Source: a bacterium BRH_c32
GTDB taxonomy: Bacteria; Bacteroidota; Ignavibacteria; Ignavibacteriales; Melioribacteraceae
Reading direction: 5' to 3'
NCBI GenBank assembly: GCA_001516025.1
Contig: LOEU01000024.1
Span: forward strand, 124,001 to 188,000
Length of the DNA: 64,000 bases
Made by a program: the position numbers and the translations under genes. The notes below the pieces were generated by a model. It was not told the origin of the DNA and did not search any database. It saw nothing but the letters and a program-made list of their open reading frames with translations. Shown piece by piece: positions 1 through 64,000 of this stretch (position 1 is its first letter; each line of letters starts with the position of its first letter).

Positions 1-792
1 GAACCCGAGGATATCAATTATATTTGTGTCAAATTTGTAATCATTATCCCATACGAAATCACCTATTTTCATCTTCTGCGTCATATAATCCACTAAATGA
101 ATTAAAGATGAGAGCACAGGATTTTTTTCTGATTTTGAAGGTGTATGATGATTCAAAACAGAATCTGTGATATAATTAGGAAAATTCCATTTCTCTAATA
201 AAAATTCTGCCAAATTTTCATGTGTATAACCAAGGACTTTAATTTCTGCTTCGTATAAAGGAATGTTTTCTTTTGTAGAAATTTCAATTATTTTTTTGAA
301 GTCAAAATTCATATATTTCTGTAAAACTACTAATCCTAAATCATGTAATAGACCAACAGTAAAAACTTCACCTGACTTAGGATACCTTAAATCGTCTGCA
401 ATTCTTTTTGCAGCTGTTGCAGTCATTATTGAATGGCGCCAGTAATCACGATGATTCCAATCTGAAGTTTTTCTCACCTTGAAAGCTTCAACAAGCGAAA
501 GAGCAAGGAGTATGTTTTTTATATGTTCAAAACCGATTATCACAATTGCAAAATCGATTGTTGCTACTCTTCTTGGCAATCCGTATAAAGGAGAATTAGC
601 AACAGCAAGTATCTTTGCCGCAATTGATTGGTCTTTAGAAATCACTTTACACAAATCCGATGCGCTCGTTCTTTCATTATCCAAAAGCTGCGATACTTCA
701 GTAATTATGTGCGGAATCGAAGGAAGATTGCCAATACTGGAAAGCTGCTGTTTAATCTTTCCTTTTGTTTCTGCATAAGATACATCAATCAT
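1..792 (-). CDS. HDOD-domain signalling protein, 3' end cut by window edge
   Basis: The reading frame starts at an ATG ending at 792 and stays open to base 1, so the C-terminus is outside the window. The translated protein begins MIDVSYAETKGKIKQQ. It carries the HDOD hallmarks: SKDQSIAAKILAVANSPLYG, then HDLGLVVLQKY and a later NHHTP segment. HDOD is a degenerate HD-hydrolase fold common in signalling proteins of motile bacteria and usually has no proven enzymatic activity. The gene overlaps the end of fliA by 8 bases, so it is the last visible member of the fliL-to-fliA operon. A role in regulating motility or in c-di-GMP-related signalling is inferred from this position only. Confidence 0.85.
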   Translation of the reverse strand, partial: MIDVSYAETKGKIKQQLSSIGNLPSIPHIITEVSQLLDNERTSASDLCKVISKDQSIAAKILAVANSPLYGLPRRVATIDFAIVIIGFEHIKNILLALSLVEAFKVRKTSDWNHRDYWRHSIMTATAAKRIADDLRYPKSGEVFTVGLLHDLGLVVLQKYMNFDFKKIIEISTKENIPLYEAEIKVLGYTHENLAEFLLEKWNFPNYITDSVLNHHTPSKSEKNPVLSSLIHLVDYMTQKMKIGDFVWDNDYKFDTNIIDILGF

Positions 793-1417
793 TATATGGT
801 GCCAATTTGGTTTTTAATTGTTTTATTATTTTTGAATGAATCTGGGAAATTCTCGAAACTGTAATGTTTAATAACTTTGCGATATCTTGATAATTAAGTT
901 CTTCATAATAATAGAGACTTAATATTGTTCTGTCTCTTTCATTTAGTTCTTTAATTAAAGCAATTAATTTTGTCTTAGTTTCGCTCTTCTCCAAGATGTC
1001 ATCCGGTTCTAATCCATTATCGGAGATTAATTCATAAACCTGCATTCCATCATCTTCGTGGACTGTTTTATTGAGAGAAACTCTTTTGGTGGTATTGACA
1101 GAGATGGAATCGCTGTCTAATGCTGTCTCATATTTCGGGCTGTATTTTCTGAGTTCATCATAAATTTTACCTCTGATTCTTTGAATCGCATAAGTTTCGA
1201 ACTTTGTACCAAAATCAGGATCAAATCTGTCAATTGCTTCGCTAAGGCCTTCTATGCCGAATTGGAAGAAATCTCGACGATCAAATATGTCATTGTAATT
1301 GAAATTAGATTTATGAATCACATAGTGTACTAAATTTACATAATTCATTATAATCTGTTTTTTCAAATCAGATGTCGGATTAACTTTAAACGATGTCCAC
1401 AAATTTGAATTATTCAT
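785..1417 (-). CDS. fliA: Flagellar sigma factor FliA (sigma-28), short form
   Basis: This is an RNA polymerase sigma factor for late flagellar genes. Region 2 is clear at about residues 20 to 95 (DFFQFGIEGLSEAIDRFDP, then FETYAIQRIRGKIYDELR). Region 4 with its helix-turn-helix lies at about 150 to 205 (LNERDRTILSLYYYEELNYQ, then TVSRISQIHSKII). The protein is 210 residues, against about 230 to 260 for typical FliA. The shortfall falls between the regions: after region 2.4 the chain passes almost directly to a linker (SLNKTVHEDDG), so the sigma-3 helical domain appears to be missing. The gene follows a small membrane protein gene with an 8-base overlap. A strong sigma-28 promoter elsewhere in the window (31181-31207) gives it a visible target. 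No FlgM was recognised. Confidence 0.9.
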   Translation of the reverse strand: MNNSNLWTSFKVNPTSDLKKQIIMNYVNLVHYVIHKSNFNYNDIFDRRDFFQFGIEGLSEAIDRFDPDFGTKFETYAIQRIRGKIYDELRKYSPKYETALDSDSISVNTTKRVSLNKTVHEDDGMQVYELISDNGLEPDDILEKSETKTKLIALIKELNERDRTILSLYYYEELNYQDIAKLLNITVSRISQIHSKIIKQLKTKLAPYND

Positions 1418-1646
1418 TCTTATTAGTTCCCGCTAAATCTTCTGAATAGCTGTTTATTTTATCAAACGAATTTTTATTAATTGAACGAATTAGCATTATT
1501 GATAATAGACTTAACATTACTGTTAGAATGATGAAGATCGTAAATGAATTAAGAACGATCTGCTGAAGGGAATCCCCTTTCTGAGTAAAATATATAATGG
1601 AAAAGAAGAACATGAGTAACCCGAATTGAAATATTATTTTGTTCAT
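1410..1646 (-). CDS. Small two-helix membrane protein of the flagellar operon
   Basis: No family was recognised. I chose the ATG ending at 1646 because AAAGGAGAG sits just upstream; a longer frame reaching 1694 lacks such a site. The 78-residue product starts MNKIIFQFGLLMFFFSIIYF, giving one transmembrane helix, and has a second at about residues 31 to 52 (TIFIILTVMLSLLSIMLI). It ends in a polar, charged tail. It sits between flhG and fliA and overlaps fliA by 8 bases, so it is co-transcribed with them. A function in flagellar placement or sigma factor control would be a guess. Confidence 0.7.
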   Translation of the reverse strand: MNKIIFQFGLLMFFFSIIYFTQKGDSLQQIVLNSFTIFIILTVMLSLLSIMLIRSINKNSFDKINSYSEDLAGTNKNE

Positions 1647-1735
1647 TATCTCTCCTTTGTTTCTGATAATTAAACAAACATTATACCAAAGCAAAAAATG
1701 CTCTTTTTAGCTTGAATTGGTTGTTTTTGGGGTTC

Positions 1736-2584
1736 CTAACTAAGGTTTGATATCAGTCTTTGGTTATTATTAGCCAATTGACCGAATTTAATGAATCGTT
1801 CTGCAATTTCTGATATTTCTGATATTATTTGAGATGTCGGTGCGGTTTTTGAAAGTAATTCCTGCGATTTGATCGATTTTGTTACAAGATCAGAACTTGA
1901 TACTAATCCTAACAATTTTACGTCTATGGATAAAAAATGAGTTACAGCTGAATTTAGGTTACTAAATGCTGTTTTTCCTTCTTCTTTGCTCTCACTTTTA
2001 TTTACCACAACAGTATTTATTGGTTTTAATTCGTTTACTGCACAATATTTTAGCATCACATACGCATCCATAATAGAGGTAGGCTCCGGCAATGTAACAA
2101 TTATATTATAGTTGGAAAAAGATATTTGTCTTAAAGTCAATTCATTTCCACCGGCGGCGCTATCCAATATTATGTAATCATAATTAACTGCTAACTTTTC
2201 CAAGTTAAAAAAAGTCCGTTCAATTTTCTCTTCATTCATTTGGATGTTATTATCAAACCCCGAATCACCAAAAATAATATCCAAATTTTCAGAATATTGT
2301 TCAATTATTTCTTTCAATGTTGTACGATCCAATAAAAAATGTGAGAGTGGATTTGCAACTGTTTTATTCAAAAATAGATGAAGATTTGCAAAATTGTAAT
2401 CAAAATCGATTAATAGAATCTTTTTTTTTCTTTTAGCTAATTGGGATGCAAAATTCAGAGCAAAAAAAGATTTTCCTGTACCACCTTTGCCTGAGATAAT
2501 CGAGACAATTTTGGCAGAATTAGCTGCCGAATCTCTCTTCTTGAGATTAAACAGTTCTATTAGTCTGGTAGCTTGGCTATCCAT
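1736..2584 (-). CDS. flhG: Flagellar number regulator FlhG (MinD-like ATPase)
   Basis: This is a P-loop ATPase of the ParA/MinD family that partners FlhF to set flagellar number and position. The deviant Walker A is at about residues 31 to 39 (SGKGGTGKS), the switch II region follows (DYIILDSAAGG), and the N-terminus DSQATRL resembles the DQAxxLR motif by which FlhG stimulates the FlhF GTPase. The usual C-terminal amphipathic membrane-targeting segment is likely in the last 25 residues (IAERFIKFGQLANNNQ). The gene starts directly after the flhF stop, the usual flhF-flhG arrangement. The 282-residue length is normal. Confidence 0.92.
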   Translation of the reverse strand: MDSQATRLIELFNLKKRDSAANSAKIVSIISGKGGTGKSFFALNFASQLAKRKKKILLIDFDYNFANLHLFLNKTVANPLSHFLLDRTTLKEIIEQYSENLDIIFGDSGFDNNIQMNEEKIERTFFNLEKLAVNYDYIILDSAAGGNELTLRQISFSNYNIIVTLPEPTSIMDAYVMLKYCAVNELKPINTVVVNKSESKEEGKTAFSNLNSAVTHFLSIDVKLLGLVSSSDLVTKSIKSQELLSKTAPTSQIISEISEIAERFIKFGQLANNNQRLISNLS

Positions 2585-3709
2585 TTAATATAATTTCCCT
2601 GAGAAAATAAGATTTGCTATATATTCGCTGCTTACAGCAAGAATGTCATCCGGTATTACCTGACCGTTTGTTATAAACGTAATAGGTGTATTAAAATTAT
2701 ATGATAAATTAAGAATTGCACCATAAGAGGCGGCTTCATCGGCTTTAGTAAAAATCACTGACTTATAATCAAAAACTTTAAACTTAGTAGAGATGTCATT
2801 AAGTGTCCGTGGTGCTGTTGCCGCACTTACAACCAGCATTACATCATCAACTTTAGCCACATCCAAATATTCTTTTATCTTGCTTAAGTTATCCGAATTT
2901 CTTTGACTTCTTCCCACTGTATCAATAAAAACAATATCTTTATCACTGAATTTATTTAATAGCTTTTTCATATCCCCAGGTTCATATGCTGCAGCCATCT
3001 CAATATCACTGATTTCAGAAAAAATTCTTAACTGATCTATCGCACCAAGGCGGAATGTATCGATTGTAATTAGACCGACTTTAAGTTTATGTATTATTTT
3101 AGAGATTACAGCAAGTTTCGCAATACAAGTTGTTTTACCTACACCGGTTGGACCTACCAGCGCTATTTTTACAGTTTTACCCTTCTTTACCTTAAATTCC
3201 TTTGTAGTTACCATCGAAGAAAGACTAGAGAGCAAGTACGATTCAAGATTTTTTTCTTCCACCAAACCGGAATAATTATCCAAATGTTTCACTATCTCTT
3301 TAACTATCGGTTTTTGAATATCTCTTTCCAAAAGAAGGTCTGAATATTCTTTTATTTTCTTATCAAGTTTTTCACTTTTAAATTGATGTTCGGGCTTTGG
3401 TTCACTAGCTGCTGATTCAATCTCTGAGCCGGTTGTTCTGTTTGATGAATTAAAGATTTTCTTATTAATCCCATCTATCTCTTTTTCGTAAATATTTTTT
3501 GATTCTTTTTTCATTTCATTATTCTTGCCGGAATTCTTTTTTATTATCTCATCGGCGCCGGCAGTAATTTCGAACATCTTCTTGGCATTGAATTTCCTAT
3601 CGCCTTCAATAACACGCGTTCCAAGTATAATCGCATCACCGCCTAATTCCTCTTTCATCATTTCGGTAGCTTCTTTTAATGTCGGAGCAGTAAATTTTTT
3701 AATCTGCAT
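2585..3709 (-). CDS. flhF: Flagellar placement GTPase FlhF (SRP family)
   Basis: FlhF is the third SRP-type GTPase beside Ffh and FtsY, and marks the site of flagellar assembly. The N-terminal B domain begins MQIKKFTAPTLKEA and has a low-complexity charged stretch to about residue 120. The NG domain follows, with G1 GPTGVGKTT at 186 to 194, the SRP-family insertion DTFRLGAIDQLR, G3 DTVGRSQ and G4 FTKADEA. Its start overlaps flhA by 11 bases and its stop abuts flhG, so translation is probably coupled. Length 374 is typical. Confidence 0.95.
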   Translation of the reverse strand: MQIKKFTAPTLKEATEMMKEELGGDAIILGTRVIEGDRKFNAKKMFEITAGADEIIKKNSGKNNEMKKESKNIYEKEIDGINKKIFNSSNRTTGSEIESAASEPKPEHQFKSEKLDKKIKEYSDLLLERDIQKPIVKEIVKHLDNYSGLVEEKNLESYLLSSLSSMVTTKEFKVKKGKTVKIALVGPTGVGKTTCIAKLAVISKIIHKLKVGLITIDTFRLGAIDQLRIFSEISDIEMAAAYEPGDMKKLLNKFSDKDIVFIDTVGRSQRNSDNLSKIKEYLDVAKVDDVMLVVSAATAPRTLNDISTKFKVFDYKSVIFTKADEAASYGAILNLSYNFNTPITFITNGQVIPDDILAVSSEYIANLIFSGKLY

Positions 3710-5750
3710 TATCCACCTCTAACTTTCCAATAAATTCTATTTCAACATTAGCCGGAAGTTCGCTATATGAAAGCATAATTAATTCCGGGAAACTTGTATT
3801 TATTAAGCGATAAAAATAGGGTCTGATAGCAGCCGAAGTTATTAAAATCGGCTGATAACCTAATTTAAATATCTTTTCTAATTCACTTACTAATCTTTGG
3901 TTCAATCCGCGAAGCACTTGTGGGCTTAGACCAAGAGTAACTACACTATCTTTTTGAGATTGAAGCGATCGAGTGATCATAGTCTCTAATTGATCGCCGA
4001 TAGCCAATGCATGAATTATGCCGTTTTGGTCTTTATAAAGATTAGCAATTGTATCCCCAATTGAATGTCTTACATATTCTGTAAGTACATCGATATTTTT
4101 AGTTGTTTTAGAATAATCGATTAATGCTTCTAAAATCCGTACTAAATCTTTAATAGGAATACCTTCTTTGAGCAATGATTGCAATACCTTTTGAATTGTA
4201 CCAAGATTTAGAGAATCCGGATTAATATCATCGACAACCGCCGGGTATTCTTTCTTAAGGTTCTCAAGTAATTGTTTTACTTCTTGACGCGATAATATTT
4301 TATCAAAATTCTTTTTCAATGCTTCTTGTAAATGAGTTGCTAAAACTGAAATGGCATCCACTACTGTATAACCTAATAATTCAGCACGTTCCTTATCTTC
4401 ATGATTAATCCAATAGCTTTGCAGATTAAATGCAGGATCGGTTGTAGGAATACCTGGAACTTGCTCATCAATCATTCCCGGATTCATTGCTAAAAAGCGA
4501 TCAGGGTATATCTCAAAATCGGCAACTAGCGTACCTTTAATTTTAATTATATATTCATTCGGTGAAAGTTGTAAATTATCTCTTACTCTAACCGGAGGGA
4601 CAAGTACACCATAATCTAAAGCAATCATTTTCCTAGTCGAAGATATTTTTTGGAATAAAGTTCCTCCTTGTTTTTCATCGACCAGACTAATTAATCCATA
4701 TCCAATTTCCACTTCAATAGGATCGACCTGTAAATATTGTTCCACTTTTTCTTCGGCAGGCTCTGCTTCAATAGTCTCTTCTTTGGCTTTGCTTTCTGCT
4801 TCTGTTTTACTATCTTTTTTAGACACATAAGATGAAACGCCGAGAACTATACTTATAACTAAAAAAGGAATGGTGGGCATTCCAGGAATCAATGCAAAAA
4901 GAAATATAGCCCCTGAAACTGTACCAAGAACTCTAGGATTAGCAAATAGTTGCGTTTTTATTTGGAAATCGAGTGCCGTTCCGGCTGCACTCCTTGTTAC
5001 CACAAATCCGGCTGCAGTTGCAATTATAAGAGCCGGAATCTGAGAAACTAAACCATCACCGATTGTTAAAATTGTATAAGTCTGCAAAGCATCAGAGAAA
5101 CTTAATCCCCTTTGAAGAACACCAATAATAAAACCACCGAGAATATTGATTCCATTAATTACTAATCCTGCAACTGCATCTCCTTTTACAAATTTACTGG
5201 CACCATCCATTGCTCCATAAAATTCAGCTTCACGAGAGATTATATCTCTTCTTTTTCTGGCATCAGATTCAGAAATCAATCCCGTATTTAGATCTGCATC
5301 TATTGCCATCTGTTTTCCGGGCATTGCATCAAGGGTAAATCGTGCAGCAACTTCCGATATTCTGCCTGAACCTTTTACGATAACTATAAATTGGATTACG
5401 ATAAGAATAATAAAGATTACAAATCCAACTACATAATTGCCACCGACTACAAAAGACCCAAATGATTCGATAACCTGTCCGGCATAACCATCTATTAAGA
5501 TTAAGCGAGTGGAGCTGATATTTAGACCGAGGCGAAATAATGTAGTTACTAATAATAAACCGGGGAAAACGGAGATATCCAAAGGACTCTGAATATATAA
5601 AGATACAACTAAAACTAAAACTGCTAAAGTAATATTGATAGAAAGTAGAAAATCTAACATATATGCGGGAAGAGGAATAAGAAGAAGCCCGAGCATAAAG
5701 ATTAATCCAAATGCTAAGAGAACATCGCTATTTTTACCGAAGATTTTCAA
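3699..5750 (-). CDS. flhA: Flagellar export gate protein FlhA
   Basis: FlhA is the large export-gate subunit of the flagellar type III secretion system. The first ~320 residues carry about eight membrane helices and the FHIPEP-type loop (GRISEVAARFTLDAMPGKQM, then SRREAEFYGAMDGASKFVKG). A charged linker rich in E and K follows at about 325 to 350, then the cytosolic chaperone- and substrate-binding domain to residue 683. Length matches the family. It lies one base after flhB and overlaps flhF, in the standard flhB-flhA-flhF order. Confidence 0.96.
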   Translation of the reverse strand: MKIFGKNSDVLLAFGLIFMLGLLLIPLPAYMLDFLLSINITLAVLVLVVSLYIQSPLDISVFPGLLLVTTLFRLGLNISSTRLILIDGYAGQVIESFGSFVVGGNYVVGFVIFIILIVIQFIVIVKGSGRISEVAARFTLDAMPGKQMAIDADLNTGLISESDARKRRDIISREAEFYGAMDGASKFVKGDAVAGLVINGINILGGFIIGVLQRGLSFSDALQTYTILTIGDGLVSQIPALIIATAAGFVVTRSAAGTALDFQIKTQLFANPRVLGTVSGAIFLFALIPGMPTIPFLVISIVLGVSSYVSKKDSKTEAESKAKEETIEAEPAEEKVEQYLQVDPIEVEIGYGLISLVDEKQGGTLFQKISSTRKMIALDYGVLVPPVRVRDNLQLSPNEYIIKIKGTLVADFEIYPDRFLAMNPGMIDEQVPGIPTTDPAFNLQSYWINHEDKERAELLGYTVVDAISVLATHLQEALKKNFDKILSRQEVKQLLENLKKEYPAVVDDINPDSLNLGTIQKVLQSLLKEGIPIKDLVRILEALIDYSKTTKNIDVLTEYVRHSIGDTIANLYKDQNGIIHALAIGDQLETMITRSLQSQKDSVVTLGLSPQVLRGLNQRLVSELEKIFKLGYQPILITSAAIRPYFYRLINTSFPELIMLSYSELPANVEIEFIGKLEVDNAD

Positions 5751-5751
5751 G

Positions 5752-6837
5752 TTATATTATACTTTTTCTCTTTTTCGTTTTCTTTAATTGGAATATATAC
5801 GCCAAAATTTGTGCCACAGCTTTGAATAATTTTGCCGGAATAAAGTCCCCAATTTCGCATGTTTTATATAACGCACGGGCCAACTGTACATCTTCGTGCA
5901 ATGGTACATTATTATCCACACCTAATTTTTTAATTCTTTGTGCTAATTCATCCAGACCTTTAGCTACTACCTTGGGTGCGGCATCCTTTTGTAGATCATA
6001 TTTAAGAGCTATGGCTACGTGTGTCGGGTTAGTAATAATTACATCAGCGGTAGGTATATCCTGCATCATTCTGTTTCTTGCTGATAAAATCATTTTTTTT
6101 CTAATCTGTGACTTAACATGTGGATCACCTTCTTGTTGCTTGTTTTCCTCTTTTGTCTCTTCCTTAGTCATCATCATATCTTTCTTAAACTTAAATTTCT
6201 GGAATAAGAAATCAACTGTTGCTATGACAGTGAAGCATAAGACTATTTTCCAAATTAATGCAAAAGCCGAATCAAGCATAAAAGCGACCGTGTCATAGAG
6301 ATTCAAATTTACTAAAGCAACACTATCTTCAATTAACTTTGCAATAATGAAATAAGTAAATAATCCAATTATGAATAATTTCACAAGTGATTTACCGAGC
6401 TCCATTATTGAATTAGTAGAGAAGAAGATTCTTTTAAGACCGGCGATGGGATTGAATTTACTTAATTTGAACTCAAAAACTTTTGGAGTGAATTTAAAAC
6501 CAAATTGAGCAATATTACTTGCCAAAGCAGCTACGAAAACTCCCCCAAATACGGGAGCAAGAAGTGTGAAGAAGACTATCGTCCATTTCAAAAAATAAGT
6601 CTGGACAATATTTTGAGTCATTTTCATTTGAGCTATCGATTTTAATAGTTCAGATGTAAAATCCCCTATTTCACCCGCAATAAAACTTTTTGTAATAAAT
6701 AGTATAATTAATCCTGTACCGAAAACAGCGAGGGAATTAATCTCGGTACTTTTAGCCACCTGTCCTTTCTCACGTGCATCGGAGAGCTTCTTACCGGTGG
6801 CTTGTTCGGTCTTTTCTTGTCCGCCATTATCTGCCAT
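5752..6837 (-). CDS. flhB: Flagellar export switch protein FlhB
   Basis: FlhB switches export from rod/hook to filament substrates. The N-terminus (EKTEQATGKKLSDAREKGQV) is the family signature. Four hydrophobic segments lie between about residues 30 and 215. The autocleavage site NPTH is present at about residue 266 (VIITNPTHVAIAL), so specificity switching should work normally. The gene shares one base with the fliR stop (TAATG). Length 361 is normal. Confidence 0.96.
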   Translation of the reverse strand: MADNGGQEKTEQATGKKLSDAREKGQVAKSTEINSLAVFGTGLIILFITKSFIAGEIGDFTSELLKSIAQMKMTQNIVQTYFLKWTIVFFTLLAPVFGGVFVAALASNIAQFGFKFTPKVFEFKLSKFNPIAGLKRIFFSTNSIMELGKSLVKLFIIGLFTYFIIAKLIEDSVALVNLNLYDTVAFMLDSAFALIWKIVLCFTVIATVDFLFQKFKFKKDMMMTKEETKEENKQQEGDPHVKSQIRKKMILSARNRMMQDIPTADVIITNPTHVAIALKYDLQKDAAPKVVAKGLDELAQRIKKLGVDNNVPLHEDVQLARALYKTCEIGDFIPAKLFKAVAQILAYIFQLKKTKKRKSII

Positions 6838-7613
6838 TATGCACCCATCGCTCTAATTAATTCAAGAAGTTGATATTCATACCCCTGCAATAAATATTTA
6901 ACAACTAAAACATAAAATGGAATTACGGCTATGATAACTACTAATCCTAAGCCAATCTTTATTGGTTGCGTTACGAAGAAAACTTGGATATTCGGAATTA
7001 CTTTTGCTATAATTCCTTCAGCAAGATGAACTAAAAAAAATGATACCATGATTGGAGAAGCAATTTTAACTGCAATCGTAAACACCATAAATGAGTATTT
7101 AATAAGAAGATTGACCACCGGCTCATTAATTGTGTATTTGCCGATAGGTATTGCCGCGAAAGAGGAAACCACCCCCGTAATTATATAATGATGTCCATTA
7201 ATAATAAAAAATATCATCATTGCGGCATAAAAAAGTATTTCGCCCATTACATTGCCTTGAGTGTCATCTAATGGATTCATTACTTCAGACATCATAAGTC
7301 CCATATCAAAGCCGATCAAAAACCCGGCAAATGAAATCCCCCAGAAAACAAAATTAATAATGAAACCCATTATGATTCCGGTAAGCAACTCCTTAGCTCC
7401 AAACATTACGATTGCAATTAGGTTTTGATCAACTACAATTTTACCGGTATCGATAGTAAGGAAAACAATGTAACTAATGACCAATGAAAGTCCTATTTTG
7501 GCAAATATTGGGATTGCTCTATTACCAAAGACAGGGGCAGTGGAGAATACCCCGATAATTCGAATGAAAATTAATACAACTATAATAAAATCTTTTACTA
7601 ATATGTCCGTCAT
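6837..7613 (-). CDS. fliR: Flagellar export gate protein FliR
   Basis: FliR is an inner-membrane component of the FliPQR export channel. The 258 residues are almost wholly hydrophobic, with conserved segments such as RIIGVFSTAPVFGNRAIP near the N-terminus and EVMNPLDDTQGN in the middle. It follows fliQ with a 4-base ATGA overlap and precedes flhB, the canonical gene order. Confidence 0.95.
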   Translation of the reverse strand: MTDILVKDFIIVVLIFIRIIGVFSTAPVFGNRAIPIFAKIGLSLVISYIVFLTIDTGKIVVDQNLIAIVMFGAKELLTGIIMGFIINFVFWGISFAGFLIGFDMGLMMSEVMNPLDDTQGNVMGEILFYAAMMIFFIINGHHYIITGVVSSFAAIPIGKYTINEPVVNLLIKYSFMVFTIAVKIASPIMVSFFLVHLAEGIIAKVIPNIQVFFVTQPIKIGLGLVVIIAVIPFYVLVVKYLLQGYEYQLLELIRAMGA

Positions 7614-7879
7614 TTCAGTACAGTTAAGAACATTGTAAACATTCTTGTTGTAAGACCTACCATTTTATCAATGATCCAAGGAAGCAGAAGGATAAACACT
7701 AAAATTGTTGCTATTAATTTAGGAACGAAAGTAAGAGTCATTTCCTGAATTGAAGTGGCTGCTTGGAAAATGGAGATAAAAATACCCACGACCAACGCAA
7801 CTCCCAATAATGGTAACAAAATTATAAAGGATGTATAAAAAGCATCTTTTAAGATTTCTACAATTAATTCTTCAGTCAT
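7610..7879 (-). CDS. fliQ: Flagellar export gate protein FliQ
   Basis: FliQ is a small two-helix subunit of the FliPQR export channel. I start at the ATG ending at 7879 (MTEELIVEILKDAFYTSF), one base after the fliP stop. This gives 89 residues, the family norm, and AGGAG lies about 12 bases upstream within fliP. A longer in-frame start at 7909 would add ten residues inside fliP and is less likely. Two hydrophobic helices flank the conserved QAATSIQEMTLTFVPK loop. Confidence 0.94.
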   Translation of the reverse strand: MTEELIVEILKDAFYTSFIILLPLLGVALVVGIFISIFQAATSIQEMTLTFVPKLIATILVFILLLPWIIDKMVGLTTRMFTMFLTVLK

Positions 7880-7880
7880 T

Positions 7881-8651
7881 TTAAGAAAAACTCCTAACAA
7901 GTGAACCAATAATTAAATTCCAGCCGTCAACAAGAATGAACAATAATATCTTGAAAGGAAGAGAGATCATCATCGGCGGCATCATCATCATACCCATCGA
8001 CATTAAAATACTCGAAACAATCATATCCACCATAACAAATGGTACGAACATAAAGAACCCGATAATAAAACCTGCTCTTAATTCACTCAAAACAAACGCC
8101 GGAACAAGAACTAATGTAGAAACTTCATTACGATTAGCCGGTTTATCTAATTTAGAGAGCCCAATAAAAAGCTCTAAATCTTCATCACGAACATTCTTAA
8201 ACATAAATTCACGTATCGGCTCTATTCCTTTATCATAGGCATCGTTTACGCTCATTTTATTTTCCATTAATGGTTTTAATGCAATATCATTTACTTTATT
8301 CCAAGTGGGAGACATAATAAAAAATGTAATAAAAAGTGCTATCCCCGCAAGTATCTGTGCCGGAGGCATCTGTTGTGTGCCTAATGCAGTTTTTAAAAAA
8401 TGGAATACAATAATTATCCTCAAATATGCGGTTGTCATTATTACAATTGAGGGAGCTAATGAAAGAACTGTCATTAAAAGTAATATCTGAAGTGTTACAG
8501 ATACATCTTCACCATTTTGAGCAGCTCCAACATTTAAATCTATTTTTGGAAAAGGGAGAGTTGTTCCTCCGGTAGCAGCTTGAGCTAAACTTGTTTCATT
8601 GAAAGCAAATAACAATAAAATTACAGATGTAAATAACAAAAGCTTTTTCAT
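7881..8651 (-). CDS. fliP: Flagellar export gate protein FliP
   Basis: FliP forms the core of the type III export channel with FliQ and FliR. The N-terminus is a signal-peptide-like segment (KKLLLFTSVILLLFAFN), as in other FliP proteins. The signature regions VSVTLQILLLMTVLSLAPSI and HFLKTALGTQQMPPAQIL follow, with a C-terminal MMMMPPMMISLPFKI stretch. Length 256 fits. It overlaps fliO by 4 bases. Confidence 0.96.
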   Translation of the reverse strand: MKKLLLFTSVILLLFAFNETSLAQAATGGTTLPFPKIDLNVGAAQNGEDVSVTLQILLLMTVLSLAPSIVIMTTAYLRIIIVFHFLKTALGTQQMPPAQILAGIALFITFFIMSPTWNKVNDIALKPLMENKMSVNDAYDKGIEPIREFMFKNVRDEDLELFIGLSKLDKPANRNEVSTLVLVPAFVLSELRAGFIIGFFMFVPFVMVDMIVSSILMSMGMMMMPPMMISLPFKILLFILVDGWNLIIGSLVRSFS

Positions 8652-8989
8652 TTAATACCCATATTCTGCTTGAGTATATCTATGAATGACCCTTTCTCAT
8701 TTAATGAAATATCATCGATTTCCATACTTTCATCATATTCATATTCTTTTAATAGAGTGATATTATTTTCGCTTATGCCAAGAAGCAAAACTTTGTCTTC
8801 CACCTTAACTACGCTTAGATACTTTTTCGGAAGAATCATTTGATTATTCATTACTTCTATTTTTAATAATTTTGATTTTTTTCCATTAATCGAAAAAGAG
8901 TATCTTTTTACTAAAATAAGTGCTCCGAATAAGAGAGCAATTAAAAGGATTAATGGAAACATTCCTTGTATAATTTCCCAAAATGACAT
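8648..8989 (-). CDS. fliO: FliO-like flagellar biosynthesis protein
   Basis: The product is a 113-residue protein with one N-terminal membrane helix (WEIIQGMFPLILLIALLFGALIL) and a cytosolic part containing IEVMNNQMILPKKYLSVVKV, the FliO pattern in which a short beta-rich domain follows a single helix. FliO assists assembly of the FliPQR complex. The assignment rests as much on position between fliN and fliP as on sequence, since FliO is poorly conserved. Confidence 0.8.
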   Translation of the reverse strand: MSFWEIIQGMFPLILLIALLFGALILVKRYSFSINGKKSKLLKIEVMNNQMILPKKYLSVVKVEDKVLLLGISENNITLLKEYEYDESMEIDDISLNEKGSFIDILKQNMGIK

Positions 8990-8991
8990 AA

Positions 8992-9360
8992 TTAATAGAT
9001 ATCCTTTAATCTTTGTGCCGGGTCAACGAGACTTGTGATTCGTATTCCAAAATGTTTGTCTATAACGACCACTTCACCTTCAGCAATTTTTTTGTTATTA
9101 ACGAATACATCCACCGGTTCGCTTGCTAATTTATCAAGTTCAATTACATAACCGCGTTCTAATTCGAGAATGTCTTTAATTTGCATTTGAGTTCTTCCGA
9201 GTTCTATATAAATATTCATCTGAAGATCTTTAAGGAAACTAAGTTTATCATTTCCATTACCGGAAGTCCTCGTTGACTCGTCAAATTCTTCAAACTGTGC
9301 CAAAGAACCGCCTACGGGTTGGTCTTCATAATTATTTAATAATTCATCTTGTTCGCTCAT
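8992..9360 (-). CDS. fliN: Flagellar motor switch protein FliN
   Basis: FliN forms the bottom of the C ring with FliM and FliG and binds FliH of the export ATPase complex. The SpoA/SPOA surface-presentation domain occupies about residues 48 to 122 (MNIYIELGRTQMQIKDILEL, then VNNKKIAEGEVVVIDKHFGI). The first 40 residues form an acidic, likely disordered tail. Length 122 fits the short FliN form without a CheC-like domain. Confidence 0.95.
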   Translation of the reverse strand: MSEQDELLNNYEDQPVGGSLAQFEEFDESTRTSGNGNDKLSFLKDLQMNIYIELGRTQMQIKDILELERGYVIELDKLASEPVDVFVNNKKIAEGEVVVIDKHFGIRITSLVDPAQRLKDIY

Positions 9361-9367
9361 ATTATCC

Positions 9368-10354
9368 TCAGAGTGATTGTTTTTCGTCTAAAATTCTATT
9401 TGTTATTTTAATTGCTTTATGATTATTCATTGATCCGTATCTTCCTGTAAATAAAAGGCGATTCCCGGTTCTGATTTTATGGTCATCATCAATTTTTGTA
9501 TTGAGTCTTATGATATCGCCTTTTTCCAAACTCAATAATTCATTTACCGAAAGAGAACTATTTCCAAATTCTACCTGAATCGGAATCTTTGTATTTATTA
9601 AATGATTTGTTACAACTTCTTTTGAAGTGATACCGAAATATTTTGTTGCTCTAATGGTGGAAAGTTTCTGTGATGTCATTTTTGCAAGTATATTATCGAA
9701 TGCAAAAGTGGCAAAACACAAATTTATTAAATACGATTGCTCGCCAATCATTAATTCAAAAGAGATTAATAATACAGATTCACTTTGGGAAGTAATTTGA
9801 GCAAAATCGATATCCTGTTCAAATCGTTCAAGAATAAAATCCATTGTATCGATTGTTTGCCAAGATTTTTTAAGGTCATACATAATTCTATCAACAACTA
9901 CTCTTAGAACTTTCTGCTCGATTGGTGTGATAACTTTTACTTGTTTTGAGCCCGTTCCGCTTCCGCCCAAGAGTTTATCGACAAAAAGAAATGCTAAATC
10001 ATTATTAATTTCAAGTATCCCTTTTACATCAGTATCTTTAATTTCAAATGTGAATAAACATGCGGGATTAGATACTGAAAGCACATATTCTGAATAATAA
10101 ATCTGATCAACCGAGGCAACATTAATTGTAACAGCTGTTTGTAGTTTAGTAACGAGAAAAGAGGAAAAGCTTTCACCAAAATTTTCGCATACACTTCTTA
10201 TTACTCTAAGCTGATTCTTAGAGATTCTATTTGGTAAGCGAAAATCAAAAAGGACAGCTTCCTTTTCATTATTTGGCTCAATCTTTTGTTCCGTGCCGCT
10301 TTTTATGTTATTAAGCAGCTGATCGATTTCTTGTTGTGAAAGTATCTCTGCCAT
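9368..10354 (-). CDS. fliM: Flagellar motor switch protein FliM
   Basis: FliM is the C-ring subunit that receives phospho-CheY. The N-terminus MAEILSQQEIDQLLNNI contains the CheY-binding peptide. The middle domain (CheC-like, about 40 to 235) includes a GGSGTGSKQ loop, and the SpoA domain is at about 245 to 325. Length 328 is typical. The same peptide motif is found at the extreme C-terminus of CheZ in this window. Confidence 0.95.
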   Translation of the reverse strand: MAEILSQQEIDQLLNNIKSGTEQKIEPNNEKEAVLFDFRLPNRISKNQLRVIRSVCENFGESFSSFLVTKLQTAVTINVASVDQIYYSEYVLSVSNPACLFTFEIKDTDVKGILEINNDLAFLFVDKLLGGSGTGSKQVKVITPIEQKVLRVVVDRIMYDLKKSWQTIDTMDFILERFEQDIDFAQITSQSESVLLISFELMIGEQSYLINLCFATFAFDNILAKMTSQKLSTIRATKYFGITSKEVVTNHLINTKIPIQVEFGNSSLSVNELLSLEKGDIIRLNTKIDDDHKIRTGNRLLFTGRYGSMNNHKAIKITNRILDEKQSL

Positions 10355-10355
10355 A

Positions 10356-10937
10356 TTATTGTAAGATGTATTTACTGAAATAAATAGTATTTAGAGTTAC
10401 TGCAGGAAGAAGTTCTCTTACTTTGCCTGAAATTTCTGTTTTAAGAGTATCGCGGTAAAGTGAATTACCCAGCTGTAAAACGTTTTTGCTGCTTAATATT
10501 GATATGATTGCGTCTTTTACTAAAATCTCTTTTGCTTTTAATTCCTGTTGATTTTGTTCTGTTTTAATATCAAATCCAATCGATGAAAGAAGGAATCTTT
10601 TTCCATCTGTTCCTGCAGGATTAATTATAAGATCATCAATTACATATACAAATTTGCCCATTTCCTCCGTACCCACCTCAACATTTGCTTCGTCTGTTAC
10701 TTCGGCATATGTGGAATCGGCAGCAACTTCACTAGATGTGCCTTGCATTTTAGGAATAAGTACGTTTGCAGTTAAAAAATAAACTGCAATTAGCTGGATT
10801 ATGAAAAGTGGTAATCCAAATAATAGTACTTTAATATTGAACCCTTTCCCTGATGAAGATTCAGTTTTTGCCTCGGGCAATTCTAAATTTTTTTCTTCGT
10901 CCAATTTATCTATTCTCTTATTCTTAGTTAAAAACAC
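10356..10937 (-). CDS. fliL: Flagellar basal-body protein FliL
   Basis: FliL is a single-pass protein that surrounds and stabilises stator units at the basal body. A cytosolic leader is followed by a membrane helix at about residues 36 to 58 (LLFGLPLFIIQLIAVYFLTA) and a periplasmic domain (YVIDDLIINPAGTDGKRFLL), which is the FliL pattern. The frame opens with GTG ending at 10937 and no clear Shine-Dalgarno sequence; an internal TTG at codon 12 is the only other candidate, so the exact start is uncertain. It is the first gene of the downstream flagellar operon. Confidence 0.88.
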   Translation of the reverse strand: MFLTKNKRIDKLDEEKNLELPEAKTESSSGKGFNIKVLLFGLPLFIIQLIAVYFLTANVLIPKMQGTSSEVAADSTYAEVTDEANVEVGTEEMGKFVYVIDDLIINPAGTDGKRFLLSSIGFDIKTEQNQQELKAKEILVKDAIISILSSKNVLQLGNSLYRDTLKTEISGKVRELLPAVTLNTIYFSKYILQ

Positions 10938-10947
10938 TTATAACTTT

Positions 10948-10962
10948 TCAAGAATAATGCCA
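10948..10962 (-). promoter_or_regulatory. Weak sigma-54-like -24/-12 element before fliL
   Basis: On the minus strand TGGCAT is followed after five bases by TTGA, matching sigma-54 spacing but with A in place of the near-invariant C at -12. A start point about 12 bases downstream would fall on the fliL GTG codon, which is awkward unless translation begins later. It is kept only because similar elements precede flgB and the chemotaxis operon. Confidence 0.25.
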
Positions 10963-11048
10963 TGATAATATTTGACAAAAATGGGGTTAAAACGAATGAT
11001 TGGTGATTTGAGTGGCTAATATTACGCAGTTGTGTTTAATTTACTCAT

Positions 11049-11069
11049 CCCCCCGGGACAGCCGGGGGG
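11049..11069. repeat. All-G/C hairpin between flgE and fliL
   Basis: CCCCCCGG and CCGGGGGG form a perfect 8-bp stem around the loop GACAG, 21 bases past the flgE stop. No U-tract follows on either strand, so it is not a textbook intrinsic terminator. It could act as an mRNA 3' end stabiliser or processing site. A pure G/C stem is striking in this AT-rich sequence. Confidence 0.7.
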
Positions 11070-11089
11070 GTAGAGTTGCCTCATAGGGC

Positions 11090-12781
11090 TTATCTGATTA
11101 AATTAGTAATCTCCTGAAGTAAGCTATCCGCCGTTGTGATTACTCTTGCATTTGCCTGGAATCCTCTTTGAGAAACGATCATTTTAGTAAATTCCTCTGA
11201 TAAATCAACATTAGATTGCTCTAATGCGCCAGACTGCACTGTGGTATTTGTTTCTTCACCCAAGCTGCTAATTCTTGGTTCGCCTGAATTTGCATAAGCT
11301 GAATACATATTATCGCCTACGCTTATTAAACCATTCAAGTTATTGAATGTAGCAACCATGATTTGGGCTAAATTTTTAGAAGAACCATTTGAAAAAATAC
11401 CTACTATGTTTCCGTATTGATCTATATTCATATTAGAAAGTGAAGCCGAAGGTGAACCGTTTTGTTGAAGAGCACTTACAACAGAGCTTGAAGATGTCTG
11501 TGTAACACCACTGAATCCTTCTCCGAAGTTCAAATCAATAATTGTGGTTTCTGCTCCGCCTGCCGGCATAAAAGTTAATTGTGGGTCATTTGGAGAGATG
11601 TTTGCACTGTCTATTGTTCCATCAGGATTAAAGAGGATTGTGCCTTGTGAATTTACTGCTTTTCCATCAATTGTACTTATTCCCGGAACTGAAGCCGTCC
11701 AATTCCATAAGTTATCATCAATCTTACAGAATTTTAATGTTACTTGATGATCGGTACCTAAAGAATCAAATACTGTTACCGAACCTGAAACAATATTTGG
11801 AGTTCTATTATTATCCGCGGATGCACTTACGGTATATGTACTTGAATTTTGTGTTAAAATTGTTCCGTCAAAGGTAAGATCAATGTTATTGGAAGGGACG
11901 TTAACTCTATTATTAACATCATCAAAAAGAGCTTTAGATGCTGCATTTAGTTCCCAAGAACCATTAGCAGTTTCTTCAAAAGTTAGATTGGCAATTGTGC
12001 CTGATGTAACCTCTGCTCCGTTTGGAACCACAGCATCTCCATTAGAATCCAATAACTCCCAGTTTAATGTATAAACATTAGCAGCTGTTTTTGTATAGCT
12101 TGTTTCTAATTTATATTCTTGACCATATTCGCTATAAACACTTACTCTAAGAGCAGGTGTTGAATCTCCTACTGCTAAGGCAGATGAATTAATATTGCCT
12201 CTTTGCATTACTTCTTGAGTTCTAGTCAAGTCTGAATTACTTTTTAGGTTACCTCCCCAGCTAATATTACTTGTGGAGATTGCAGGAAGTTTCATATTAG
12301 TATCGATTACGATATCTTGAAGATTATTTCCGGGAGGGATAACGCCATCTTCACTTGCTACTTTACCTTGAACAATTGCGCCATTTTGTGGACTTACTAA
12401 TTTACCGGATGCATCAAAAATAAATGCTCCAGCTCTTGAAAAGAATTTCTGACCGTCGCTCTTTAGAACAAACATTCCATTTCCTTGTAGTGCTAAATCT
12501 GTAACAATACCAGTTCTTTCAAAAGTACCTTGATTCCAATTTCTATCGATGGAATTAACTTTCATACCTAGACCGATCTGGAAAGAGTTAGTACCGCCTG
12601 TTGAGCCGGTTGGGTTTGTACCTGCTTTTACGAATTGATTAAATGTATCGCTGAATGTTACTCTCGAACCTTTAAATCCGATAGTATTTACATTTGCGAT
12701 ATTATTGCCGATTACGTCCATCATTGATTGATGATTTTTTAAACCGGATACACCGGCGAATAGTGAAGTTAGAAGTGCCAT
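11090..12781 (-). CDS. flgE: Flagellar hook protein FlgE
   Basis: FlgE builds the hook. The N-terminal rod/hook motif is clear (MALLTSLFAGVSGLKNHQSM, then DVIGNNIANVNTIGFKGSR). The C-terminal D0 helix is also conserved (SNVDLSEEFTKMIVSQRGFQ, then ARVITTADSLLQEI). Between them is a serine/asparagine-rich variable region. At 563 residues it is longer than the ~400 of enteric FlgE. A full AAGGAGG ribosome-binding site lies 7 bases before the ATG. It is the last gene of the upstream flagellar operon and has its own structured leader. Confidence 0.95.
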   Translation of the reverse strand: MALLTSLFAGVSGLKNHQSMMDVIGNNIANVNTIGFKGSRVTFSDTFNQFVKAGTNPTGSTGGTNSFQIGLGMKVNSIDRNWNQGTFERTGIVTDLALQGNGMFVLKSDGQKFFSRAGAFIFDASGKLVSPQNGAIVQGKVASEDGVIPPGNNLQDIVIDTNMKLPAISTSNISWGGNLKSNSDLTRTQEVMQRGNINSSALAVGDSTPALRVSVYSEYGQEYKLETSYTKTAANVYTLNWELLDSNGDAVVPNGAEVTSGTIANLTFEETANGSWELNAASKALFDDVNNRVNVPSNNIDLTFDGTILTQNSSTYTVSASADNNRTPNIVSGSVTVFDSLGTDHQVTLKFCKIDDNLWNWTASVPGISTIDGKAVNSQGTILFNPDGTIDSANISPNDPQLTFMPAGGAETTIIDLNFGEGFSGVTQTSSSSVVSALQQNGSPSASLSNMNIDQYGNIVGIFSNGSSKNLAQIMVATFNNLNGLISVGDNMYSAYANSGEPRISSLGEETNTTVQSGALEQSNVDLSEEFTKMIVSQRGFQANARVITTADSLLQEITNLIR

Positions 12782-12786
12782 AAAAA

Positions 12787-12857
12787 AACCTCCTTAGGTT
12801 CAATTCAGCGTCAGTCGGTCGGCTGAATCATCGAGCGTCCTTGGAAGGTCCCGCTCG
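12787..12857 (-). promoter_or_regulatory. Structured leader of flgE with three hairpins
   Basis: The 108-base gap before flgE holds three inverted repeats. CGAGCG (12832-12837) pairs with CGCTCG (12852-12857) around an inner CCTT/AAGG stem. ATTCAGC (12803-12809) pairs with GCTGAAT (12822-12828). AACCT and AGGTT flank AAGG, placing the Shine-Dalgarno sequence in a small hairpin that is followed by seven T. This suggests post-transcriptional control of hook protein synthesis, or an RNA processing site. The regulator is unknown. Confidence 0.6.
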
Positions 12858-12889
12858 TTTATTGTTTCTAGTTAATTAATTATCTTATT

Positions 12890-13270
12890 TCAAAAAGCGA
12901 ATACTACACTGTCTATATTTGTAAAAACATTTTCGCTTGCATCACTTACTTCGATAGCCGTTACAACTGTTTTATTAGGGATGTTGACTATCAATGCTGT
13001 ATTATCGAGAAGAACTAAAGAATCTTTAGCCCCTTTTAATTCAGCTTTATCCACTGCATTTTGTATTCTTGTCATTTCGCCTTCATTAAATTGGATGTTA
13101 CGCGATTCCAATCTTTTGAGTGCATGATTAGAGAATTTTACTTTCTCTAATTCTTCTTTGAATATATCATTAAATGAAGAACGAACAGGATCATTCCTAC
13201 GTACTATGGGCTCTTGCTCATGTACTATCGGTATAAAGGGAACAGAGACACCATTGATCTCCGCCATCAT
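12890..13270 (-). CDS. Conserved flagellar operon protein (TIGR02530-like)
   Basis: The product is a 126-residue soluble protein resembling the conserved 'flagellar operon protein' family found between flgD and flgE in many bacteria. Its recognisable core is [20 protein letters not shown], then [20 protein letters not shown] and [20 protein letters not shown]. The family has no firm biochemical role; hook assembly is inferred from position. The start overlaps the flgD stop by 4 bases (two consecutive ATG codons, either usable). Confidence 0.85.
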
Positions 13271-13959
13271 TTACCTCCATCACCCTGAGCATTTAATATC
13301 TCTAAGATTGAATCCGATTGATACAGCGCACCATTAATTACAAGCATAGTACCGGACTCGGTATATTTAACACCGTCGATCTTTCCTAATTTGTATGCTG
13401 ATGCCGGGACCATCTTATCTCCATTTAATGCTGTTGCTTCAATTGCAAATGAGTAATTTCCATTTGCTACTTTTATACCACTATTATCGGATAAATCCCA
13501 AGAAAGTTTATTCTCTCCTTTAGAATTATCTGCATTTAATGTTTTTACTAAACGTCCGAACTCATTATAAATTTTAATTTCTACTGTTTTTGCATGTTCG
13601 GGAAGTTCATAGCCAATTTTTATTTCGCTTTGACCATTAACTGTTAATTCACTCCCCCCAACTTTTACCTCTTTACCAATCAAATTTGCGTAGAGAGTAT
13701 TATTGATTGATTGAGTAAGAAAGTAATTAGCATCAACACTTTGTTTCATATAATCATTCAAATTAGTAAGCTGTTCGAGAGAACTGAATTGAGCCAATTG
13801 AGCAGAATATTGAGAGCTATCCATTGGATCCATTGGATCTTGATGCTTCAATTGTTCGATCATCAATTTTAGGAAATCATCTTTTCCTAATTCACTTTTA
13901 TTTTTCGATACGTTTACTGTATTGTTAGAATTAAGTATGCTTGCTATTCCATCTGACAT
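13267..13959 (-). CDS. flgD: Hook-capping protein FlgD
   Basis: FlgD is the scaffold that caps the growing hook. The N-terminal signature is plain ([20 protein letters not shown], then [17 protein letters not shown]). The C-terminal half contains the FlgD Ig-like/Tudor region ([20 protein letters not shown], then [20 protein letters not shown]). Length 230 is normal. It lies 9 bases after fliK. Confidence 0.95.
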
Positions 13960-13968
13960 TTTATTCTC

Positions 13969-16884
13969 CTATGCTAAAAATTCGACAGTGCTATATCCCA
14001 TTTTCCTGCGGGAATTGTCTTCTTTAGCATCTTCAATTTCGAAATTATTTTCATTCAACGAATTTTTCTTTTTGCTGTTTAAATTCTTATATGCTTTCTG
14101 TTCGCTATAATTTAGACTTACATTCAAACTGGAGACTTGAACACCGGATGATTGAATACTGCTCTTTAATTGTTCAATATTGTTCTGAACTATTTGTCTA
14201 ACTTGTTCCGATTCAACCTCAATCTTAGCACTAACGCGATTCTCAATAAGATCAATCACTAGTTTAATTTTTCCTAGTTCATCGGGAGTAACTTGGAAAG
14301 TCATCGATTGAGTTTCCGGTCTTGCAAGAATTTTATTTATCTCTTTAACAATTTCATTACTCTTTATTAAGCGAATGCTATCTTGCATATTATGTAATTC
14401 GCTAAAGATTTTTTCCTTAGGTGCTTCTACTCTATCGATTGTGGAGTTTTTAGTAAATTGTTGTAAGTTTTTATCTGAAAATTCATTCTTGGTTCCGGTA
14501 TCGGCTTTGGATTCAGATTCAGCTACTTTCTTTGTATTTGCAATCGTATTTTCTTTTTCGATTTTAATGGGATCTTCTGTTTTGTTATCTTTATTAGAAT
14601 CAGATTTTATCGATTTCATCATTCCCGATATTTCAAATATTTCAAATTCCTTAGCCGGTTTGTTTATCGCCTTGTCTTCTTTTGGGGCAGATGATTCAAT
14701 AATATTTTTTACTTCAATTTTTACTTTATAATCTTTTTCTTGAATTACATTTTTAACTTCTTTCGACTCTACTTCTTTATTACTCGATAGATTTTTTTCT
14801 ACCGGAATCGATTCCTCTATATCTTTTGAATATTTTACTTTTTCAGTAGATATCGGATCACTGATTTTATTTACTTCCACAGTTTCTTTAGTCTTTACAG
14901 GAGAAGAATTTTTAACTGTTTCAAAATCATCAATCGAAGAATTAACGATCTCTGTATTTTTCTCAATTGGTACTTCTTTGTTAAGAACATTCTTCTCTAC
15001 TGATTCCAAGTCCTTAGAAGTGTTTTCATTTTCTATCGATAAGACATCTTGCAATGGAGAATCTTTGATCAAAGTTGAAGTCTCTCTCGATGTTTTAGTT
15101 TTTTCTGCCGTAATAGTATTCTTAATCGGAGTCGGAATTTCACCTTTTACAGGTTCTTTAACGGGTGTTGCATTCTCAGTTTTTGCCGTTTCTTTGATAG
15201 GTGCTATTATCTCTACTTCTGACTCGCCTGCCCCTTGAATTTTTACATTATTTTCCATAGGTCCGGCTGGTTTCGCAGTGGCAATAGCTTCTTTAGTTAC
15301 CTTTGGCTGCGCAATATTATTTGTAGACTTCTCTTCTTTAGATTCTAATACATTTGGAATTACTACTTTTTCATCCTTACTTTCCAACCCTGTTGCACTA
15401 GTTTTACTTTCATTTGCAGGCACATTAATTGTTTTTATGTCTTCTTTATTTTCAGAACCTACACTGCTTTTAGATACTTTGGATTTTGGTTCAACCAAAT
15501 TATTTGCTTCTTTAATCTTAAAAGTGATATTCTCTTTTACATCGGTTTTTTCTGCATTACTATTAATTTCCGTAGTCTTTGAAGTGCTCTGTAGAGATGG
15601 TATTTTTTCACTTTGTTCAAAATCTTTAATAGTCTCCACTTCAACCGGAAGTTTGGAGTTAAGTAATTCAGTTTCTACTTTATTAGTTACTTTTTGAATA
15701 GACTCTAAATTTATTTTTTCACTGGATTCCTGAACTCTTACTGAGAAGTGCTTTTTGGGCATAGTAAGCTCAATGGGAGATTGTTTACTCTGTTTTAACG
15801 GAGCTTCAAAATATCCATTGCCTTCTTCATCTATATTTAAAAAAGTATCAGTTTCTACTAACTCTGTTGCGACTGGTTCACTTGGTTTAGTATTTACTTC
15901 TGAATCTATTGATTCGGGCTTACTTGGTGCTGAATCTGTTTGTTGATTGACACTTACTTTTGTATTAAGAATTTGAGACTTTGTTTTATTGACACCATTT
16001 TCCTTAAAACCATTTTCTTCTTTCAGTATTAATGTCTCGCTCTCTGAAGGATAATAATTATTATTTTCAACTTCTGATTTATTATTAATAATTATAGTAC
16101 CCGAATTAGGTACAGAGTACTTGCTAGCAGGAGAAACAAATTCTGAATTGACAACTAAAGGTTTGTTTATTGACAAATCTGATTCAGAATTTGGAATTGA
16201 AGCAGTAACGACTACCGGACTTTCAACAAATTGATTCCTATTAAAACTAGTTGGTATTATTGTAACTAATACCTCTTTTGCTTCTGTTTTAATTTTAATT
16301 TCAAAAGAATATTCAGGTTTGGAATCAACCTTAGTTATATTTATTTCTTCGTATGAACCATCTTCAGGTAAGGTTAATTCCTTTGAAAAATTATATACAG
16401 GAGCAGTTATTTCATTGGAAGCTTTACTTACCGGTAATTCTACCTCGTTTGGCGAATTAGCTTCAATTTGTAAATTAGTATTTAATGGAATTTTCTTTAC
16501 TTCCAAAGTTAAATCTTTATTAGCATCAAGAAGCTGTCTTATCTTATTTATTAATTCTTTTACCGTAGTTTTATCAAAAATGAATTCTTTATCGGTAATC
16601 TCTTTTTCAGTTACTAATTTAGATACTTCGCTTTGTTCCTCATTTACGGCAAGATTATTATCATTTTCTAATGAAGACAATATCTGTGATAATTCAGAAA
16701 TTAATAGATCAGGCTTCTCGTCGGCAAACAAGTTTTGGGTTGATTGAGGGATTTCTATATCTTCTTCATAAACCTTGATAATATTAGAGAATAGAAATTG
16801 CTGTGATTCAAGCTTAGGGAAAGCAATTACCTGCGCATTATCTGCACTGTTAAGTTTATTAAGAAAAAGTGGGTTTAGATTCAT
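13969..16884 (-). CDS. fliK: Hook-length control protein FliK, unusually long
   Basis: FliK is the secreted ruler that measures the hook and triggers FlhB switching. The C-terminal FliK domain lies at about residues 865 to 940 (PETQSMTFQVTPDELGKIKL, then EVESEQVRQIVQNNIEQLKS). The preceding ~850 residues are low-complexity and rich in K, E, S, T and P, with loosely repeated IKET/VKEP-like units and no cysteine. At 971 residues the protein is about twice the usual FliK length, consistent with an extended flexible ruler. Its start overlaps the upstream gene by 4 bases. Confidence 0.9.
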   Translation of the reverse strand: MNLNPLFLNKLNSADNAQVIAFPKLESQQFLFSNIIKVYEEDIEIPQSTQNLFADEKPDLLISELSQILSSLENDNNLAVNEEQSEVSKLVTEKEITDKEFIFDKTTVKELINKIRQLLDANKDLTLEVKKIPLNTNLQIEANSPNEVELPVSKASNEITAPVYNFSKELTLPEDGSYEEINITKVDSKPEYSFEIKIKTEAKEVLVTIIPTSFNRNQFVESPVVVTASIPNSESDLSINKPLVVNSEFVSPASKYSVPNSGTIIINNKSEVENNNYYPSESETLILKEENGFKENGVNKTKSQILNTKVSVNQQTDSAPSKPESIDSEVNTKPSEPVATELVETDTFLNIDEEGNGYFEAPLKQSKQSPIELTMPKKHFSVRVQESSEKINLESIQKVTNKVETELLNSKLPVEVETIKDFEQSEKIPSLQSTSKTTEINSNAEKTDVKENITFKIKEANNLVEPKSKVSKSSVGSENKEDIKTINVPANESKTSATGLESKDEKVVIPNVLESKEEKSTNNIAQPKVTKEAIATAKPAGPMENNVKIQGAGESEVEIIAPIKETAKTENATPVKEPVKGEIPTPIKNTITAEKTKTSRETSTLIKDSPLQDVLSIENENTSKDLESVEKNVLNKEVPIEKNTEIVNSSIDDFETVKNSSPVKTKETVEVNKISDPISTEKVKYSKDIEESIPVEKNLSSNKEVESKEVKNVIQEKDYKVKIEVKNIIESSAPKEDKAINKPAKEFEIFEISGMMKSIKSDSNKDNKTEDPIKIEKENTIANTKKVAESESKADTGTKNEFSDKNLQQFTKNSTIDRVEAPKEKIFSELHNMQDSIRLIKSNEIVKEINKILARPETQSMTFQVTPDELGKIKLVIDLIENRVSAKIEVESEQVRQIVQNNIEQLKSSIQSSGVQVSSLNVSLNYSEQKAYKNLNSKKKNSLNENNFEIEDAKEDNSRRKMGYSTVEFLA

Positions 16885-17501
16885 TGTAAATTCATTATCC
16901 TTGTAGCAGCTTCCGGTTTTAATTCAGAGATTATTTCAGCCGCTTTCTTTTTTTTCATGGAAAACAATATCTCTCTTGCTATATTATCGGAATATCCTTG
17001 AATTATTTTAGCTGCTTTTTTCGTATCCATCGATTCATATAATTTTATGCTGTTTTTCATCCATGAATTATATGTGCTGTCCTTTTTAATTTGAGTATTT
17101 ACTTTTTGTGTAGTATTATCCGGAACTATTGAAACAGCATTCGGCATAGATATTGATTTACCATTGCCTTTCTCTTCTTTTAGTTTTTTTATTTCAGCCA
17201 AAAGAAGTTTAAGTGAATCTAATTTCACCGGGTTCCTTTCTTCCACTATTGGATTTTCCGAAACACTGTTTTTTAATAACGAATCTATCTTTGCTTCGGT
17301 TTCGACAGGCTTAATAATCGATTTTGGAGATTCAGGTATTTTTAGTTTTGTAGTATCTGAAGCTACTTTTATAGTATGATCTGCGGGACTAAAATCAAAT
17401 GCGAAAACATCCTTATATGCTCCTGCAGCGTAATACATACCACCTGATACTGCAATAAATGCGAATAAAAAAATTACGATATAAATTAGTTTCTCTTTCA
17501 A
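16881..17501 (-). CDS. MotE-like flagellar protein with MgtE-N-type domain
   Basis: An N-terminal membrane helix (KLIYIVIFLFAFIAVSGGMY) is followed by a polar, partly coiled region and a C-terminal domain at about 145 to 206 (NSIKLYESMDTKKAAKIIQG, then FSMKKKKAAEIISELKPEAA). This domain resembles the MgtE intracellular N domain, which also occurs in MotE/YlxF proteins encoded between fliJ and fliK. MotE acts as a chaperone for the stator protein MotC in alphaproteobacteria. The role here is inferred from domain and position. It overlaps fliJ and fliK by 4 bases each. Confidence 0.8.
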   Translation of the reverse strand: MKEKLIYIVIFLFAFIAVSGGMYYAAGAYKDVFAFDFSPADHTIKVASDTTKLKIPESPKSIIKPVETEAKIDSLLKNSVSENPIVEERNPVKLDSLKLLLAEIKKLKEEKGNGKSISMPNAVSIVPDNTTQKVNTQIKKDSTYNSWMKNSIKLYESMDTKKAAKIIQGYSDNIAREILFSMKKKKAAEIISELKPEAATRIMNLQ

Positions 17502-17935
17502 TTTTCTTTCCTCACAAAGTTACTGATTGCGATCTCGTTCAACTGTTTTAATTCTTCTCGATTAGCGTCAATCATATATTCTTGTTTTTTATTTTCTTTT
17601 AATGTTTCTAGAATCTGAATCTCTTTTTTTCTTTCTCTTAATTCTTCAAACTTTTTTTCTCTTTTTGATTTAAGGTCAATTATAATATTTACGAAAGATT
17701 CCATTTGTCCGTCTAATTGTCGTATATAAGCTTTTGAGCTTTTATAATTAAGCGCTGATATTTTGCCTGCTCCTATCTCATTTTCCAAAGATTTGATATT
17801 ACGTTTTAACTCATCAATTTTTTTATTTGCTGCATAAATTTCTTTTTCAATAATTGAGATATCTTTCATAATGTTTTTTTCAAATATCTCTTTTACTCTT
17901 ACAATTGAATCAAATTGGAACTTGAACTTTCCCAT
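17498..17935 (-). CDS. fliJ: Flagellar export protein FliJ
   Basis: FliJ is the coiled-coil stalk of the export ATPase ring, analogous to F1 gamma. The whole 145-residue chain is charged and helical (FDSIVRVKEIFEKNIMKDIS, then SKREKKFEELRERKKEIQIL), the FliJ profile. It lies 6 bases after fliI. Sequence conservation is weak in this family, so position supports the call. Confidence 0.88.
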   Translation of the reverse strand: MGKFKFQFDSIVRVKEIFEKNIMKDISIIEKEIYAANKKIDELKRNIKSLENEIGAGKISALNYKSSKAYIRQLDGQMESFVNIIIDLKSKREKKFEELRERKKEIQILETLKENKKQEYMIDANREELKQLNEIAISNFVRKEN

Positions 17936-17941
17936 AATTTA

Positions 17942-19273
17942 TCAGCCGTTATTAATGTCAATAATTTGATTTAGTCTTTCAACTGTATCCGCATATAAAG
18001 CTTTTTCATAAATATCTTGTTTGAGAAACGCTTTAAGTTGCCCAATCTTGGAAATTGCTTTATCAATAGCCGGATTGCTCCCTTTGATATAGGCCCCAAT
18101 ATTTATAAGGTCTTCTGCATCCCTATGTGTAGAAAGAATTTCATTAAAATTCATAACCTTTTTGAAGTGATCGTGATCGACAATATCGGGCATTACCCTA
18201 CTAACACTTTGAAGTGTATCAATTGCAGGATAATGTCCTTTATTTGCTAATTTTCTTGAAAGAACAATATGTCCATCTAAAATTGAACGAACTGCATCAG
18301 CGATCGGTTCTACCATATCATCACCATCAACCAAGACCGTATAAATGCCCGTAATAGAGCCTTTATCGGTGTTCCCGGCTCTTTCCAATAGTTTTGGTAG
18401 GAGTGCGAATACCGATGGCGTATAACCCTTGCTAGTAGGCGGTTCTCCGATAGTTAAACCTATTTCTCTTTGAGCCATTGCATATCTTGTAACTGAATCC
18501 ATCATTAATAGAACATTCAATCCAAGATCACGAAAATACTCTGCTATCGTTGTACCTACATAAGCACCTTTCATTCTAACAAGAGGGGACTTATCGCTGG
18601 TAGCAACAACAACAACTGATCTTTTAAGACCTTCTTCACCCAAATCTTTTTCTAAAAATTCTCTTACTTCTCTTCCACGTTCACCAATTAAGGTGATCAC
18701 ATTTACATCTGCGCTGGTATTTCTTGCAATCATTCCAAGTGTTACACTTTTTCCCACGCCACTGCCCGCAAATATTCCAACTCTCTGCCCTTTACCGATA
18801 GTCAGCAATCCATCAATCGCCCTAACACCTGTTTGAAGCGGTGTCATTATTCTTTTTCTTTCGAGTGGGTTTGGCGGTTCGCGATACGCTTCTTTTTGAT
18901 TTGAAAAAACAATTTCGCCTTTTCCGTCTATTGGGTTTCCAAGTCCATCGATAACTCTGCCAAGAAGCTCCTTACCCACAGGGACCGTAAAACCTTTTCC
19001 CGAAGCTCTAATCTCGCATGCAGGTGAAATATTATGTACTTCGCCAATTGCAATCGAAAGAACTTTACCTGCTTTAAAACCCACGACCTCTGCTTTACAG
19101 ACTTCAATTCCATTTTGATCAATTATGGTACATATTTCTCCCATAACTGCATTTGGACCAATAGAGACAATAACTAAACCAACAACATCCACCACTTTAC
19201 CATTAACTTTAAATGATTCGGCAGAGTTAATAACTCTCGAAAACTTTTCCATATATAGATCGTGAAGCGTCAT
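17942..19273 (-). CDS. fliI: Flagellar export ATPase FliI
   Basis: FliI is a hexameric ATPase related to F1-beta that energises substrate release at the export gate. Walker A is GIFAGSGVGKS and Walker B is LNVLLMMDSVTRYAMAQRE, followed by GEPPTSKGYTPSVFALLPKL, all family hallmarks. Length 443 is typical. It overlaps fliH by 4 bases. Confidence 0.97.
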   Translation of the reverse strand: MTLHDLYMEKFSRVINSAESFKVNGKVVDVVGLVIVSIGPNAVMGEICTIIDQNGIEVCKAEVVGFKAGKVLSIAIGEVHNISPACEIRASGKGFTVPVGKELLGRVIDGLGNPIDGKGEIVFSNQKEAYREPPNPLERKRIMTPLQTGVRAIDGLLTIGKGQRVGIFAGSGVGKSVTLGMIARNTSADVNVITLIGERGREVREFLEKDLGEEGLKRSVVVVATSDKSPLVRMKGAYVGTTIAEYFRDLGLNVLLMMDSVTRYAMAQREIGLTIGEPPTSKGYTPSVFALLPKLLERAGNTDKGSITGIYTVLVDGDDMVEPIADAVRSILDGHIVLSRKLANKGHYPAIDTLQSVSRVMPDIVDHDHFKKVMNFNEILSTHRDAEDLINIGAYIKGSNPAIDKAISKIGQLKAFLKQDIYEKALYADTVERLNQIIDINNG

Positions 19274-19878
19274 TGATTATTATTTTCTTCTAATTTTCTT
19301 TTTAATTCATCTAATTGAGTCGTAATTCTCGCATCCACATTACCGATATCAGTTTCAATTAGACATCCCCCTTTTTCAATTCTATTATCACCTTCATAAT
19401 TTATCTTGCTAAAAGAGCCGGTGGAGATAGATTCTTTTTTGTATTGATTAAGCTGCAATAAATCATCGGGATGAAGTTTAATTTTAACTTCATTGGCTCC
19501 GATAACCTTATTTATAGCATTCTTTATAACTTCATTTATAAAAGGTTCTTTGTTGATCTCTCTTTGGACAATTTTTTCAGCGACAATAAAAGCTGTATCG
19601 AGAACGATTTTTTCAAAAGCAGCTTCAAATTCTTCTGTCTTTTCGCTGAAAGAATTAATCAAATGATAAACTTCTTCATATTTGCGATAAAGTTTATCGG
19701 AATAATCCTTTTCTAATTCAATTTTTATTTTTTGCTGCCCTTCTTTAATACCCTTAATATAGGTTTCTTCCAGTTTCTGCTTAATAGAGACAGAATCTTG
19801 CACTTCCTGTATCGGTTCTGATGAGAAGCCTTTTATATTAATTTTAGGAGCAGAGTTCATTCTTAAAATGCTAGACAT
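19270..19878 (-). CDS. fliH: Flagellar assembly protein FliH
   Basis: FliH inhibits FliI and tethers it to the C ring through FliN. A charged coiled coil (KQKLEETYIKGIKEGQQKIK) leads into a C-terminal domain resembling the F1 delta subunit (FEKIVLDTAFIVAEKIVQRE, then INKVIGANEVKIKLHPDDL). Length 202 fits. Overlaps of 8 bases with fliG and 4 with fliI support a single operon. Confidence 0.9.
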   Translation of the reverse strand: MSSILRMNSAPKINIKGFSSEPIQEVQDSVSIKQKLEETYIKGIKEGQQKIKIELEKDYSDKLYRKYEEVYHLINSFSEKTEEFEAAFEKIVLDTAFIVAEKIVQREINKEPFINEVIKNAINKVIGANEVKIKLHPDDLLQLNQYKKESISTGSFSKINYEGDNRIEKGGCLIETDIGNVDARITTQLDELKRKLEENNNQ

Positions 19879-20911
19879 AAACTTCTTCCGGTCCGCCTCT
19901 TAGGTTCAATGAAATTTCTCCATTTTCTTCAAGGGCTTTAATTACATCAATAATTTTTCCTTGAGCTCCTTCTACCTCTTTTAATTTTACCATTCCCATA
20001 TATTGTAATTCTTCTCTAAGAAGATCAGCAGCTCTCTCGGACATATTCTTAAATATTTTTTCTTTTAATTTATCTTCCGAAATCTTGAGAGCAAGAGCAA
20101 GGTCTTTTCTATCTACTTCTCTAAGTATCTTTTGAATATCTTTATCAGAAATATTAATAATTTCATCAAATATGAACATAAGTCGTTTTACTTCATAAGT
20201 AATTTCAGGGTCAAGGTCTTCCATTTTTGTAAGTATGTCTTTAGTTAAAGTAACACTCAAACGATTTAATATACCTGCGAGGCATTTAGAACCGCCAAGC
20301 TTACCAACTGATTGACTCATTGAAAGTCCGGCGATATCATCTACCACATGTTCAATCTGTTTTAAGGTTTGAGGAGCGATTTTACCTAGAGTAGCTATTC
20401 GATGTGCTACATCAATTCTAAGATCTTCGGGCAATTCTTTAAGCGCATTAGCTGTTTGATCCGGGCTTAATTGAGAAAGGATCAAAGCCATCGTTTGAGG
20501 ATGTTCCTTATTAAGGAAATTGATTAATTGAGCTGGTTCCGCCTTCTTCAATACATCAAAACCTTTTATGGTAGTTAATCTTTTTACTTTATCAATTATT
20601 TCGCGAGCACGAGAAAGCCCGAAAGTTTTCTCCAATACTGCCTGAGCATAATCGATGCCTCCTTCTAAAACATACTCGCGGGCAGTTACCATTCCATAAA
20701 ATTCAGAAACAACATTATCAACTGTTTTAGCCGGGATATTTTTGACTTTAGATATCTCTGCCGATAATAATTCAACATCGACCGGATCGAGAAATTTAAA
20801 AACAGATGCAGCAGCTTCGATATTTAAAGCAACCATCATTAACGCTGCTTTTTGGATACCGGTTACTTCCGATACCATATCTTTAAGTTTCAATTCAGAT
20901 TTCATCTTCAT
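19871..20911 (-). CDS. fliG: Flagellar motor switch protein FliG
   Basis: FliG is the torque-generating rotor protein that contacts FliF, FliM and the stator. The middle EHPQ motif is present (NFLNKEHPQTMALILSQL). The C-terminal charged helix is also present (LMFIFDEIINISDKDIQKIL, then REVDRKDLALALKISEDKLK). Three in-frame ATGs lie close together inside the end of fliF, ending at 20923, 20911 and 20905. I give the middle one; the true start is uncertain by a few codons. Length is about 346. Confidence 0.95.
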   Translation of the reverse strand: MKMKSELKLKDMVSEVTGIQKAALMMVALNIEAAASVFKFLDPVDVELLSAEISKVKNIPAKTVDNVVSEFYGMVTAREYVLEGGIDYAQAVLEKTFGLSRAREIIDKVKRLTTIKGFDVLKKAEPAQLINFLNKEHPQTMALILSQLSPDQTANALKELPEDLRIDVAHRIATLGKIAPQTLKQIEHVVDDIAGLSMSQSVGKLGGSKCLAGILNRLSVTLTKDILTKMEDLDPEITYEVKRLMFIFDEIINISDKDIQKILREVDRKDLALALKISEDKLKEKIFKNMSERAADLLREELQYMGMVKLKEVEGAQGKIIDVIKALEENGEISLNLRGGPEEVYV

Positions 20912-22508
20912 GCATCCACGCATTTATAAGTTTGGCTGCATCCACAGGATTCTTGGATACATAATTAACTATTTTTTCCTGTTGATTCTTTTTAACTAAT
21001 GCTTCTTCAGAGATTTCATCTTCCAAATCACCTATGGGGAGATTTTGTCTTTTTCTTTGATACGCAAGCTGCGCAGCAGCATTACTCTTTTCAATTTTTA
21101 TATTCATTGCCGGTACCGGTGGTGGCATTGATATATCACCTCCGCCTGCATTATATGTCCCAATAATTATTTTTTCATTCTTTAATTTTTTCATTAAGCT
21201 TTTTAAAACCAATATTGATGAAACAATTGCGACTAAAATGAGAACTAGATTAATATATTGATCAACCTGTGGTACCAAACTTGCCTGATCTTCTAAATCT
21301 AAATTGTCCGGTGGTTTCACTTCAAAAGGAATGCTAACTAATGAGAATTGATCATTTCTTTGCAAATCTAAACCAACTGCATTTTTAACTAAATTTTCCA
21401 GTTTTTTTAATTGTTCTTGTGATCTTGGTTCAAATACGATTTCTGTTTTTTCTCCATTTTTAACTTCTTTTGCAACGTCATTAATAACTGCTGCAACGCT
21501 TAATCGGGATATATTGCCGCTTCCTTCTACTACCTTTTGGATTGTTTTATTTATTTCATAATTCGTTACTATATTCTGATTGGTCGCACTTGTAGAATCC
21601 GAATAACTTTTTCCTTCATTATTAGTTTTTACAGTCTGCTCACTAATAGCAACCTGTGAATCAGGGTCATACTGTTCCATTGTTTTTTCAACTTGGTCAA
21701 AATTAATATCTGCATTTATTTGCACCATCGCATTACCAACACCAAGCACATTATCTAAAATTGATTGTGCTTTATTTGCAAGATATCTTTCTACAGTTTG
21801 CTTAATTTCGTATTGTTTATTGGAAGCAAATGCCAATGGACCTTCTTCGGTATCGGACGAAAGAATTCTTCCGTGTGTATCGATAACAGATACTTTACTT
21901 ACCGGAAGTCCTTCGACACTGCTGCTGACCAGGTTTACTATCGATAGTATATTTTCTTTGCTCAATCCTCCGTTACCTTTCAATTTAAGGACAACAGATG
22001 CAGTAGGTTCTTTTTCGTCTTCTTTGAATATTGATTTTTGAGGTATAACGATATGAACACGCGCAGCTTGAACTCCATCTATTTGACCAATGGTTCTACC
22101 TATTTCTCCTTCGAGAGCACGTTTGTAATTTAATTTTTGCATAAATTCAGACATACCCATGTTGGCTTTATCGAATATTTCATATCCAATCATGCCCGAA
22201 CTTGGAATTCCCTTCCCGGCTAAAGAAAGACGTGTTTCATATAATTTTTCTTTGGGGACTTTAATTGTTTGACCATTATCTTCAATTTTATATAAGATTT
22301 TTTGACTTGAAAGATGGTCTATTACTTTAGATGCATCTTCAGCCGCAAGTCCTGAATATAATGTAGAATAACTTGGTTCATTTAACATAAAAAGCATTGA
22401 AACAAGCAAAACACCGGTAAGCAAAATTCCACCTACCATCATAAATTTTTGCTTTGGGTTTAGCTTATTAAATATTCCTAGAATCGCTTGTAATGGATTT
22501 GAGTTCAT
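20895..22508 (-). CDS. fliF: Flagellar MS-ring protein FliF
   Basis: FliF forms the membrane ring on which the motor is built. It has an N-terminal membrane helix (MMVGGILLTGVLLVSMLFML), the ring-building motif region (YSTLYSGLAAEDASKVIDHL, then GKGIPSSGMIGYEIFDKANM), and a second membrane helix near residue 425 (INLVLILVAIVSSILVLKSL). The short cytosolic tail that binds FliG ends in AKLINAWMHEDEI. Length 537 is normal. It starts one base after fliE ends. Confidence 0.96.
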   Translation of the reverse strand: MNSNPLQAILGIFNKLNPKQKFMMVGGILLTGVLLVSMLFMLNEPSYSTLYSGLAAEDASKVIDHLSSQKILYKIEDNGQTIKVPKEKLYETRLSLAGKGIPSSGMIGYEIFDKANMGMSEFMQKLNYKRALEGEIGRTIGQIDGVQAARVHIVIPQKSIFKEDEKEPTASVVLKLKGNGGLSKENILSIVNLVSSSVEGLPVSKVSVIDTHGRILSSDTEEGPLAFASNKQYEIKQTVERYLANKAQSILDNVLGVGNAMVQINADINFDQVEKTMEQYDPDSQVAISEQTVKTNNEGKSYSDSTSATNQNIVTNYEINKTIQKVVEGSGNISRLSVAAVINDVAKEVKNGEKTEIVFEPRSQEQLKKLENLVKNAVGLDLQRNDQFSLVSIPFEVKPPDNLDLEDQASLVPQVDQYINLVLILVAIVSSILVLKSLMKKLKNEKIIIGTYNAGGGDISMPPPVPAMNIKIEKSNAAAQLAYQRKRQNLPIGDLEDEISEEALVKKNQQEKIVNYVSKNPVDAAKLINAWMHEDEI

Positions 22509-22509
22509 T

Positions 22510-22800
22510 TTATAACGGAATCCTTGTTAATTCTTTATACATGTCTAAAGTTTTATTTCTTATTTCCATAAGAAGGTCCAAACTTGTTTTGGCTTTTTCA
22601 CCTGCTAGCATCACTTCATGAAGTTCAATACCTTCGCCGGATACAAACCCTTCAATTGCTTTTGCTGAGTCTGTTTGTGCTTTATTCACATCATTAATTA
22701 CATTCATTAATGTATTACCAAATCCTTCTGCGGGTGCAGTTTTTTTTTCCATATCTGCCATCGGATTCGACATTATTTTTGACAGTCTCTCAATATTCAT
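22510..22800 (-). CDS. fliE: Rod/MS-ring junction protein FliE
   Basis: FliE connects the MS ring to the rod. The 96-residue protein has the family pattern GFGNTLMNVINDVNKAQTDS, then HEVMLAGEKAKTSLDLLMEI and RNKTLDMYKELTRIPL at the C-terminus. It lies between orf77 and fliF with 1-base gaps. Confidence 0.95.
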   Translation of the reverse strand: MNIERLSKIMSNPMADMEKKTAPAEGFGNTLMNVINDVNKAQTDSAKAIEGFVSGEGIELHEVMLAGEKAKTSLDLLMEIRNKTLDMYKELTRIPL

Positions 22801-22801
22801 A

Positions 22802-23035
22802 CTAGCCTCTCCTATCTAAAAGTGAACCAACCGAAACGCCCGTAGCTTTACCGCGTGCATTATAAAATTCATAATTCATAATTTCTTTCTGCTTCTGAGG
22901 ATATGCTTCAGCAAAGTATTTTTTTTCTTCGCCCGAAATTTCCGGACTATTCAAAGAAAAATTCTCTTTAACTGGCTGTGTACTTCTAATATTATTTAAC
23001 GAATATGTAGCGGCTTGATTAGGAATAATTTTCAT
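22802..23035 (-). CDS. Uncharacterised flagellar operon protein (orf77)
   Basis: I do not recognise this family. The 77-residue product has no signal or membrane segment. The N-terminal half is polar and probably disordered. The C-terminal half is compact and motif-like: ISGEEKKYFAEAYPQKQKEI, then a NYEFYNARGKATGVSVGSLL segment and terminal DRRG. It is packed between flgC and fliE with 1-base gaps. Small proteins at this site in other bacteria can be rod or export accessory factors, but that is inference. Confidence 0.75.
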   Translation of the reverse strand: MKIIPNQAATYSLNNIRSTQPVKENFSLNSPEISGEEKKYFAEAYPQKQKEIMNYEFYNARGKATGVSVGSLLDRRG

Positions 23036-23036
23036 T

Positions 23037-23537
23037 CTATATCTCCAAAGAATCTTTTATCATTTGCTTTGATGAAGTTAGAGCAGTTAGATTCGCTTCA
23101 TAACTTCTTGATGCTGCAATCATATCGACCATTTCATTAATTATATTAACGTTTGACATCTCGACGTAACCTTTATCATCTGCATCCGGATGCTCTGGCA
23201 TATAAACTACTTCACCCTTATTATTATCTATTTCTTCATTTATAGTTACATCACTTTTCATTTCTGGTAAATTAATTTCGCCTTGATTTTGCAGTGAAAG
23301 GTGATTTTCATTTGACTTCATTAATTTAATTGATTGGTTCTCTAATCTTAGGTTTGAGGCAAATGAAGATTGTTCGGTTTTCACATTCAGCATTTTTCTT
23401 TTATATGGCGTTCCATCCGCATTGCGAACTGAATCTGCATTAGCAATGTTTTCTGAAATAAGATCCATCTTTTTTCTTTGGATGCTCATTCCTTTAGAAC
23501 TAATACCTAAGCCCAAAAAACTATTTCCTATTTTCAT
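23037..23537 (-). CDS. flgC: Proximal rod protein FlgC
   Basis: FlgC is a proximal rod subunit. The N-terminal rod motif reads GLGISSKGMSIQRKKMDLIS, then ENIANADSVRN. The C-terminal motif reads VEMSNVNIINEMVDMIAASR, then SYEANLTALTSSKQM. Length 166 is slightly longer than the usual ~135 to 150. It overlaps flgB by 4 bases. Confidence 0.95.
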   Translation of the reverse strand: MKIGNSFLGLGISSKGMSIQRKKMDLISENIANADSVRNADGTPYKRKMLNVKTEQSSFASNLRLENQSIKLMKSNENHLSLQNQGEINLPEMKSDVTINEEIDNNKGEVVYMPEHPDADDKGYVEMSNVNIINEMVDMIAASRSYEANLTALTSSKQMIKDSLEI

Positions 23538-23926
23538 ACTCTACCTCCACCTTTTATTACATTTTGGATCAAGCGGTAATATTCTCCCGATTTCTTTGAT
23601 GCGAATTTAAATCGGAGTGTATTTTCCGCCAATTGGGACATTTCATCTTCGATATTTACGTTGTTAATACCCGATGTTTCTTCTGATTCTTTATCAAAAA
23701 CTACATTGAATTTTTCTGACTCAGAACCTGTATTTGTAGTTCCTATATGTTTTGAATTTTCAGTTTTAAGAGTGGATTGGATATTGCTTTCAAAGATGTT
23801 TTTAAATTCTACTTCTTCTCTTTTATAATTTTCTGTACCTACATTGGCAATATTTTTAGATATGACTTTATTTTTTACTGCGCAATAATCGAGTAAATTT
23901 TCAAGTAATTTTATTGTGTTTGCCAT
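23534..23926 (-). CDS. flgB: Proximal rod protein FlgB
   Basis: FlgB is the first rod subunit. It has LLDYCAVKNKVISKNIANVG followed by TENYKREEVEFKNIF at the N-terminus, and a C-terminal helix (VNIEDEMSQLAENTLRFKFA). GGATGG precedes the ATG. It heads the upstream flagellar operon and is preceded by a sigma-54-like element 33 bases away. Length 130 is normal. Confidence 0.94.
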   Translation of the reverse strand: MANTIKLLENLLDYCAVKNKVISKNIANVGTENYKREEVEFKNIFESNIQSTLKTENSKHIGTTNTGSESEKFNVVFDKESEETSGINNVNIEDEMSQLAENTLRFKFASKKSGEYYRLIQNVIKGGGRV

Positions 23927-23958
23927 TTTCCATCCGGAATTAATTTATACTATCTATT

Positions 23959-23973
23959 CCAAATGGAATGCCA
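23959..23973 (-). promoter_or_regulatory. Sigma-54-like element before flgB
   Basis: On the minus strand TGGCAT and TTGG are separated by exactly five bases, as in -24/-12 promoters, though the -12 C is G. A start point near 23947 would give a 21-base leader containing the ribosome-binding site, which is plausible. The element overlaps a small palindrome (ATTCCA-AA-TGGAAT, 23956-23969), so a repressor site is an alternative reading. Confidence 0.4.
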
Positions 23974-24049
23974 AAAAGAAATGGGGTTTTTACACTGTTT
24001 TTAAGGGGAAATTGAAGTTAAATGGCTAAATATGTACATCTGGGGTTTA

Positions 24050-24292
24050 TTATTCAGAATAATCCAGCATAATGCTTTTAGTCATTCCGCATGAACATAC
24101 AAATTTTATCTCTTTAACGTTGTCGTTAGCATCCTTTTTGAGATATATTTTTACGTCATCAAAATCTTCATGTTCTAGCGTAATTTTAGTAATACCTTTC
24201 ATGGATATATCTGTGGATTTAATTAAATTTCCACTTTTTTCGGAGTTTTTAGAAAAAACGTCTTTATATAAATTATCTTCAAATTCACTCAT
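24050..24292 (-). CDS. Uncharacterised protein at end of chemotaxis operon (orf80)
   Basis: I do not recognise this protein. It is 80 residues, acidic at the N-terminus, with a compact C-terminal half (VKIYLKKDANDNVKEIKFVC, then SCGMTKSIMLDYSE) that contains a CxC pair suited to metal or disulphide chemistry. Its ATG shares one base with the cheB stop (TAATG), so it is translationally coupled to cheB and probably belongs to the chemotaxis system. Confidence 0.7.
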   Translation of the reverse strand: MSEFEDNLYKDVFSKNSEKSGNLIKSTDISMKGITKITLEHEDFDDVKIYLKKDANDNVKEIKFVCSCGMTKSIMLDYSE

Positions 24293-25362
24293 TATACAAC
24301 TACCTTATTAATCATTTCAGGAATTTTTTCTAAAGGGAGAATTGAATCGGCTAATCCTGCATCAACAATCGCTTTAGGCATACCGTAAACTACACAACTT
24401 CTCTCCTCTTGCGCAATAGCATATCCGCCAATACCCTTTAATCTTTTAATTGCCTCATAACCATCTTTACCCATACCCGTCATAATAACCCCAAGCGTCT
24501 GTTTACCGTAAACTTCAATAACCGAATTAATCATTACATCGACTGAGGGTCTATGTAATGTATATGAGGGTTCTTCGGAGATCTCAATAATTGAGCTGGC
24601 AATACTCATTTTTCTGACAGTCATATGAAACCCGCCCGGAGCAATATAAACGAAACCATTTTCTACTTTTTCACCATGTTCGGCTTCTTTAACTGTAATA
24701 TGACTCATGCCGTTTAATCTTTCCGCAAGAGATTTAGTAAAGCGTGGAGGCATGTGCTGAACAATAAAAATAGGTATTTTTATTCTTTCAGAGAAAACAG
24801 GCAATATCTTTTGAAGAGATAACGGTCCCCCGGTAGAAATCCCGAGAGCAACCGCTTTATATCCAACCCGAGGAATATCAGCCATTGCAGCTGCCGGAAT
24901 ATTTACCGATGTCGGTCGGCTAAGTGCACGAAGTCTTTTTAACCTATCATTAAGCTGTCTCTGTTTTACAATTTCTTTTACTTTTTGGATTAAATCTTCT
25001 TTAATCTTTGTGATATTTATGTTTACGTATGATAATTCTTTTGGAATAAAATCAACAGCTCCGAGTTCTAATGCTTTAAGAGTGGAATCTGCTCCTTCAG
25101 TAGTAAGCGAACTAACCATTAAAACAGAAGTAGGACATTCAGCCATAATTTTCTTTAATGCAGTAAGTCCGTCCATAATTGGCATTTCAATATCAAGGGT
25201 AGCAATATCAGGTCTTAATTTTTTAATCATTTCATAGCCATCAAGACCATTGCGTGCAGTACCCACTACCTTTATATCAGAATCACTTTCTAGCATTATA
25301 GAGAGCGATTTACGCATAAAAGCAGAATCATCAACAATTACAACTGAAATTTTATTCAACAA
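24292..25362 (-). CDS. cheB: Chemotaxis methylesterase CheB
   Basis: CheB demethylates and deamidates chemoreceptors. The receiver domain (1 to ~125) has the acidic pair VVDDSAF, phospho-acceptor LDIEMP and the K of VDFIPKE. The esterase domain (~165 to 356) has the catalytic triad segments GISTGGP (Ser), IVQHMP (His) and GMGKDG (Asp). Length 356 is normal. It overlaps cheA by 11 bases. Confidence 0.96.
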   Translation of the reverse strand: MLNKISVVIVDDSAFMRKSLSIMLESDSDIKVVGTARNGLDGYEMIKKLRPDIATLDIEMPIMDGLTALKKIMAECPTSVLMVSSLTTEGADSTLKALELGAVDFIPKELSYVNINITKIKEDLIQKVKEIVKQRQLNDRLKRLRALSRPTSVNIPAAAMADIPRVGYKAVALGISTGGPLSLQKILPVFSERIKIPIFIVQHMPPRFTKSLAERLNGMSHITVKEAEHGEKVENGFVYIAPGGFHMTVRKMSIASSIIEISEEPSYTLHRPSVDVMINSVIEVYGKQTLGVIMTGMGKDGYEAIKRLKGIGGYAIAQEERSCVVYGMPKAIVDAGLADSILPLEKIPEMINKVVV

Positions 25363-27205
25363 GACTAAGTTCCAATTTATTTAGAAGTTCATTAATATCA
25401 AGAATAATAACAACTGTACCATCACCCATTATTGTTGAACCTGCAATACCTTCAATTTTTCCAAGATAATCACCAAGTGATTTGATAACAACTTCCTGCT
25501 GCCCAACTAATTCGTCAACTTTAATACCGAATCTCTTTTCCCCGATACCAAGTTCAACGATATACTGCCATTCGTTTTCATTTTTATCACCGATGATTAC
25601 GCCATCAAGTAAATTTTTCAAATCAATAATCGGGAGTACGGTATCACGTAAATTAATTACTTCATTTCCTCTTATAGTTTCTATCTGATCTTTATTTACT
25701 CTGATAACTTCAATAACCGAATGGAGTGGAACTACCATAGTTTGCCCGACAGCTTTAACAATCATGCCCGAAATAATAGCAAGAGTAAGAGGAAGTTTGA
25801 GAATAATAGTAGAACCAACACCTACTTCGGATTCTACTGTAATTGAGCCACGCAATCTCGCTACGTTAGTTTTAACAACGTCCATACCCACACCTCTGCC
25901 TGATACGTTAGTAACAACTTCGGCAGTTGAGAAACCGGGATGGAAAATCAAGCTATAGATTTCTTGCTTTGTTAATTCTTTCGATTTCTCTCTTGATAGA
26001 AAACCTTTTTGAATTGCCTTCTCTTTAATAATTTCAGGATCAATTCCTTTACCATCATCTTTAATTCTTATTACGATATTATTGCCTTCATGTTCAGCAG
26101 AAAGAACTACCGTACCTTTACGAGGTTTACCATTTCTTTCTCTTATCTCCGGCAATTCAATACCATGATCAACAGAGTTACGAATTAAGTGAACCAGTGG
26201 ATCATTTATTTCTTCAATAAGGTTTTTGTCCACTTCGGTATCTTCACCAAAAATAGTAAGTTCAGCTTCTTTATTTAATTCTTTGCATAAATCTCTTATT
26301 ACTCTAGGAAATCGATTAAAGATTTTCCCGATCTTAACCATTCTAAGTTTCATTACAACTAGCTGCAATTCAGTGGTCATTAAATCGATCTGCTTTGTAG
26401 CATCAGCAAGATTTTTAGCATAATTAGTTCCCTCATATTCTAATGAAAAAAGAGAATTAACTTGTGCGAGACGGTTACGTCCAAGAACTATTTCGGAAGC
26501 AATATTCAGGAGCGCATCCAATCTATTTACATCCACCCTAATTGTATTATCAGCTTTCTTAGTTTCATTAACTTTTGCGGCAATTTCATGGTGTTGTTCT
26601 TTAACTTCGGGAGTCTTAGATTGTTGAATTACCACTTCGGGTTGATTTACAATTTCAATTTTTTCTTCCTCCACATCTATTAATTCTTCATCCGGAAGGA
26701 ATTCATTTTCTAAATCGATTACATTCTCTTCTTGTTGTATTTTTTGGAAATCCTTAAATTCAGGAAGTGAATTATCTTCTTCTATTTTAGCACCATTATT
26801 CATTTTTGCAATTACAGCCAAAAGCATTTCAGAAACTTCGGTTATATCTAAATCTTCATTCTGGTCATCTTCAATTTTAGCTAATAATGCTTTTATCTTA
26901 TCATAACCATCAATTATAGCATCCATTAAGGCAGTATCAAGTTTAGCTTCTCCCTTTCTCAATTTATTAAGGATGTCTTCGCATTTATGAGTAACCTGAG
27001 GAAGTTTTTCTAAACCAAGAAATCCTGAGGTACCTTTGATTGTATGGAAAGATCTAAAAATTTGATTTAATAAGTCGGGGTCTTCCGGCTTTCTTTCTAA
27101 TTCAATCAAGTCAACATCTAATTTTTCGAGAATTTCCTTAGTTTCAAGAAGAAAGCTTTCAACAATCTCCTTCATTTCAGGATCAATTAACATAGGGTTT
27201 TGCAT
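25352..27205 (-). CDS. cheA: Chemotaxis histidine kinase CheA
   Basis: CheA phosphorylates CheY and CheB. Domains in order are: P1 Hpt with the phospho-His at about residue 54 (FRSFHTIKGTSGFLG); an acidic linker from about 130 to 215; P3 dimerisation (RVDVNRLDALLNIASEIVLG); P4 ATPase (N box HLIRNSVDHGIE, G boxes DDGKGID and GRGVGMDVV); and P5, the CheW-like receptor-coupling domain to 617. I see no folded P2 CheY-binding domain, only low-complexity acidic sequence, so phosphotransfer would occur directly from P1. Confidence 0.95.
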   Translation of the reverse strand: MQNPMLIDPEMKEIVESFLLETKEILEKLDVDLIELERKPEDPDLLNQIFRSFHTIKGTSGFLGLEKLPQVTHKCEDILNKLRKGEAKLDTALMDAIIDGYDKIKALLAKIEDDQNEDLDITEVSEMLLAVIAKMNNGAKIEEDNSLPEFKDFQKIQQEENVIDLENEFLPDEELIDVEEEKIEIVNQPEVVIQQSKTPEVKEQHHEIAAKVNETKKADNTIRVDVNRLDALLNIASEIVLGRNRLAQVNSLFSLEYEGTNYAKNLADATKQIDLMTTELQLVVMKLRMVKIGKIFNRFPRVIRDLCKELNKEAELTIFGEDTEVDKNLIEEINDPLVHLIRNSVDHGIELPEIRERNGKPRKGTVVLSAEHEGNNIVIRIKDDGKGIDPEIIKEKAIQKGFLSREKSKELTKQEIYSLIFHPGFSTAEVVTNVSGRGVGMDVVKTNVARLRGSITVESEVGVGSTIILKLPLTLAIISGMIVKAVGQTMVVPLHSVIEVIRVNKDQIETIRGNEVINLRDTVLPIIDLKNLLDGVIIGDKNENEWQYIVELGIGEKRFGIKVDELVGQQEVVIKSLGDYLGKIEGIAGSTIMGDGTVVIILDINELLNKLELSLVE

Positions 27206-27216
27206 AATCTTATCCG

Positions 27217-27906
27217 TTATTTAGCAAATAGTTTGTCGATTTCTTCTTGAGATGTTTTCGTATTTTCTAAAACAAGCGTATCGACTAAATCTTGTTTTTC
27301 GGTTGATCTATCATAACGTGCATTTTCGTTAAACGTTCCATCGCTAAAAGCATAATCACTATCTTGTTCTGACACAGAAGCCGGATCAAATGTTGGAATA
27401 GGTCTATCTTGCTGTTTCCCAAGTTCAAATAATAATGAAGATAATTTATTCTGAACAGAATCAATAAGATGATTTACAGAAGCCAACTGTTGTGCAGTTA
27501 TATCCTGAACTTGAAGTGAAATTGTTATTCTTGAAGAATCATTTTCTATTTTTGACACGACTTCATTAAGAACTTTTATCTTTTCACTATTTTCTTCGTT
27601 CTTTAGTTCTTCCAATCCTGTTCTTATAGTAGAAAGATCAAGAAACATAGCATCAATAATGTCAAGTATTTCGCTTGTTGCAATTTCATTAGCACTCGTT
27701 ACACTATTTATTTGAGTAGAAGCTTTTGGTATTTTACTTGTGCTATCCTGAATAGAATTATTAACATTTTCTAATAGAGGAACTACGTCGCTCATAAAAT
27801 CGATAATTTTTTGAATTACGGGTACAATTTTTTGACCAAAAACGAAAAATTGTTTTAAGTCGCCTAATTTAGAAAAGACGTTTTCCATATTGTTTTTAGA
27901 CTCCAT
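27217..27906 (-). CDS. cheZ: CheZ-like phospho-CheY phosphatase
   Basis: The 229-residue helical protein fits CheZ: a long helical hairpin with the catalytic-region motif ISLQVQDITAQQLASVNHLI (CheZ uses a Gln two residues from an Asp in a QDLT/QDIT context), a flexible linker, and a C-terminal CheY-binding peptide TSQEEIDKLF. It lies between cheY1 and cheA. GGAG precedes the first ATG. CheZ is best known in proteobacteria, so its presence here is noteworthy but the motif supports it. Confidence 0.85.
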   Translation of the reverse strand: MESKNNMENVFSKLGDLKQFFVFGQKIVPVIQKIIDFMSDVVPLLENVNNSIQDSTSKIPKASTQINSVTSANEIATSEILDIIDAMFLDLSTIRTGLEELKNEENSEKIKVLNEVVSKIENDSSRITISLQVQDITAQQLASVNHLIDSVQNKLSSLLFELGKQQDRPIPTFDPASVSEQDSDYAFSDGTFNENARYDRSTEKQDLVDTLVLENTKTSQEEIDKLFAK

Positions 27907-27918
27907 TTGTGCTCCTGC

Positions 27919-28299
27919 TTAAATACTTGCTAAAATTTGATCGATCTTTTCGCGTAAAATTTGAGGCGTAAAGGGCTTAACTACATAGTTATTGACTTTT
28001 GCCTGTAATGCCTCAAGAATATCTTCTTTAAGCCCTCTGGTAGTAACCATCAAAATGGGGAGCTTACCATATTTATCATTTGATCGAATTGAACGAACCA
28101 ATTCCAATCCGGAAACTTCTGGCATATTCCAGTCAGTAATAATAAAATTAATTGCTGTATCAGAATCGAGTTTGGTTAATGCTTCTCTTCCATCACCGGC
28201 TTCAACGAAATCGTTGTATCCGATAGCTTTAAGAGAATTTGCGACAATTCTGCGCATTGTAGTGGAATCATCAACCACTAAGAATTTTTTTGGTGTCAT
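27919..28299 (-). CDS. cheY: Chemotaxis response regulator CheY (motor type)
   Basis: This is a stand-alone receiver of 126 residues with the classical CheY features: VVDDSTTMRRIV at the acidic pocket, TDWNMP around the phospho-Asp, the Thr of MVTTRG and the Lys of VVKPFT. The DWNMP sequence is the form seen in motor-binding CheY, so this is the best candidate for switching FliM. It is adjacent to cheZ. Confidence 0.94.
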   Translation of the reverse strand: MTPKKFLVVDDSTTMRRIVANSLKAIGYNDFVEAGDGREALTKLDSDTAINFIITDWNMPEVSGLELVRSIRSNDKYGKLPILMVTTRGLKEDILEALQAKVNNYVVKPFTPQILREKIDQILASI

Positions 28300-28312
28300 T
28301 TTTTACATTCCT

Positions 28313-28678
28313 TTAATTCAAATATTTAGATACTTCATACAAAACTCTTTTTGGATCAAATGGTTTTATCAAATAAGAGTTAGCTCCGCATTCTAATCCT
28401 CGTTGAATATCATCATTACTCCCAAGAGACGAAAGAACTATTATCGGTAATTCTTTTAGATCAGAATTATTTCTAACAATATTTATCAACTCAAATCCAT
28501 CCACGTTAGGCATATTCAAGTCTGTTATTAATAAGTCAATCTTATTAGTAGGCAGCTTTTCTAATGCTTCCATACCATCAGAGCAGGAAATGATGTCATA
28601 TCCTTTAACTGTCAGAGCGACAGAAACAAACTTCCTAATTGTAGGAGAATCATCAGCCACTAAAATTACACGTTTCAT
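28313..28678 (-). CDS. Second CheY-like response regulator
   Basis: This is another single-domain receiver, 121 residues, with ADDSPTIRKFV, TDLNMP, LSSLG and LIKPFD at the conserved positions. It diverges from the neighbouring CheY, with DLNMP instead of DWNMP and Ser at the switch Thr position. It may act as a phosphate sink or as an output to something other than the motor. It lies 13 bases before cheY1 in the same operon. Confidence 0.92.
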   Translation of the reverse strand: MKRVILVADDSPTIRKFVSVALTVKGYDIISCSDGMEALEKLPTNKIDLLITDLNMPNVDGFELINIVRNNSDLKELPIIVLSSLGSNDDIQRGLECGANSYLIKPFDPKRVLYEVSKYLN

Positions 28679-28684
28679 TAAATA

Positions 28685-29587
28685 CTACTCCTTTTTATAT
28701 CCAACTGTTTTAGGAAAACTAACTACGTTGAATGCTTTTGAAATTCCTTGTAATGTTTCGGAATAACCGATAAATAAAGTTCCGCCTCTATTCAATGAAT
28801 TATATAGATGGGAGATTACTTTTATTTTAGATGCTTGGTCAAAATAGATTAATACATTTGCACAAACAATGATGTCAAAATTAAGCATGGTCTTCATCAT
28901 AAAGTCATCATAAAGATTCATTATTTTGAATGAAGCCATTTTTTTAATTTCAGGGACTACTTGGAAAGTACCGCCTCCGGTTACAAAATACTTTTTAAGA
29001 TAATATGGGGGGCAGTTTCGTATTGAATATTCCTTATATAGTGCCTGATTAGCAGTAGCAACAATTGAAGAGCTAATGTCAGTACCGATTACTTCTAATT
29101 CCATTTGTGGATATTTTGGTTTTATTAGATCTTGAAAAACCATAGCAATTGAATAAGCTTCTTCGCCGGATGAACTTGCAGCGCTCCAAACCCTAATCTT
29201 ATTGCTTTTTCCTGCTTTCTTCGCAATTATTTCCGGGAATAGTGTTTGTACCATTGCATCCAATTGAGGCTGATTCCTGAAAAAGAATGTTTCATTTATT
29301 GTAATTGCCTCATAGAAATATTTCTTCTCGTCACTCATTAAATTTCCGGCACTCTTAAGAAGAGCAAAATATTCTTCATAAGTCCGAAGACCTAAATAAT
29401 TAATTCTGCGCTGAAGCCGGCTTTCCAATAGATATTTTTTATTATCCTGAAAATAAATACCGGTATTAGTATAGATATATTTCCGAATATCCTGAAAAAG
29501 AGTTAGGGACATATAGAGTTGTTTCGGTACACTACTTGCTAATGTTTGACTTAGATCAGGCAGTTTAAAATCTGATAATTGGCTCAT
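28685..29587 (-). CDS. cheR: Chemoreceptor methyltransferase CheR
   Basis: CheR transfers methyl groups from S-adenosylmethionine to receptor glutamates. The N-terminal helical domain is at about 30 to 100 (YIYTNTGIYFQDNKKYLLES). The SAM-binding domain follows (KIRVWSAASSSGEEAYSIAM, then FDIIVCANVLIYFDQ). The usual C of the SAxCSxGEE motif is S here. Length 300 is normal. Confidence 0.95.
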   Translation of the reverse strand: MSQLSDFKLPDLSQTLASSVPKQLYMSLTLFQDIRKYIYTNTGIYFQDNKKYLLESRLQRRINYLGLRTYEEYFALLKSAGNLMSDEKKYFYEAITINETFFFRNQPQLDAMVQTLFPEIIAKKAGKSNKIRVWSAASSSGEEAYSIAMVFQDLIKPKYPQMELEVIGTDISSSIVATANQALYKEYSIRNCPPYYLKKYFVTGGGTFQVVPEIKKMASFKIMNLYDDFMMKTMLNFDIIVCANVLIYFDQASKIKVISHLYNSLNRGGTLFIGYSETLQGISKAFNVVSFPKTVGYKKE

Positions 29588-29597
29588 ATTCTTATCT

Positions 29598-31001
29598 TTA
29601 AATAGGATGAATGTTATTGTTAGTTTTAGAACTTAAAATTTCCGCTGCCCTTTCTTTTACCATCTCTTCAGGGTCATTGGAAAATTTTTCTATAAACCCA
29701 GTTACATCAGGAGAATAGATATTATCCAATATCTCTAATAATCTTAATCGGTTCCATAAATTTTCGTCGACTATCATCGCATCAATAAATAGAAGGGCAC
29801 TTTCTGTATCCAATAAAAAGAGTAATTCCATCGCGGCTCTTCTTACTTCTTCATCGTGATAATTCAGACAGTCGCTTACCGCATAAACAATATTTCTTTT
29901 TTGTACTAATTGGAAACTTTGTTCCGGTAACTCATTAATTGTATATTCTGCCACACTTAGGAAAAGATTCAATATATTAAGTAAGTTTTCAGGTTTACGA
30001 CCGACTATTCTTGGGAATTCATCAAAAAGATAATCTGTATTGCGATACATTTTTGACTTTATAATTTCATCTAATTCATAATCCTCGCCGAGGAATTTAA
30101 GAGAAGTCATTAGAATATCTTTATCATTAAATACATTAATTAGCGAGAGGGCAATTTTTTTATGCTCCGGATTTCCTTCCTGAAGTGTGTACATAAGAAG
30201 GTTCTTCATTCTATCATCAAATGGAATATCGAGATCAAATTTTTCTTTTAACAAAAATAGGGATGTAATAAGAGGCCATACAAGCGGACCATGAATTTCG
30301 GCAACTTTTTCTAATAAGAAAAAAAATGTTTCGACATCTCCCATAGCTCCAAGACTTTCTAAAATTGAGTATTTAATCAGATCATCTTCCTGCGGGAATT
30401 TTTCTATTAAAAAATTAAGGGCTTTCTGAGAGCCAATCTTTCCAAGTGCTTCTACTACTGAAGGCACATATAGTTCATTACGACCATAGAGGAGAAGTAA
30501 AATATCGACTGAATCTTCATATCTGATATTTCCAAGTGCTTCTATGCAAGCTAAGATTACATTATCATTCTCATTGGAACTTAATACCGAAAGAATATGA
30601 CTCACCGCATTTTCATTTCCGATCATTCCGAAAATATCTATAATAAACTTTTGGTCGTCGTCATTTTTCCCGATACTATACTCAGTTAAAGGGTCAATTA
30701 CATCTTCGCCTACCTTAATAAGTACTTCACCAACTAAATTTCTTAAATGAATCTTATTAGATGATATGAATGGTGCTAATTTTAAAGGTGCTTCTCTCGG
30801 TTTCTTTGATGTGATAACCATTGCCGATGCATTTCTTACACCCTTATCTTCGTCCTCGATTAATGAACAAATGAAATTGCAATAATCATCTACATTATCG
30901 ATTAACATCATTTCGTCTAAATAGTAAAGTTTATCATCGACCGATAGAGATTGAATCTCTTTTAAATCGATATTTTTGTTTTTAATATTTTCCGGAAGCA
31001 T
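29598..31001 (-). CDS. HEAT-repeat protein heading the chemotaxis operon
   Basis: The 467-residue soluble protein is made of HEAT/Armadillo-type helical repeats from about residue 50 onward, for example NVILACIEALGNIRYEDSVD, then SVVEALGKIGSQKALNFLIE and YSILESLGAMGDVETFFFLL. Such solenoids bind protein partners. It is the first gene of the operon, 10 bases before cheR, so an adaptor role toward CheR, receptors or CheA is plausible but unproven. No enzymatic motif is visible. Confidence 0.85.
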   Translation of the reverse strand: MLPENIKNKNIDLKEIQSLSVDDKLYYLDEMMLIDNVDDYCNFICSLIEDEDKGVRNASAMVITSKKPREAPLKLAPFISSNKIHLRNLVGEVLIKVGEDVIDPLTEYSIGKNDDDQKFIIDIFGMIGNENAVSHILSVLSSNENDNVILACIEALGNIRYEDSVDILLLLYGRNELYVPSVVEALGKIGSQKALNFLIEKFPQEDDLIKYSILESLGAMGDVETFFFLLEKVAEIHGPLVWPLITSLFLLKEKFDLDIPFDDRMKNLLMYTLQEGNPEHKKIALSLINVFNDKDILMTSLKFLGEDYELDEIIKSKMYRNTDYLFDEFPRIVGRKPENLLNILNLFLSVAEYTINELPEQSFQLVQKRNIVYAVSDCLNYHDEEVRRAAMELLFLLDTESALLFIDAMIVDENLWNRLRLLEILDNIYSPDVTGFIEKFSNDPEEMVKERAAEILSSKTNNNIHPI

Positions 31002-31032
31002 TTTCTCTCTTATTCTTGTTTAGAAGTTATTT

Positions 31033-31047
31033 TCAATTAACGTGCCT
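31033..31047 (-). promoter_or_regulatory. Sigma-54-like element before the chemotaxis operon
   Basis: On the minus strand AGGCAC is followed after five bases by TTGA. AGGCACG matches the -24 consensus TGGCACG at six of seven positions, but the -12 C is A. A start near 31021 gives a 20-base leader with GAGAG before the ATG at 31001, a plausible geometry. Confidence 0.4.
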
Positions 31048-31180
31048 AATTTTTTTTCCCTTTTTACCTCTTTTTCAATCATTCTCATGAAAGGAGTGTA
31101 TATTATTAGCCAACTGTAAATTAATCATCACAGACATTATCGAAGATTTATTGATTTAATTTAGTTTTTTTAGAAAATAT

Positions 31181-31207
31181 TAAAGTTTTTTTTTTTTGTG
31201 CCGATAA
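31181..31207 (+). promoter_or_regulatory. Sigma-28 (FliA) promoter for the kinase pair
   Basis: TAAAGTTT (31181-31188) and GCCGATAA (31200-31207) are separated by exactly 11 bases. This equals the full enterobacterial FliA consensus at all 16 defined positions. The spacer is nearly pure T. Transcription would start near 31215, about 40 bases before the ATG of the first histidine kinase. Confidence 0.85.
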
Positions 31208-31253
31208 TATGTCGGGACAAAAACTAAAATATTATTAATAAACAGATAATTTA

Positions 31254-32081
31254 ATGAACGATCGGGCAGCAGAAATAAATGATCATCTTCAATCTGAAGT
31301 TGAAGATTCTAAATTTCTTTTAGAGAAGATAAAAGATCTCGAAAAAGAGATTGAACAATTAGTTGCCGATAAAACTAGCAAAGACCTATTTATTTCTGTA
31401 ATCGCGCATGATCTTAAAAGTCCTTTTCAGGGATTATTAGGAATAAGTGATCTCCTTCTCTCTTCATTGGATCAGATAGGAAAGGAAGAAGTAAGAGAAT
31501 ATATCAATTATATGAGAACTTCTATTGATAGTATTTATTCGATGGTGGATAAATTGCTTCAATGGAGCAGAGTATTGATAGACCAGATGCATTTTAAGCT
31601 AACCAATTGTAATTTATATGAAGTTATGAGCAGCACAATTTTGCTATATAGTACTGCTTTAAGAATAAAGGAAATTACCATTTTAAATAATATTGATATA
31701 AATTCGTATTGCTACTCTGATGAAAATATGTTGAATACGATTTTTAGAAATTTACTTTCTAATGCAATCAAATTTTCATCTAAAGGAAGTGCAATCGAAA
31801 CAGGCTCTACTAAGACTGAAAGTGCAATTATTGTATGGGTAAAAGACAATGGGGTCGGGATAAGTAATGAGAATAAAAAAAAATTATTCCGACTTGACCA
31901 GCATTTTTCCACAACAGGCACAAACGAAGAAACCGGAAGCGGTCTTGGGCTTTTGCTTTGTAATGAATTACTAAAGAAAAACTCAGGTAAAATTTGGTTT
32001 GAATCTGAATTGGGCTCCGGATCTGTTTTTTTCATTTCTCTTCCTTTGTATAAAAATGAGTTGGCAGATGAAAGAGATTAA
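31254..32081 (+). CDS. Histidine kinase without recognisable sensor domain
   Basis: This is a cytosolic 275-residue kinase. An N-terminal coiled coil (about 5 to 45) leads into HisKA with the phospho-His in SVIAHDLKSPFQGLLGISDL, then HATPase with N box LLSNAIKF, G1 DNGVGIS and G2 GSGLGLLLCNEL. No transmembrane, PAS or GAF domain is seen, so the coiled coil or a partner must provide the input. It lies behind a perfect sigma-28 promoter and overlaps the next kinase gene. Confidence 0.9.
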   Translation: MNDRAAEINDHLQSEVEDSKFLLEKIKDLEKEIEQLVADKTSKDLFISVIAHDLKSPFQGLLGISDLLLSSLDQIGKEEVREYINYMRTSIDSIYSMVDKLLQWSRVLIDQMHFKLTNCNLYEVMSSTILLYSTALRIKEITILNNIDINSYCYSDENMLNTIFRNLLSNAIKFSSKGSAIETGSTKTESAIIVWVKDNGVGISNENKKKLFRLDQHFSTTGTNEETGSGLGLLLCNELLKKNSGKIWFESELGSGSVFFISLPLYKNELADERD

Positions 32082-34029
32082 CAAAATCACAAATATTGAT
32101 CCGATAGAAAAAAAAGGTACAGAGATTATTAATACTCTTTATTCGACAGCATTCGAAAATTTATCAGAACCAATAATAGTTACTTATAAAAGTAACATTC
32201 TAATTTGCAATACAGCATTTCGGATATTATTTGGTTACAAATCGGCAGAACAAATAGTCGATCATTCCCTCTTGGAATTTATTGCACCCTCGCACCGCGA
32301 AAAACTTTTTGACGTAATCTTCCGTGATCCGAAAATCGAAGAAAACTTTATTGATTTCGAGACAAAGGGTGTAAAGAAATGCGAAACTCAATTCGATATT
32401 GAACTCAAAGTAAAATATGCCGTACATGATTCAGAGATGTATGAAATAATTTCTATAAAAGATCTTAGCGAAAAAAAATTAGTAAAAGATCAGATCAATA
32501 AATTATCCCGTATTGTAGATCAAAGTTCTTCAATGATTATGATTACCGATCCAAACGGAATGATCGAATATACGAATCCAAAATTTTCTGAAGTTACGGG
32601 TTTCGATTGTGAAGAAGTATATGGTCAAAAAACAAACTTTCTTAAATCGGGCTATCACACAGACGAAGATTATAGAGAGATGTGGGAGAGAATTTCTGAA
32701 GGGAAAGATTGGCGCGGTGAATTTAAGAATAAGAAAAAGAATGGCGATTATTACTGGGAACATTGTGTTATTACTCCTATAAAAAATGACAATGGCGATA
32801 TTCAACATATACTTGCAATAAAGGATGATATAACCAATAGCAAAGAGATGGAGTTTGAACTAAAGCGCGCATTAGATTCTGCCGAAGAAGCAAGCAAGCT
32901 AAAATCGAACCTTCTCTCAAATATGAGTCATGAGCTTAGAACACCACTAACCGGTATCATCGGTTTCTCAAGTCTTTTAAGAGATGAGCTGCTTGAAGAA
33001 GACCACATTGAAATTGTAGATAAAATTCTTAAATCGGGCAAGAGATTATTAGTAACACTAAATTCAGTCTTAAATTTATCCGAGATTGAATCGGGCACAT
33101 TCCCTATTACTCTTAGTGAATGTAATCTTGCATCTTTCACTCGTTATCTCTTAGTTAATTATGATAAGACAGCTGCCGAAAAGAATCTTAGTTTCAGTTT
33201 CGATGTAATTGATGAAGAAATAAATGTAATGATAGATGAGACTTTATTTAAGCAGATATTAATGCACATTACAGATAATGCGCTTAAGTTTACAAATGAG
33301 GGTTCAATAACTATCCAAATAACTTCTGAAAGAAACGAACTAAATGAACTTTATGGAGTTGTAAAAATTGTTGATACAGGAATAGGTATTGATTCATCCG
33401 ACCAACAAAAAATATTTAGAGAATTTAGGCAGATTTCGGAAGGTATAAGAAGAAATTTTGAAGGTAACGGTTTAGGGCTGGCTGTAGCCAAGAAAATGGC
33501 TCTATTGATGAAGGGAGATATTAAAGTAAATAGTCAACTTAATGTTGGTTCTGAATTTTCGATTATTTTACCGGGAGTTTCAACACTGCCAAACTTAACA
33601 ACAAAGGCATTCCGATTTAATAGAGAAATCAGCAAAAAGACTGCACCCCCGAAAGAGCGCCCATTACCAAGAATATTAAGTGTGGAAGACAATCCTCTTA
33701 ATAATGAATTAGTAAATCTTTTTTTGCGAAAAGTTTGTAATGTGGATACAGCCCTTAACTATGAAGAAGCATTAGAAAAAATTAATGCTAATATGTACGA
33801 GACGGTGCTTATTGATATTAATCTTGGAGCCGGACCTACCGGACTTGATTTAGCAAATGAAATAAAAAAAATTGAAGAGTATCGTAAAGTCCCTCTAATA
33901 GCTTTAACCGGATATGCGTTATTACATGATGATAAAAAATTAATGGGAGAAGGCTTCGATCATTATTTATCAAAACCTTACGAAAGAGAAGACCTAATAA
34001 ACCTCGTCCTAAAAGTAATTAATTATTAA
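32056..34029 (+). CDS. Hybrid histidine kinase: PAS-PAS-HisKA-HATPase-receiver
   Basis: This is a soluble hybrid kinase. PAS1 is at about residues 20 to 130 and PAS2 at about 145 to 260 (SSMIMITDPNGMIEYTNPKF, with a WRGEFKNKKKNGDYYWEH core). HisKA has LLSNMSHELRTPLTGIIGFS, and HATPase has DTGIGIDSS and GNGLGLAVAKK. The C-terminal receiver has SVEDNPLN, the phospho-Asp in VLIDINLG and the Lys of YLSKPYE. I take the ATG at 32056 (MSWQMKEI...); 32068 is equally possible and a more upstream ATG at 31999 would lie deep in the previous gene. It is co-transcribed with that gene under sigma-28, so a flagella-linked signalling role is inferred. Confidence 0.9.
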   Translation: MSWQMKEINKITNIDPIEKKGTEIINTLYSTAFENLSEPIIVTYKSNILICNTAFRILFGYKSAEQIVDHSLLEFIAPSHREKLFDVIFRDPKIEENFIDFETKGVKKCETQFDIELKVKYAVHDSEMYEIISIKDLSEKKLVKDQINKLSRIVDQSSSMIMITDPNGMIEYTNPKFSEVTGFDCEEVYGQKTNFLKSGYHTDEDYREMWERISEGKDWRGEFKNKKKNGDYYWEHCVITPIKNDNGDIQHILAIKDDITNSKEMEFELKRALDSAEEASKLKSNLLSNMSHELRTPLTGIIGFSSLLRDELLEEDHIEIVDKILKSGKRLLVTLNSVLNLSEIESGTFPITLSECNLASFTRYLLVNYDKTAAEKNLSFSFDVIDEEINVMIDETLFKQILMHITDNALKFTNEGSITIQITSERNELNELYGVVKIVDTGIGIDSSDQQKIFREFRQISEGIRRNFEGNGLGLAVAKKMALLMKGDIKVNSQLNVGSEFSIILPGVSTLPNLTTKAFRFNREISKKTAPPKERPLPRILSVEDNPLNNELVNLFLRKVCNVDTALNYEEALEKINANMYETVLIDINLGAGPTGLDLANEIKKIEEYRKVPLIALTGYALLHDDKKLMGEGFDHYLSKPYEREDLINLVLKVINY

Positions 34030-34054
34030 AAAAAACGACTCATTATAATAAAGG

Positions 34055-34081
34055 AAAAGCCGCTTCAATGAAACGGCTTTT
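34055..34081 (+). terminator. Intrinsic terminator after the hybrid kinase
   Basis: AAAAGCCG (34055-34062) pairs perfectly with CGGCTTTT (34074-34081) around an 11-base loop and runs into six T. On the minus strand the stem is followed by a weaker T-rich tail, so it may also end the short leftward transcript from 34323. Confidence 0.85.
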
Positions 34082-34117
34082 TTATTAGATTGGTCTAGAG
34101 GATTTCGGGCTTTAAAT

Positions 34118-34309
34118 TTATATAAATAATTTCTTTCCTTTATTAATCCATCTTCGGCATTTTAAACGAGCGGCAGCATATAAGATACTGTTTAAGTCGC
34201 GCAGTACAGTAGAATTTTCCTTAACTAGAATTTCTCTTGTAATTGCTGCTTCAGAATCAACAAGCAATATTCTTCTAAAGCTATCTTCTTTGATTACACT
34301 TATATTCAT
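34118..34309 (-). CDS. Possible small protein on a sigma-54-driven transcript
   Basis: The frame encodes 63 residues (MNISVIKEDSFRRILLVDSE, then a basic tail AARLKCRRWINKGKKLF). No family is recognised and the ribosome-binding site is weak. Support comes from the strong sigma-54 promoter 14 bases upstream of the ATG and a terminator downstream. The transcript may instead be a small regulatory RNA of about 250 to 270 bases. Confidence 0.4.
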   Translation of the reverse strand: MNISVIKEDSFRRILLVDSEAAITREILVKENSTVLRDLNSILYAAARLKCRRWINKGKKLFI

Positions 34310-34334
34310 CTCAATGCCACTTTTTATATAATTA

Positions 34335-34349
34335 GCAAAACTAATGCCA
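34335..34349 (-). promoter_or_regulatory. Sigma-54 promoter
   Basis: On the minus strand TGGCAT-(5)-TTGC gives GG and GC with the correct 10-base separation, and T follows the -12 element, as in the consensus TGGCAC-(5)-TTGCW. Transcription should start near 34323 and run left. The neighbouring gene upstream encodes an NtrC-type activator with an intact GAFTGA motif, the obvious candidate activator. Confidence 0.75.
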
Positions 34350-34437
34350 CCTTATTATCGTATAATAAGACGCATTGTTTAGTGGAAAGTGCCGTTAAGA
34401 GTAAAAGTTACGTGTTAAAAATTGACAAATGAGGAAT

Positions 34438-34576
34438 ATTAGCCAATCAAACATGAGCAAAAACTAACTGTGAGACTTGTTAAAGCGTGGCAAATAAAAA
34501 CCTTAGCAAATTTAAAATGTGCCAAAAGCTTCTGAAGGAAACTGTTTAAGCTTAGCAAATATAATAAATTAGCCAA
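34438..34576 (-). repeat. Cluster of TT(G/T)GCTAA boxes upstream of the sigma-54 promoter
   Basis: On the minus strand the 9-mer TT(G/T)GCTAA(T/G) occurs at 34568-34576, 34551-34559, 34502-34510 and 34438-34446, with a fifth copy at 34331-34339 inside the -12 region. The first box overlaps the stop codon of the activator gene. Repeated sites 90 to 235 bases upstream of a sigma-54 promoter are expected for enhancer binding by an NtrC-type protein. The link is inferred. Confidence 0.45.
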
Positions 34577-35960
34577 CTTGCTTGCTGACTTCTATACCCA
34601 ACTGCTCCATTCTGTAACGTAGTTTTGAGCGAGAAAGTCCAAGAATCTTAGCTGCCTGCACCTGATTGCCATTTGTTATTTTTAATGTTTTTAGGATAAG
34701 TTCTTTTATTACAATATCAATTTTCACCCCTTTTGGAGGGATTTGAAGCATAAAATGTTCTCCTGAAGAGTCATCTATACTCTTGCTATCAAGCAGGAAT
34801 CCGAAATGATGTTCTTTGATGCTGCTTTCTTCACAAAGGAGAACAACGCGTTCCATTACGTTTCTAAGTTCACGAATATTTCCCTTCCAATAATAATTCT
34901 TTACTAATTCCAAAGCTGCAGGCTCGAATCCGGTAATAGTCTTACCGAATTTTTTTGAATACTCGGTTAAAAAAGAATAGGCTATATAAGCGATATCATC
35001 TTTGCGTTCACGAATCGGGGGAATATTTATTTTAGCTACATTCAATCGATAGTATAAATCTTGTCTAAATCTGCCTTCATTAGATTCTTCTTCCAGATTT
35101 CTATTTGTAGCTGCAAGAATTCTCACGTTTACACTAATCTCTTTTTCGCCACCGAGACGGTAAAATTTTCGCTCCTGCAAAACTCTGAGAAGCTTCACTT
35201 GCATATCGAGACCAAGCTCACCAATTTCATCTAAAAGGAGCGTTCCGCCATTAGCGAGTTCAAACTTTCCCAGTTTTGTTTTCTGAGCTGCTCCCGTAAA
35301 AGCACCTTTCTCATGCCCAAAAAGTTCACTTTCTGCGAGGTCTCTGGGAATTGTAGCACAGTTGATTGTAATAAAGGGAGCATTTTTTCGAGGACTATGC
35401 TGATGAATAAATTTTGCAAATTCTTCTTTACCCGTTCCAGTTTCTCCTTCAAGAAGAATTGTTGTATCTCCGCTCATAGCTAATTTTTCTACTGCATTAA
35501 TCAGTTTCTGTATCTTTGTAGAAATTCCAAAAAATTCTTTTGTTAATTCATTGCCTTCGAGAATCAAATTCAGTCTGCTTACTTCATTGCGCAGGCGAAT
35601 ATTTTCTGTGGCTTTGGAGAGAATTAAAGCTAATTGTTCAATATCAATTGGCTTAAGAAGAAAATCGAATGCTCCAGCTTTAATTGATGTTACTGCAATC
35701 TTTACGTCTGCGTATCCGGTAATCATAACTACCGGAATATCGGGATTTAATTTCTTAATAAGTTTGAGTATATCTATACCATTATGTGTGGTAAGGTAAA
35801 TATCTAAAAGTACTACATCAGGCTGGAAATCATTTACAAGTTTTTGGGTTTCACCTGCATCAAGACATGTCTGCACTTCATAATTTAATTTGATTAAAAC
35901 TTTCTTTAATGAGGAGGAGACTAAATCATCATCATCTATAATCAGTATCTTATATTGCAT
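34569..35960 (-). CDS. NtrC-family sigma-54-dependent response regulator
   Basis: The 463-residue protein has a receiver (acidic pocket IIDDDDLV, phospho-Asp in VVLLDIYL, LKPID), then an AAA+ domain with Walker A GETGTGKEEFAK and sigma-54 contact loop ESELFGHEKGAFTGA. GGTLLLDEIGEL (Walker B), RFRQDLYYRLNVAKI and a Fis-type HTH at the C-terminus (NGNQVQAAKILGLSRSKLRY) follow. All parts needed to activate sigma-54 RNA polymerase are intact. It follows its partner kinase by 11 bases. A matching sigma-54 promoter lies 220 bases downstream. Confidence 0.96.
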   Translation of the reverse strand: MQYKILIIDDDDLVSSSLKKVLIKLNYEVQTCLDAGETQKLVNDFQPDVVLLDIYLTTHNGIDILKLIKKLNPDIPVVMITGYADVKIAVTSIKAGAFDFLLKPIDIEQLALILSKATENIRLRNEVSRLNLILEGNELTKEFFGISTKIQKLINAVEKLAMSGDTTILLEGETGTGKEEFAKFIHQHSPRKNAPFITINCATIPRDLAESELFGHEKGAFTGAAQKTKLGKFELANGGTLLLDEIGELGLDMQVKLLRVLQERKFYRLGGEKEISVNVRILAATNRNLEEESNEGRFRQDLYYRLNVAKINIPPIRERKDDIAYIAYSFLTEYSKKFGKTITGFEPAALELVKNYYWKGNIRELRNVMERVVLLCEESSIKEHHFGFLLDSKSIDDSSGEHFMLQIPPKGVKIDIVIKELILKTLKITNGNQVQAAKILGLSRSKLRYRMEQLGIEVSKQVG

Positions 35961-35971
35961 ACGTCATCCGC

Positions 35972-36667
35972 TTAGTTAGATTTATTAAAATTAATATAAA
36001 ATTTAGATCCGCGAGAAACTTCTGAATCGAATCCAAATTCAGCACCGATCTCATCGAGTAACCTTTTGCAAACAGTTAAGCCGATGCCGCTGCCCGTTTG
36101 TTTGGATGTAAAAAATCCATCCAATATTTTTTGCTTATCGCATTCTTTAATTCCACACCCGAAATCTTCTACTTCCCAATGAAGACCGGTTACACCATTC
36201 TGAGTATAATTAGAAGTCCTAATAATAATTTTGCTTTTTTCTTCTGAAGCATCGATAGCATTATTTATAAGATTTAAAAAAACTTGAAGAATTTTATTTT
36301 CATTTAAGAATATATGCGGAAGTTCTTTATCTAATTCAGTAACAAACAGAATGTTTTTTTTATCTGCATTAACATGGAGAATATCAATAGAGCGGGAGGT
36401 TATTTCGTTAATATCAGAGACCTTAGCAGGCTCCATAGATTTGCGGGTAAAATCCAATAAATCGGAAATTATAAAATTTACTCTATCAAAAGCTTCAAGC
36501 GAAGAAGCTATCGATTCTGACATTTCATCAGATAAATCATTTTCATACATTTTCATATAATCAAGATTTAATTTTATAGCTGTAAGGGGATTTCTAATTT
36601 CATGCAGAAGCCCGGCTGTAAGCTTTCCTAATAAAATCAACTTATTATTTTGAACAAAATCTTCCAT
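35972..36667 (-). CDS. Partner histidine kinase of the NtrC-type regulator
   Basis: This short cytosolic kinase of 231 residues consists of HisKA (LTAGLLHEIRNPLTAIKLNL) and HATPase (NLINNAIDASEE, then DFGCGIKECD and GSGIGLTVCKRLL) only. It is NtrB-like but lacks the N-terminal PAS sensor, so it must receive its signal by protein interaction. It is transcribed with the regulator gene that follows. Confidence 0.93.
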   Translation of the reverse strand: MEDFVQNNKLILLGKLTAGLLHEIRNPLTAIKLNLDYMKMYENDLSDEMSESIASSLEAFDRVNFIISDLLDFTRKSMEPAKVSDINEITSRSIDILHVNADKKNILFVTELDKELPHIFLNENKILQVFLNLINNAIDASEEKSKIIIRTSNYTQNGVTGLHWEVEDFGCGIKECDKQKILDGFFTSKQTGSGIGLTVCKRLLDEIGAEFGFDSEVSRGSKFYINFNKSN

Positions 36668-36740
36668 TTCGTATATAGGTCTCTAAGTTTAAGGTATCTT
36701 TATTTTTTTATGTATAGAAATTAATAATAAAATATCATTT

Positions 36741-38885
36741 TCACTTAATCATTTTATATTCTTTTAATTCTTTATCGGAAGCCGGAAAGACAGAAATCGC
36801 AGCTCCACCACCATCAGCTAATTTAATTTTAGCAATCGAATGTGAATCTACTAAATATTTTTCAATTTTATATGACACCGGATTCTTTTCCCAATGTGCA
36901 TTATCGGAATCCATATAGATAGAAGCAAGGTATTTTTTGCCTTTTTCTAGAAAATTAAACGATATTTCGGCATTTCTGGAATTTTCATCGGTAATAGCAC
37001 CTATAAACCAACCTTCTTTCCCTTTAGCTTTACGAGCGATCGTAATATAGTCTCCCGGCTCGGCTTCTAAAATTTTAGTTTCATCCCAATCCACAGAGAC
37101 ATCTTTTATAAATTGAAAAGCATCCCGATACTTATCATAATTTTCGGGATAATCGGCAGCCATCTGAATAGGGCTATAAATTGTTACATATAATGCTAAT
37201 TGTTTAGCTAAAGTTGTATGTACTTGAAAGCTCTTTTCTGGGAAATAGTGGCTCATATTTACTTCAAAGATACCGGGTGTATAATCCATCGGTCCGCCCA
37301 TTAGGCGAGTAAATGGAAGAATAGTTTCGTGTTCCGGTTTATTTCCGATAGACCAAGCATTAAATTCATTTCCTCTCGCAGCTTCGCTGGCGAGCCAATT
37401 CGGATAGGTCCGATGAAGTCCCGTTGGTCTTACCGGTTCATGAGCATCAAGCATAATTTTATATTCAGCTGTTTTCTTTGCAACTCGAACGTAGTGATTA
37501 ACCATCCACTGACCATCATGGTATTCACCTCTCGGAATAATCCTCCCAACGTAACCGGTTTTTAAAGCATTATAACCATATTTATTCATCAATTCATAAG
37601 CGTCTTCCATTCTTCTTTCGTAATTAGTAACCGAACCGGAAGTTTCGTGGTGCATAATCAATTGAATATTTTTGCTTTTTGCATAATCAGATACTTCTTT
37701 TAAATCAAAATCAGGATAAGGAGTAACGAAATCGAAGACTTCCTCTTTCCATGCGCCGAACCAATCTTCCCATCCAACATTCCACCCTTCAATAAGCAAA
37801 CCTTCGATACCATTTTTAGAGGCGAAATCAATATACTCTTTAGCTCTTTCGGTTGTTGCTCCATGCTTCCCATTTGAAGTAACCGAGGACCAATCAAATC
37901 CATCTAACTTAATATTAGGATGATCGCCATAATTCCACGAATGTGTACCTGTGTGCATTTCCCACCAGATACCTATAAACTTCATCGGTTTAATCCAACT
38001 TACATCTTCATACTTAGTTGGCTCATTTAGATTCAGGATTAATTTAGAAGCTAAAATTTCGGTTGCTTTATCGCTTACAATTACAGTCCGCCATGGAGAC
38101 GTGCAAGGTGTTTGAAGATATGCTTTATTACCGACTGCATCTGGGACTAAGTGAGAAGTAAGTTTAAAACTTTCTTTATTAATCATTAGATTCATAGCCG
38201 GATAATCAACTAAAGCAGCTTCATGTATATTTATATAAAGTCCGTCATCGGTCTTCATCATTAATGGAGTCTGAACTAAATTCGGAGAAACAAAATGACG
38301 AGTGCTTACTTCCACCATCTCTTTTGATATGGAAGCATCAACTTCACTTAGTTTAGAAGTGGTATAAAGATATTCATTAGTATCATAATCGCCCGGAATC
38401 CAAAATGTTTTATGATTGCCGGCTAAAGAAAATTCTGTTACTTCATCACTCAAGATAAAATATGAAAGAGTCGGCTGATTAGGGAATTCATATCTGAAAC
38501 CAAGTCCATCATCAAAGAGGCGGAAGCGGATAATTAAAGTTCTATTACCATGCTCTTTCAGCACTAAAGAAACAGCAAGTTCATTATAATTATTTCTGAT
38601 ATATTTTTGTTCTCCCCAAACGGGTTGCCATGATTCATCAAAAGTTTTTGTTTCGCTTTTATCGATCTCAAAGTGTGAAGTCATCTCACCTGACTCTTTA
38701 AGGACAAACCCGAGAGCACTTTCTTTTATTACATCTTTATTTTTATATGTGAGATGATAATTTGGAGCTCCGGCGGAATTAAGAGCAAAAGTTAATTCCA
38801 AATTCCCATTGGGGGATTTAATAGTCTGAGCGTTAGTCATAATTGAAAACATAATAAATAATAAAAAAAATTTAAAAAATTTCAT
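36741..38885 (-). CDS. GH97 alpha-glucosidase, SusB (inverting) type, secreted
   Basis: This is a glycoside hydrolase family 97 enzyme of 714 residues with a signal peptide (FFKFFLLFIMFSIMTNAQ). It hydrolyses alpha-glucosidic linkages of maltooligosaccharides in the periplasm or outside. The Glu residues in HHET, LDAHE, WLASE and RGNE keep the same spacing (69, 18 and 6 residues) as Glu439, Glu508, Glu526 and Glu532 of SusB as I recall it. This points to the inverting, calcium-dependent subtype rather than the retaining alpha-galactosidase type. No susCDE partners are adjacent. The gene lies 73 bases after the phosphatase gene and could be read from its own promoter. Confidence 0.93.
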   Translation of the reverse strand: MKFFKFFLLFIMFSIMTNAQTIKSPNGNLELTFALNSAGAPNYHLTYKNKDVIKESALGFVLKESGEMTSHFEIDKSETKTFDESWQPVWGEQKYIRNNYNELAVSLVLKEHGNRTLIIRFRLFDDGLGFRYEFPNQPTLSYFILSDEVTEFSLAGNHKTFWIPGDYDTNEYLYTTSKLSEVDASISKEMVEVSTRHFVSPNLVQTPLMMKTDDGLYINIHEAALVDYPAMNLMINKESFKLTSHLVPDAVGNKAYLQTPCTSPWRTVIVSDKATEILASKLILNLNEPTKYEDVSWIKPMKFIGIWWEMHTGTHSWNYGDHPNIKLDGFDWSSVTSNGKHGATTERAKEYIDFASKNGIEGLLIEGWNVGWEDWFGAWKEEVFDFVTPYPDFDLKEVSDYAKSKNIQLIMHHETSGSVTNYERRMEDAYELMNKYGYNALKTGYVGRIIPRGEYHDGQWMVNHYVRVAKKTAEYKIMLDAHEPVRPTGLHRTYPNWLASEAARGNEFNAWSIGNKPEHETILPFTRLMGGPMDYTPGIFEVNMSHYFPEKSFQVHTTLAKQLALYVTIYSPIQMAADYPENYDKYRDAFQFIKDVSVDWDETKILEAEPGDYITIARKAKGKEGWFIGAITDENSRNAEISFNFLEKGKKYLASIYMDSDNAHWEKNPVSYKIEKYLVDSHSIAKIKLADGGGAAISVFPASDKELKEYKMIK

Positions 38886-38958
38886 CTCTTTTCCAAATTG
38901 AATTCATAAAAATACGAATTAGTCTTGAGACTTAAAAAAGAAGTTACATTGGGAGAAA

Positions 38959-40113
38959 TCAGAATTCAATGACGTTTACTAATTTGCCATCTTCTTTGAG
39001 TCGATTTATGATTAGAGGAATGATTCTTTGACGCGTTAGAATGCCGCTTTGAACAAAACTGATATCATCGCTTGCCGGATTAATTGACTTCCCAAGAAAG
39101 ATATTAATTTTATCTGCGCCATTTAGCATGGAATATAATTCAGTAACGGGACTATTTTTTTCAAACTTAGAAAAGTCTTCTTCCCAAACATTATAAAGTT
39201 GATTAAGTGTAACGGCACCTTCGGTAACCAAATCTATTCCTTCAATAGAATAATCCGGTGGGGCAATCATACTATTAAAACTTGGGTTGATCTCAAATTC
39301 TTTATTAAGTACTTTTGCCGTTATCTTTGCAGTGGTAGCGCCGCATACAATTTTAAGACCCTCACTAGATAGGAATTTTGAGACTAAAGTAAAATCATCT
39401 TCGGGATTGGCAGGAGGACCGCTGAAAAGATTGATTACTCTTCCCTTTCTGCAATGCACGAGAGAAACAGTTAAATCATCTCCCGGTTCATTATGCCAAT
39501 ATTTATATGCTTCATCAATTATAAGCTTTGGAAGCTCAGTAGTTTTAGCACCATTCTTAAGACATTCGGAAATAAACTTATTAACGTTCTCACTCCCCCA
39601 TCCATGAGGAAGACCTTTCCCAAGTCCTGCCTGAGTTATACCATCACTCATTAATAAAAGTCCTTCACCGATAGCAAGTGAGCAATTCCATTCACTTACA
39701 ACACCATCCCCGAATTGATGAGTTATTCCTTTTAATAAAGTGGAATATCTTTTTGCGACAAAAATTGGTTCCGGCATATCGTAAGTAAATACAGAGGCAA
39801 TACCATCATTCAATATTCTGACAGAAGAGAAGAATGCACAAGGCAGATCCTTAGCACGTGCATCTTCCATTGTTTTAATTACCGAACCGAAAGTCTGCCT
39901 AAGAGTAAACCCTGAAGAGACCATCTCTTTCATTCTTGAAATTGTCATTGTAGCTGCGAGATTTGCTTTAAGACCTGAGCCTACACCATCACAAAGAAAA
40001 TGAATAGTAGAGGTATTATCTCTGTAATTACCCGTAACATCTCCATTAGGTTTATTAACCTTTTTGGAAATCTGTTCTGTAATTATTTCTGTGTGGATGT
40101 ATCCCATTTCCAA
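38959..40113 (-). CDS. SpoIIE-family serine phosphatase of the hydrogenase locus
   Basis: This 384-residue protein has an N-terminal PP2C/SpoIIE-type phosphatase domain (TIHFLCDGVGSGLKANLAAT, then EGLLLMSDGITQAGLGK and EPGDDLTVSLVHCRKG, the metal-binding Asp motifs). The C-terminal ~150 residues (LVSKFLSSEGLKIVCGATTA onward) form a domain also found in phosphatases encoded with [FeFe]-hydrogenases. The start overlaps the sensory hydrogenase gene by about 31 bases, implying tight coupling. It probably dephosphorylates an unknown protein in response to hydrogen or redox state. The target is not visible here. Confidence 0.88.
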   Translation of the reverse strand: MEMGYIHTEIITEQISKKVNKPNGDVTGNYRDNTSTIHFLCDGVGSGLKANLAATMTISRMKEMVSSGFTLRQTFGSVIKTMEDARAKDLPCAFFSSVRILNDGIASVFTYDMPEPIFVAKRYSTLLKGITHQFGDGVVSEWNCSLAIGEGLLLMSDGITQAGLGKGLPHGWGSENVNKFISECLKNGAKTTELPKLIIDEAYKYWHNEPGDDLTVSLVHCRKGRVINLFSGPPANPEDDFTLVSKFLSSEGLKIVCGATTAKITAKVLNKEFEINPSFNSMIAPPDYSIEGIDLVTEGAVTLNQLYNVWEEDFSKFEKNSPVTELYSMLNGADKINIFLGKSINPASDDISFVQSGILTRQRIIPLIINRLKEDGKLVNVIEF

Positions 40114-41846
40114 CTATTTTTTTTGCCGGAGTTTTTATATTTCTCATCATCGGTAAGTTTAACAAGATTTTCTACAAGTTCTTCACCTTTTGCGGTGCTT
40201 TCGCCAAGAAGTTTTGCAAGCTGCTGCGCCATAGTAATTTGATGCTCTAATAGTTCCTCCGCCTGCATTATTGTTTTCTTACGAAGTGAATCTAATTTTT
40301 CCACATCTGCAAGATTTTTTGTAATATCAACAAATATACCTACGATCTGCTCTTCATCTTTGAGCTTATAAATAATCTGACGGCAAACTAAATTATAGTT
40401 TGTGTGAGTGGTATTGATTTCAATTTTATCTTCATCACCCTCTCTCAACTTAATAAATGGTTCGGGATCCATTAAGTAAGAAATTCTTTTATTGATAACA
40501 GAATTATTACACATAAAGAATTTTTTGAAAGCAGGATTCATGTGTATTATTTCTAATTCTTTATTAAGAACAACAATTCCATTAGGCGATGTATTAATTA
40601 CCTTATCTGTCCTCTGCTCTGCTAGCCGTTTCATAAATGGAATGCATGACTCAATTTCTACCATACTATTAAGGATTGCTTTTGCGTTATCAAGGCATGA
40701 ATCGAATCCACACGCTTGACAGTTTAATTGATCTTCGGGATTCGCTTTGCCCGTAAGTTCAAAAATATGACGAAGCTGTTCATCGGTATAGTCCCGGTTG
40801 ATTATAGCTAAATTATTATTAAATGATGTCTTGAGATTAACAATTTGTTCGGGTATAAACTCGGAAGTATCTAACTTATTCTTAGCATAATTAATTACAC
40901 TCTCTTTGCGTGCGAACGTTAATTTAGTATTGGGAAGTCCGGGACCATTAATACATCCCGACGAACAAACAAGGGGCTCAACAAAAATTTTTTCTTTAGT
41001 ATCTTTAAATGAACGAATAGCATCATCAATTCTTTCAAATCCACTCACCGAATAAACCGATGAATTAAGATTATCGGTTTGAAGTTCGGCAGTCTTAGCC
41101 ATACCACCCGATAGAGCATAAAGACGTGCATCTTTAGAAGCGGCTTCATCAAAATCTCCCGGTTCTAAAAGGCGAAAATCGATCTTCTCTTCATCAATCC
41201 ATTCGAGCAGTTCTGTAAAAGTAAGGACGGTATCAATAAAACCGGCATATTCTTCTCTTTCGGCTTCATGCTTTTTTGCAAGGCAGGGACCAACGAAAAC
41301 TACTTTAGTATCTTTGCCGAGCTTTGATTTTAATCTTTTGGCATGTGCTACCATTGGTGAGGCGATGGGTAATAAATCTTTGATTAATTCAGGATTGTAT
41401 TTTTCTATATACTGAACAAATGATGGACATGCGGTGCCGATACAAAGACCACTTTTATTTTCAGCAAATATTTTAGATGATTCCTTTGCAACGAAATACG
41501 CCGCTTCGGCAGTTTCGGCAATATAAGAAAAGCCTAGTTTTCTTAATAAGGTGGGGATTCTTTCTGTTTCCCACTCTTCGAAAATAGCAGGAAAAGACGG
41601 AGCAAGAGATACGGCAACTTTTTCCCCTTCTCTTATATAAAACTTTACTTTATCAATATCTCGTCTGAACTGTTTAGCATTCTGCGGACACTCTTTAATG
41701 CAAGTTCCGCAAAGAATACATTTTTCGATCTCGACATAAGCCTGCCCGTCTCTCATGCTTATAGCATCCACCGGACAGTTTCTGAGGCAACGATAACAAT
41801 CCTTACATCGTGCCTTATTTGTATATAAAATTTGACCCTGTTTCAT
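40083..41846 (-). CDS. hydS: HydS-type sensory [FeFe]-hydrogenase with PAS domain
   Basis: This 587-residue protein has two [4Fe-4S] motifs (CKDCYRCLRNCP and CILCGTCIKECP), then an H-cluster domain to about 350, a further Fe-S motif CQACGFDSC, a PAS domain (TSPNGIVVLNKELEIIHMNP) and a C-terminal helix. The H-cluster loops are modified: GTACPSF where catalytic enzymes have TSCCPGW, GPCLAKKHEAE for MPCxxKxxE, and CSSGCINGPGLP for the third loop. The proton-relay Cys is Ala, as described for HydS proteins, so it should sense rather than turn over hydrogen. It sits 11 bases after hydA and overlaps the phosphatase gene. Confidence 0.9.
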   Translation of the reverse strand: MKQGQILYTNKARCKDCYRCLRNCPVDAISMRDGQAYVEIEKCILCGTCIKECPQNAKQFRRDIDKVKFYIREGEKVAVSLAPSFPAIFEEWETERIPTLLRKLGFSYIAETAEAAYFVAKESSKIFAENKSGLCIGTACPSFVQYIEKYNPELIKDLLPIASPMVAHAKRLKSKLGKDTKVVFVGPCLAKKHEAEREEYAGFIDTVLTFTELLEWIDEEKIDFRLLEPGDFDEAASKDARLYALSGGMAKTAELQTDNLNSSVYSVSGFERIDDAIRSFKDTKEKIFVEPLVCSSGCINGPGLPNTKLTFARKESVINYAKNKLDTSEFIPEQIVNLKTSFNNNLAIINRDYTDEQLRHIFELTGKANPEDQLNCQACGFDSCLDNAKAILNSMVEIESCIPFMKRLAEQRTDKVINTSPNGIVVLNKELEIIHMNPAFKKFFMCNNSVINKRISYLMDPEPFIKLREGDEDKIEINTTHTNYNLVCRQIIYKLKDEEQIVGIFVDITKNLADVEKLDSLRKKTIMQAEELLEHQITMAQQLAKLLGESTAKGEELVENLVKLTDDEKYKNSGKKNSWKWDTSTQK

Positions 41847-41857
41847 TTAATTTCTTT

Positions 41858-43882
41858 TTATGCTCTCTTCACTTCTAGTTTAGCGGTTTCCAATCTAGCA
41901 TTTAGAGTATTAATTGCTTTCTCCAAAGTACATTCGGAAATATGTTCACCTGCAATCATAACGTTAGGTCCCTCACTGCATTTTTCCATACAGAATGTGG
42001 CATTGAGATCCACACAGTGCTTAAGATTCTTCTCTTCGAGATATTTAAGAAGACCAGCCATTAATTTTTGCGACTTTTTCAAATAACAATTAGTACCTAC
42101 ACAAACCTTGATTTCTATCTTTTGGGAATCAATTCCATCAATTAAGCTTAATTCCGAATCAAAAATGCGTTTTCGGTTGTGATATGTAGTATGTAGCAAA
42201 TTATGTGCCTTACTGCTTCCCGGCTCTAAAAGCAGGTTTTTATACAATTCTTGGATATAAGGATTATCTTGCGATTTATGAAGCTGTAAGGTTTTATCAT
42301 TATCGAAAAGACCTTTTGTACGTTCATTCTTTGCTCTTTCATCAAAGATATATGGTTGTCCTGCTCCGCCGATACATCCTCCCGGACATGCCATCACTTC
42401 AACGAGATCATAGCTTACTTCACCACTTTTTATTTTCGTCATTAATTCTTTTGCATTTTTAAGACCGCTTACAATTGCCATATTAACCTTGGCACCATTT
42501 AATTGGATGCTTGCTTCACGAATTGCTTCTGTTCCTCTGATTTCCGAAAACTCTACATGGTTAAGTCGGACACCATTGATTTTCTCATAAGCATATCTAA
42601 GAACTGCTTCGGAAACGCCGCCGCTATTTCCGAAAATTATACCGGCACCGGTCTTGAATCCCATTGGAAGATCGAGCGATTCGGGAGTTAAGTTTTCAAA
42701 ATCGATTCCCGCCTGTTTAATCATTGCAGCTAATTCTTGAGTAGTGATTACGTAATCGACTTCTTTTTCTTTACCTTTAATAAATTCATCTCTATTTGCT
42801 TCCACCTTCTTTGCCGTGCACGGCATGATAGAAACAACTACGATGTCTTCCCTCTTGACATTCAACTGCTCAGGTAGAATTTCTTTTGCCACAGAACCAA
42901 ACATCTGCTGAGGCGATTTGCAAGAAGATAGATTAGGAAGAAATTCAGGGAAATATTGCTCTGCAAATTTCACCCAACCAGGACAGCATGATGTAAAGAG
43001 AGGGAGTTTCTCTCCCGTCGATTTTCTATTTATAAATTCATTTGTTTCTTCAATTACTGTCAGGTCCGCAGCAAATGAAGTATCGAATACTTTATCGAAA
43101 CCGATCATTTTAAGAGCTGCTGCAATCTGCCCGATTAATAAAGTACCCGGTTTCATTCCGAAAAGCTCACCGATTGCCACTCTGACAGCAGGAGCAATCT
43201 GGGCTACTACTGTCTTATTCTGATTATCAATCTCTTTCCATACCTCATTGATTTGGAATTTTGGAGTGATGGCACCTGTCGGGCATACTCTTGCACATTG
43301 CCCACAATCGACGCATTCAACTTTTGCAAGGTCTTTACCAAATGCCGGACTAACGGAAACTTTAGAACCGCGATGAATAAAATCGATAGCGCCGATTCCT
43401 TGAATTTCATAGCACGCTCTAACGCAATCGCCGCATAGGATACATTTATTATTATCTCTTACTAATGCATCGGAAGAAAAATCGATCGGTTTTACTTCCT
43501 CTGTCATTTTGAAACGAACTTTATCCACGCCTAATTTATGTGCTAGATCTTGAAGTTTACAGCTTGCGCTTTTTACGCATGTAGTGCAGCTCTTATCATG
43601 ATTAGCAAGTAGGAGCTCGAGAGCAATTTTTCTGATATCCCGCACTTCTTTAGTATGAGTTTTTACTTTTAGTCCCGCCTCCGGTTTGATAGTACACGAA
43701 GTAACAATTCCTCTTCCTTCGATATCCACAACGCACATTCTGCATGCACCGTAAGTACTTAATTCCGAATGATAACAGAAAGTGGGAATTTCGATATTAG
43801 CACTTCGGATTACTTCGAGAAGATTTCTTTGGTCATTAGATTCTACTTCTCTTCCATTTATATTAATTGTATTCTTTTTCAT
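41858..43882 (-). CDS. hydA: [FeFe]-hydrogenase catalytic subunit HydA (trimeric type)
   Basis: HydA is the catalytic subunit of the NADH/ferredoxin-linked hydrogenase. I start at the ATG ending at 43882, behind GGAG and 2 bases after hydB. The order is: N-terminal [2Fe-2S] (CYHSELSTYGACRMC), the His-ligated [4Fe-4S] (HDKSCTTCVKSASC), two [4Fe-4S] clusters (CILCGDCVRACYE, CVDCGQCARVCP), then an intact H-cluster with TSCCPGW, MPCTAKKVEAN and MACPGGCIGGAGQP. A C-terminal thioredoxin-like [2Fe-2S] domain follows (CVGTNCYLKK, CMEKCSEGPN). About 674 residues. With HydB and HydC it should couple NADH and reduced ferredoxin oxidation to hydrogen formation. Confidence 0.96.
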   Translation of the reverse strand: MKKNTININGREVESNDQRNLLEVIRSANIEIPTFCYHSELSTYGACRMCVVDIEGRGIVTSCTIKPEAGLKVKTHTKEVRDIRKIALELLLANHDKSCTTCVKSASCKLQDLAHKLGVDKVRFKMTEEVKPIDFSSDALVRDNNKCILCGDCVRACYEIQGIGAIDFIHRGSKVSVSPAFGKDLAKVECVDCGQCARVCPTGAITPKFQINEVWKEIDNQNKTVVAQIAPAVRVAIGELFGMKPGTLLIGQIAAALKMIGFDKVFDTSFAADLTVIEETNEFINRKSTGEKLPLFTSCCPGWVKFAEQYFPEFLPNLSSCKSPQQMFGSVAKEILPEQLNVKREDIVVVSIMPCTAKKVEANRDEFIKGKEKEVDYVITTQELAAMIKQAGIDFENLTPESLDLPMGFKTGAGIIFGNSGGVSEAVLRYAYEKINGVRLNHVEFSEIRGTEAIREASIQLNGAKVNMAIVSGLKNAKELMTKIKSGEVSYDLVEVMACPGGCIGGAGQPYIFDERAKNERTKGLFDNDKTLQLHKSQDNPYIQELYKNLLLEPGSSKAHNLLHTTYHNRKRIFDSELSLIDGIDSQKIEIKVCVGTNCYLKKSQKLMAGLLKYLEEKNLKHCVDLNATFCMEKCSEGPNVMIAGEHISECTLEKAINTLNARLETAKLEVKRA

Positions 43883-43884
43883 AA

Positions 43885-45798
43885 TTAAGCTCCGATAATA
43901 ACTGCATTTAATCTGCACGCATCATAACAAGCCATGCACTTAATACATAAGGATTCATTGATAACGTGTGGCTCTTTCCTTATGCCCGATATAGCACCTG
44001 TAGGACATTTTTTTATACATACTCCACACCCTTTGCATTTTTCTTCATCAATCACGGGAGTGAGTAATGCTTTACATCTTCTTGTGGGGCAGCGTTTATG
44101 TTGAATATGTGCAAGATATTCTTCTCTAAAAGAAGCCAATGTTGAGATTACAGGATTTGGTGCAGTTTTACCAAGACCACAAAGTGAACCAAGTTTTACC
44201 GCTCTTGCAAGGTCTTCTAATAATGGAAGAGTTGTTTCGTCTGCTCTTCCTTCAATTATATCATCGAGTAATGAAAGCATCTGCTTTGTGCCTTCGCGGC
44301 ATAGAACGCATTTACCGCATGATTCATTTTGAGTGAACTGCATAAAATATCGTGCAATCGAAACCATACAAGTCTGCTTATTCATTACGACTAATCCACC
44401 TGAACCGATCATTGCTCCGATACCGATTACATTATCGAAATCCAATGGGAGATCGAGATGTTCTTCGGTAAGACATCCGCCGGAAGGTCCGCCGATTTGA
44501 ACTGCTTTGAAACCTTCATTCGATAAGGTGCCATCTTCATTAATCACACCACCGCCGATATTATAAACAATTTCTCGGAGGGTTGTACCGAATGGGACTT
44601 CGATAAGACCGGTATTGGCAACGTGTCCGGTAAGAGCAAAAGTTTTTGTGCCGGGTGATTTTTTTGTTCCCCTATTTGCAAACTCAACTGCTCCAAGACG
44701 CAATATTAATGGGACTGTACTAAGTGTCTCTACGTTATTAATTACAGTCGGCTTATCAAACAATCCGCATTGAGACGGGAAAGGAGGTTTAGGATTTGGC
44801 ATTCCTCTTTGTCCCTGAATGGAGGACATTAAAGCGGTTTCTTCTCCGCATACAAAAGCTCCGGCTCCTTCCATAATTGTGATTCTAAAACTTAGACCTG
44901 AACCAAAAATATTATCGCCGAGTAAACCCATATCTCCAGCTTTTTTAACTGCCGAAAATAGTCTTCGGACAGCCAATGGATATTCCATTCTTACATAGAT
45001 ATAACCTTCATCGGCTCCGATTGCTCGAGCGGCAATCATCATCCCTTCAATCACAGAATGAGGATTTCCTTCCATTATACTTCTATCCATAAACGCACCG
45101 GGATCGCCTTCGTCACCATTACAGATTATATATTTTTTTTCTGATGCTTCTTTAAGAGCCAATTCCCATTTTTTACCTGTTGGGAAACCTCCGCCGCCCC
45201 TTCCTCTTAGTCCGCTAAAAAACACCTCATCACACACATCTTTCGGAGACATTTCAAGATATGCTTTCTGTGCTCCTTCATATCCGCCTAAAGAGATATA
45301 TTCATTTACGTCTTCGGGATTAATCTTACCGCATTTCTTTAATACGAATCTACTCTGTTGATTATAGAAGGGAATCTCTTTAATACCCTTGCATTTATTG
45401 CCGTTACGAGGATCTGTATATACTAAATCTGTAACTACTTTATTCTCGATTAATGTTTCTTTAATTATTCTTTCTACGTCATCTTGCTTTACTTTAACGT
45501 ACATTATAGCATCTGGTTCAATTGTAACGAGTGGACCCATTTGGCAGAAACCTTGACATCCGCTTCCGGATAGCAATACATTATCTTTCTTTTCTTCTTT
45601 CTCTTCTTTTAGTTCGAGAGAAATTAAATGATCAATTCCGTTTTCGGCTAATAGCTTTTCAAATTGGGTGAATACTTTAAGCGAACCATTTGCCACGCAT
45701 CCTGTTCCTGCACAAATTATTATTCGCCTTTTAATAAGACTATACTGCTCAAGATATTCTGATTTTATTTTATCGAGATTAATTAATTGCGGTTTCAT
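43885..45798 (-). CDS. hydB: Hydrogenase NADH-binding subunit HydB
   Basis: HydB is the NuoF-like flavoprotein of the trimeric hydrogenase. The ATG ending at 45798 has AAGGAGG upstream; a longer frame to 45834 lies within hydC. The N-terminal thioredoxin-like [2Fe-2S] domain has CAGTGCVANG and SGCQGFCQMGPL. FMN and NADH binding follow (GRGGGGFPTGKKWE, then NGDEGDPGAFMDRS), then the [4Fe-4S] motif CGKCVLCREG. Two C-terminal ferredoxin motifs close the chain (CKGCGVCIKKCP, CIKCMACYDAC). About 637 residues. It overlaps hydC by 20 bases. Confidence 0.96.
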   Translation of the reverse strand: MKPQLINLDKIKSEYLEQYSLIKRRIIICAGTGCVANGSLKVFTQFEKLLAENGIDHLISLELKEEKEEKKDNVLLSGSGCQGFCQMGPLVTIEPDAIMYVKVKQDDVERIIKETLIENKVVTDLVYTDPRNGNKCKGIKEIPFYNQQSRFVLKKCGKINPEDVNEYISLGGYEGAQKAYLEMSPKDVCDEVFFSGLRGRGGGGFPTGKKWELALKEASEKKYIICNGDEGDPGAFMDRSIMEGNPHSVIEGMMIAARAIGADEGYIYVRMEYPLAVRRLFSAVKKAGDMGLLGDNIFGSGLSFRITIMEGAGAFVCGEETALMSSIQGQRGMPNPKPPFPSQCGLFDKPTVINNVETLSTVPLILRLGAVEFANRGTKKSPGTKTFALTGHVANTGLIEVPFGTTLREIVYNIGGGVINEDGTLSNEGFKAVQIGGPSGGCLTEEHLDLPLDFDNVIGIGAMIGSGGLVVMNKQTCMVSIARYFMQFTQNESCGKCVLCREGTKQMLSLLDDIIEGRADETTLPLLEDLARAVKLGSLCGLGKTAPNPVISTLASFREEYLAHIQHKRCPTRRCKALLTPVIDEEKCKGCGVCIKKCPTGAISGIRKEPHVINESLCIKCMACYDACRLNAVIIGA

Positions 45799-46294
45799 AA
45801 ACATCCTCCTTAATAATCGCATCGATGGCAGCAATAGTTTTTTCGGGTGTCATCAGGGAATAGACTTCTTCATTTATTACTACAACAGGTGCAAGTCCGC
45901 AAGCACCGAGACAGGAAACCATTTCTAATGTAAACATCATATCGTCAGTTGTATGTTTGGTTTCTGAAAGAGCTAATTTTTTGTGAATTGCATCTACTAT
46001 AGGTAAAGAATTTCTTACGTGGCATGCAGTGCCATCGCAAACTTTAATAACATATTTCCCTTTTGGTTCCAGAGCGAAATGGGAATAGAAAGTAGCAACC
46101 CCATAAACCTTGGCAGGGGAAATGCCTAATGAGGTTGCCACAAAAGTCAAAATTTTCTCCGGCAGATATCTATACTCTTCTTGAATTGCCTGAAGAACCG
46201 GTATCAAACAGTTTGCATCATAATGGTTGCGTTCTAGGATTTCGCAAACCTTTTCAAATTTTCGAGCCATTACAGCTTCGTTTTGGTTACTCAT
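45779..46294 (-). CDS. hydC: Hydrogenase [2Fe-2S] subunit HydC (NuoE-like)
   Basis: HydC is the small thioredoxin-like subunit that passes electrons with HydB. The 171-residue protein carries CDGTACHVRNS and CLGACGLAP, the four cysteines of the NuoE-type [2Fe-2S] cluster, plus the N-terminal helical region LIPVLQAIQEEYRYLPEKIL. AAGGAT lies before the ATG. It is the second gene of the rex-hyd unit, 33 bases after rex. Confidence 0.95.
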   Translation of the reverse strand: MSNQNEAVMARKFEKVCEILERNHYDANCLIPVLQAIQEEYRYLPEKILTFVATSLGISPAKVYGVATFYSHFALEPKGKYVIKVCDGTACHVRNSLPIVDAIHKKLALSETKHTTDDMMFTLEMVSCLGACGLAPVVVINEEVYSLMTPEKTIAAIDAIIKEDVYETAIN

Positions 46295-46327
46295 CTATAT
46301 GATCCTTTTAATGTTTCTTCTCTTTTT

Positions 46328-46978
46328 TCATTTCAAAGACTCTGCAAGCTTGTGGGTGAGCACTCCGAGTGAATGAGAAAGCTGTGCATTTTCTACAATT
46401 ACAAAATCAGGCACCTTTAGATGAACGGGAGCGAAATTCCATATTGCTTTTATTCCTCCTTCTATCATCATATCGGCTACTTTTTGTGCTTCATCAGCGG
46501 GTACTGTGATTACTCCTATATGAACTTTCATTCTATATGCCATATCAGAGAGCTTTTCTATCGGGAGAACAGTGATATGATTAATGATCTCGCCAACTTT
46601 GGAAGGTTCATTCTCGAAGGCAGCTATTATATTTAATCCATGATCAGAAAAAGTTTTATATCCAAGGATAGCGCTTCCAAGACTTCCGGCACCTACTAAG
46701 AAGGCATCGGTTTGGTTATCCCAATTTAGAGTGTGCTTGATTCCGAAAATCAATTCATCGATGGCAAAACCGAGTTTTGGTTTCCCAATTACACCGGTTG
46801 CGGCTAGGTCTTTACGCACTTGAATGGAATCTAATCCAAGTTCATCGGCTATCATATTACTGGAAGCGAACTCAATTTTTTCACTTTTCAGACGTTTTAA
46901 TATTTCTATATATCTTGGAAGACGTCTTAAAGTTCTTTCCGAGAGAGCTTTTACCTGTTTTTCTAATACCATTTCCAT
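46328..46978 (-). CDS. rex: Redox-sensing repressor Rex
   Basis: Rex represses fermentation and hydrogenase genes until NADH rises. The start at the ATG ending at 46978 (MEMVLEKQVKALSERTLRRL) has AGGTGA upstream; the frame extends further but would enter the promoter. The winged helix is at about 10 to 75 (ASSNMIADELGLDSIQVRKD) and the Rossmann NAD(H) motif is AFLVGAGSLGSAIL. The C-terminal FAPVHLKVPDFVIVENAQL segment is also typical. About 216 residues, the family norm. It directly precedes hydCBA, fitting control of hydrogen metabolism by the NADH/NAD ratio. Confidence 0.96.
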   Translation of the reverse strand: MEMVLEKQVKALSERTLRRLPRYIEILKRLKSEKIEFASSNMIADELGLDSIQVRKDLAATGVIGKPKLGFAIDELIFGIKHTLNWDNQTDAFLVGAGSLGSAILGYKTFSDHGLNIIAAFENEPSKVGEIINHITVLPIEKLSDMAYRMKVHIGVITVPADEAQKVADMMIEGGIKAIWNFAPVHLKVPDFVIVENAQLSHSLGVLTHKLAESLK

Positions 46979-46987
46979 CAATTCACC

Positions 46988-47023
46988 TATCGATAATTTT
47001 TTATCGATATAAATATATCGATA
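46988..47023 (-). promoter_or_regulatory. Triple TATCGATA operator at rex
   Basis: Three copies of the palindrome TATCGATA lie at 46988-46995, 47002-47009 and 47016-47023, each 14 bases from the next. The two right copies form a 24-base perfect palindrome covering the -10 element; the left copy lies in the leader. This is the obvious site for autoregulation, by Rex or another repressor. It does not resemble the usual TTGTGA-type Rex site. Confidence 0.65.
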
Positions 47024-47040
47024 AAATGTTATTGAGTCAA
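47012..47040 (-). promoter_or_regulatory. Sigma-70 promoter of rex-hydCBA
   Basis: On the minus strand TTGACT (47035-47040) and TATATT (47012-47017) are 17 bases apart. The start point would be near 47005, giving a leader of about 27 bases before the rex ATG. Confidence 0.75.
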
Positions 47041-47184
47041 GGTGAAAAGAAAAATTATTTATTGAAATCAATATTAGTTTTAGATATTATGAGCGCTAAA
47101 AATATTAGATGGCGTAAAAAATATAATTTTGGCTCTTACGTATCGAATCATAAATCTATTAAGATATGAATAATTACGATTTGA

Positions 47185-47298
47185 GAACTTCTAACTAAGA
47201 ATTATATAAATAGAAGAGATAAGAGAGGAGATAAGAATAAGTATTTAAAAGTATTAGCTAAGGTAAAAGAAGTAGCTCCTGAAGAGCAGGATAAATAA
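47185..47298 (+). pseudogene. Possible gene remnant without start codon
   Basis: A 37-codon open stretch with no ATG, GTG or TTG start and a stop just before it ends in KYLKVLAKVKEVAPEEQDK, which has the look of a real protein C-terminus (amphipathic, E/K-rich, similar in style to small antitoxin tails). A stretch MNNYDLRTSN in another frame lies just upstream. It may be a decayed small gene. The evidence is weak. Confidence 0.2.
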
Positions 47299-47305
47299 AA
47301 TCGCC

Positions 47306-47425
47306 CTAAGATGTAATTCTTAATATTGATGCAGCAAAACCTGCGAAATAACTGGCAGTAACTAATATGGCTGTTAAAAATTTGTAATTTTTTAAAGTAA
47401 TTATTATATTTTTAGAAACTTCCAT
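47306..47425 (-). CDS. Possible 39-residue membrane peptide
   Basis: The frame MEVSKNIIITLKNYKFLTAI continues into LVTASYFAGFAASIL, a credible single transmembrane helix. No clear ribosome-binding site is seen and the family is unknown. It is too short to be sure it is translated. Confidence 0.3.
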   Translation of the reverse strand: MEVSKNIIITLKNYKFLTAILVTASYFAGFAASILRITS

Positions 47426-47491
47426 GGAAAAGCAAAATTATTTTTGACAACAAATAATTTCAGAAGAATTATTTTACCGATTTATAAAATA

Positions 47492-47515
47492 AAACCGCCT
47501 TTTCAAGGGCGGTTT
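47492..47515 (-). terminator. Intrinsic terminator of the porin gene
   Basis: AAACCGCC pairs with GGCGGTTT in an 8-bp stem with an 8-base loop. Read on the minus strand it is followed by TATTTTAT. It lies about 50 bases past the porin gene stop. Confidence 0.75.
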
Positions 47516-47563
47516 ATAAAAATATGAAAGGTACTTTATCAAAAGAATCAATATTTTATCTAA

Positions 47564-49057
47564 TTATAAATTATACGAAACTCCTAAATGAAGCAGAGAA
47601 GTAGAAAGTGAACTTGTACTTCCCTCATATTCATGAGCTAAAACATGAGGTTTTGAACCATCTACTGAATTTTCTAAACCCATTTCAAACGCTGCATTAA
47701 TTGTAAGTGGTGCAGAAACCTTATAGCTTAATCCTGCTGTAATATGATTTTCAACAACTGCCGGGAAGATTGAGAATATTGTAGAAGAAGGAACAGGATT
47801 AGCACCATTAGCAAATCCAACTCGTAATGCTAAATCAGGAGTTGCATTATATTCAACACCAACTTTTATCAAAAGGGAATTTTCCCAATTCATAGGGAAA
47901 TCTATGTTCATCGAAGAAGAACCGATCATTCTATTGATATTAGGATTATTGCCATTCGATAATTTTAATGACATTTTATCGAAAGCATCTGCCCAATTAA
48001 GATATTCAAAATCAGCAGCTATCATAAAATCACTATTTATTTTATATGAGATACCGAAACCAAATGATTGTGGGAAGGAAAGTTCAGCTTCCATATCATA
48101 AGTGGCAGCTGCACCTTTTGAAAGATCGATACCCATTTGAGCGAATTGGCTCATAATAGCCCCTTGTGCCTGCTGTTGAGTTGAACCCGGATTTTGCATC
48201 ATATAACCCATAACTGCTTTCCCGAACCCGTCCATTAATTGTGCAGTCATATCCATATCAGCTTTACCATCTTTATAGGTAAGTGTAATTGGTGATGAAT
48301 AATTTAATCCGATTGAAAGATTTTCATTTACTTTATAAGCGATGCCGATTTTACCATTGAAACCAAGAGCGGTAAGATCACTCATTTTAGCATAAGCTGT
48401 AACTTCATCATAACCGAAACCACCCATTTGAGGAGGAGCAGCAAACATTTGACCGAAAGTCATTCCCGGCATTGCTATTCCTTTCATAATCGATGGCTTT
48501 AATGAATAAGGCATTGCAAATTCAAGTGTGGAATAAACTAGATGAAGAGACGCACCTACCGATAAATTTTCCGATATTTTATATGCAGCCGTAAGACCAC
48601 CCTGCATAAGAGCGATCTGTGAATGATATTCTTGCTGTATAAATTTACCTGTTGCCATATCACGGAAAAGATTATGATTTAGTTTATAATCGGCTCCCAT
48701 CCCACCATAGGTGAAAAATCCGATTCCCCAAGAGAAATTACTATCTTCATATTTGTTTACGTAGCTTAATGAAGGCAATGGAAAAACGTTATCGTCTCCA
48801 TCTACATCATTAATAGAATTTTTGAAATGAACTTTTGGAAACATTAAAGAGAGGTTTACATCGATAGCGGAATTATTAAGAAAAGAGATTCCCGCCGGAT
48901 TTGTCATAAGAAGATTATTGCTATCGAAAACACCAATTGATGTACCGCCGCGACCAATAGATTTAGAATTGAAATCAACGAGACGAGTACCTGTCTGTGC
49001 ATTTGTTATAGTTACAAAGAGAATAAAAATAATTGCAGATTTGAAAATGAGTTTCAT
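47564..49057 (-). CDS. FadL/OmpP1/TodX-family outer membrane transporter
   Basis: This is an outer membrane beta-barrel for hydrophobic compounds such as fatty acids. A signal peptide (KLIFKSAIIFILFVTITNAQ) is followed by the family's N-terminal hatch motif (SKSIGRGGTSIGVFDSNNLL, then TNPAGISFLNNSAI). Alternating strands run through to a C-terminus ending SLLHLGVSYNL. A methionine/glutamine-rich stretch in the middle is probably a surface loop. Length 497 is normal. GGAGGG precedes the ATG, and it has its own terminator. Confidence 0.9.
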   Translation of the reverse strand: MKLIFKSAIIFILFVTITNAQTGTRLVDFNSKSIGRGGTSIGVFDSNNLLMTNPAGISFLNNSAIDVNLSLMFPKVHFKNSINDVDGDDNVFPLPSLSYVNKYEDSNFSWGIGFFTYGGMGADYKLNHNLFRDMATGKFIQQEYHSQIALMQGGLTAAYKISENLSVGASLHLVYSTLEFAMPYSLKPSIMKGIAMPGMTFGQMFAAPPQMGGFGYDEVTAYAKMSDLTALGFNGKIGIAYKVNENLSIGLNYSSPITLTYKDGKADMDMTAQLMDGFGKAVMGYMMQNPGSTQQQAQGAIMSQFAQMGIDLSKGAAATYDMEAELSFPQSFGFGISYKINSDFMIAADFEYLNWADAFDKMSLKLSNGNNPNINRMIGSSSMNIDFPMNWENSLLIKVGVEYNATPDLALRVGFANGANPVPSSTIFSIFPAVVENHITAGLSYKVSAPLTINAAFEMGLENSVDGSKPHVLAHEYEGSTSSLSTSLLHLGVSYNL

Positions 49058-49165
49058 TGAAACCCTCCAAAATTAATAAGTTTTTAGTTAGGATAAGTAT
49101 GTCTTAATTACCGATTCTAAAAATACCTATTTCTCTGCAATTAATGAAATTATATTTTTATTCTA

Positions 49166-49978
49166 TTAAGGACGAAATATCATTTTTGAATGAACAACTT
49201 GTCGATCGCTCTTCCTGATAGTATAAATTGAATTTGGATCACTCCTATCCCAAGCAATTCCCTGCCCTGTATTATTTATAGGAACTGTTTCTACAAGTTC
49301 AAGAATAGAACCCATTTGAGGGAGTTTTAGAGCATAAAGTTCAGGATTATCATGCCCCGTGCAATAAAGCAACCCATCAGGGCCCCAAGAACCGCCTGAA
49401 TTACTCATGATTCCGAATCTTTTTAATACTTCTTCAGGAAAAACCCATGATTCGAGCATCTGCCATTTATCATTAAACTGAACTACGGTAGTCCATCTTA
49501 CATCAGTTTTAGCTTCCTCTTTCCATTTATCATAGTGGGCAAAAGCAGCCCACCAAGTGCCATTATATCGGTCAATCCAAGTGCATGAGCCCCAGCTGAT
49601 ACCTAAGCTTTTTGAATCGAGATGAGTTAGAGTCTTGGCATCCCAAATTTCAATTGAACTTGTCATCGGAATTCCGGGATAATTAGAATGAGCACAATAA
49701 AGTTTTCCTTTATATATTAAACCACTATCGAGATGAATAATTTTACCATTTTTATCCTGTTCCCACTTCTTTACTAATTTACCGGAGGCTTTTTCATATT
49801 TACCGATTTCTTGTGAGCCGATTACATAAATATAGTTTTTATCTACTGCCACTCCTTGACGTGCCTCGGGCATATCAAAGATTTTAATTTCCTTAAATTC
49901 TCTGGTGCCATTTAACACAAACCCCGCAACAAATAATATTGTAATAACAGAAAGAGAAATAATAAATACTTTTTTCAT
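49166..49978 (-). CDS. Beta-propeller-like exported protein
   Basis: The 270-residue protein has an N-terminal membrane/signal helix (KKVFIISLSVITILFVAGFV) and repeated strand units (AVDKNYIYVIGSQEIGKYEK, then GLIYKGKLYCAHSNYPGIPM and GPDGLLYCTGHDNPELYALK), suggesting a periplasmic beta-propeller. No enzyme motif was recognised. It follows the transporter gene by 24 bases, with AAGGAT before the ATG, so it is in the same operon as the organophosphate transporter. A binding or hydrolytic role toward the same substrate is inferred. Confidence 0.7.
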   Translation of the reverse strand: MKKVFIISLSVITILFVAGFVLNGTREFKEIKIFDMPEARQGVAVDKNYIYVIGSQEIGKYEKASGKLVKKWEQDKNGKIIHLDSGLIYKGKLYCAHSNYPGIPMTSSIEIWDAKTLTHLDSKSLGISWGSCTWIDRYNGTWWAAFAHYDKWKEEAKTDVRWTTVVQFNDKWQMLESWVFPEEVLKRFGIMSNSGGSWGPDGLLYCTGHDNPELYALKLPQMGSILELVETVPINNTGQGIAWDRSDPNSIYTIRKSDRQVVHSKMIFRP

Positions 49979-50002
49979 TTTTAAATATCCTTTTACTAAA
50001 AT

Positions 50003-51346
50003 TTATTCCTTTGGTTTGACATTCCATACTGTTAGAGCAAGAAGCATCGATAAAACAGAAGCCCCTATCCAAAAATAAAAAGCATTATGAAAATTATAAA
50101 CAGCATTTCCTGCAACCATAATTTTGCTGCTATCAATTAAAAATCCGCTAATCCAATCTTGAGAAGCAGCACCAATATAGCTAAACATACCGATTAATCC
50201 TTTGACAGTACCGGCGGTGGCTTTTGGAGTAATATCCACAGCTATTAGCCCGGCGAGAAAAACTATCAAACCACCAACTCCAAATCCAAATAATCCCATT
50301 GCAACGGTATCCCAAATCATATTTCCGGGAGTTACCAAAAAGAGCATTAACATACCGCCTGTCTGCAAAATACCATAAATTAAGGTAGGGATATTTCTTC
50401 TGGAATTAAATAGTTTATCGGATAAAAATCCGGAGAAAGAAGCACCGATGAAACCCATAATAGGATAAGCACCCATAACAAAGCTTGCATCCATTAATTC
50501 ATAACTTTTAGCTTCTTGAAGATAAAGAATAGCCCAATTATTTATTGCATAACGAGCTATATACATAAGTGCACTGCTGAGACCAAGTATCCAAACGTAT
50601 CGATTTTTTAAAGCCATTTTTTGTAAAGTTCTTACGCTTGCTTCTATCGGCTTACCGGCAGAATAGTCATGTTTGTAATCAGCTACATGAGGCAGACCAT
50701 AAGTCTGAGGGCGATCTGCGAGTGTATGATAAAGTACAAAAGCTACAAAGAGACATATAATGCCGGGACCGATAAAACCGGCACGCCAGCCAAAATAGCT
50801 TACCAAAAATGCCGTTACTACAAAGGTTAATCCTTCTCCTATATTATGAGCCCCTGCCCAAATTCCGTAACGAGTTCCTCTTTCTTTATTACTATACCAT
50901 TGACATATAGAAACTACCGATGGAGCAGAGCCAATGGATTGAAACCATCCATTTACACCCCATAGAATTACAAAAAGATAAAATTGTGTAGTTAGACCAA
51001 AAAGTATATTGACTAAAGCAGAGAAAGCCAAAGAGATTGACATGAATCTTTTAATATTAGCATTATCGGAAAGCATTCCATTAGCAAATTTACCAATAGC
51101 ATAGACATACAATAACACCGAACCTATAATGCCCATTTCTGAAACGGTAAGCACACCGGCATCTAAAATCGGTTTTTTGGCAACAGATAAACCTAAGCGG
51201 CAGGTATAGAAAAAGCCATAACCGAGAATCAAAGATATGAATACACTCCAACGTTTCTTTTCATATTCCTTTTTTATTTTTTCTTTATCAGTAAGAAGTG
51301 GTTTATCCGGGCCCGTTTTAAAGAAATTAATTATTGAAGACAACAT
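50003..51346 (-). CDS. MFS transporter, organophosphate:phosphate antiporter family
   Basis: The 447-residue protein has twelve predicted membrane helices and OPA-family (GlpT/UhpT) features: GYGFFYTCRLGLSVAKKPIL near the N-terminus, GWFQSIGSAPSVVSICQWYS, and RGTRYGIWAGAHNIGEGLTF, where GlpT has the AHN(V/I)G signature. The family exchanges phosphate esters such as glycerol-3-phosphate for inorganic phosphate across the inner membrane. The actual substrate is unknown. GAGGT precedes the ATG. Confidence 0.9.
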   Translation of the reverse strand: MLSSIINFFKTGPDKPLLTDKEKIKKEYEKKRWSVFISLILGYGFFYTCRLGLSVAKKPILDAGVLTVSEMGIIGSVLLYVYAIGKFANGMLSDNANIKRFMSISLAFSALVNILFGLTTQFYLFVILWGVNGWFQSIGSAPSVVSICQWYSNKERGTRYGIWAGAHNIGEGLTFVVTAFLVSYFGWRAGFIGPGIICLFVAFVLYHTLADRPQTYGLPHVADYKHDYSAGKPIEASVRTLQKMALKNRYVWILGLSSALMYIARYAINNWAILYLQEAKSYELMDASFVMGAYPIMGFIGASFSGFLSDKLFNSRRNIPTLIYGILQTGGMLMLFLVTPGNMIWDTVAMGLFGFGVGGLIVFLAGLIAVDITPKATAGTVKGLIGMFSYIGAASQDWISGFLIDSSKIMVAGNAVYNFHNAFYFWIGASVLSMLLALTVWNVKPKE

Positions 51347-51481
51347 AAATACCTCACAAAAAGAAATACTATAAAATCATTAAAAGAGTTTCAAAATTTT
51401 TCAATACGCTAAATGAAGTTACATTCAGTCAAAAATTGGAAGACAATTAAATTGATGAATTACATTTTCATTCTTAAGAAG

Positions 51482-51513
51482 GATAAGAGGAGAAAAGCAC
51501 CTCTCCTCTTATC
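51482..51513 (-). terminator. Hairpin after the TonB-dependent receptor gene
   Basis: GATAAGAGGAGA (51482-51493) and TCTCCTCTTATC (51502-51513) form a perfect 12-bp stem with an 8-base loop, about 33 bases past the receptor stop. The T-tract on the minus strand is weak (CCTTCTT), so partial read-through into the transporter gene is possible. Confidence 0.65.
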
Positions 51514-51545
51514 GCATTCTAACACATTAGTAGGAGTGTATGCGT

Positions 51546-54212
51546 TTAAAGCTCGAAACGCAATCCTGCCATAAGACTAAATCCATATTCCTCATATTGC
51601 TCTAATCTTGAAATTGATTTAGAAGGATCTCCGTATCTTTCTACTTCTTTCTGATTTGTAAGGTTATTTGCCTGTAAGAATAAGGTAACGAAATTATATA
51701 TTTTCTGACTTGCAGATACATCAAGCCGTAGTTCGGAATCATACCATATATCTGTATATTCATTAGCACCAATTGAACGAATTAGCGGAGCTCTTGCAAC
51801 TAAATTAACTGCAAACGAAAGCCCAATATCTGTATTATCATAGAATATCGAGAAATTAGAAATGTGCTTTGGACTTTGTCCTAATGGCATTTCTCTCCCA
51901 TTATAATTTGTTTTCGAATGGTTGTAAGTATAATTAAAATAGATTCCGAATGGTTTTAGGAAATCAATTCCCAATGAGGAGAATCTTTGATTATATGCCA
52001 CTTCCACTCCAAATACATCTGCATCTCCGCCATTAATAGGTTGAGATACTTTATACTCAACACCATTGATAGTTTGTAATTCAACTGAACTTGCGAGAAG
52101 ATCATTTAATTTTTTATAGAAAACACCTGCACTCAATAGACCTAATTGAGATGTATATTGTTCATATAAAAGATCAATAGAGACCGCTCTTGTTGGAATT
52201 AAATCTGGATTACTTTTTGATATCGTCTTTTCATTATCATCAACAATATATCTAGGAATTAGAGATGAATAACCGGGACGGCTCAATCCGGTTGTGAATG
52301 CTAATCTTAAATTTCTAATATCATCAAATCTATATGTGAAATGGGCTGAGGGTAAGAAATCCGTATAAGAGCCATCATCTTTCTGACCTGTGTTAGCTAA
52401 TGTATAGTCATTTTTTGTATGTTCTACTCTTGCACCAACAAGAACGGATAATTCATTATTGAAAGAAACATCAGACATAACATATCCGGCAATAACTGCT
52501 TCAGAAGCTTCGTAATCATTATCAGTGTATGCCATATCTTCAATAAATGAAGCTAAAGGAAGTGCAGTTGCTTCGGGATCATTCCACACTACATCTTCAA
52601 AACCATAAGTTCCACCTGGTACTTCAATGGTTTTTCCCGAAGACGGTTTTGCATTAAATCGATGTGAATCAAATAAACGATCTTTTAATCTATATTTAGC
52701 ACCTGCCTTGAAAGAACTGACGCGATCAAAAATTGTATAAGGAAGAGTAATATTAATATCTCCGCCTTTATCGCCATCAATGGTTAAAATTTCATCGTGT
52801 CGAAGACGCGATACTTTCATAGGAGCAAGATTTGGGAATGCTTCTTTGCCGGTAATAAAATATAATTCGTCATTTGACCATCCAGTATAAGGGTTTGTTC
52901 TTGCATAAGTCCAATATGTTCTATCGGGTAGTCTTTCTCGGCTTTCGATCCAGAAGAGTGAATAATCTAAATCAAGATTTCCTATTTTATGTTCACCGCC
53001 AAATTTAACTGTGGCTAATCTTTGGTCTTCAATTCGATTTCTTGTTTCTCTATCCTCAGTTTTTTTATTAATTGTAAAAACTGTCTGCCTTCTGATTTCG
53101 TTATCAATATAGGTATTATAATTTGCATTTAATCTGATTCTGTTTTCAGGATTAAAAACATAATCAGTAGCAAGATTAAGCCCGAAGCGATTACGATTAA
53201 CATCATAATCTGTCCATTTGCTTGAAATCAAATCTGTACTTTGATCGTTTGTAAAACGATACTCGCGAAGAATAGAACCACGATTAGTTTTATAAAAGCT
53301 TGAAGCTAATAATACACCAAAACTATTTTCAAAAAATCTTTTTCCAACAAGTGCAGAATAAGATTGGACATCATTTCCCCACTTATTAAATTCTGATCTC
53401 TGCTGATTATATCCACCGCTTGCAACAAAATTATATATTGGTTTTTCAGGAGCGTCTTTAAGTATAAAATCGACACTGCCGCCAAGAGCATCGGCATCCA
53501 TATCGGGGGTTAAAGCTTTTGTTACTACAATTGATTCCATTAGATTTGCCTGAACTAAATCTAATCCAACACCTCTTTCAGCATCGGGATCTGGACTTGG
53601 CACTCTGACGCCATTGACACTAACAGAATTATATTCGGATGAGATTCCTCTTATTTGAATCATTTCACCTTCACCCTGATCAGTAGTGATAGAAACGGAA
53701 GGGATTCTTTGAAGTGCTTCGGCTGCATTTCTATCAGGGAATTTGCTGAACTGTTCCGAAGATACTACATTCTTAATATTAGAAGCATTCTTCTGTTCAT
53801 TAAGTGATTTTGCCTGTCCTCTTGTAAGAACTCCATATACATAAACGTCCTGCATCTCTTCTGTTGTTTCTTTTAATTCAAAATCAACAAGGACACTTTT
53901 ATTAGCAACTACTGTAACAGGTATAACGGACTTTTCATAACCAAGATATGATGCAACAATGTTGTACTGTCCTTCAGGGATTCCCGTAAGTACATATCTC
54001 CCTTCCTTATCGGAGGAGACACCTATTTTTGTACCTTCAAGATGAATATTTGCACTCGGCAAGGATGACTTAGCCGTAAAATCAACCACTCTACCGATTA
54101 TTTTTCCTGTCCCCTGTGCTAAAAGGGACTGTGAAATCATTACTGATATAAAAGTTATTATCAATAAAAATCTCATCGTGGCACTTCGTTTTAAAGTAGA
54201 TCTTAAGAACAT
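51546..54212 (-). CDS. TonB-dependent receptor with carboxypeptidase-like N-domain
   Basis: This is an 888-residue outer membrane receptor. The ATG ending at 54212 has AGGAGG upstream; the signal peptide (RFLLIITFISVMISQSLLAQ) starts about 13 residues in. A CarboxypepD_reg-like domain lies at about 37 to 120 (GRVVDFTAKSSLPSANIHLE), then the plug (NAAEALQRIPSVSITTDQGE, then IQIRGISSEYNSVSVNGVRV), then the barrel, ending GFSLMAGLRFEL. The plug resembles the TonB-Xanth-Caul type of receptor. No SusD partner is present. With its neighbours it suggests uptake of a phosphorylated compound. Confidence 0.93.
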   Translation of the reverse strand: MFLRSTLKRSATMRFLLIITFISVMISQSLLAQGTGKIIGRVVDFTAKSSLPSANIHLEGTKIGVSSDKEGRYVLTGIPEGQYNIVASYLGYEKSVIPVTVVANKSVLVDFELKETTEEMQDVYVYGVLTRGQAKSLNEQKNASNIKNVVSSEQFSKFPDRNAAEALQRIPSVSITTDQGEGEMIQIRGISSEYNSVSVNGVRVPSPDPDAERGVGLDLVQANLMESIVVTKALTPDMDADALGGSVDFILKDAPEKPIYNFVASGGYNQQRSEFNKWGNDVQSYSALVGKRFFENSFGVLLASSFYKTNRGSILREYRFTNDQSTDLISSKWTDYDVNRNRFGLNLATDYVFNPENRIRLNANYNTYIDNEIRRQTVFTINKKTEDRETRNRIEDQRLATVKFGGEHKIGNLDLDYSLFWIESRERLPDRTYWTYARTNPYTGWSNDELYFITGKEAFPNLAPMKVSRLRHDEILTIDGDKGGDINITLPYTIFDRVSSFKAGAKYRLKDRLFDSHRFNAKPSSGKTIEVPGGTYGFEDVVWNDPEATALPLASFIEDMAYTDNDYEASEAVIAGYVMSDVSFNNELSVLVGARVEHTKNDYTLANTGQKDDGSYTDFLPSAHFTYRFDDIRNLRLAFTTGLSRPGYSSLIPRYIVDDNEKTISKSNPDLIPTRAVSIDLLYEQYTSQLGLLSAGVFYKKLNDLLASSVELQTINGVEYKVSQPINGGDADVFGVEVAYNQRFSSLGIDFLKPFGIYFNYTYNHSKTNYNGREMPLGQSPKHISNFSIFYDNTDIGLSFAVNLVARAPLIRSIGANEYTDIWYDSELRLDVSASQKIYNFVTLFLQANNLTNQKEVERYGDPSKSISRLEQYEEYGFSLMAGLRFEL

Positions 54213-54301
54213 TACTTCCTCCTACTAATTAGTATTAATCAATATTTGATGCTGTTTTTTAAGAACTTCACTTTCTTTATTTCTATCTATTTAATTAATG
54301 T

Positions 54302-56053
54302 TTATTTTGTAATTGAAAATTCATCAATTATTTTATCCGTTATATCATAAGCTCTAAAAGAGAGAGTATTCCCTTCAATTGAGAGATGACAGTAATTATA
54401 GTCTCTAAGGAATTTTCCATACATTTTCGGACCGGGATCTTTCTTTTTACTTAATGCTCCACCGCCACCTGCCGAGATTATATAATAAGAATCTTTAATT
54501 TTACTTCTTTCATAACCATGTGAATGTCCCGAAAAATTAATATCCACTTGGTATTGGTCAAATAAAGGGAGGAGATATTTTTCTCCGTCCGGAAATACGT
54601 TACCAAAGGCAAATGGATGAGAAGGGACATGAGAGAGAACAAAAAGCCATTCTGCTTTTTGTGCATCTTCGGATGCTAATTGATTTTTTAGCCAATCATA
54701 TTGTTTGCTCCCCTCTTTAAAGTCTTCATATACTTCTCTTTTAGGATAAGCATTCCGGGGATTATCTATGAAGATGAAAAAACAATTAGAATAGCTAAAT
54801 GAATAATAATTTTCATGTTCTGCATTCGGATAAGAAAAATTTTGATAAAAATAGGGAGAATTTAATTCATGATTACCTATTGCAGAATAAAATGGTTTTT
54901 CTCTTAAAACATTTTTAAGTGGTTCAAAAAATTCCGTATCCCAATCCTCTCTCATACCTCTTTGAACTACATCACCATTTGAAACAATGAAATCAAATTC
55001 TTTCTTCGAAAAATTATTAATTATATCTTTATGCCTTAAAAAATTGAGTTGGTTATCTCCATACAATATGAAACTGAACGGGGAATTATTCTTTGGCGCT
55101 GATTTTAAACTATACCAATCACTTATAATATTTCCCGAATTTACTCGATAGAAATATTTTGTATCAGGTTGTAAATTCTTAATGGCTACTTCATGCAATT
55201 TAGTTGTTTTGTTGGATTTTATAATTTTTGGGTTTTCTTTGTTAGTTCCGAATTCGATTACTGATTCACAATCGAAATTGGTATTCCACATTATTACTGC
55301 GCTATCAGATAAAACACTCTGAAGGTAAGGACCTCGAACGATAGCCGGCTCAATTATTTTTTCGGCATATTTATATTCGCTATAAACTGTAACATCATCA
55401 AAGAAAGAGGCTAAATTACCAAGTGAAGTAAATCCGATTTTTCCGGTCTTGAATTGATTATCGGTTAGAGAAAATATTTTTTCATCGTTCAAATATATAT
55501 TTATTGAATCTTCTTTTAGGCAGATAATTGAATTGAATTTTGCGCTGCTTAAAGGAGAATTTTCTTTTTTTGCAATTTCAATATTTTTACCGGCCACTTT
55601 TTTGTTTAGTAGAATTAATTTTTCTTTGAATGAGATTAAAAATCTGTAATAGTTGTTTTCATCTTGATATCTGAATATTATTCCCATTAAATCGTCATCT
55701 GTATAGATGAAGTTTGTTTCAATAGTAATATTTTTCCAATTTTTATCGCCTGTTGTGATATGAGTACCAAGAAATTTTTCCGGCGAGCCGACATCGGTAA
55801 GCTGAATTAAGAAACCGTTATCAAGTTTCCAATCTGATGGTTCATCTTTCAAATCATCTATTACTTTCCAACCTACTTGTTCTTTTCCTTCAAACTTATC
55901 CTGCCATATAATTTTATTTAAAATTGAGTCTATTGAGTTGGATTGTTGAGCGGATATATTATTGACTTGCGAAATTGAGCAATAGAACAAAATTAAGATA
56001 AAAATTCGAACAACTTTTATTCTTATTATAATCGAATCACAAAAAATCCTTGC
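54302..56053 (-). CDS. Secreted purple-acid-phosphatase-like metallophosphoesterase
   Basis: An N-terminal hydrophobic export segment (VVRIFILILFYCSISQV) is followed by a jelly-roll/DUF1080-like beta domain (about 45 to 230), then a fibronectin-like PAP N-domain (PAIVRGPYLQSVLSDSAVIM). The calcineurin-type catalytic domain has LYGDNQ, SNGDVVQRG, AIGNHE, LSHVPSHP and FSGHSHGYER, the full metal-ligand set. A GTG ending at 56053 has GAGG upstream and is preferred; an ATG 36 bases further upstream (56089) has no such site. It should release phosphate from esters outside the inner membrane. Confidence 0.88.
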   Translation of the reverse strand, partial: ARIFCDSIIIRIKVVRIFILILFYCSISQVNNISAQQSNSIDSILNKIIWQDKFEGKEQVGWKVIDDLKDEPSDWKLDNGFLIQLTDVGSPEKFLGTHITTGDKNWKNITIETNFIYTDDDLMGIIFRYQDENNYYRFLISFKEKLILLNKKVAGKNIEIAKKENSPLSSAKFNSIICLKEDSINIYLNDEKIFSLTDNQFKTGKIGFTSLGNLASFFDDVTVYSEYKYAEKIIEPAIVRGPYLQSVLSDSAVIMWNTNFDCESVIEFGTNKENPKIIKSNKTTKLHEVAIKNLQPDTKYFYRVNSGNIISDWYSLKSAPKNNSPFSFILYGDNQLNFLRHKDIINNFSKKEFDFIVSNGDVVQRGMREDWDTEFFEPLKNVLREKPFYSAIGNHELNSPYFYQNFSYPNAEHENYYSFSYSNCFFIFIDNPRNAYPKREVYEDFKEGSKQYDWLKNQLASEDAQKAEWLFVLSHVPSHPFAFGNVFPDGEKYLLPLFDQYQVDINFSGHSHGYERSKIKDSYYIISAGGGGALSKKKDPGPKMYGKFLRDYNYCHLSIEGNTLSFRAYDITDKIIDEFSITK

Positions 56054-56199
56054 CACTTTTTCCTCAATTTGAATTTTTTGAAAAATCATTTATTAATACT
56101 ATGTCAAATGATATACCACAAAATTATTATAAAAAAATGAGACTAAATGTGAAGTTATTGTTAAGTTTAGAGCTTAAATAAACGATTATTGTTGATAAT

Positions 56200-56239
56200 T
56201 CCCACATAGTTCCCACAGAGTCGTGGGATCCATGTGGGA
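56200..56239. repeat. Four-fold TCCCACA inverted/direct repeat
   Basis: TCCCACA occurs at 56200 and 56211. Its complement TGTGGGA or GTGGGA ends at 56228 and 56239. Copies on each arm are 11 bases apart, and the arms fold into a nested hairpin (outer 8 bp, inner 6 bp). No convincing T-tract is seen on the minus strand. It lies about 150 bases upstream of the phosphatase start and just after the regulator gene, so a protein binding site or mRNA 3' structure are both possible. Confidence 0.7.
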
Positions 56240-56250
56240 TTTTAAAATTA

Positions 56251-59103
56251 TCATAAAACTTCTTTTTCAGAAATAATTTGTTCTAAATATTCGTGGTATT
56301 CCTTTGGTAGGTTTTTAAAAAGAGAATTAACGTTTCCTAAGTTCTCTTTTTCTTTGATGTTTGAGATATAACCTTCAATTTTGAGGATAAGAATATCTAT
56401 AATATTAGTATCTTCGCTCCCTGAGATAATTTTGGCTGATAATCTGATATCAAATTTATAATTACAAAGTGTTTTGTAACAGATTCCCTTTAAGTGATGA
56501 GAGAGGGTGTGCGAACCTTTTTTGTATCCTAGGTCATCCTCACTTAAATCCATTCTAAAATTATTTTCTCTTAGAGTTCTAAGTTTATTTAGTTCATCGG
56601 CAGTAAAAATATTTTTTTCTTCAACAAGAATCTTATTCGTTATGTTGCTATCTCGTTTACCGGATTCAAATGATTTTACTTCATTAGATTTCATTTCAAA
56701 AGGGAATTTATTGTTTATAACTGAACTCCCTTCTATTCTTGCATTTTCATAAGCCACTTCTACCATAGTTTTTAGTTCGCCGATATTTCCTTCTCTGAAA
56801 TCGTGTTCAAAAAGAAAATTTTTAGAGATTTGACTTAATTCAATTGAAGTCTCATTTTTCTTATTGAATCTTTTAATAAAATGTTCAGCTAATAAAAGAA
56901 TATCTGATCTTCTTTCCCTGAGAGGAGGAATAACAATCTTATTAAAACTTCCACCAATTCTTCTATAAAGATCTTTTCTGAAGAACCCTTCTTTAACACG
57001 CGATTCGAGATCAACGTGTGTGGAGAAAAGAAATCGAACATCAGAGATTATTTCTCTCGGCTTACCTGCTGCCGGATGGAAACTAAGTCCATCTACTATC
57101 CTTAAAATCTGTGCTTGAGTATCAAGAGGCAATGAATCAACATCATCAATTAAAAGTGTACCGCCATTACAAAGCTCAATTATTCCAAGTTGACCTGATT
57201 TATCAATACCCTGAATACCATGTCCCTCGCCATATCCGAAAATTTTACCCATAACGATCAATGGATCTGAAGCTGAAAATTCGGCTGCTTCAAATATCAT
57301 AAATGGTTTTTCGCTTCGAGGACTTAACCTATGGATTTGAAATGCCAATGCACTTTTTCCCGTCCCCGTTTCTCCATAAATACAAGTTGGCAAGTTCATT
57401 TGACTTTGCGGGACGATCTGACGGAGAACTCTTAGAAACTGTGGACTGTTACCTATTATCTTATCTTTCCTAATCTCTACCAGAAGCGGATATTCATTTT
57501 CATAGGTCTTTATCTTTTCTTCAAGAATAAAATCAGTTTCGATTTCATATTCATGATGCAGATAGGCAGAGAGTTCTTTCTTCGTAGCAGCTAGATTTAT
57601 ATTAACTGAACCAAGCTCTTTTACTGTCTGATTTATTTTACTATCTTTTTCTTCTAATTCAGCAGCTAATTTTTTAACCCCACGCGAAAGAATATTAATC
57701 TCTTTTATAGGACTATTTATATTATTGATAATATATTCTGCCCTTCCAATTTTAGAAAGAGAAAGACTAAGCTCCATTAATGGTTTTGCAATCCATTTGG
57801 CAATTAAGAAAGAGAAAAAGATTACTCCAAGTGAAATTAGAAGTGCTACAATAATCATCTCCTGCTTTGCTCTTTCATTAATTTCTTCGAGATGCTCCAC
57901 AAGGGATCGCGATTTATCCATAAATTTCTTTAATGAAGTACCTACCGAAACAGCACCAAAAATTCCATACTTATTATAATCTCCCGTTGAATAATATATC
58001 GGGGCATAAGTACGTGTTCTTATAATACCTTCTACTTCAGAATAGATCCCCATCGATTTTACAGTAGTAATACAAGTTTCACCCCTTCTAACCCGTTCTA
58101 TAATTGAACTCATTGGTTCATTACTATAAATATCGATAAGTTTCCAATCCATTTTCGTCAAATTAATAGGCATTATTCCTGTGTCGTATTTCCATTTGGG
58201 TGTATTGGGAGAAAGTTCTTTTACCTGATTACCATCCTTATCAAAGCCTTTAATATCCCATAATTTTTGATGAGCAATTATCCAGCCTTGGTCGTCTATT
58301 ATGTAGTTGTAACTTCCTGCACGATACCTATTTGCCAGTGAATCTCTCGACATAATCTTGAAATCGACAAAATCCAGAAGATGTGCTGCATCTAAGGCGA
58401 TCATTATAATCCCCTTAAAATTACCATTTCCATCTTTTATCTTTTTGCAAAAGCGTACAACTCCATCTAGCTGCTTATTTTTTTCAAGTTGTTCATATCG
58501 ACTTATATACCAACTTGTTAAATGCGAAACATAAATATCACCCGATTGCCTTTTTGTATCTTCAAAATAGGTCTCAGATAAATATTTAGTATTTTTTTTA
58601 TCATTTACATTTTTTAATAAATAATTTGGGATTATTTCCCCATTTATAATTTTTATTTTTTCATTTCCTGATTCATCAATCAATACTAATTCCTTATATA
58701 AAGGAATATTTTTCGAATAAAAATTCACCCAACGAAGATTATTTTTGCCAAATTGCAGGTAACTCTCGGAGCTTGCCGGAATTGCAGATAGACTATGAAG
58801 ATCAGATTCGCATGAATATAAAAAATCGGAAATCCTTCGCGCCAAGTTCTGTGCGTAAGATTGATAGACTTGAGTTGTCTGTTCTTTAATTGTCGATTCG
58901 ATTGTATTATTGGAAAGCTCTTTAGATGAATTTAGACTGGAAATAGACTGCGATATAAGAATAATAATTGGAATTACTGAAAGTGAAGAGAGAGCAATTA
59001 GTATCACCTTGAAAATCGTGGGACCTGACTTAAGGAAATTCCAAAAACTGCTTAAACCTGAATTAATTTTGCCAATTAATTGACGCTTAATATCCTTGCT
59101 CAT
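56251..59103 (-). CDS. Membrane Cache-HAMP-AAA+ regulator lacking GAFTGA
   Basis: This is a one-piece transmembrane regulator of about 950 residues. Helix 1 is near residue 40 (VILIALSSLSVIPIIILISQ), a periplasmic double-Cache-like sensor follows to about 410, then helix 2 (IVALLISLGVIFFSFLIA), HAMP and coiled coil. An AAA+ domain of the sigma-54 activator family comes next, with Walker A GETGTGKSALA, Walker B GGTLLIDDVDSL and RKDLYRRIGG. Where GAFTGA should be it reads GHGIQGI, so contact with sigma-54 is unlikely. The C-terminus has a divergent helix-turn-helix-like region (GSHTLSHHLKGICYKTLCNY). I prefer the second ATG (59103), which has GGA before it; the first ends at 59115. Confidence 0.85.
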   Translation of the reverse strand: MSKDIKRQLIGKINSGLSSFWNFLKSGPTIFKVILIALSSLSVIPIIILISQSISSLNSSKELSNNTIESTIKEQTTQVYQSYAQNLARRISDFLYSCESDLHSLSAIPASSESYLQFGKNNLRWVNFYSKNIPLYKELVLIDESGNEKIKIINGEIIPNYLLKNVNDKKNTKYLSETYFEDTKRQSGDIYVSHLTSWYISRYEQLEKNKQLDGVVRFCKKIKDGNGNFKGIIMIALDAAHLLDFVDFKIMSRDSLANRYRAGSYNYIIDDQGWIIAHQKLWDIKGFDKDGNQVKELSPNTPKWKYDTGIMPINLTKMDWKLIDIYSNEPMSSIIERVRRGETCITTVKSMGIYSEVEGIIRTRTYAPIYYSTGDYNKYGIFGAVSVGTSLKKFMDKSRSLVEHLEEINERAKQEMIIVALLISLGVIFFSFLIAKWIAKPLMELSLSLSKIGRAEYIINNINSPIKEINILSRGVKKLAAELEEKDSKINQTVKELGSVNINLAATKKELSAYLHHEYEIETDFILEEKIKTYENEYPLLVEIRKDKIIGNSPQFLRVLRQIVPQSQMNLPTCIYGETGTGKSALAFQIHRLSPRSEKPFMIFEAAEFSASDPLIVMGKIFGYGEGHGIQGIDKSGQLGIIELCNGGTLLIDDVDSLPLDTQAQILRIVDGLSFHPAAGKPREIISDVRFLFSTHVDLESRVKEGFFRKDLYRRIGGSFNKIVIPPLRERRSDILLLAEHFIKRFNKKNETSIELSQISKNFLFEHDFREGNIGELKTMVEVAYENARIEGSSVINNKFPFEMKSNEVKSFESGKRDSNITNKILVEEKNIFTADELNKLRTLRENNFRMDLSEDDLGYKKGSHTLSHHLKGICYKTLCNYKFDIRLSAKIISGSEDTNIIDILILKIEGYISNIKEKENLGNVNSLFKNLPKEYHEYLEQIISEKEVL

Positions 59104-59230
59104 ATTAAATTCCATCGAAATAGTATTAACAAATGTAACATTACTTTTTGATAAATTAAAAATAGAGCAAAAAATTAAATTTAATTGGGAATATTATTGA
59201 ACGAATTTATTCCTCTAAATAGTATGGGGG

Positions 59231-60262
59231 CTAAAGAAGTTTAGCCCGCCATTTCTCTTCGAGTTCTTTTAGATCGTATTTATAATCGTATTTCGGATCA
59301 TCTTTCGGTTTAAGATATTCCAAGACCTCGAAAACAAGATTATTCTCTCCATACTCTTTAGCATCATTTATTAGATCGTCGCTCCACTCAGTGCCATATT
59401 TAAGTTCGAATCGGAAGCGATTTAGACGAGCTGCCACATTGAGGCTGCTGCCGAGATATACTCTGCCGGTTACTATGTTTTTGATCTGATAAACGCCCAT
59501 TGGAGTAAGAGTGTTTTTATAGTCTCTCTTTATTTGAGTCTTGCTTGTCTTAGGATCGAATCCGCTTGATTGATTAGATTGTAATTTATTATTGTATTCT
59601 AAGTTGTCCCCTTTTGGCACGGCTATATTTTTTGCTTCTGTTGTATTTTTTGGTTCAGTCATTTTTTTTATTTCCTTTCCGATAATGAGTTCGGGTAATA
59701 TGTTTTTGTATTTTTCGTAATTGATCCAATAAATTTGTTTTTCTCTGAATAGATATTTTTCATCGACCATAATTCTTCTTATTGTGCAATGATCTTCATA
59801 AGATTCATTTATTAATCCATCTATTTCCGATTCAAGATATCTTTTTGCAGGATCAAACTTTTTTATAAATTCTTCGATAATAATTAAACGCTTCTTATGT
59901 TGAATGGGTAATTTTGTAAGTGTTCCATTTTTAAAGAAAGTATTGATCACTTTGCTTTTTGAATCTTTTGATATTTTTTCAAAATGAGTAGTATCTGTTT
60001 TTCCAAGATTCAATAGTTCTTTAAGAGTTCTGTCAAAAATCGCTCTATTCAGGGAATAGTTTACATAATACTGCTCTTTTTCACTTTTGACTATCCCTGC
60101 TTTTTCCATCTTTTTTAGATGAAACGAGATAGTAGATATCGACAAATCGAGCAATTGTGCCAATTCTTCCACATATCTCGATTTTTGATATAACGCCTTA
60201 ATTATACTGATTCGGGAAGAATCGCCTATAATTTTGATGATTTCTAACTGATTTTGAGCCAT
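59231..60262 (-). CDS. ArsR-type HTH / DUF2087 / GIY-YIG fusion protein
   Basis: Three domains are visible in 343 residues. Residues 1 to 80 are an ArsR-type winged helix (IIGDSSRISIIKALYQKSRY, then AQLLDLSISTISFHLKKMEK). Residues about 120 to 190 match DUF2087 (RYLESEIDGLINESYEDHCT, then IRRIMVDEKYLFREK). After a Q/N/K-rich linker, about 262 to 343 is a GIY-YIG nuclease domain (GVYQIKNIVTGRVYLGSSLN, then AARLNRFRFELKYG, with Glu in LEEKWRAKL). DUF2087-GIY-YIG proteins exist, but function is unknown. It has its own promoter with flanking repeats. Confidence 0.88.
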   Translation of the reverse strand: MAQNQLEIIKIIGDSSRISIIKALYQKSRYVEELAQLLDLSISTISFHLKKMEKAGIVKSEKEQYYVNYSLNRAIFDRTLKELLNLGKTDTTHFEKISKDSKSKVINTFFKNGTLTKLPIQHKKRLIIIEEFIKKFDPAKRYLESEIDGLINESYEDHCTIRRIMVDEKYLFREKQIYWINYEKYKNILPELIIGKEIKKMTEPKNTTEAKNIAVPKGDNLEYNNKLQSNQSSGFDPKTSKTQIKRDYKNTLTPMGVYQIKNIVTGRVYLGSSLNVAARLNRFRFELKYGTEWSDDLINDAKEYGENNLVFEVLEYLKPKDDPKYDYKYDLKELEEKWRAKLL

Positions 60263-60291
60263 TTTTTATACTTTTTATCTATTTCTATATT

Positions 60292-60353
60292 TATCGAATT
60301 AAAATATACTCGAAAAATTTGGTTTTGTCAATATGATTTTATATATATCGAAA
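60292..60353 (-). promoter_or_regulatory. Sigma-70 promoter of the ArsR fusion with flanking repeats
   Basis: On the minus strand TTGACA (60326-60331) and TATATT (60303-60308) are 17 bases apart. The 8-mer (A/T)TTCGATA occurs just upstream of -35 (60346-60353) and just downstream of -10 (60292-60299), in direct orientation. This layout suits autoregulation by the ArsR-type domain. Confidence 0.7.
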
Positions 60354-60722
60354 TAAATTTACTATTTTTCACAATAAGGGATATTTTATCCCGTTTTTAA
60401 TAAGAAGTCTATAAAAATCAAAAGCTATTTCCTCTTTATTGCAATAAGTGGAATAATCGGCTATACATATTACCATTAGGGTAACATATCTTGAATTGTG
60501 TATCTAAAAAGTTGATAAATTTAAAATTTCTTTGGTAAAGAGGTAATAAAATAGTGAGATGTATAATCTAATAAGAGTTGCTTAAATAAAATCCGGTTTA
60601 TGCGCATAGCATTTAGGATTTTTATTTCTGCCGATTTTTTGATCATTTATTTAGTGCAATAAATTTTTATAACCGGAAGAAAAGAAATTAATAAAAATAA
60701 ATGAAAAAATATGATGGTAACC
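60354..60722. other. AT-rich gap before tRNA-Asn
   Basis: No gene is recognised. A small hairpin GGGATA-TTT-TATCCC (60378-60392) followed by GTTTTT could terminate plus-strand transcription, but no plus-strand gene lies before it. Nothing else of note was seen. Confidence 0.5.
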
Positions 60723-60751
60723 TTGACAAAAAGAGAAAAGAAGTCTATTTT
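60723..60751 (+). promoter_or_regulatory. Sigma-70 promoter of tRNA-Asn
   Basis: TTGACA (60723-60728) and TATTTT (60746-60751) are 17 bases apart. The start would be near 60758, 9 bases before the mature tRNA. Confidence 0.8.
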
Positions 60752-60766
60752 TGGAGACCTTTTTAT

Positions 60767-60838
60767 TCCGCGGTAGCTCAATGGCAGAGCATGCGGCTGT
60801 TAACCGCAGGGTTGTAGGTTCGAGTCCTACCCGCGGAG
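60767..60838 (+). tRNA. tRNA-Asn (anticodon GUU)
   Basis: The acceptor arms TCCGCGG and CCGCGGA pair, the D arm contains AGCTCAATGGCAGAGC, the anticodon stem TGCGG/CCGCA encloses CTGTTAA with anticodon GTT, and the T arm is GTAGGTTCGAGTCCTAC. The discriminator base is G. CCA is not encoded. Confidence 0.97.
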
Positions 60839-60850
60839 CGGAATCTAGCT

Positions 60851-60883
60851 AAGGGCTTACTATTTTAGTAAGCCCTTTTTTTA
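60851..60883 (+). terminator. Intrinsic terminator of tRNA-Asn
   Basis: AAGGGCTTACTA and TAGTAAGCCCTT form a perfect 12-bp stem with a 3-base loop, followed by a run of T. It lies 12 bases after the tRNA. It also lies 34 bases past the end of the small minus-strand winged-helix gene and could serve it. Confidence 0.92.
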
Positions 60884-60916
60884 TATACTAAATAACCACT
60901 CCGACAATTTACAATC

Positions 60917-61093
60917 TTATTTAGGTTGCCAGAAACATCTTTTGGGAGAAATTATCGCACCTTCTTTCTTTAATTGCTCCATTGTCTTATCAACAACCTT
61001 TCGATCAAGACCCGTTAATTCGGTAATCTTACCTGCATTTAATGGTACTCCTTCTTTTTTCATTGCTTTTAATATTACTTCTTTTGCTTCCAT
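60917..61093 (-). CDS. Small winged-helix DNA-binding protein, 58 residues
   Basis: The frame encodes MEAKEVILKAMKKEGVPLNA, then GKITELTGLDRKVVDKTMEQ and LKKEGAIISPKRCFWQPK. This is a compact MarR/ArsR-like helix-turn-helix plus wing without any other domain. GGAGC precedes the ATG. Similar stand-alone wHTH proteins occur in anaerobic bacteria and archaea as putative regulators; the target is unknown. Confidence 0.8.
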   Translation of the reverse strand: MEAKEVILKAMKKEGVPLNAGKITELTGLDRKVVDKTMEQLKKEGAIISPKRCFWQPK

Positions 61094-61283
61094 CTTTTGC
61101 TCCGAATGAATTAATAATTTAAGTAAAAGATAAATATATGCTTAAGAAGTGTCAATCGTATATTAAAGAAGAAGACACTAATAAATTTTAATGAAGATTT
61201 GATTATATTTAAAAGACTGGTTTGTCGGAAAATCCGTCTGACCACTGAAAATATTTAATTAACAAAAAGAATACTGATAAAAA

Positions 61284-62351
61284 ATGAGCGATTTAGAAAA
61301 ACTAGGTTTCGATAATTGGTTTCAAGAAAATATTGATTTAACGAAATTAAATGACCGTCAAATCGTTAGAGTAATTTCGGTAAATAAAAATAGTTTTATT
61401 GTTACTAATGGGATGAACGATATTTATGCTGAATTAACCGGTAAGTTTTTATTTAATTCCGAATCTCCCGAAGACTTGCCAACCGTGGGCGATTGGGTTT
61501 ATGCCCAATTATTCGATAATGATACTTTTGCCGTTATTCACGAAATTCTCCCCCGAAAATCCCTATTGAAAAGGAAATCCCCGGGTAATAAAATCGATTA
61601 TCAATTGCTCGCAGCAAATATTGATAAGGCAATAATAGTTCAAGCACTCGATAACAATTATAATTTGAAAAGACTTGAACGCTATTTGGTGATGATTAAT
61701 GAGAGTCATATTACGCCGATAATATTTTTAAGCAAAAGCGATCTTCTGAGCGAAGAGGAAATTAATAAAAAAGTAAGCGATATAAACAAAATAAATCCGG
61801 GTATTAAAATCGCTGCATTTAGTAATAACCACTTGACGGATATCGAAACTATTAAATCATATTTTCTTCCTAAGGAAACCTATTGTTTGATCGGTTCATC
61901 TGGTGTAGGAAAAACAACATTATTAAATAATCTAATTCATCAAGACCTATACAAAACTCAATCGATTAGAGAAAAGGATGGTAGAGGTAAGCACACGACT
62001 ACACGCCGAGAATTAATTGTTATTGATAATGGAGCAATAGTAATAGATAGTCCGGGTATGCGCGAACTTGGAATTATTTCAGCCGAATCGGGACTCGAGG
62101 ATACTTTTAATGAAATTGCGGAACTTTCAAGTCAATGTAGATACGACGATTGCACACATACAATTGAGAAAGGATGCGCTATATTGAAATCTCTTGAATC
62201 GGGAGAAATTTCTCAAGAAAGATATGATAATTATATTAAGATGTATAAAGAATCGCTTTATAACGAAATGTCATATCAGGAAAAAAGGGCAAAAGATAAA
62301 AAGTTTGGCAAAATGATCCACAATTATTTGAAGAACGATTTTAAGAAATAA
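61284..62351 (+). CDS. rsgA: Ribosome small subunit-dependent GTPase RsgA
   Basis: RsgA assists late 30S maturation. An OB-fold (about 25 to 95) precedes a circularly permuted GTPase domain: G4-like FLSKSDL at 148 to 154, G1 GSSGVGKTT at 204 to 212, G2 TTTRRE and G3 DSPGMREL. The zinc knuckle CRYDDCTHTIEKGC follows. Length 355 is slightly longer than usual. It appears monocistronic. Confidence 0.96.
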   Translation: MSDLEKLGFDNWFQENIDLTKLNDRQIVRVISVNKNSFIVTNGMNDIYAELTGKFLFNSESPEDLPTVGDWVYAQLFDNDTFAVIHEILPRKSLLKRKSPGNKIDYQLLAANIDKAIIVQALDNNYNLKRLERYLVMINESHITPIIFLSKSDLLSEEEINKKVSDINKINPGIKIAAFSNNHLTDIETIKSYFLPKETYCLIGSSGVGKTTLLNNLIHQDLYKTQSIREKDGRGKHTTTRRELIVIDNGAIVIDSPGMRELGIISAESGLEDTFNEIAELSSQCRYDDCTHTIEKGCAILKSLESGEISQERYDNYIKMYKESLYNEMSYQEKRAKDKKFGKMIHNYLKNDFKK

Positions 62352-62367
62352 CCCGCAATTAACAAAA

Positions 62368-62553
62368 TTATTCTAAAGAGATTAAACTATTCTTGTTAGA
62401 ATTTTCTATTTCCAATCTGATACTCTTGCGGAGTTTTATATTCTGAGAAATCAATTCGTGTAATAGCATTTGTATTTCAATTATAAAATAGTCCTTTATG
62501 TAGTCTAAATCAATCTCAGATTTTAGGGGATATTTACACTTATAAAATCTCAT
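62368..62553 (-). CDS. Possible small protein, 61 residues
   Basis: The frame MRFYKCKYPLKSEIDLDYIK continues as a charged helical sequence (IEIQMLLHELISQNIKLRKS). No ribosome-binding site or family is recognised. It lies convergent to rsgA. Translation is uncertain. Confidence 0.35.
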   Translation of the reverse strand: MRFYKCKYPLKSEIDLDYIKDYFIIEIQMLLHELISQNIKLRKSIRLEIENSNKNSLISLE

Positions 62554-62629
62554 CGTATTTCGATATCAGTTAATGAAACCAATTCCACAATTTTTTGGGT
62601 AAAATTTTGTATTTTTTTTAAGAGACGGA

Positions 62630-62920
62630 TTACCCTTTAGCTATGCTATCCATTTTTGAGGCGAGATTGAAATCAAGAGAGGTTATTCCTCCTGCATCGT
62701 GAGTCGAAAGCTCCACTTTTACTTTATTATAAGAATTCGACCAATCGGGATGATGATCTAAAGACTCTGCAACAATTGCTGCCTGAGCCATAAATCCGAA
62801 TGCCTGAACAAAATCATTAAATTCAAATTCGCGAAAAAGTTTATCTTTTTTTAATGACCATTTAGTATGTTTTTCCAAGAAGAGATCTATTTCGGTTTTG
62901 GTTGCTTTTTTTTGTGCCAT
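62630..62920 (-). CDS. phhB: Pterin-4a-carbinolamine dehydratase
   Basis: This 96-residue enzyme dehydrates 4a-hydroxytetrahydrobiopterin. The family motif is intact (SLDHHPDWSNSYNKVKVELS, then THDAGGITSLDF), including the catalytic HH pair and the later His. AAGGAA precedes the ATG. It follows the TerC gene by 4 bases. No aromatic amino acid hydroxylase is in the window. Confidence 0.93.
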   Translation of the reverse strand: MAQKKATKTEIDLFLEKHTKWSLKKDKLFREFEFNDFVQAFGFMAQAAIVAESLDHHPDWSNSYNKVKVELSTHDAGGITSLDFNLASKMDSIAKG

Positions 62921-62924
62921 TTAA

Positions 62925-63845
62925 TTATTCCTTTTCTTTAATTAATATTGATAAAAGAATTGATATCGATAACGTTACAAATATAACCAATAATGATATT
63001 GCTGCTGATATTTCAAAGAAAGCAGAGATCAACATTTTGATTCCGATGAATAGGAGTATAAACGAGATCCCGTATTTAAGATAATGAAAAAGATGAATAA
63101 TCCCGGCGAGCGCGAAAAACAGCGAACGTAACCCGATTATTGCAAAGAGATTTGAAGTAATGGCAATGAAAGGATCTTGAGTAATTGAAAGGACTGCGGG
63201 AATCGAATCGAGTGCAAAAATTACATCTGTCGATTCGAGCATTATAAGAGTAATAAAAGCTATCGTAACGTAAATTTTATTATTATGCATTACAAAAAAA
63301 TGTTTATTACTTGCTCTGGTATCAATACGTAATATTTTTTTTGCAATCCGTACGAATATATTATTCCCCGGCTCGGATTCTTGATCACCCGAATAGAGTA
63401 TCTTGAAGGCGGTATATAATAGTATGGCTCCGAATACATAGCTCATAAATGCAAATTTATTAATCAATTCCACGCCCGCAGTTATGAACAAAATCCTCAA
63501 AATAACTGCACCGATAATTCCCCATAAAAGTATAGTCGGCTGGTATCGGTCTTCTATATGCATAGCTGAAAAAATCATAATGAAAACAAATAGATTATCA
63601 ACCGAGAGAGAATACTCGATTATATAACCTGTAATAAATTCGATTGCTTTAGTTTGACCCGAAGGGAGGAAAAGATAGATTGATAATCCGAATATTAGAG
63701 CGGTTGCGATCCAGATGGCAGTCCAAATTAATGCTGATTTTACTCCCACTGCTCCGGAACGATGATCTGTTACGAACATATCAATTATAAATACTGCCGA
63801 AAATAGAACTACAAAGACAATCCAAAAGAGAAGATATATATCCAT
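62925..63845 (-). CDS. TerC/Alx-family integral membrane protein
   Basis: The 306-residue protein has about nine membrane helices with the TerC signature IIEYSLSVDNLFVFIMIFSA, and a second acidic motif LESTDVIFALDSIPAVLSIT within the paired repeat. Members take part in metal ion, often manganese, homeostasis or export and some confer tellurite resistance. No riboswitch is visible in the 155 bases of upstream sequence available. Confidence 0.92.
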   Translation of the reverse strand: MDIYLLFWIVFVVLFSAVFIIDMFVTDHRSGAVGVKSALIWTAIWIATALIFGLSIYLFLPSGQTKAIEFITGYIIEYSLSVDNLFVFIMIFSAMHIEDRYQPTILLWGIIGAVILRILFITAGVELINKFAFMSYVFGAILLYTAFKILYSGDQESEPGNNIFVRIAKKILRIDTRASNKHFFVMHNNKIYVTIAFITLIMLESTDVIFALDSIPAVLSITQDPFIAITSNLFAIIGLRSLFFALAGIIHLFHYLKYGISFILLFIGIKMLISAFFEISAAISLLVIFVTLSISILLSILIKEKE

Positions 63846-64000
63846 ATTTTTATATTAATACCATTCTATAAGTAACCCATTCATTTCTTTAAGAATAAAT
63901 CTATTATTTATTTCAACTACAAGAAAGATAATAGATTAAATTCATACTGAAAGATATAATAGAAAGTTCCGAATAAAGATGCGAAAAATATTTCAGAATA

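Follow-up and report, generated by a model that had tools for sequence, protein, structure and literature searches.

Does a membrane-bound AAA+ protein of the sigma-54-activator type still act on sigma-54 polymerase when its GAFTGA loop has been replaced? The question is raised by a regulator gene on the minus strand of a 64,000-nucleotide stretch of contig LOEU01000024.1 (hereafter the window) from the Melioribacteraceae bacterium BRH_c32.

A sensor and a AAA+ domain in a single chain

The gene is read from 59115 to 56251. A first-pass annotation of the window had placed it at 56251–59103; the open reading frame is real, but 59103 marks its second methionine (residue 5) and the frame starts at 59115. 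Its features, in window coordinates, are as follows.

56251..59115, minus strand: regulator gene, TM-dCache-TM-HAMP-AAA+-C-terminal helical domain (954 aa; seven orthologues)
58951..59016, minus strand: first transmembrane segment, residues about 34–55 (hydropathy)
58186..58893, minus strand: dCache_1 sensor, residues 75–310 (Pfam)
57631..57864, minus strand: TM2 and HAMP-like linker, residues about 418–495 (hydropathy; PF00672 in two orthologues)
56674..57459, minus strand: sigma-54-activator type AAA+ domain and lid, residues 553–814 (Pfam, alignment)
57352..57375, minus strand: Walker A GETGTGKS, intact
57205..57225, minus strand: L1 loop GHGIQGI in place of GAFTGA, two residues longer than canonical
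57139..57156, minus strand: Walker B LLIDDV, with the catalytic Glu changed to Asp in all orthologues (DE to DD)
56773..56790, minus strand: sensor II GNIGEL, with the Arg of GNVREL changed to Gly/Ala
56254..56622, minus strand: C-terminal all-helical domain, residues 832–954 (predicted structure, pLDDT 91; hhalign)

Pfam finds Sigma54_activat (PF00158) at residues 553–720 (E 5e-34, 117.8 bits against a cut-off of 20.2) and AAA_lid_14 at residues 733–814. The match to dCache_1 at residues 75–310 (E 6e-11) lies slightly under the curated cut-off. Hydropathy gives two hydrophobic segments, at residues about 34–55 and 418–440. HAMP (PF00672) is called in two of three aligned orthologues (best E 1.6e-5); the window copy has no Pfam call for HAMP, and the corresponding region aligns. 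The fusion of Cache, HAMP and AAA+ in one chain, which had been proposed from the translation, is borne out by these domain searches and by hydropathy. Directly upstream of the regulator, the gene at 59231–60262 on the minus strand encodes a single protein in which an ArsR-type HTH is joined to DUF2087 and GIY-YIG, the GIY-YIG match being just under its cut-off.

Replacement of GAFTGA and a reworked ATP site

The L1 loop reads FGYGEGHGIQGIDKSGQLG (residues 631–637, window 57205–57225) where the canonical bEBP sequence is FGxxxGAFTGAxxxxxG. The replacement of GAFTGA by GHGIQGI reported in the first-pass annotation can thus be read directly in the sequence. The orthologue set comprises four Melioribacteraceae loci (the window, L108 in genome G004, L110 in G045 and L111 in G391) and three from the candidate phylum KSB1 (L109 in G482, L140 in G522 and L141 in G529), all full-length. 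In all seven, from two phyla, the loop is conserved as [GN]HG[IL]xGI[DN]K and is two residues longer than the canonical one, so that it is neither a chance occurrence nor the sporadic mutation that had been considered earlier.

The family is rare, being found in 4 of 79 Melioribacteraceae genomes and 3 of 82 genomes in the KSB1 set; within 391 genomes of the class none was seen beyond the window's family. A first contig scan with the single regulator protein as query gave no confirmed relative, and a DNA pattern for GYGxGHGI matched only family members and three unrelated short ORFs.

The ATP site differs from that of the sigma-54 bEBPs (the NtrC, PspF, NifA and RtcR class) at several further positions. 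The PF00158 AAA+ domain, Walker A and both arginine-finger positions are shared, FRKDLYRR aligning to FREDLYYR. In contrast, Walker B carries DD, the NCxAL segment with the switch Asn has become (E/T/G)A-EF with a three-residue insertion (NCGAL to FEAAEF-like), and GNVREL of sensor II has become GNI[GA]EL across the orthologues. The orthologues also share an insertion of two residues behind the arginine-finger segment. Since the changes in the loop and the ATP site are common to all, they are the mark of an established subfamily in which the ATP site was reworked, not of a point mutation. The structure model of the AAA+ domain (pLDDT 58.5 overall) is too poor to give the structure of the L1 loop.

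About 21 canonical bEBPs are encoded in the window's genome according to a PF00158 scan, and those with a readable loop have GAFTGA or near variants such as GSFTGA, GSYTGA and GAFTDA. In a AAA+ tree a long stem (2.9 changes per column) separates the regulator clade from the other bEBPs, and with this stem the tree gives no answer on the parent bEBP group. As GAFTGA and three ATP-site features depart from those of the class, we do not file the regulator as a canonical sigma-54 bEBP; judged by its sequence it stands outside that group and probably works like a member of it.

GAFTGA is called invariant in sigma-54 activators, to the extent that genome surveys filter on it (PMC12316311, PMC3162934), and its Phe and Thr are reported to be nearly irreplaceable (PMC3162934). 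Together with the three further altered features of the ATP site, this weakens a sigma-54 reading. The regulator might instead be independent of sigma-54, using its AAA+ domain for nucleotide sensing and oligomerisation and activating or repressing a housekeeping-sigma promoter by way of the inverted repeat described below, as with TyrR, VpsR and the NtrC proteins of Rhodobacter and Caulobacter. These, and HupR, likewise lack GAFTGA, bEBPs of this kind are known to work with sigma-70 (PMC10274813, PMC3162934), and here GAFTGA has gone along with the Walker B Glu, the switch Asn and the sensor-II Arg. However, in the GAFTGA-less NtrC proteins that act with sigma-70 the L1 loop is deleted (PMC10274813), as it is in VpsR/YplP, whereas here it is kept, lengthened and conserved in two phyla, next to a promoter that looks sigma-54-like. 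Another published case is DVUA0100 of Desulfovibrio vulgaris, which we compare by description only. Its motif is strongly diverged (GVATGV), it is described as having an extended N-terminus whose sensing domain is unknown, and regulon analysis predicts that it still activates sigma-54 promoters (PMC4641369). DVUA0100 keeps the TG of GAFTGA and the loop of the regulator differs, but it sets a precedent by which a divergent motif is compatible with a sigma-54 reading.

An inverted repeat and a -24/-12-like box follow the gene

The gap between the regulator and the next gene contains the following features.

56197..56242, no strand: nested inverted repeat, candidate enhancer/operator, with four half-sites 11 bp apart
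56211..56228, no strand: repeat core TCCCAC-N6-GTGGGA, the sole such core in the window's genome
56103..56118, minus strand: -24/-12-like box TGGTATATCATTTGAC, in which the GC of the -12 element reads GA

An inverted repeat follows the regulator gene in all seven loci, with an N6 spacer in six and N5 in L141, and lies within about 60 bp of the stop codon except in L108 (about 260 bp). Genome-wide, the strict N6 core has a single copy in each of the window's genome, G004 and G391, always in the post-regulator gap, and two copies in G045, one of them in that gap; the repeat was absent from 14 control gaps of the same loci. Other genomic matches to the repeat that we checked (in G016, on contig C60 of G045 and in G028) are in or beside unrelated genes.

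Lying just 3' of a stop codon, the repeat could also terminate transcription or form an RNA hairpin in the mRNA of the regulator, with the -24/-12 match due to chance and the operon read from another promoter. However, no T-run follows the repeat in the gap sequences that were read, and it is the arms that are conserved across the two phyla while the loop, spacer and outer half-sites vary, with 11 bp helical steps in several loci. We therefore rejected the terminator reading; the wider explanation, which also has to meet a -24/-12 pattern beyond that of all shuffles (below), is very improbable.

The boxes in the other Melioribacteraceae loci are TGGAATGTAATTTGCA (L110), TGGCATATAGTTTGTT (L108) and GGGTATAGTATTTGTT (L111), the last lacking the first T such that it would not stand out alone; that of L109 is TGGCACTCTTATTGCT. 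A model of repeat plus box was built on these five loci and then tried on the two held out, where it found TCCCACGAATTCGTGGGA and TGGCACATTTATTGTT in L140, and TCCCAC-N5-GTGGGA and TGGCATTTTTTTTGCC in L141. TGG-N8-TTG is present in six of the seven gaps, while none of 3000 dinucleotide-shuffled sets had it in more than three; [TG]GG-N8-TTG is present in 2 of the 14 control gaps. From the repeat to the GG is 88–107 bp in six loci and 248 bp in L141. In five loci scanned for it, no -33/-7 promoter pattern precedes the phosphoesterase gene.

Considered alone the box of the window is weak, scoring 10 of 15 with a shuffle p of 0.14; its -12 element is TTGA, and it is only 28 nt from the annotated ATG of the phosphoesterase, which leaves almost no leader. 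Over the set, the -12 element is TTGT or TTGA in four of the seven promoters. All five genomes checked have rpoN. Canonical -24/-12 sites number 12 in the window's genome, against 1 for the reversed-pattern control, and are not enriched genome-wide in G391. Counts of degenerate TTGD promoters exceed the reversed pattern in some genomes; as this does not hold in G391 or G004, they were left out as evidence. G391 has rpoN, yet no TGGCAY-N5-TTGCW site occurs in the whole of that genome.

The layout of repeat and box is, on its sequence, that of a sigma-54 enhancer and promoter, and beside a bEBP-like gene it makes a sigma-54-type activator the best reading. The weak box of the window, that of L111 and the lack of enrichment in G391 count against it. 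The first-pass annotation had proposed that the protein acts on something other than sigma-54; with repeat and -24/-12-like box in 7/7 loci and rpoN in 5/5 genomes, the evidence, circumstantial as it is, does not favour this. Because the -12 element of the window is non-consensus, a sigma-70 or partner-dependent mode has to be kept in view. For the regulator independent of sigma-54 this element is a point in favour, but a -24/-12-like box downstream of the repeat in every locus, three with the complete TTGC (L109, L110 and L141), counts against such a regulator, and we regard it as unlikely.

The operon suggests phosphoester scavenging

Beyond the gap, four genes follow the regulator on the same strand.

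54302..56089, minus strand: calcineurin-like metallophosphoesterase, opening the operon, with an N-terminal domain as in purple acid phosphatases
51546..54212, minus strand: TonB-dependent receptor
50003..51346, minus strand: MFS organophosphate transporter (UhpC/PgtP/GlpT-like)
49166..49978, minus strand: conserved operon gene, family unknown

The order regulator, metallophosphoesterase, TonB receptor, UhpC/PgtP/GlpT-like MFS is kept in Melioribacteraceae, where some operons add GDPD, conserved unknown and GntP genes. In KSB1, L109 has the regulator, metallophosphoesterase and TonB receptor in order before the contig ends, and in L140 and L141 the TonB receptor comes directly after the regulator. 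Overall, a TonB receptor gene follows in 7/7 loci, the phosphoesterase is directly 3' of the regulator in 5/7 and the MFS gene is found in all six loci long enough to show it. The protein encoded at 49166–49978 has no Pfam or NCBIfam match, and of the other six orthologous operons four encode a homologue. This gene content suggests phosphoester hydrolysis and uptake, that is, phosphoester scavenging, and a phosphoester-related ligand for the regulator.

Elsewhere in the window, ORFs at 38959–46294 on the minus strand form a ferredoxin-, NADH-dehydrogenase- and [FeFe]-hydrogenase-like cluster, beside which is a Rex-like regulator at 46328–47071; both were named by eye, the cluster from its translations.

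A canonical bEBP could also be the protein that contacts sigma-54, with the regulator as its DNA-bound partner or antagonist, either on the enhancer or in mixed AAA+ rings with a soluble GAFTGA activator, the mixed rings being our own suggestion. The genome has canonical bEBPs in number, and a degraded ATP site is what one might expect of a regulatory subunit. Over the seven loci, however, no canonical bEBP gene adjoins the operon, the one exception being L110, where an NtrC-type gene lies some kilobases upstream; a lone conserved repeat beside the gene for the regulator itself suggests one DNA-binding protein dedicated to that site; and the regulator clade is set apart from other bEBPs by its long stem. 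We consider such a partnership improbable.

Relatives of the sensor and of the C-terminal domain

The sensor module (residues about 33–510) is homologous to Cache-HAMP histidine kinases at 28–35% identity. Its closest homologues, in 12 loci examined (L112–L123), are kinases that adjoin NtrC-type AAA+ regulators, and the loop of these is GAFTDA or GAFTNA in 11/11 read. In such pairs of Melioribacteraceae a phosphorelay carries the signal to a separate regulator, whereas in the window protein sensor and AAA+ domain are one chain.

Structure prediction of the C-terminal region, which the first-pass annotation had called for, returned a confident all-helical AlphaFold fold (pLDDT 91), but a PDB fold search with the model found no counterpart. 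In profile comparison by hhalign the domain pairs strongly with the tails of CHASE2-TM-AAA+ proteins (99.6%, E 1.8e-24) and weakly with the Fis-type tails of the remaining bEBPs (10.9%); the CHASE2-protein tail has an HTH match of its own at 56%. Given the weak Fis-type match, DNA binding by the domain, as had been suggested earlier, is put no higher than likely.

The CHASE2-like transmembrane AAA+ proteins (L060–L083 and L142, the sensor label being assigned by eye) are a broad family with a shared C-terminal domain ending NLPxxYHxYL. They occur in the same phyla as the regulator and resemble it in the homologous C-terminal domain, ending (K)NLPxxYHxYL, and in membrane anchoring. They differ in that their periplasmic sensor is CHASE2-like where that of the regulator is dCache_1, only the C-terminal domain being shared, and in that they keep a canonical or near-canonical GAFTGA, with variants such as GAFTNA and GSFTNA, as well as DE and the sensor-II Arg, all of which the window regulator has lost. 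Both the GAFTDA/GAFTNA regulators that adjoin the sensor's kinase relatives and the GAFTGA-type loops kept by the relatives of the C-terminal domain favour the sigma-54 reading.

A probable membrane-bound activator with a substituted contact loop

Beyond the AAA+ core, the regulator has in common with the sigma-54 bEBPs a probable DNA-binding C-terminus, a candidate palindromic enhancer and a -24/-12-like box; it differs in its membrane anchor and periplasmic sensor. The reading that we favour, with moderate confidence, is that of a membrane-bound one-component sigma-54-type activator with a substituted contact loop. The architecture, its conservation, the gene order, the DNA sites with their spacing and the presence of rpoN are observed; that the regulator binds the repeat and that the box is a sigma-54 promoter we infer from sequence, as we do activation as opposed to repression, the nature of the ligand and the function of the L1 loop.

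According to this scheme, the periplasmic dCache would sense a ligand, probably a phosphoester or a breakdown product, and the signal would pass through TM2 and HAMP to the AAA+ ring. The C-terminal helical domain would hold the ring at the TCCCAC-N6-GTGGGA site beside the regulator's own gene, from where it would act on sigma-54 RNA polymerase at the -24/-12 box and so switch on the metallophosphoesterase, TonB receptor and organophosphate transporter operon. The lengthened [GN]HG[IL]xGI loop would replace GAFTGA by other chemistry, with a hydrophobic residue and the following glycine kept. The Walker B Asp and the missing switch Asn would make ATP hydrolysis slow, perhaps matched to a weakened -12 element. 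In PspF, substitutions of E108, E108D among them, lower the ATPase activity, but the proteins can still engage the closed complex and prefer promoters that are pre-opened (PMC4132715). By analogy it is possible that, with a natural DD and TTGT or TTGA at so many of the promoters, slow hydrolysis is matched to a looser promoter lock. The full proposal, that a membrane-bound AAA+ family in two phyla activates sigma-54 polymerase with neither GAFTGA nor the glutamate switch, using GHG[IL]xGI, slow hydrolysis and a -12 element that is often TTGT or TTGA, is a tentative one and may well not hold in every part.

If it is true, surveys that filter on GAFTGA would miss this family. A conserved family of GAFTGA-less activators beside a candidate enhancer and box would show that the chemistry of the loop is replaceable, and would offer a natural test of the separate contributions of L1, the Walker B Glu and the -12 lock. 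It would also unite in one polypeptide transmembrane sensing and the remodelling of the promoter, tasks that its relatives divide between a kinase and a separate regulator.
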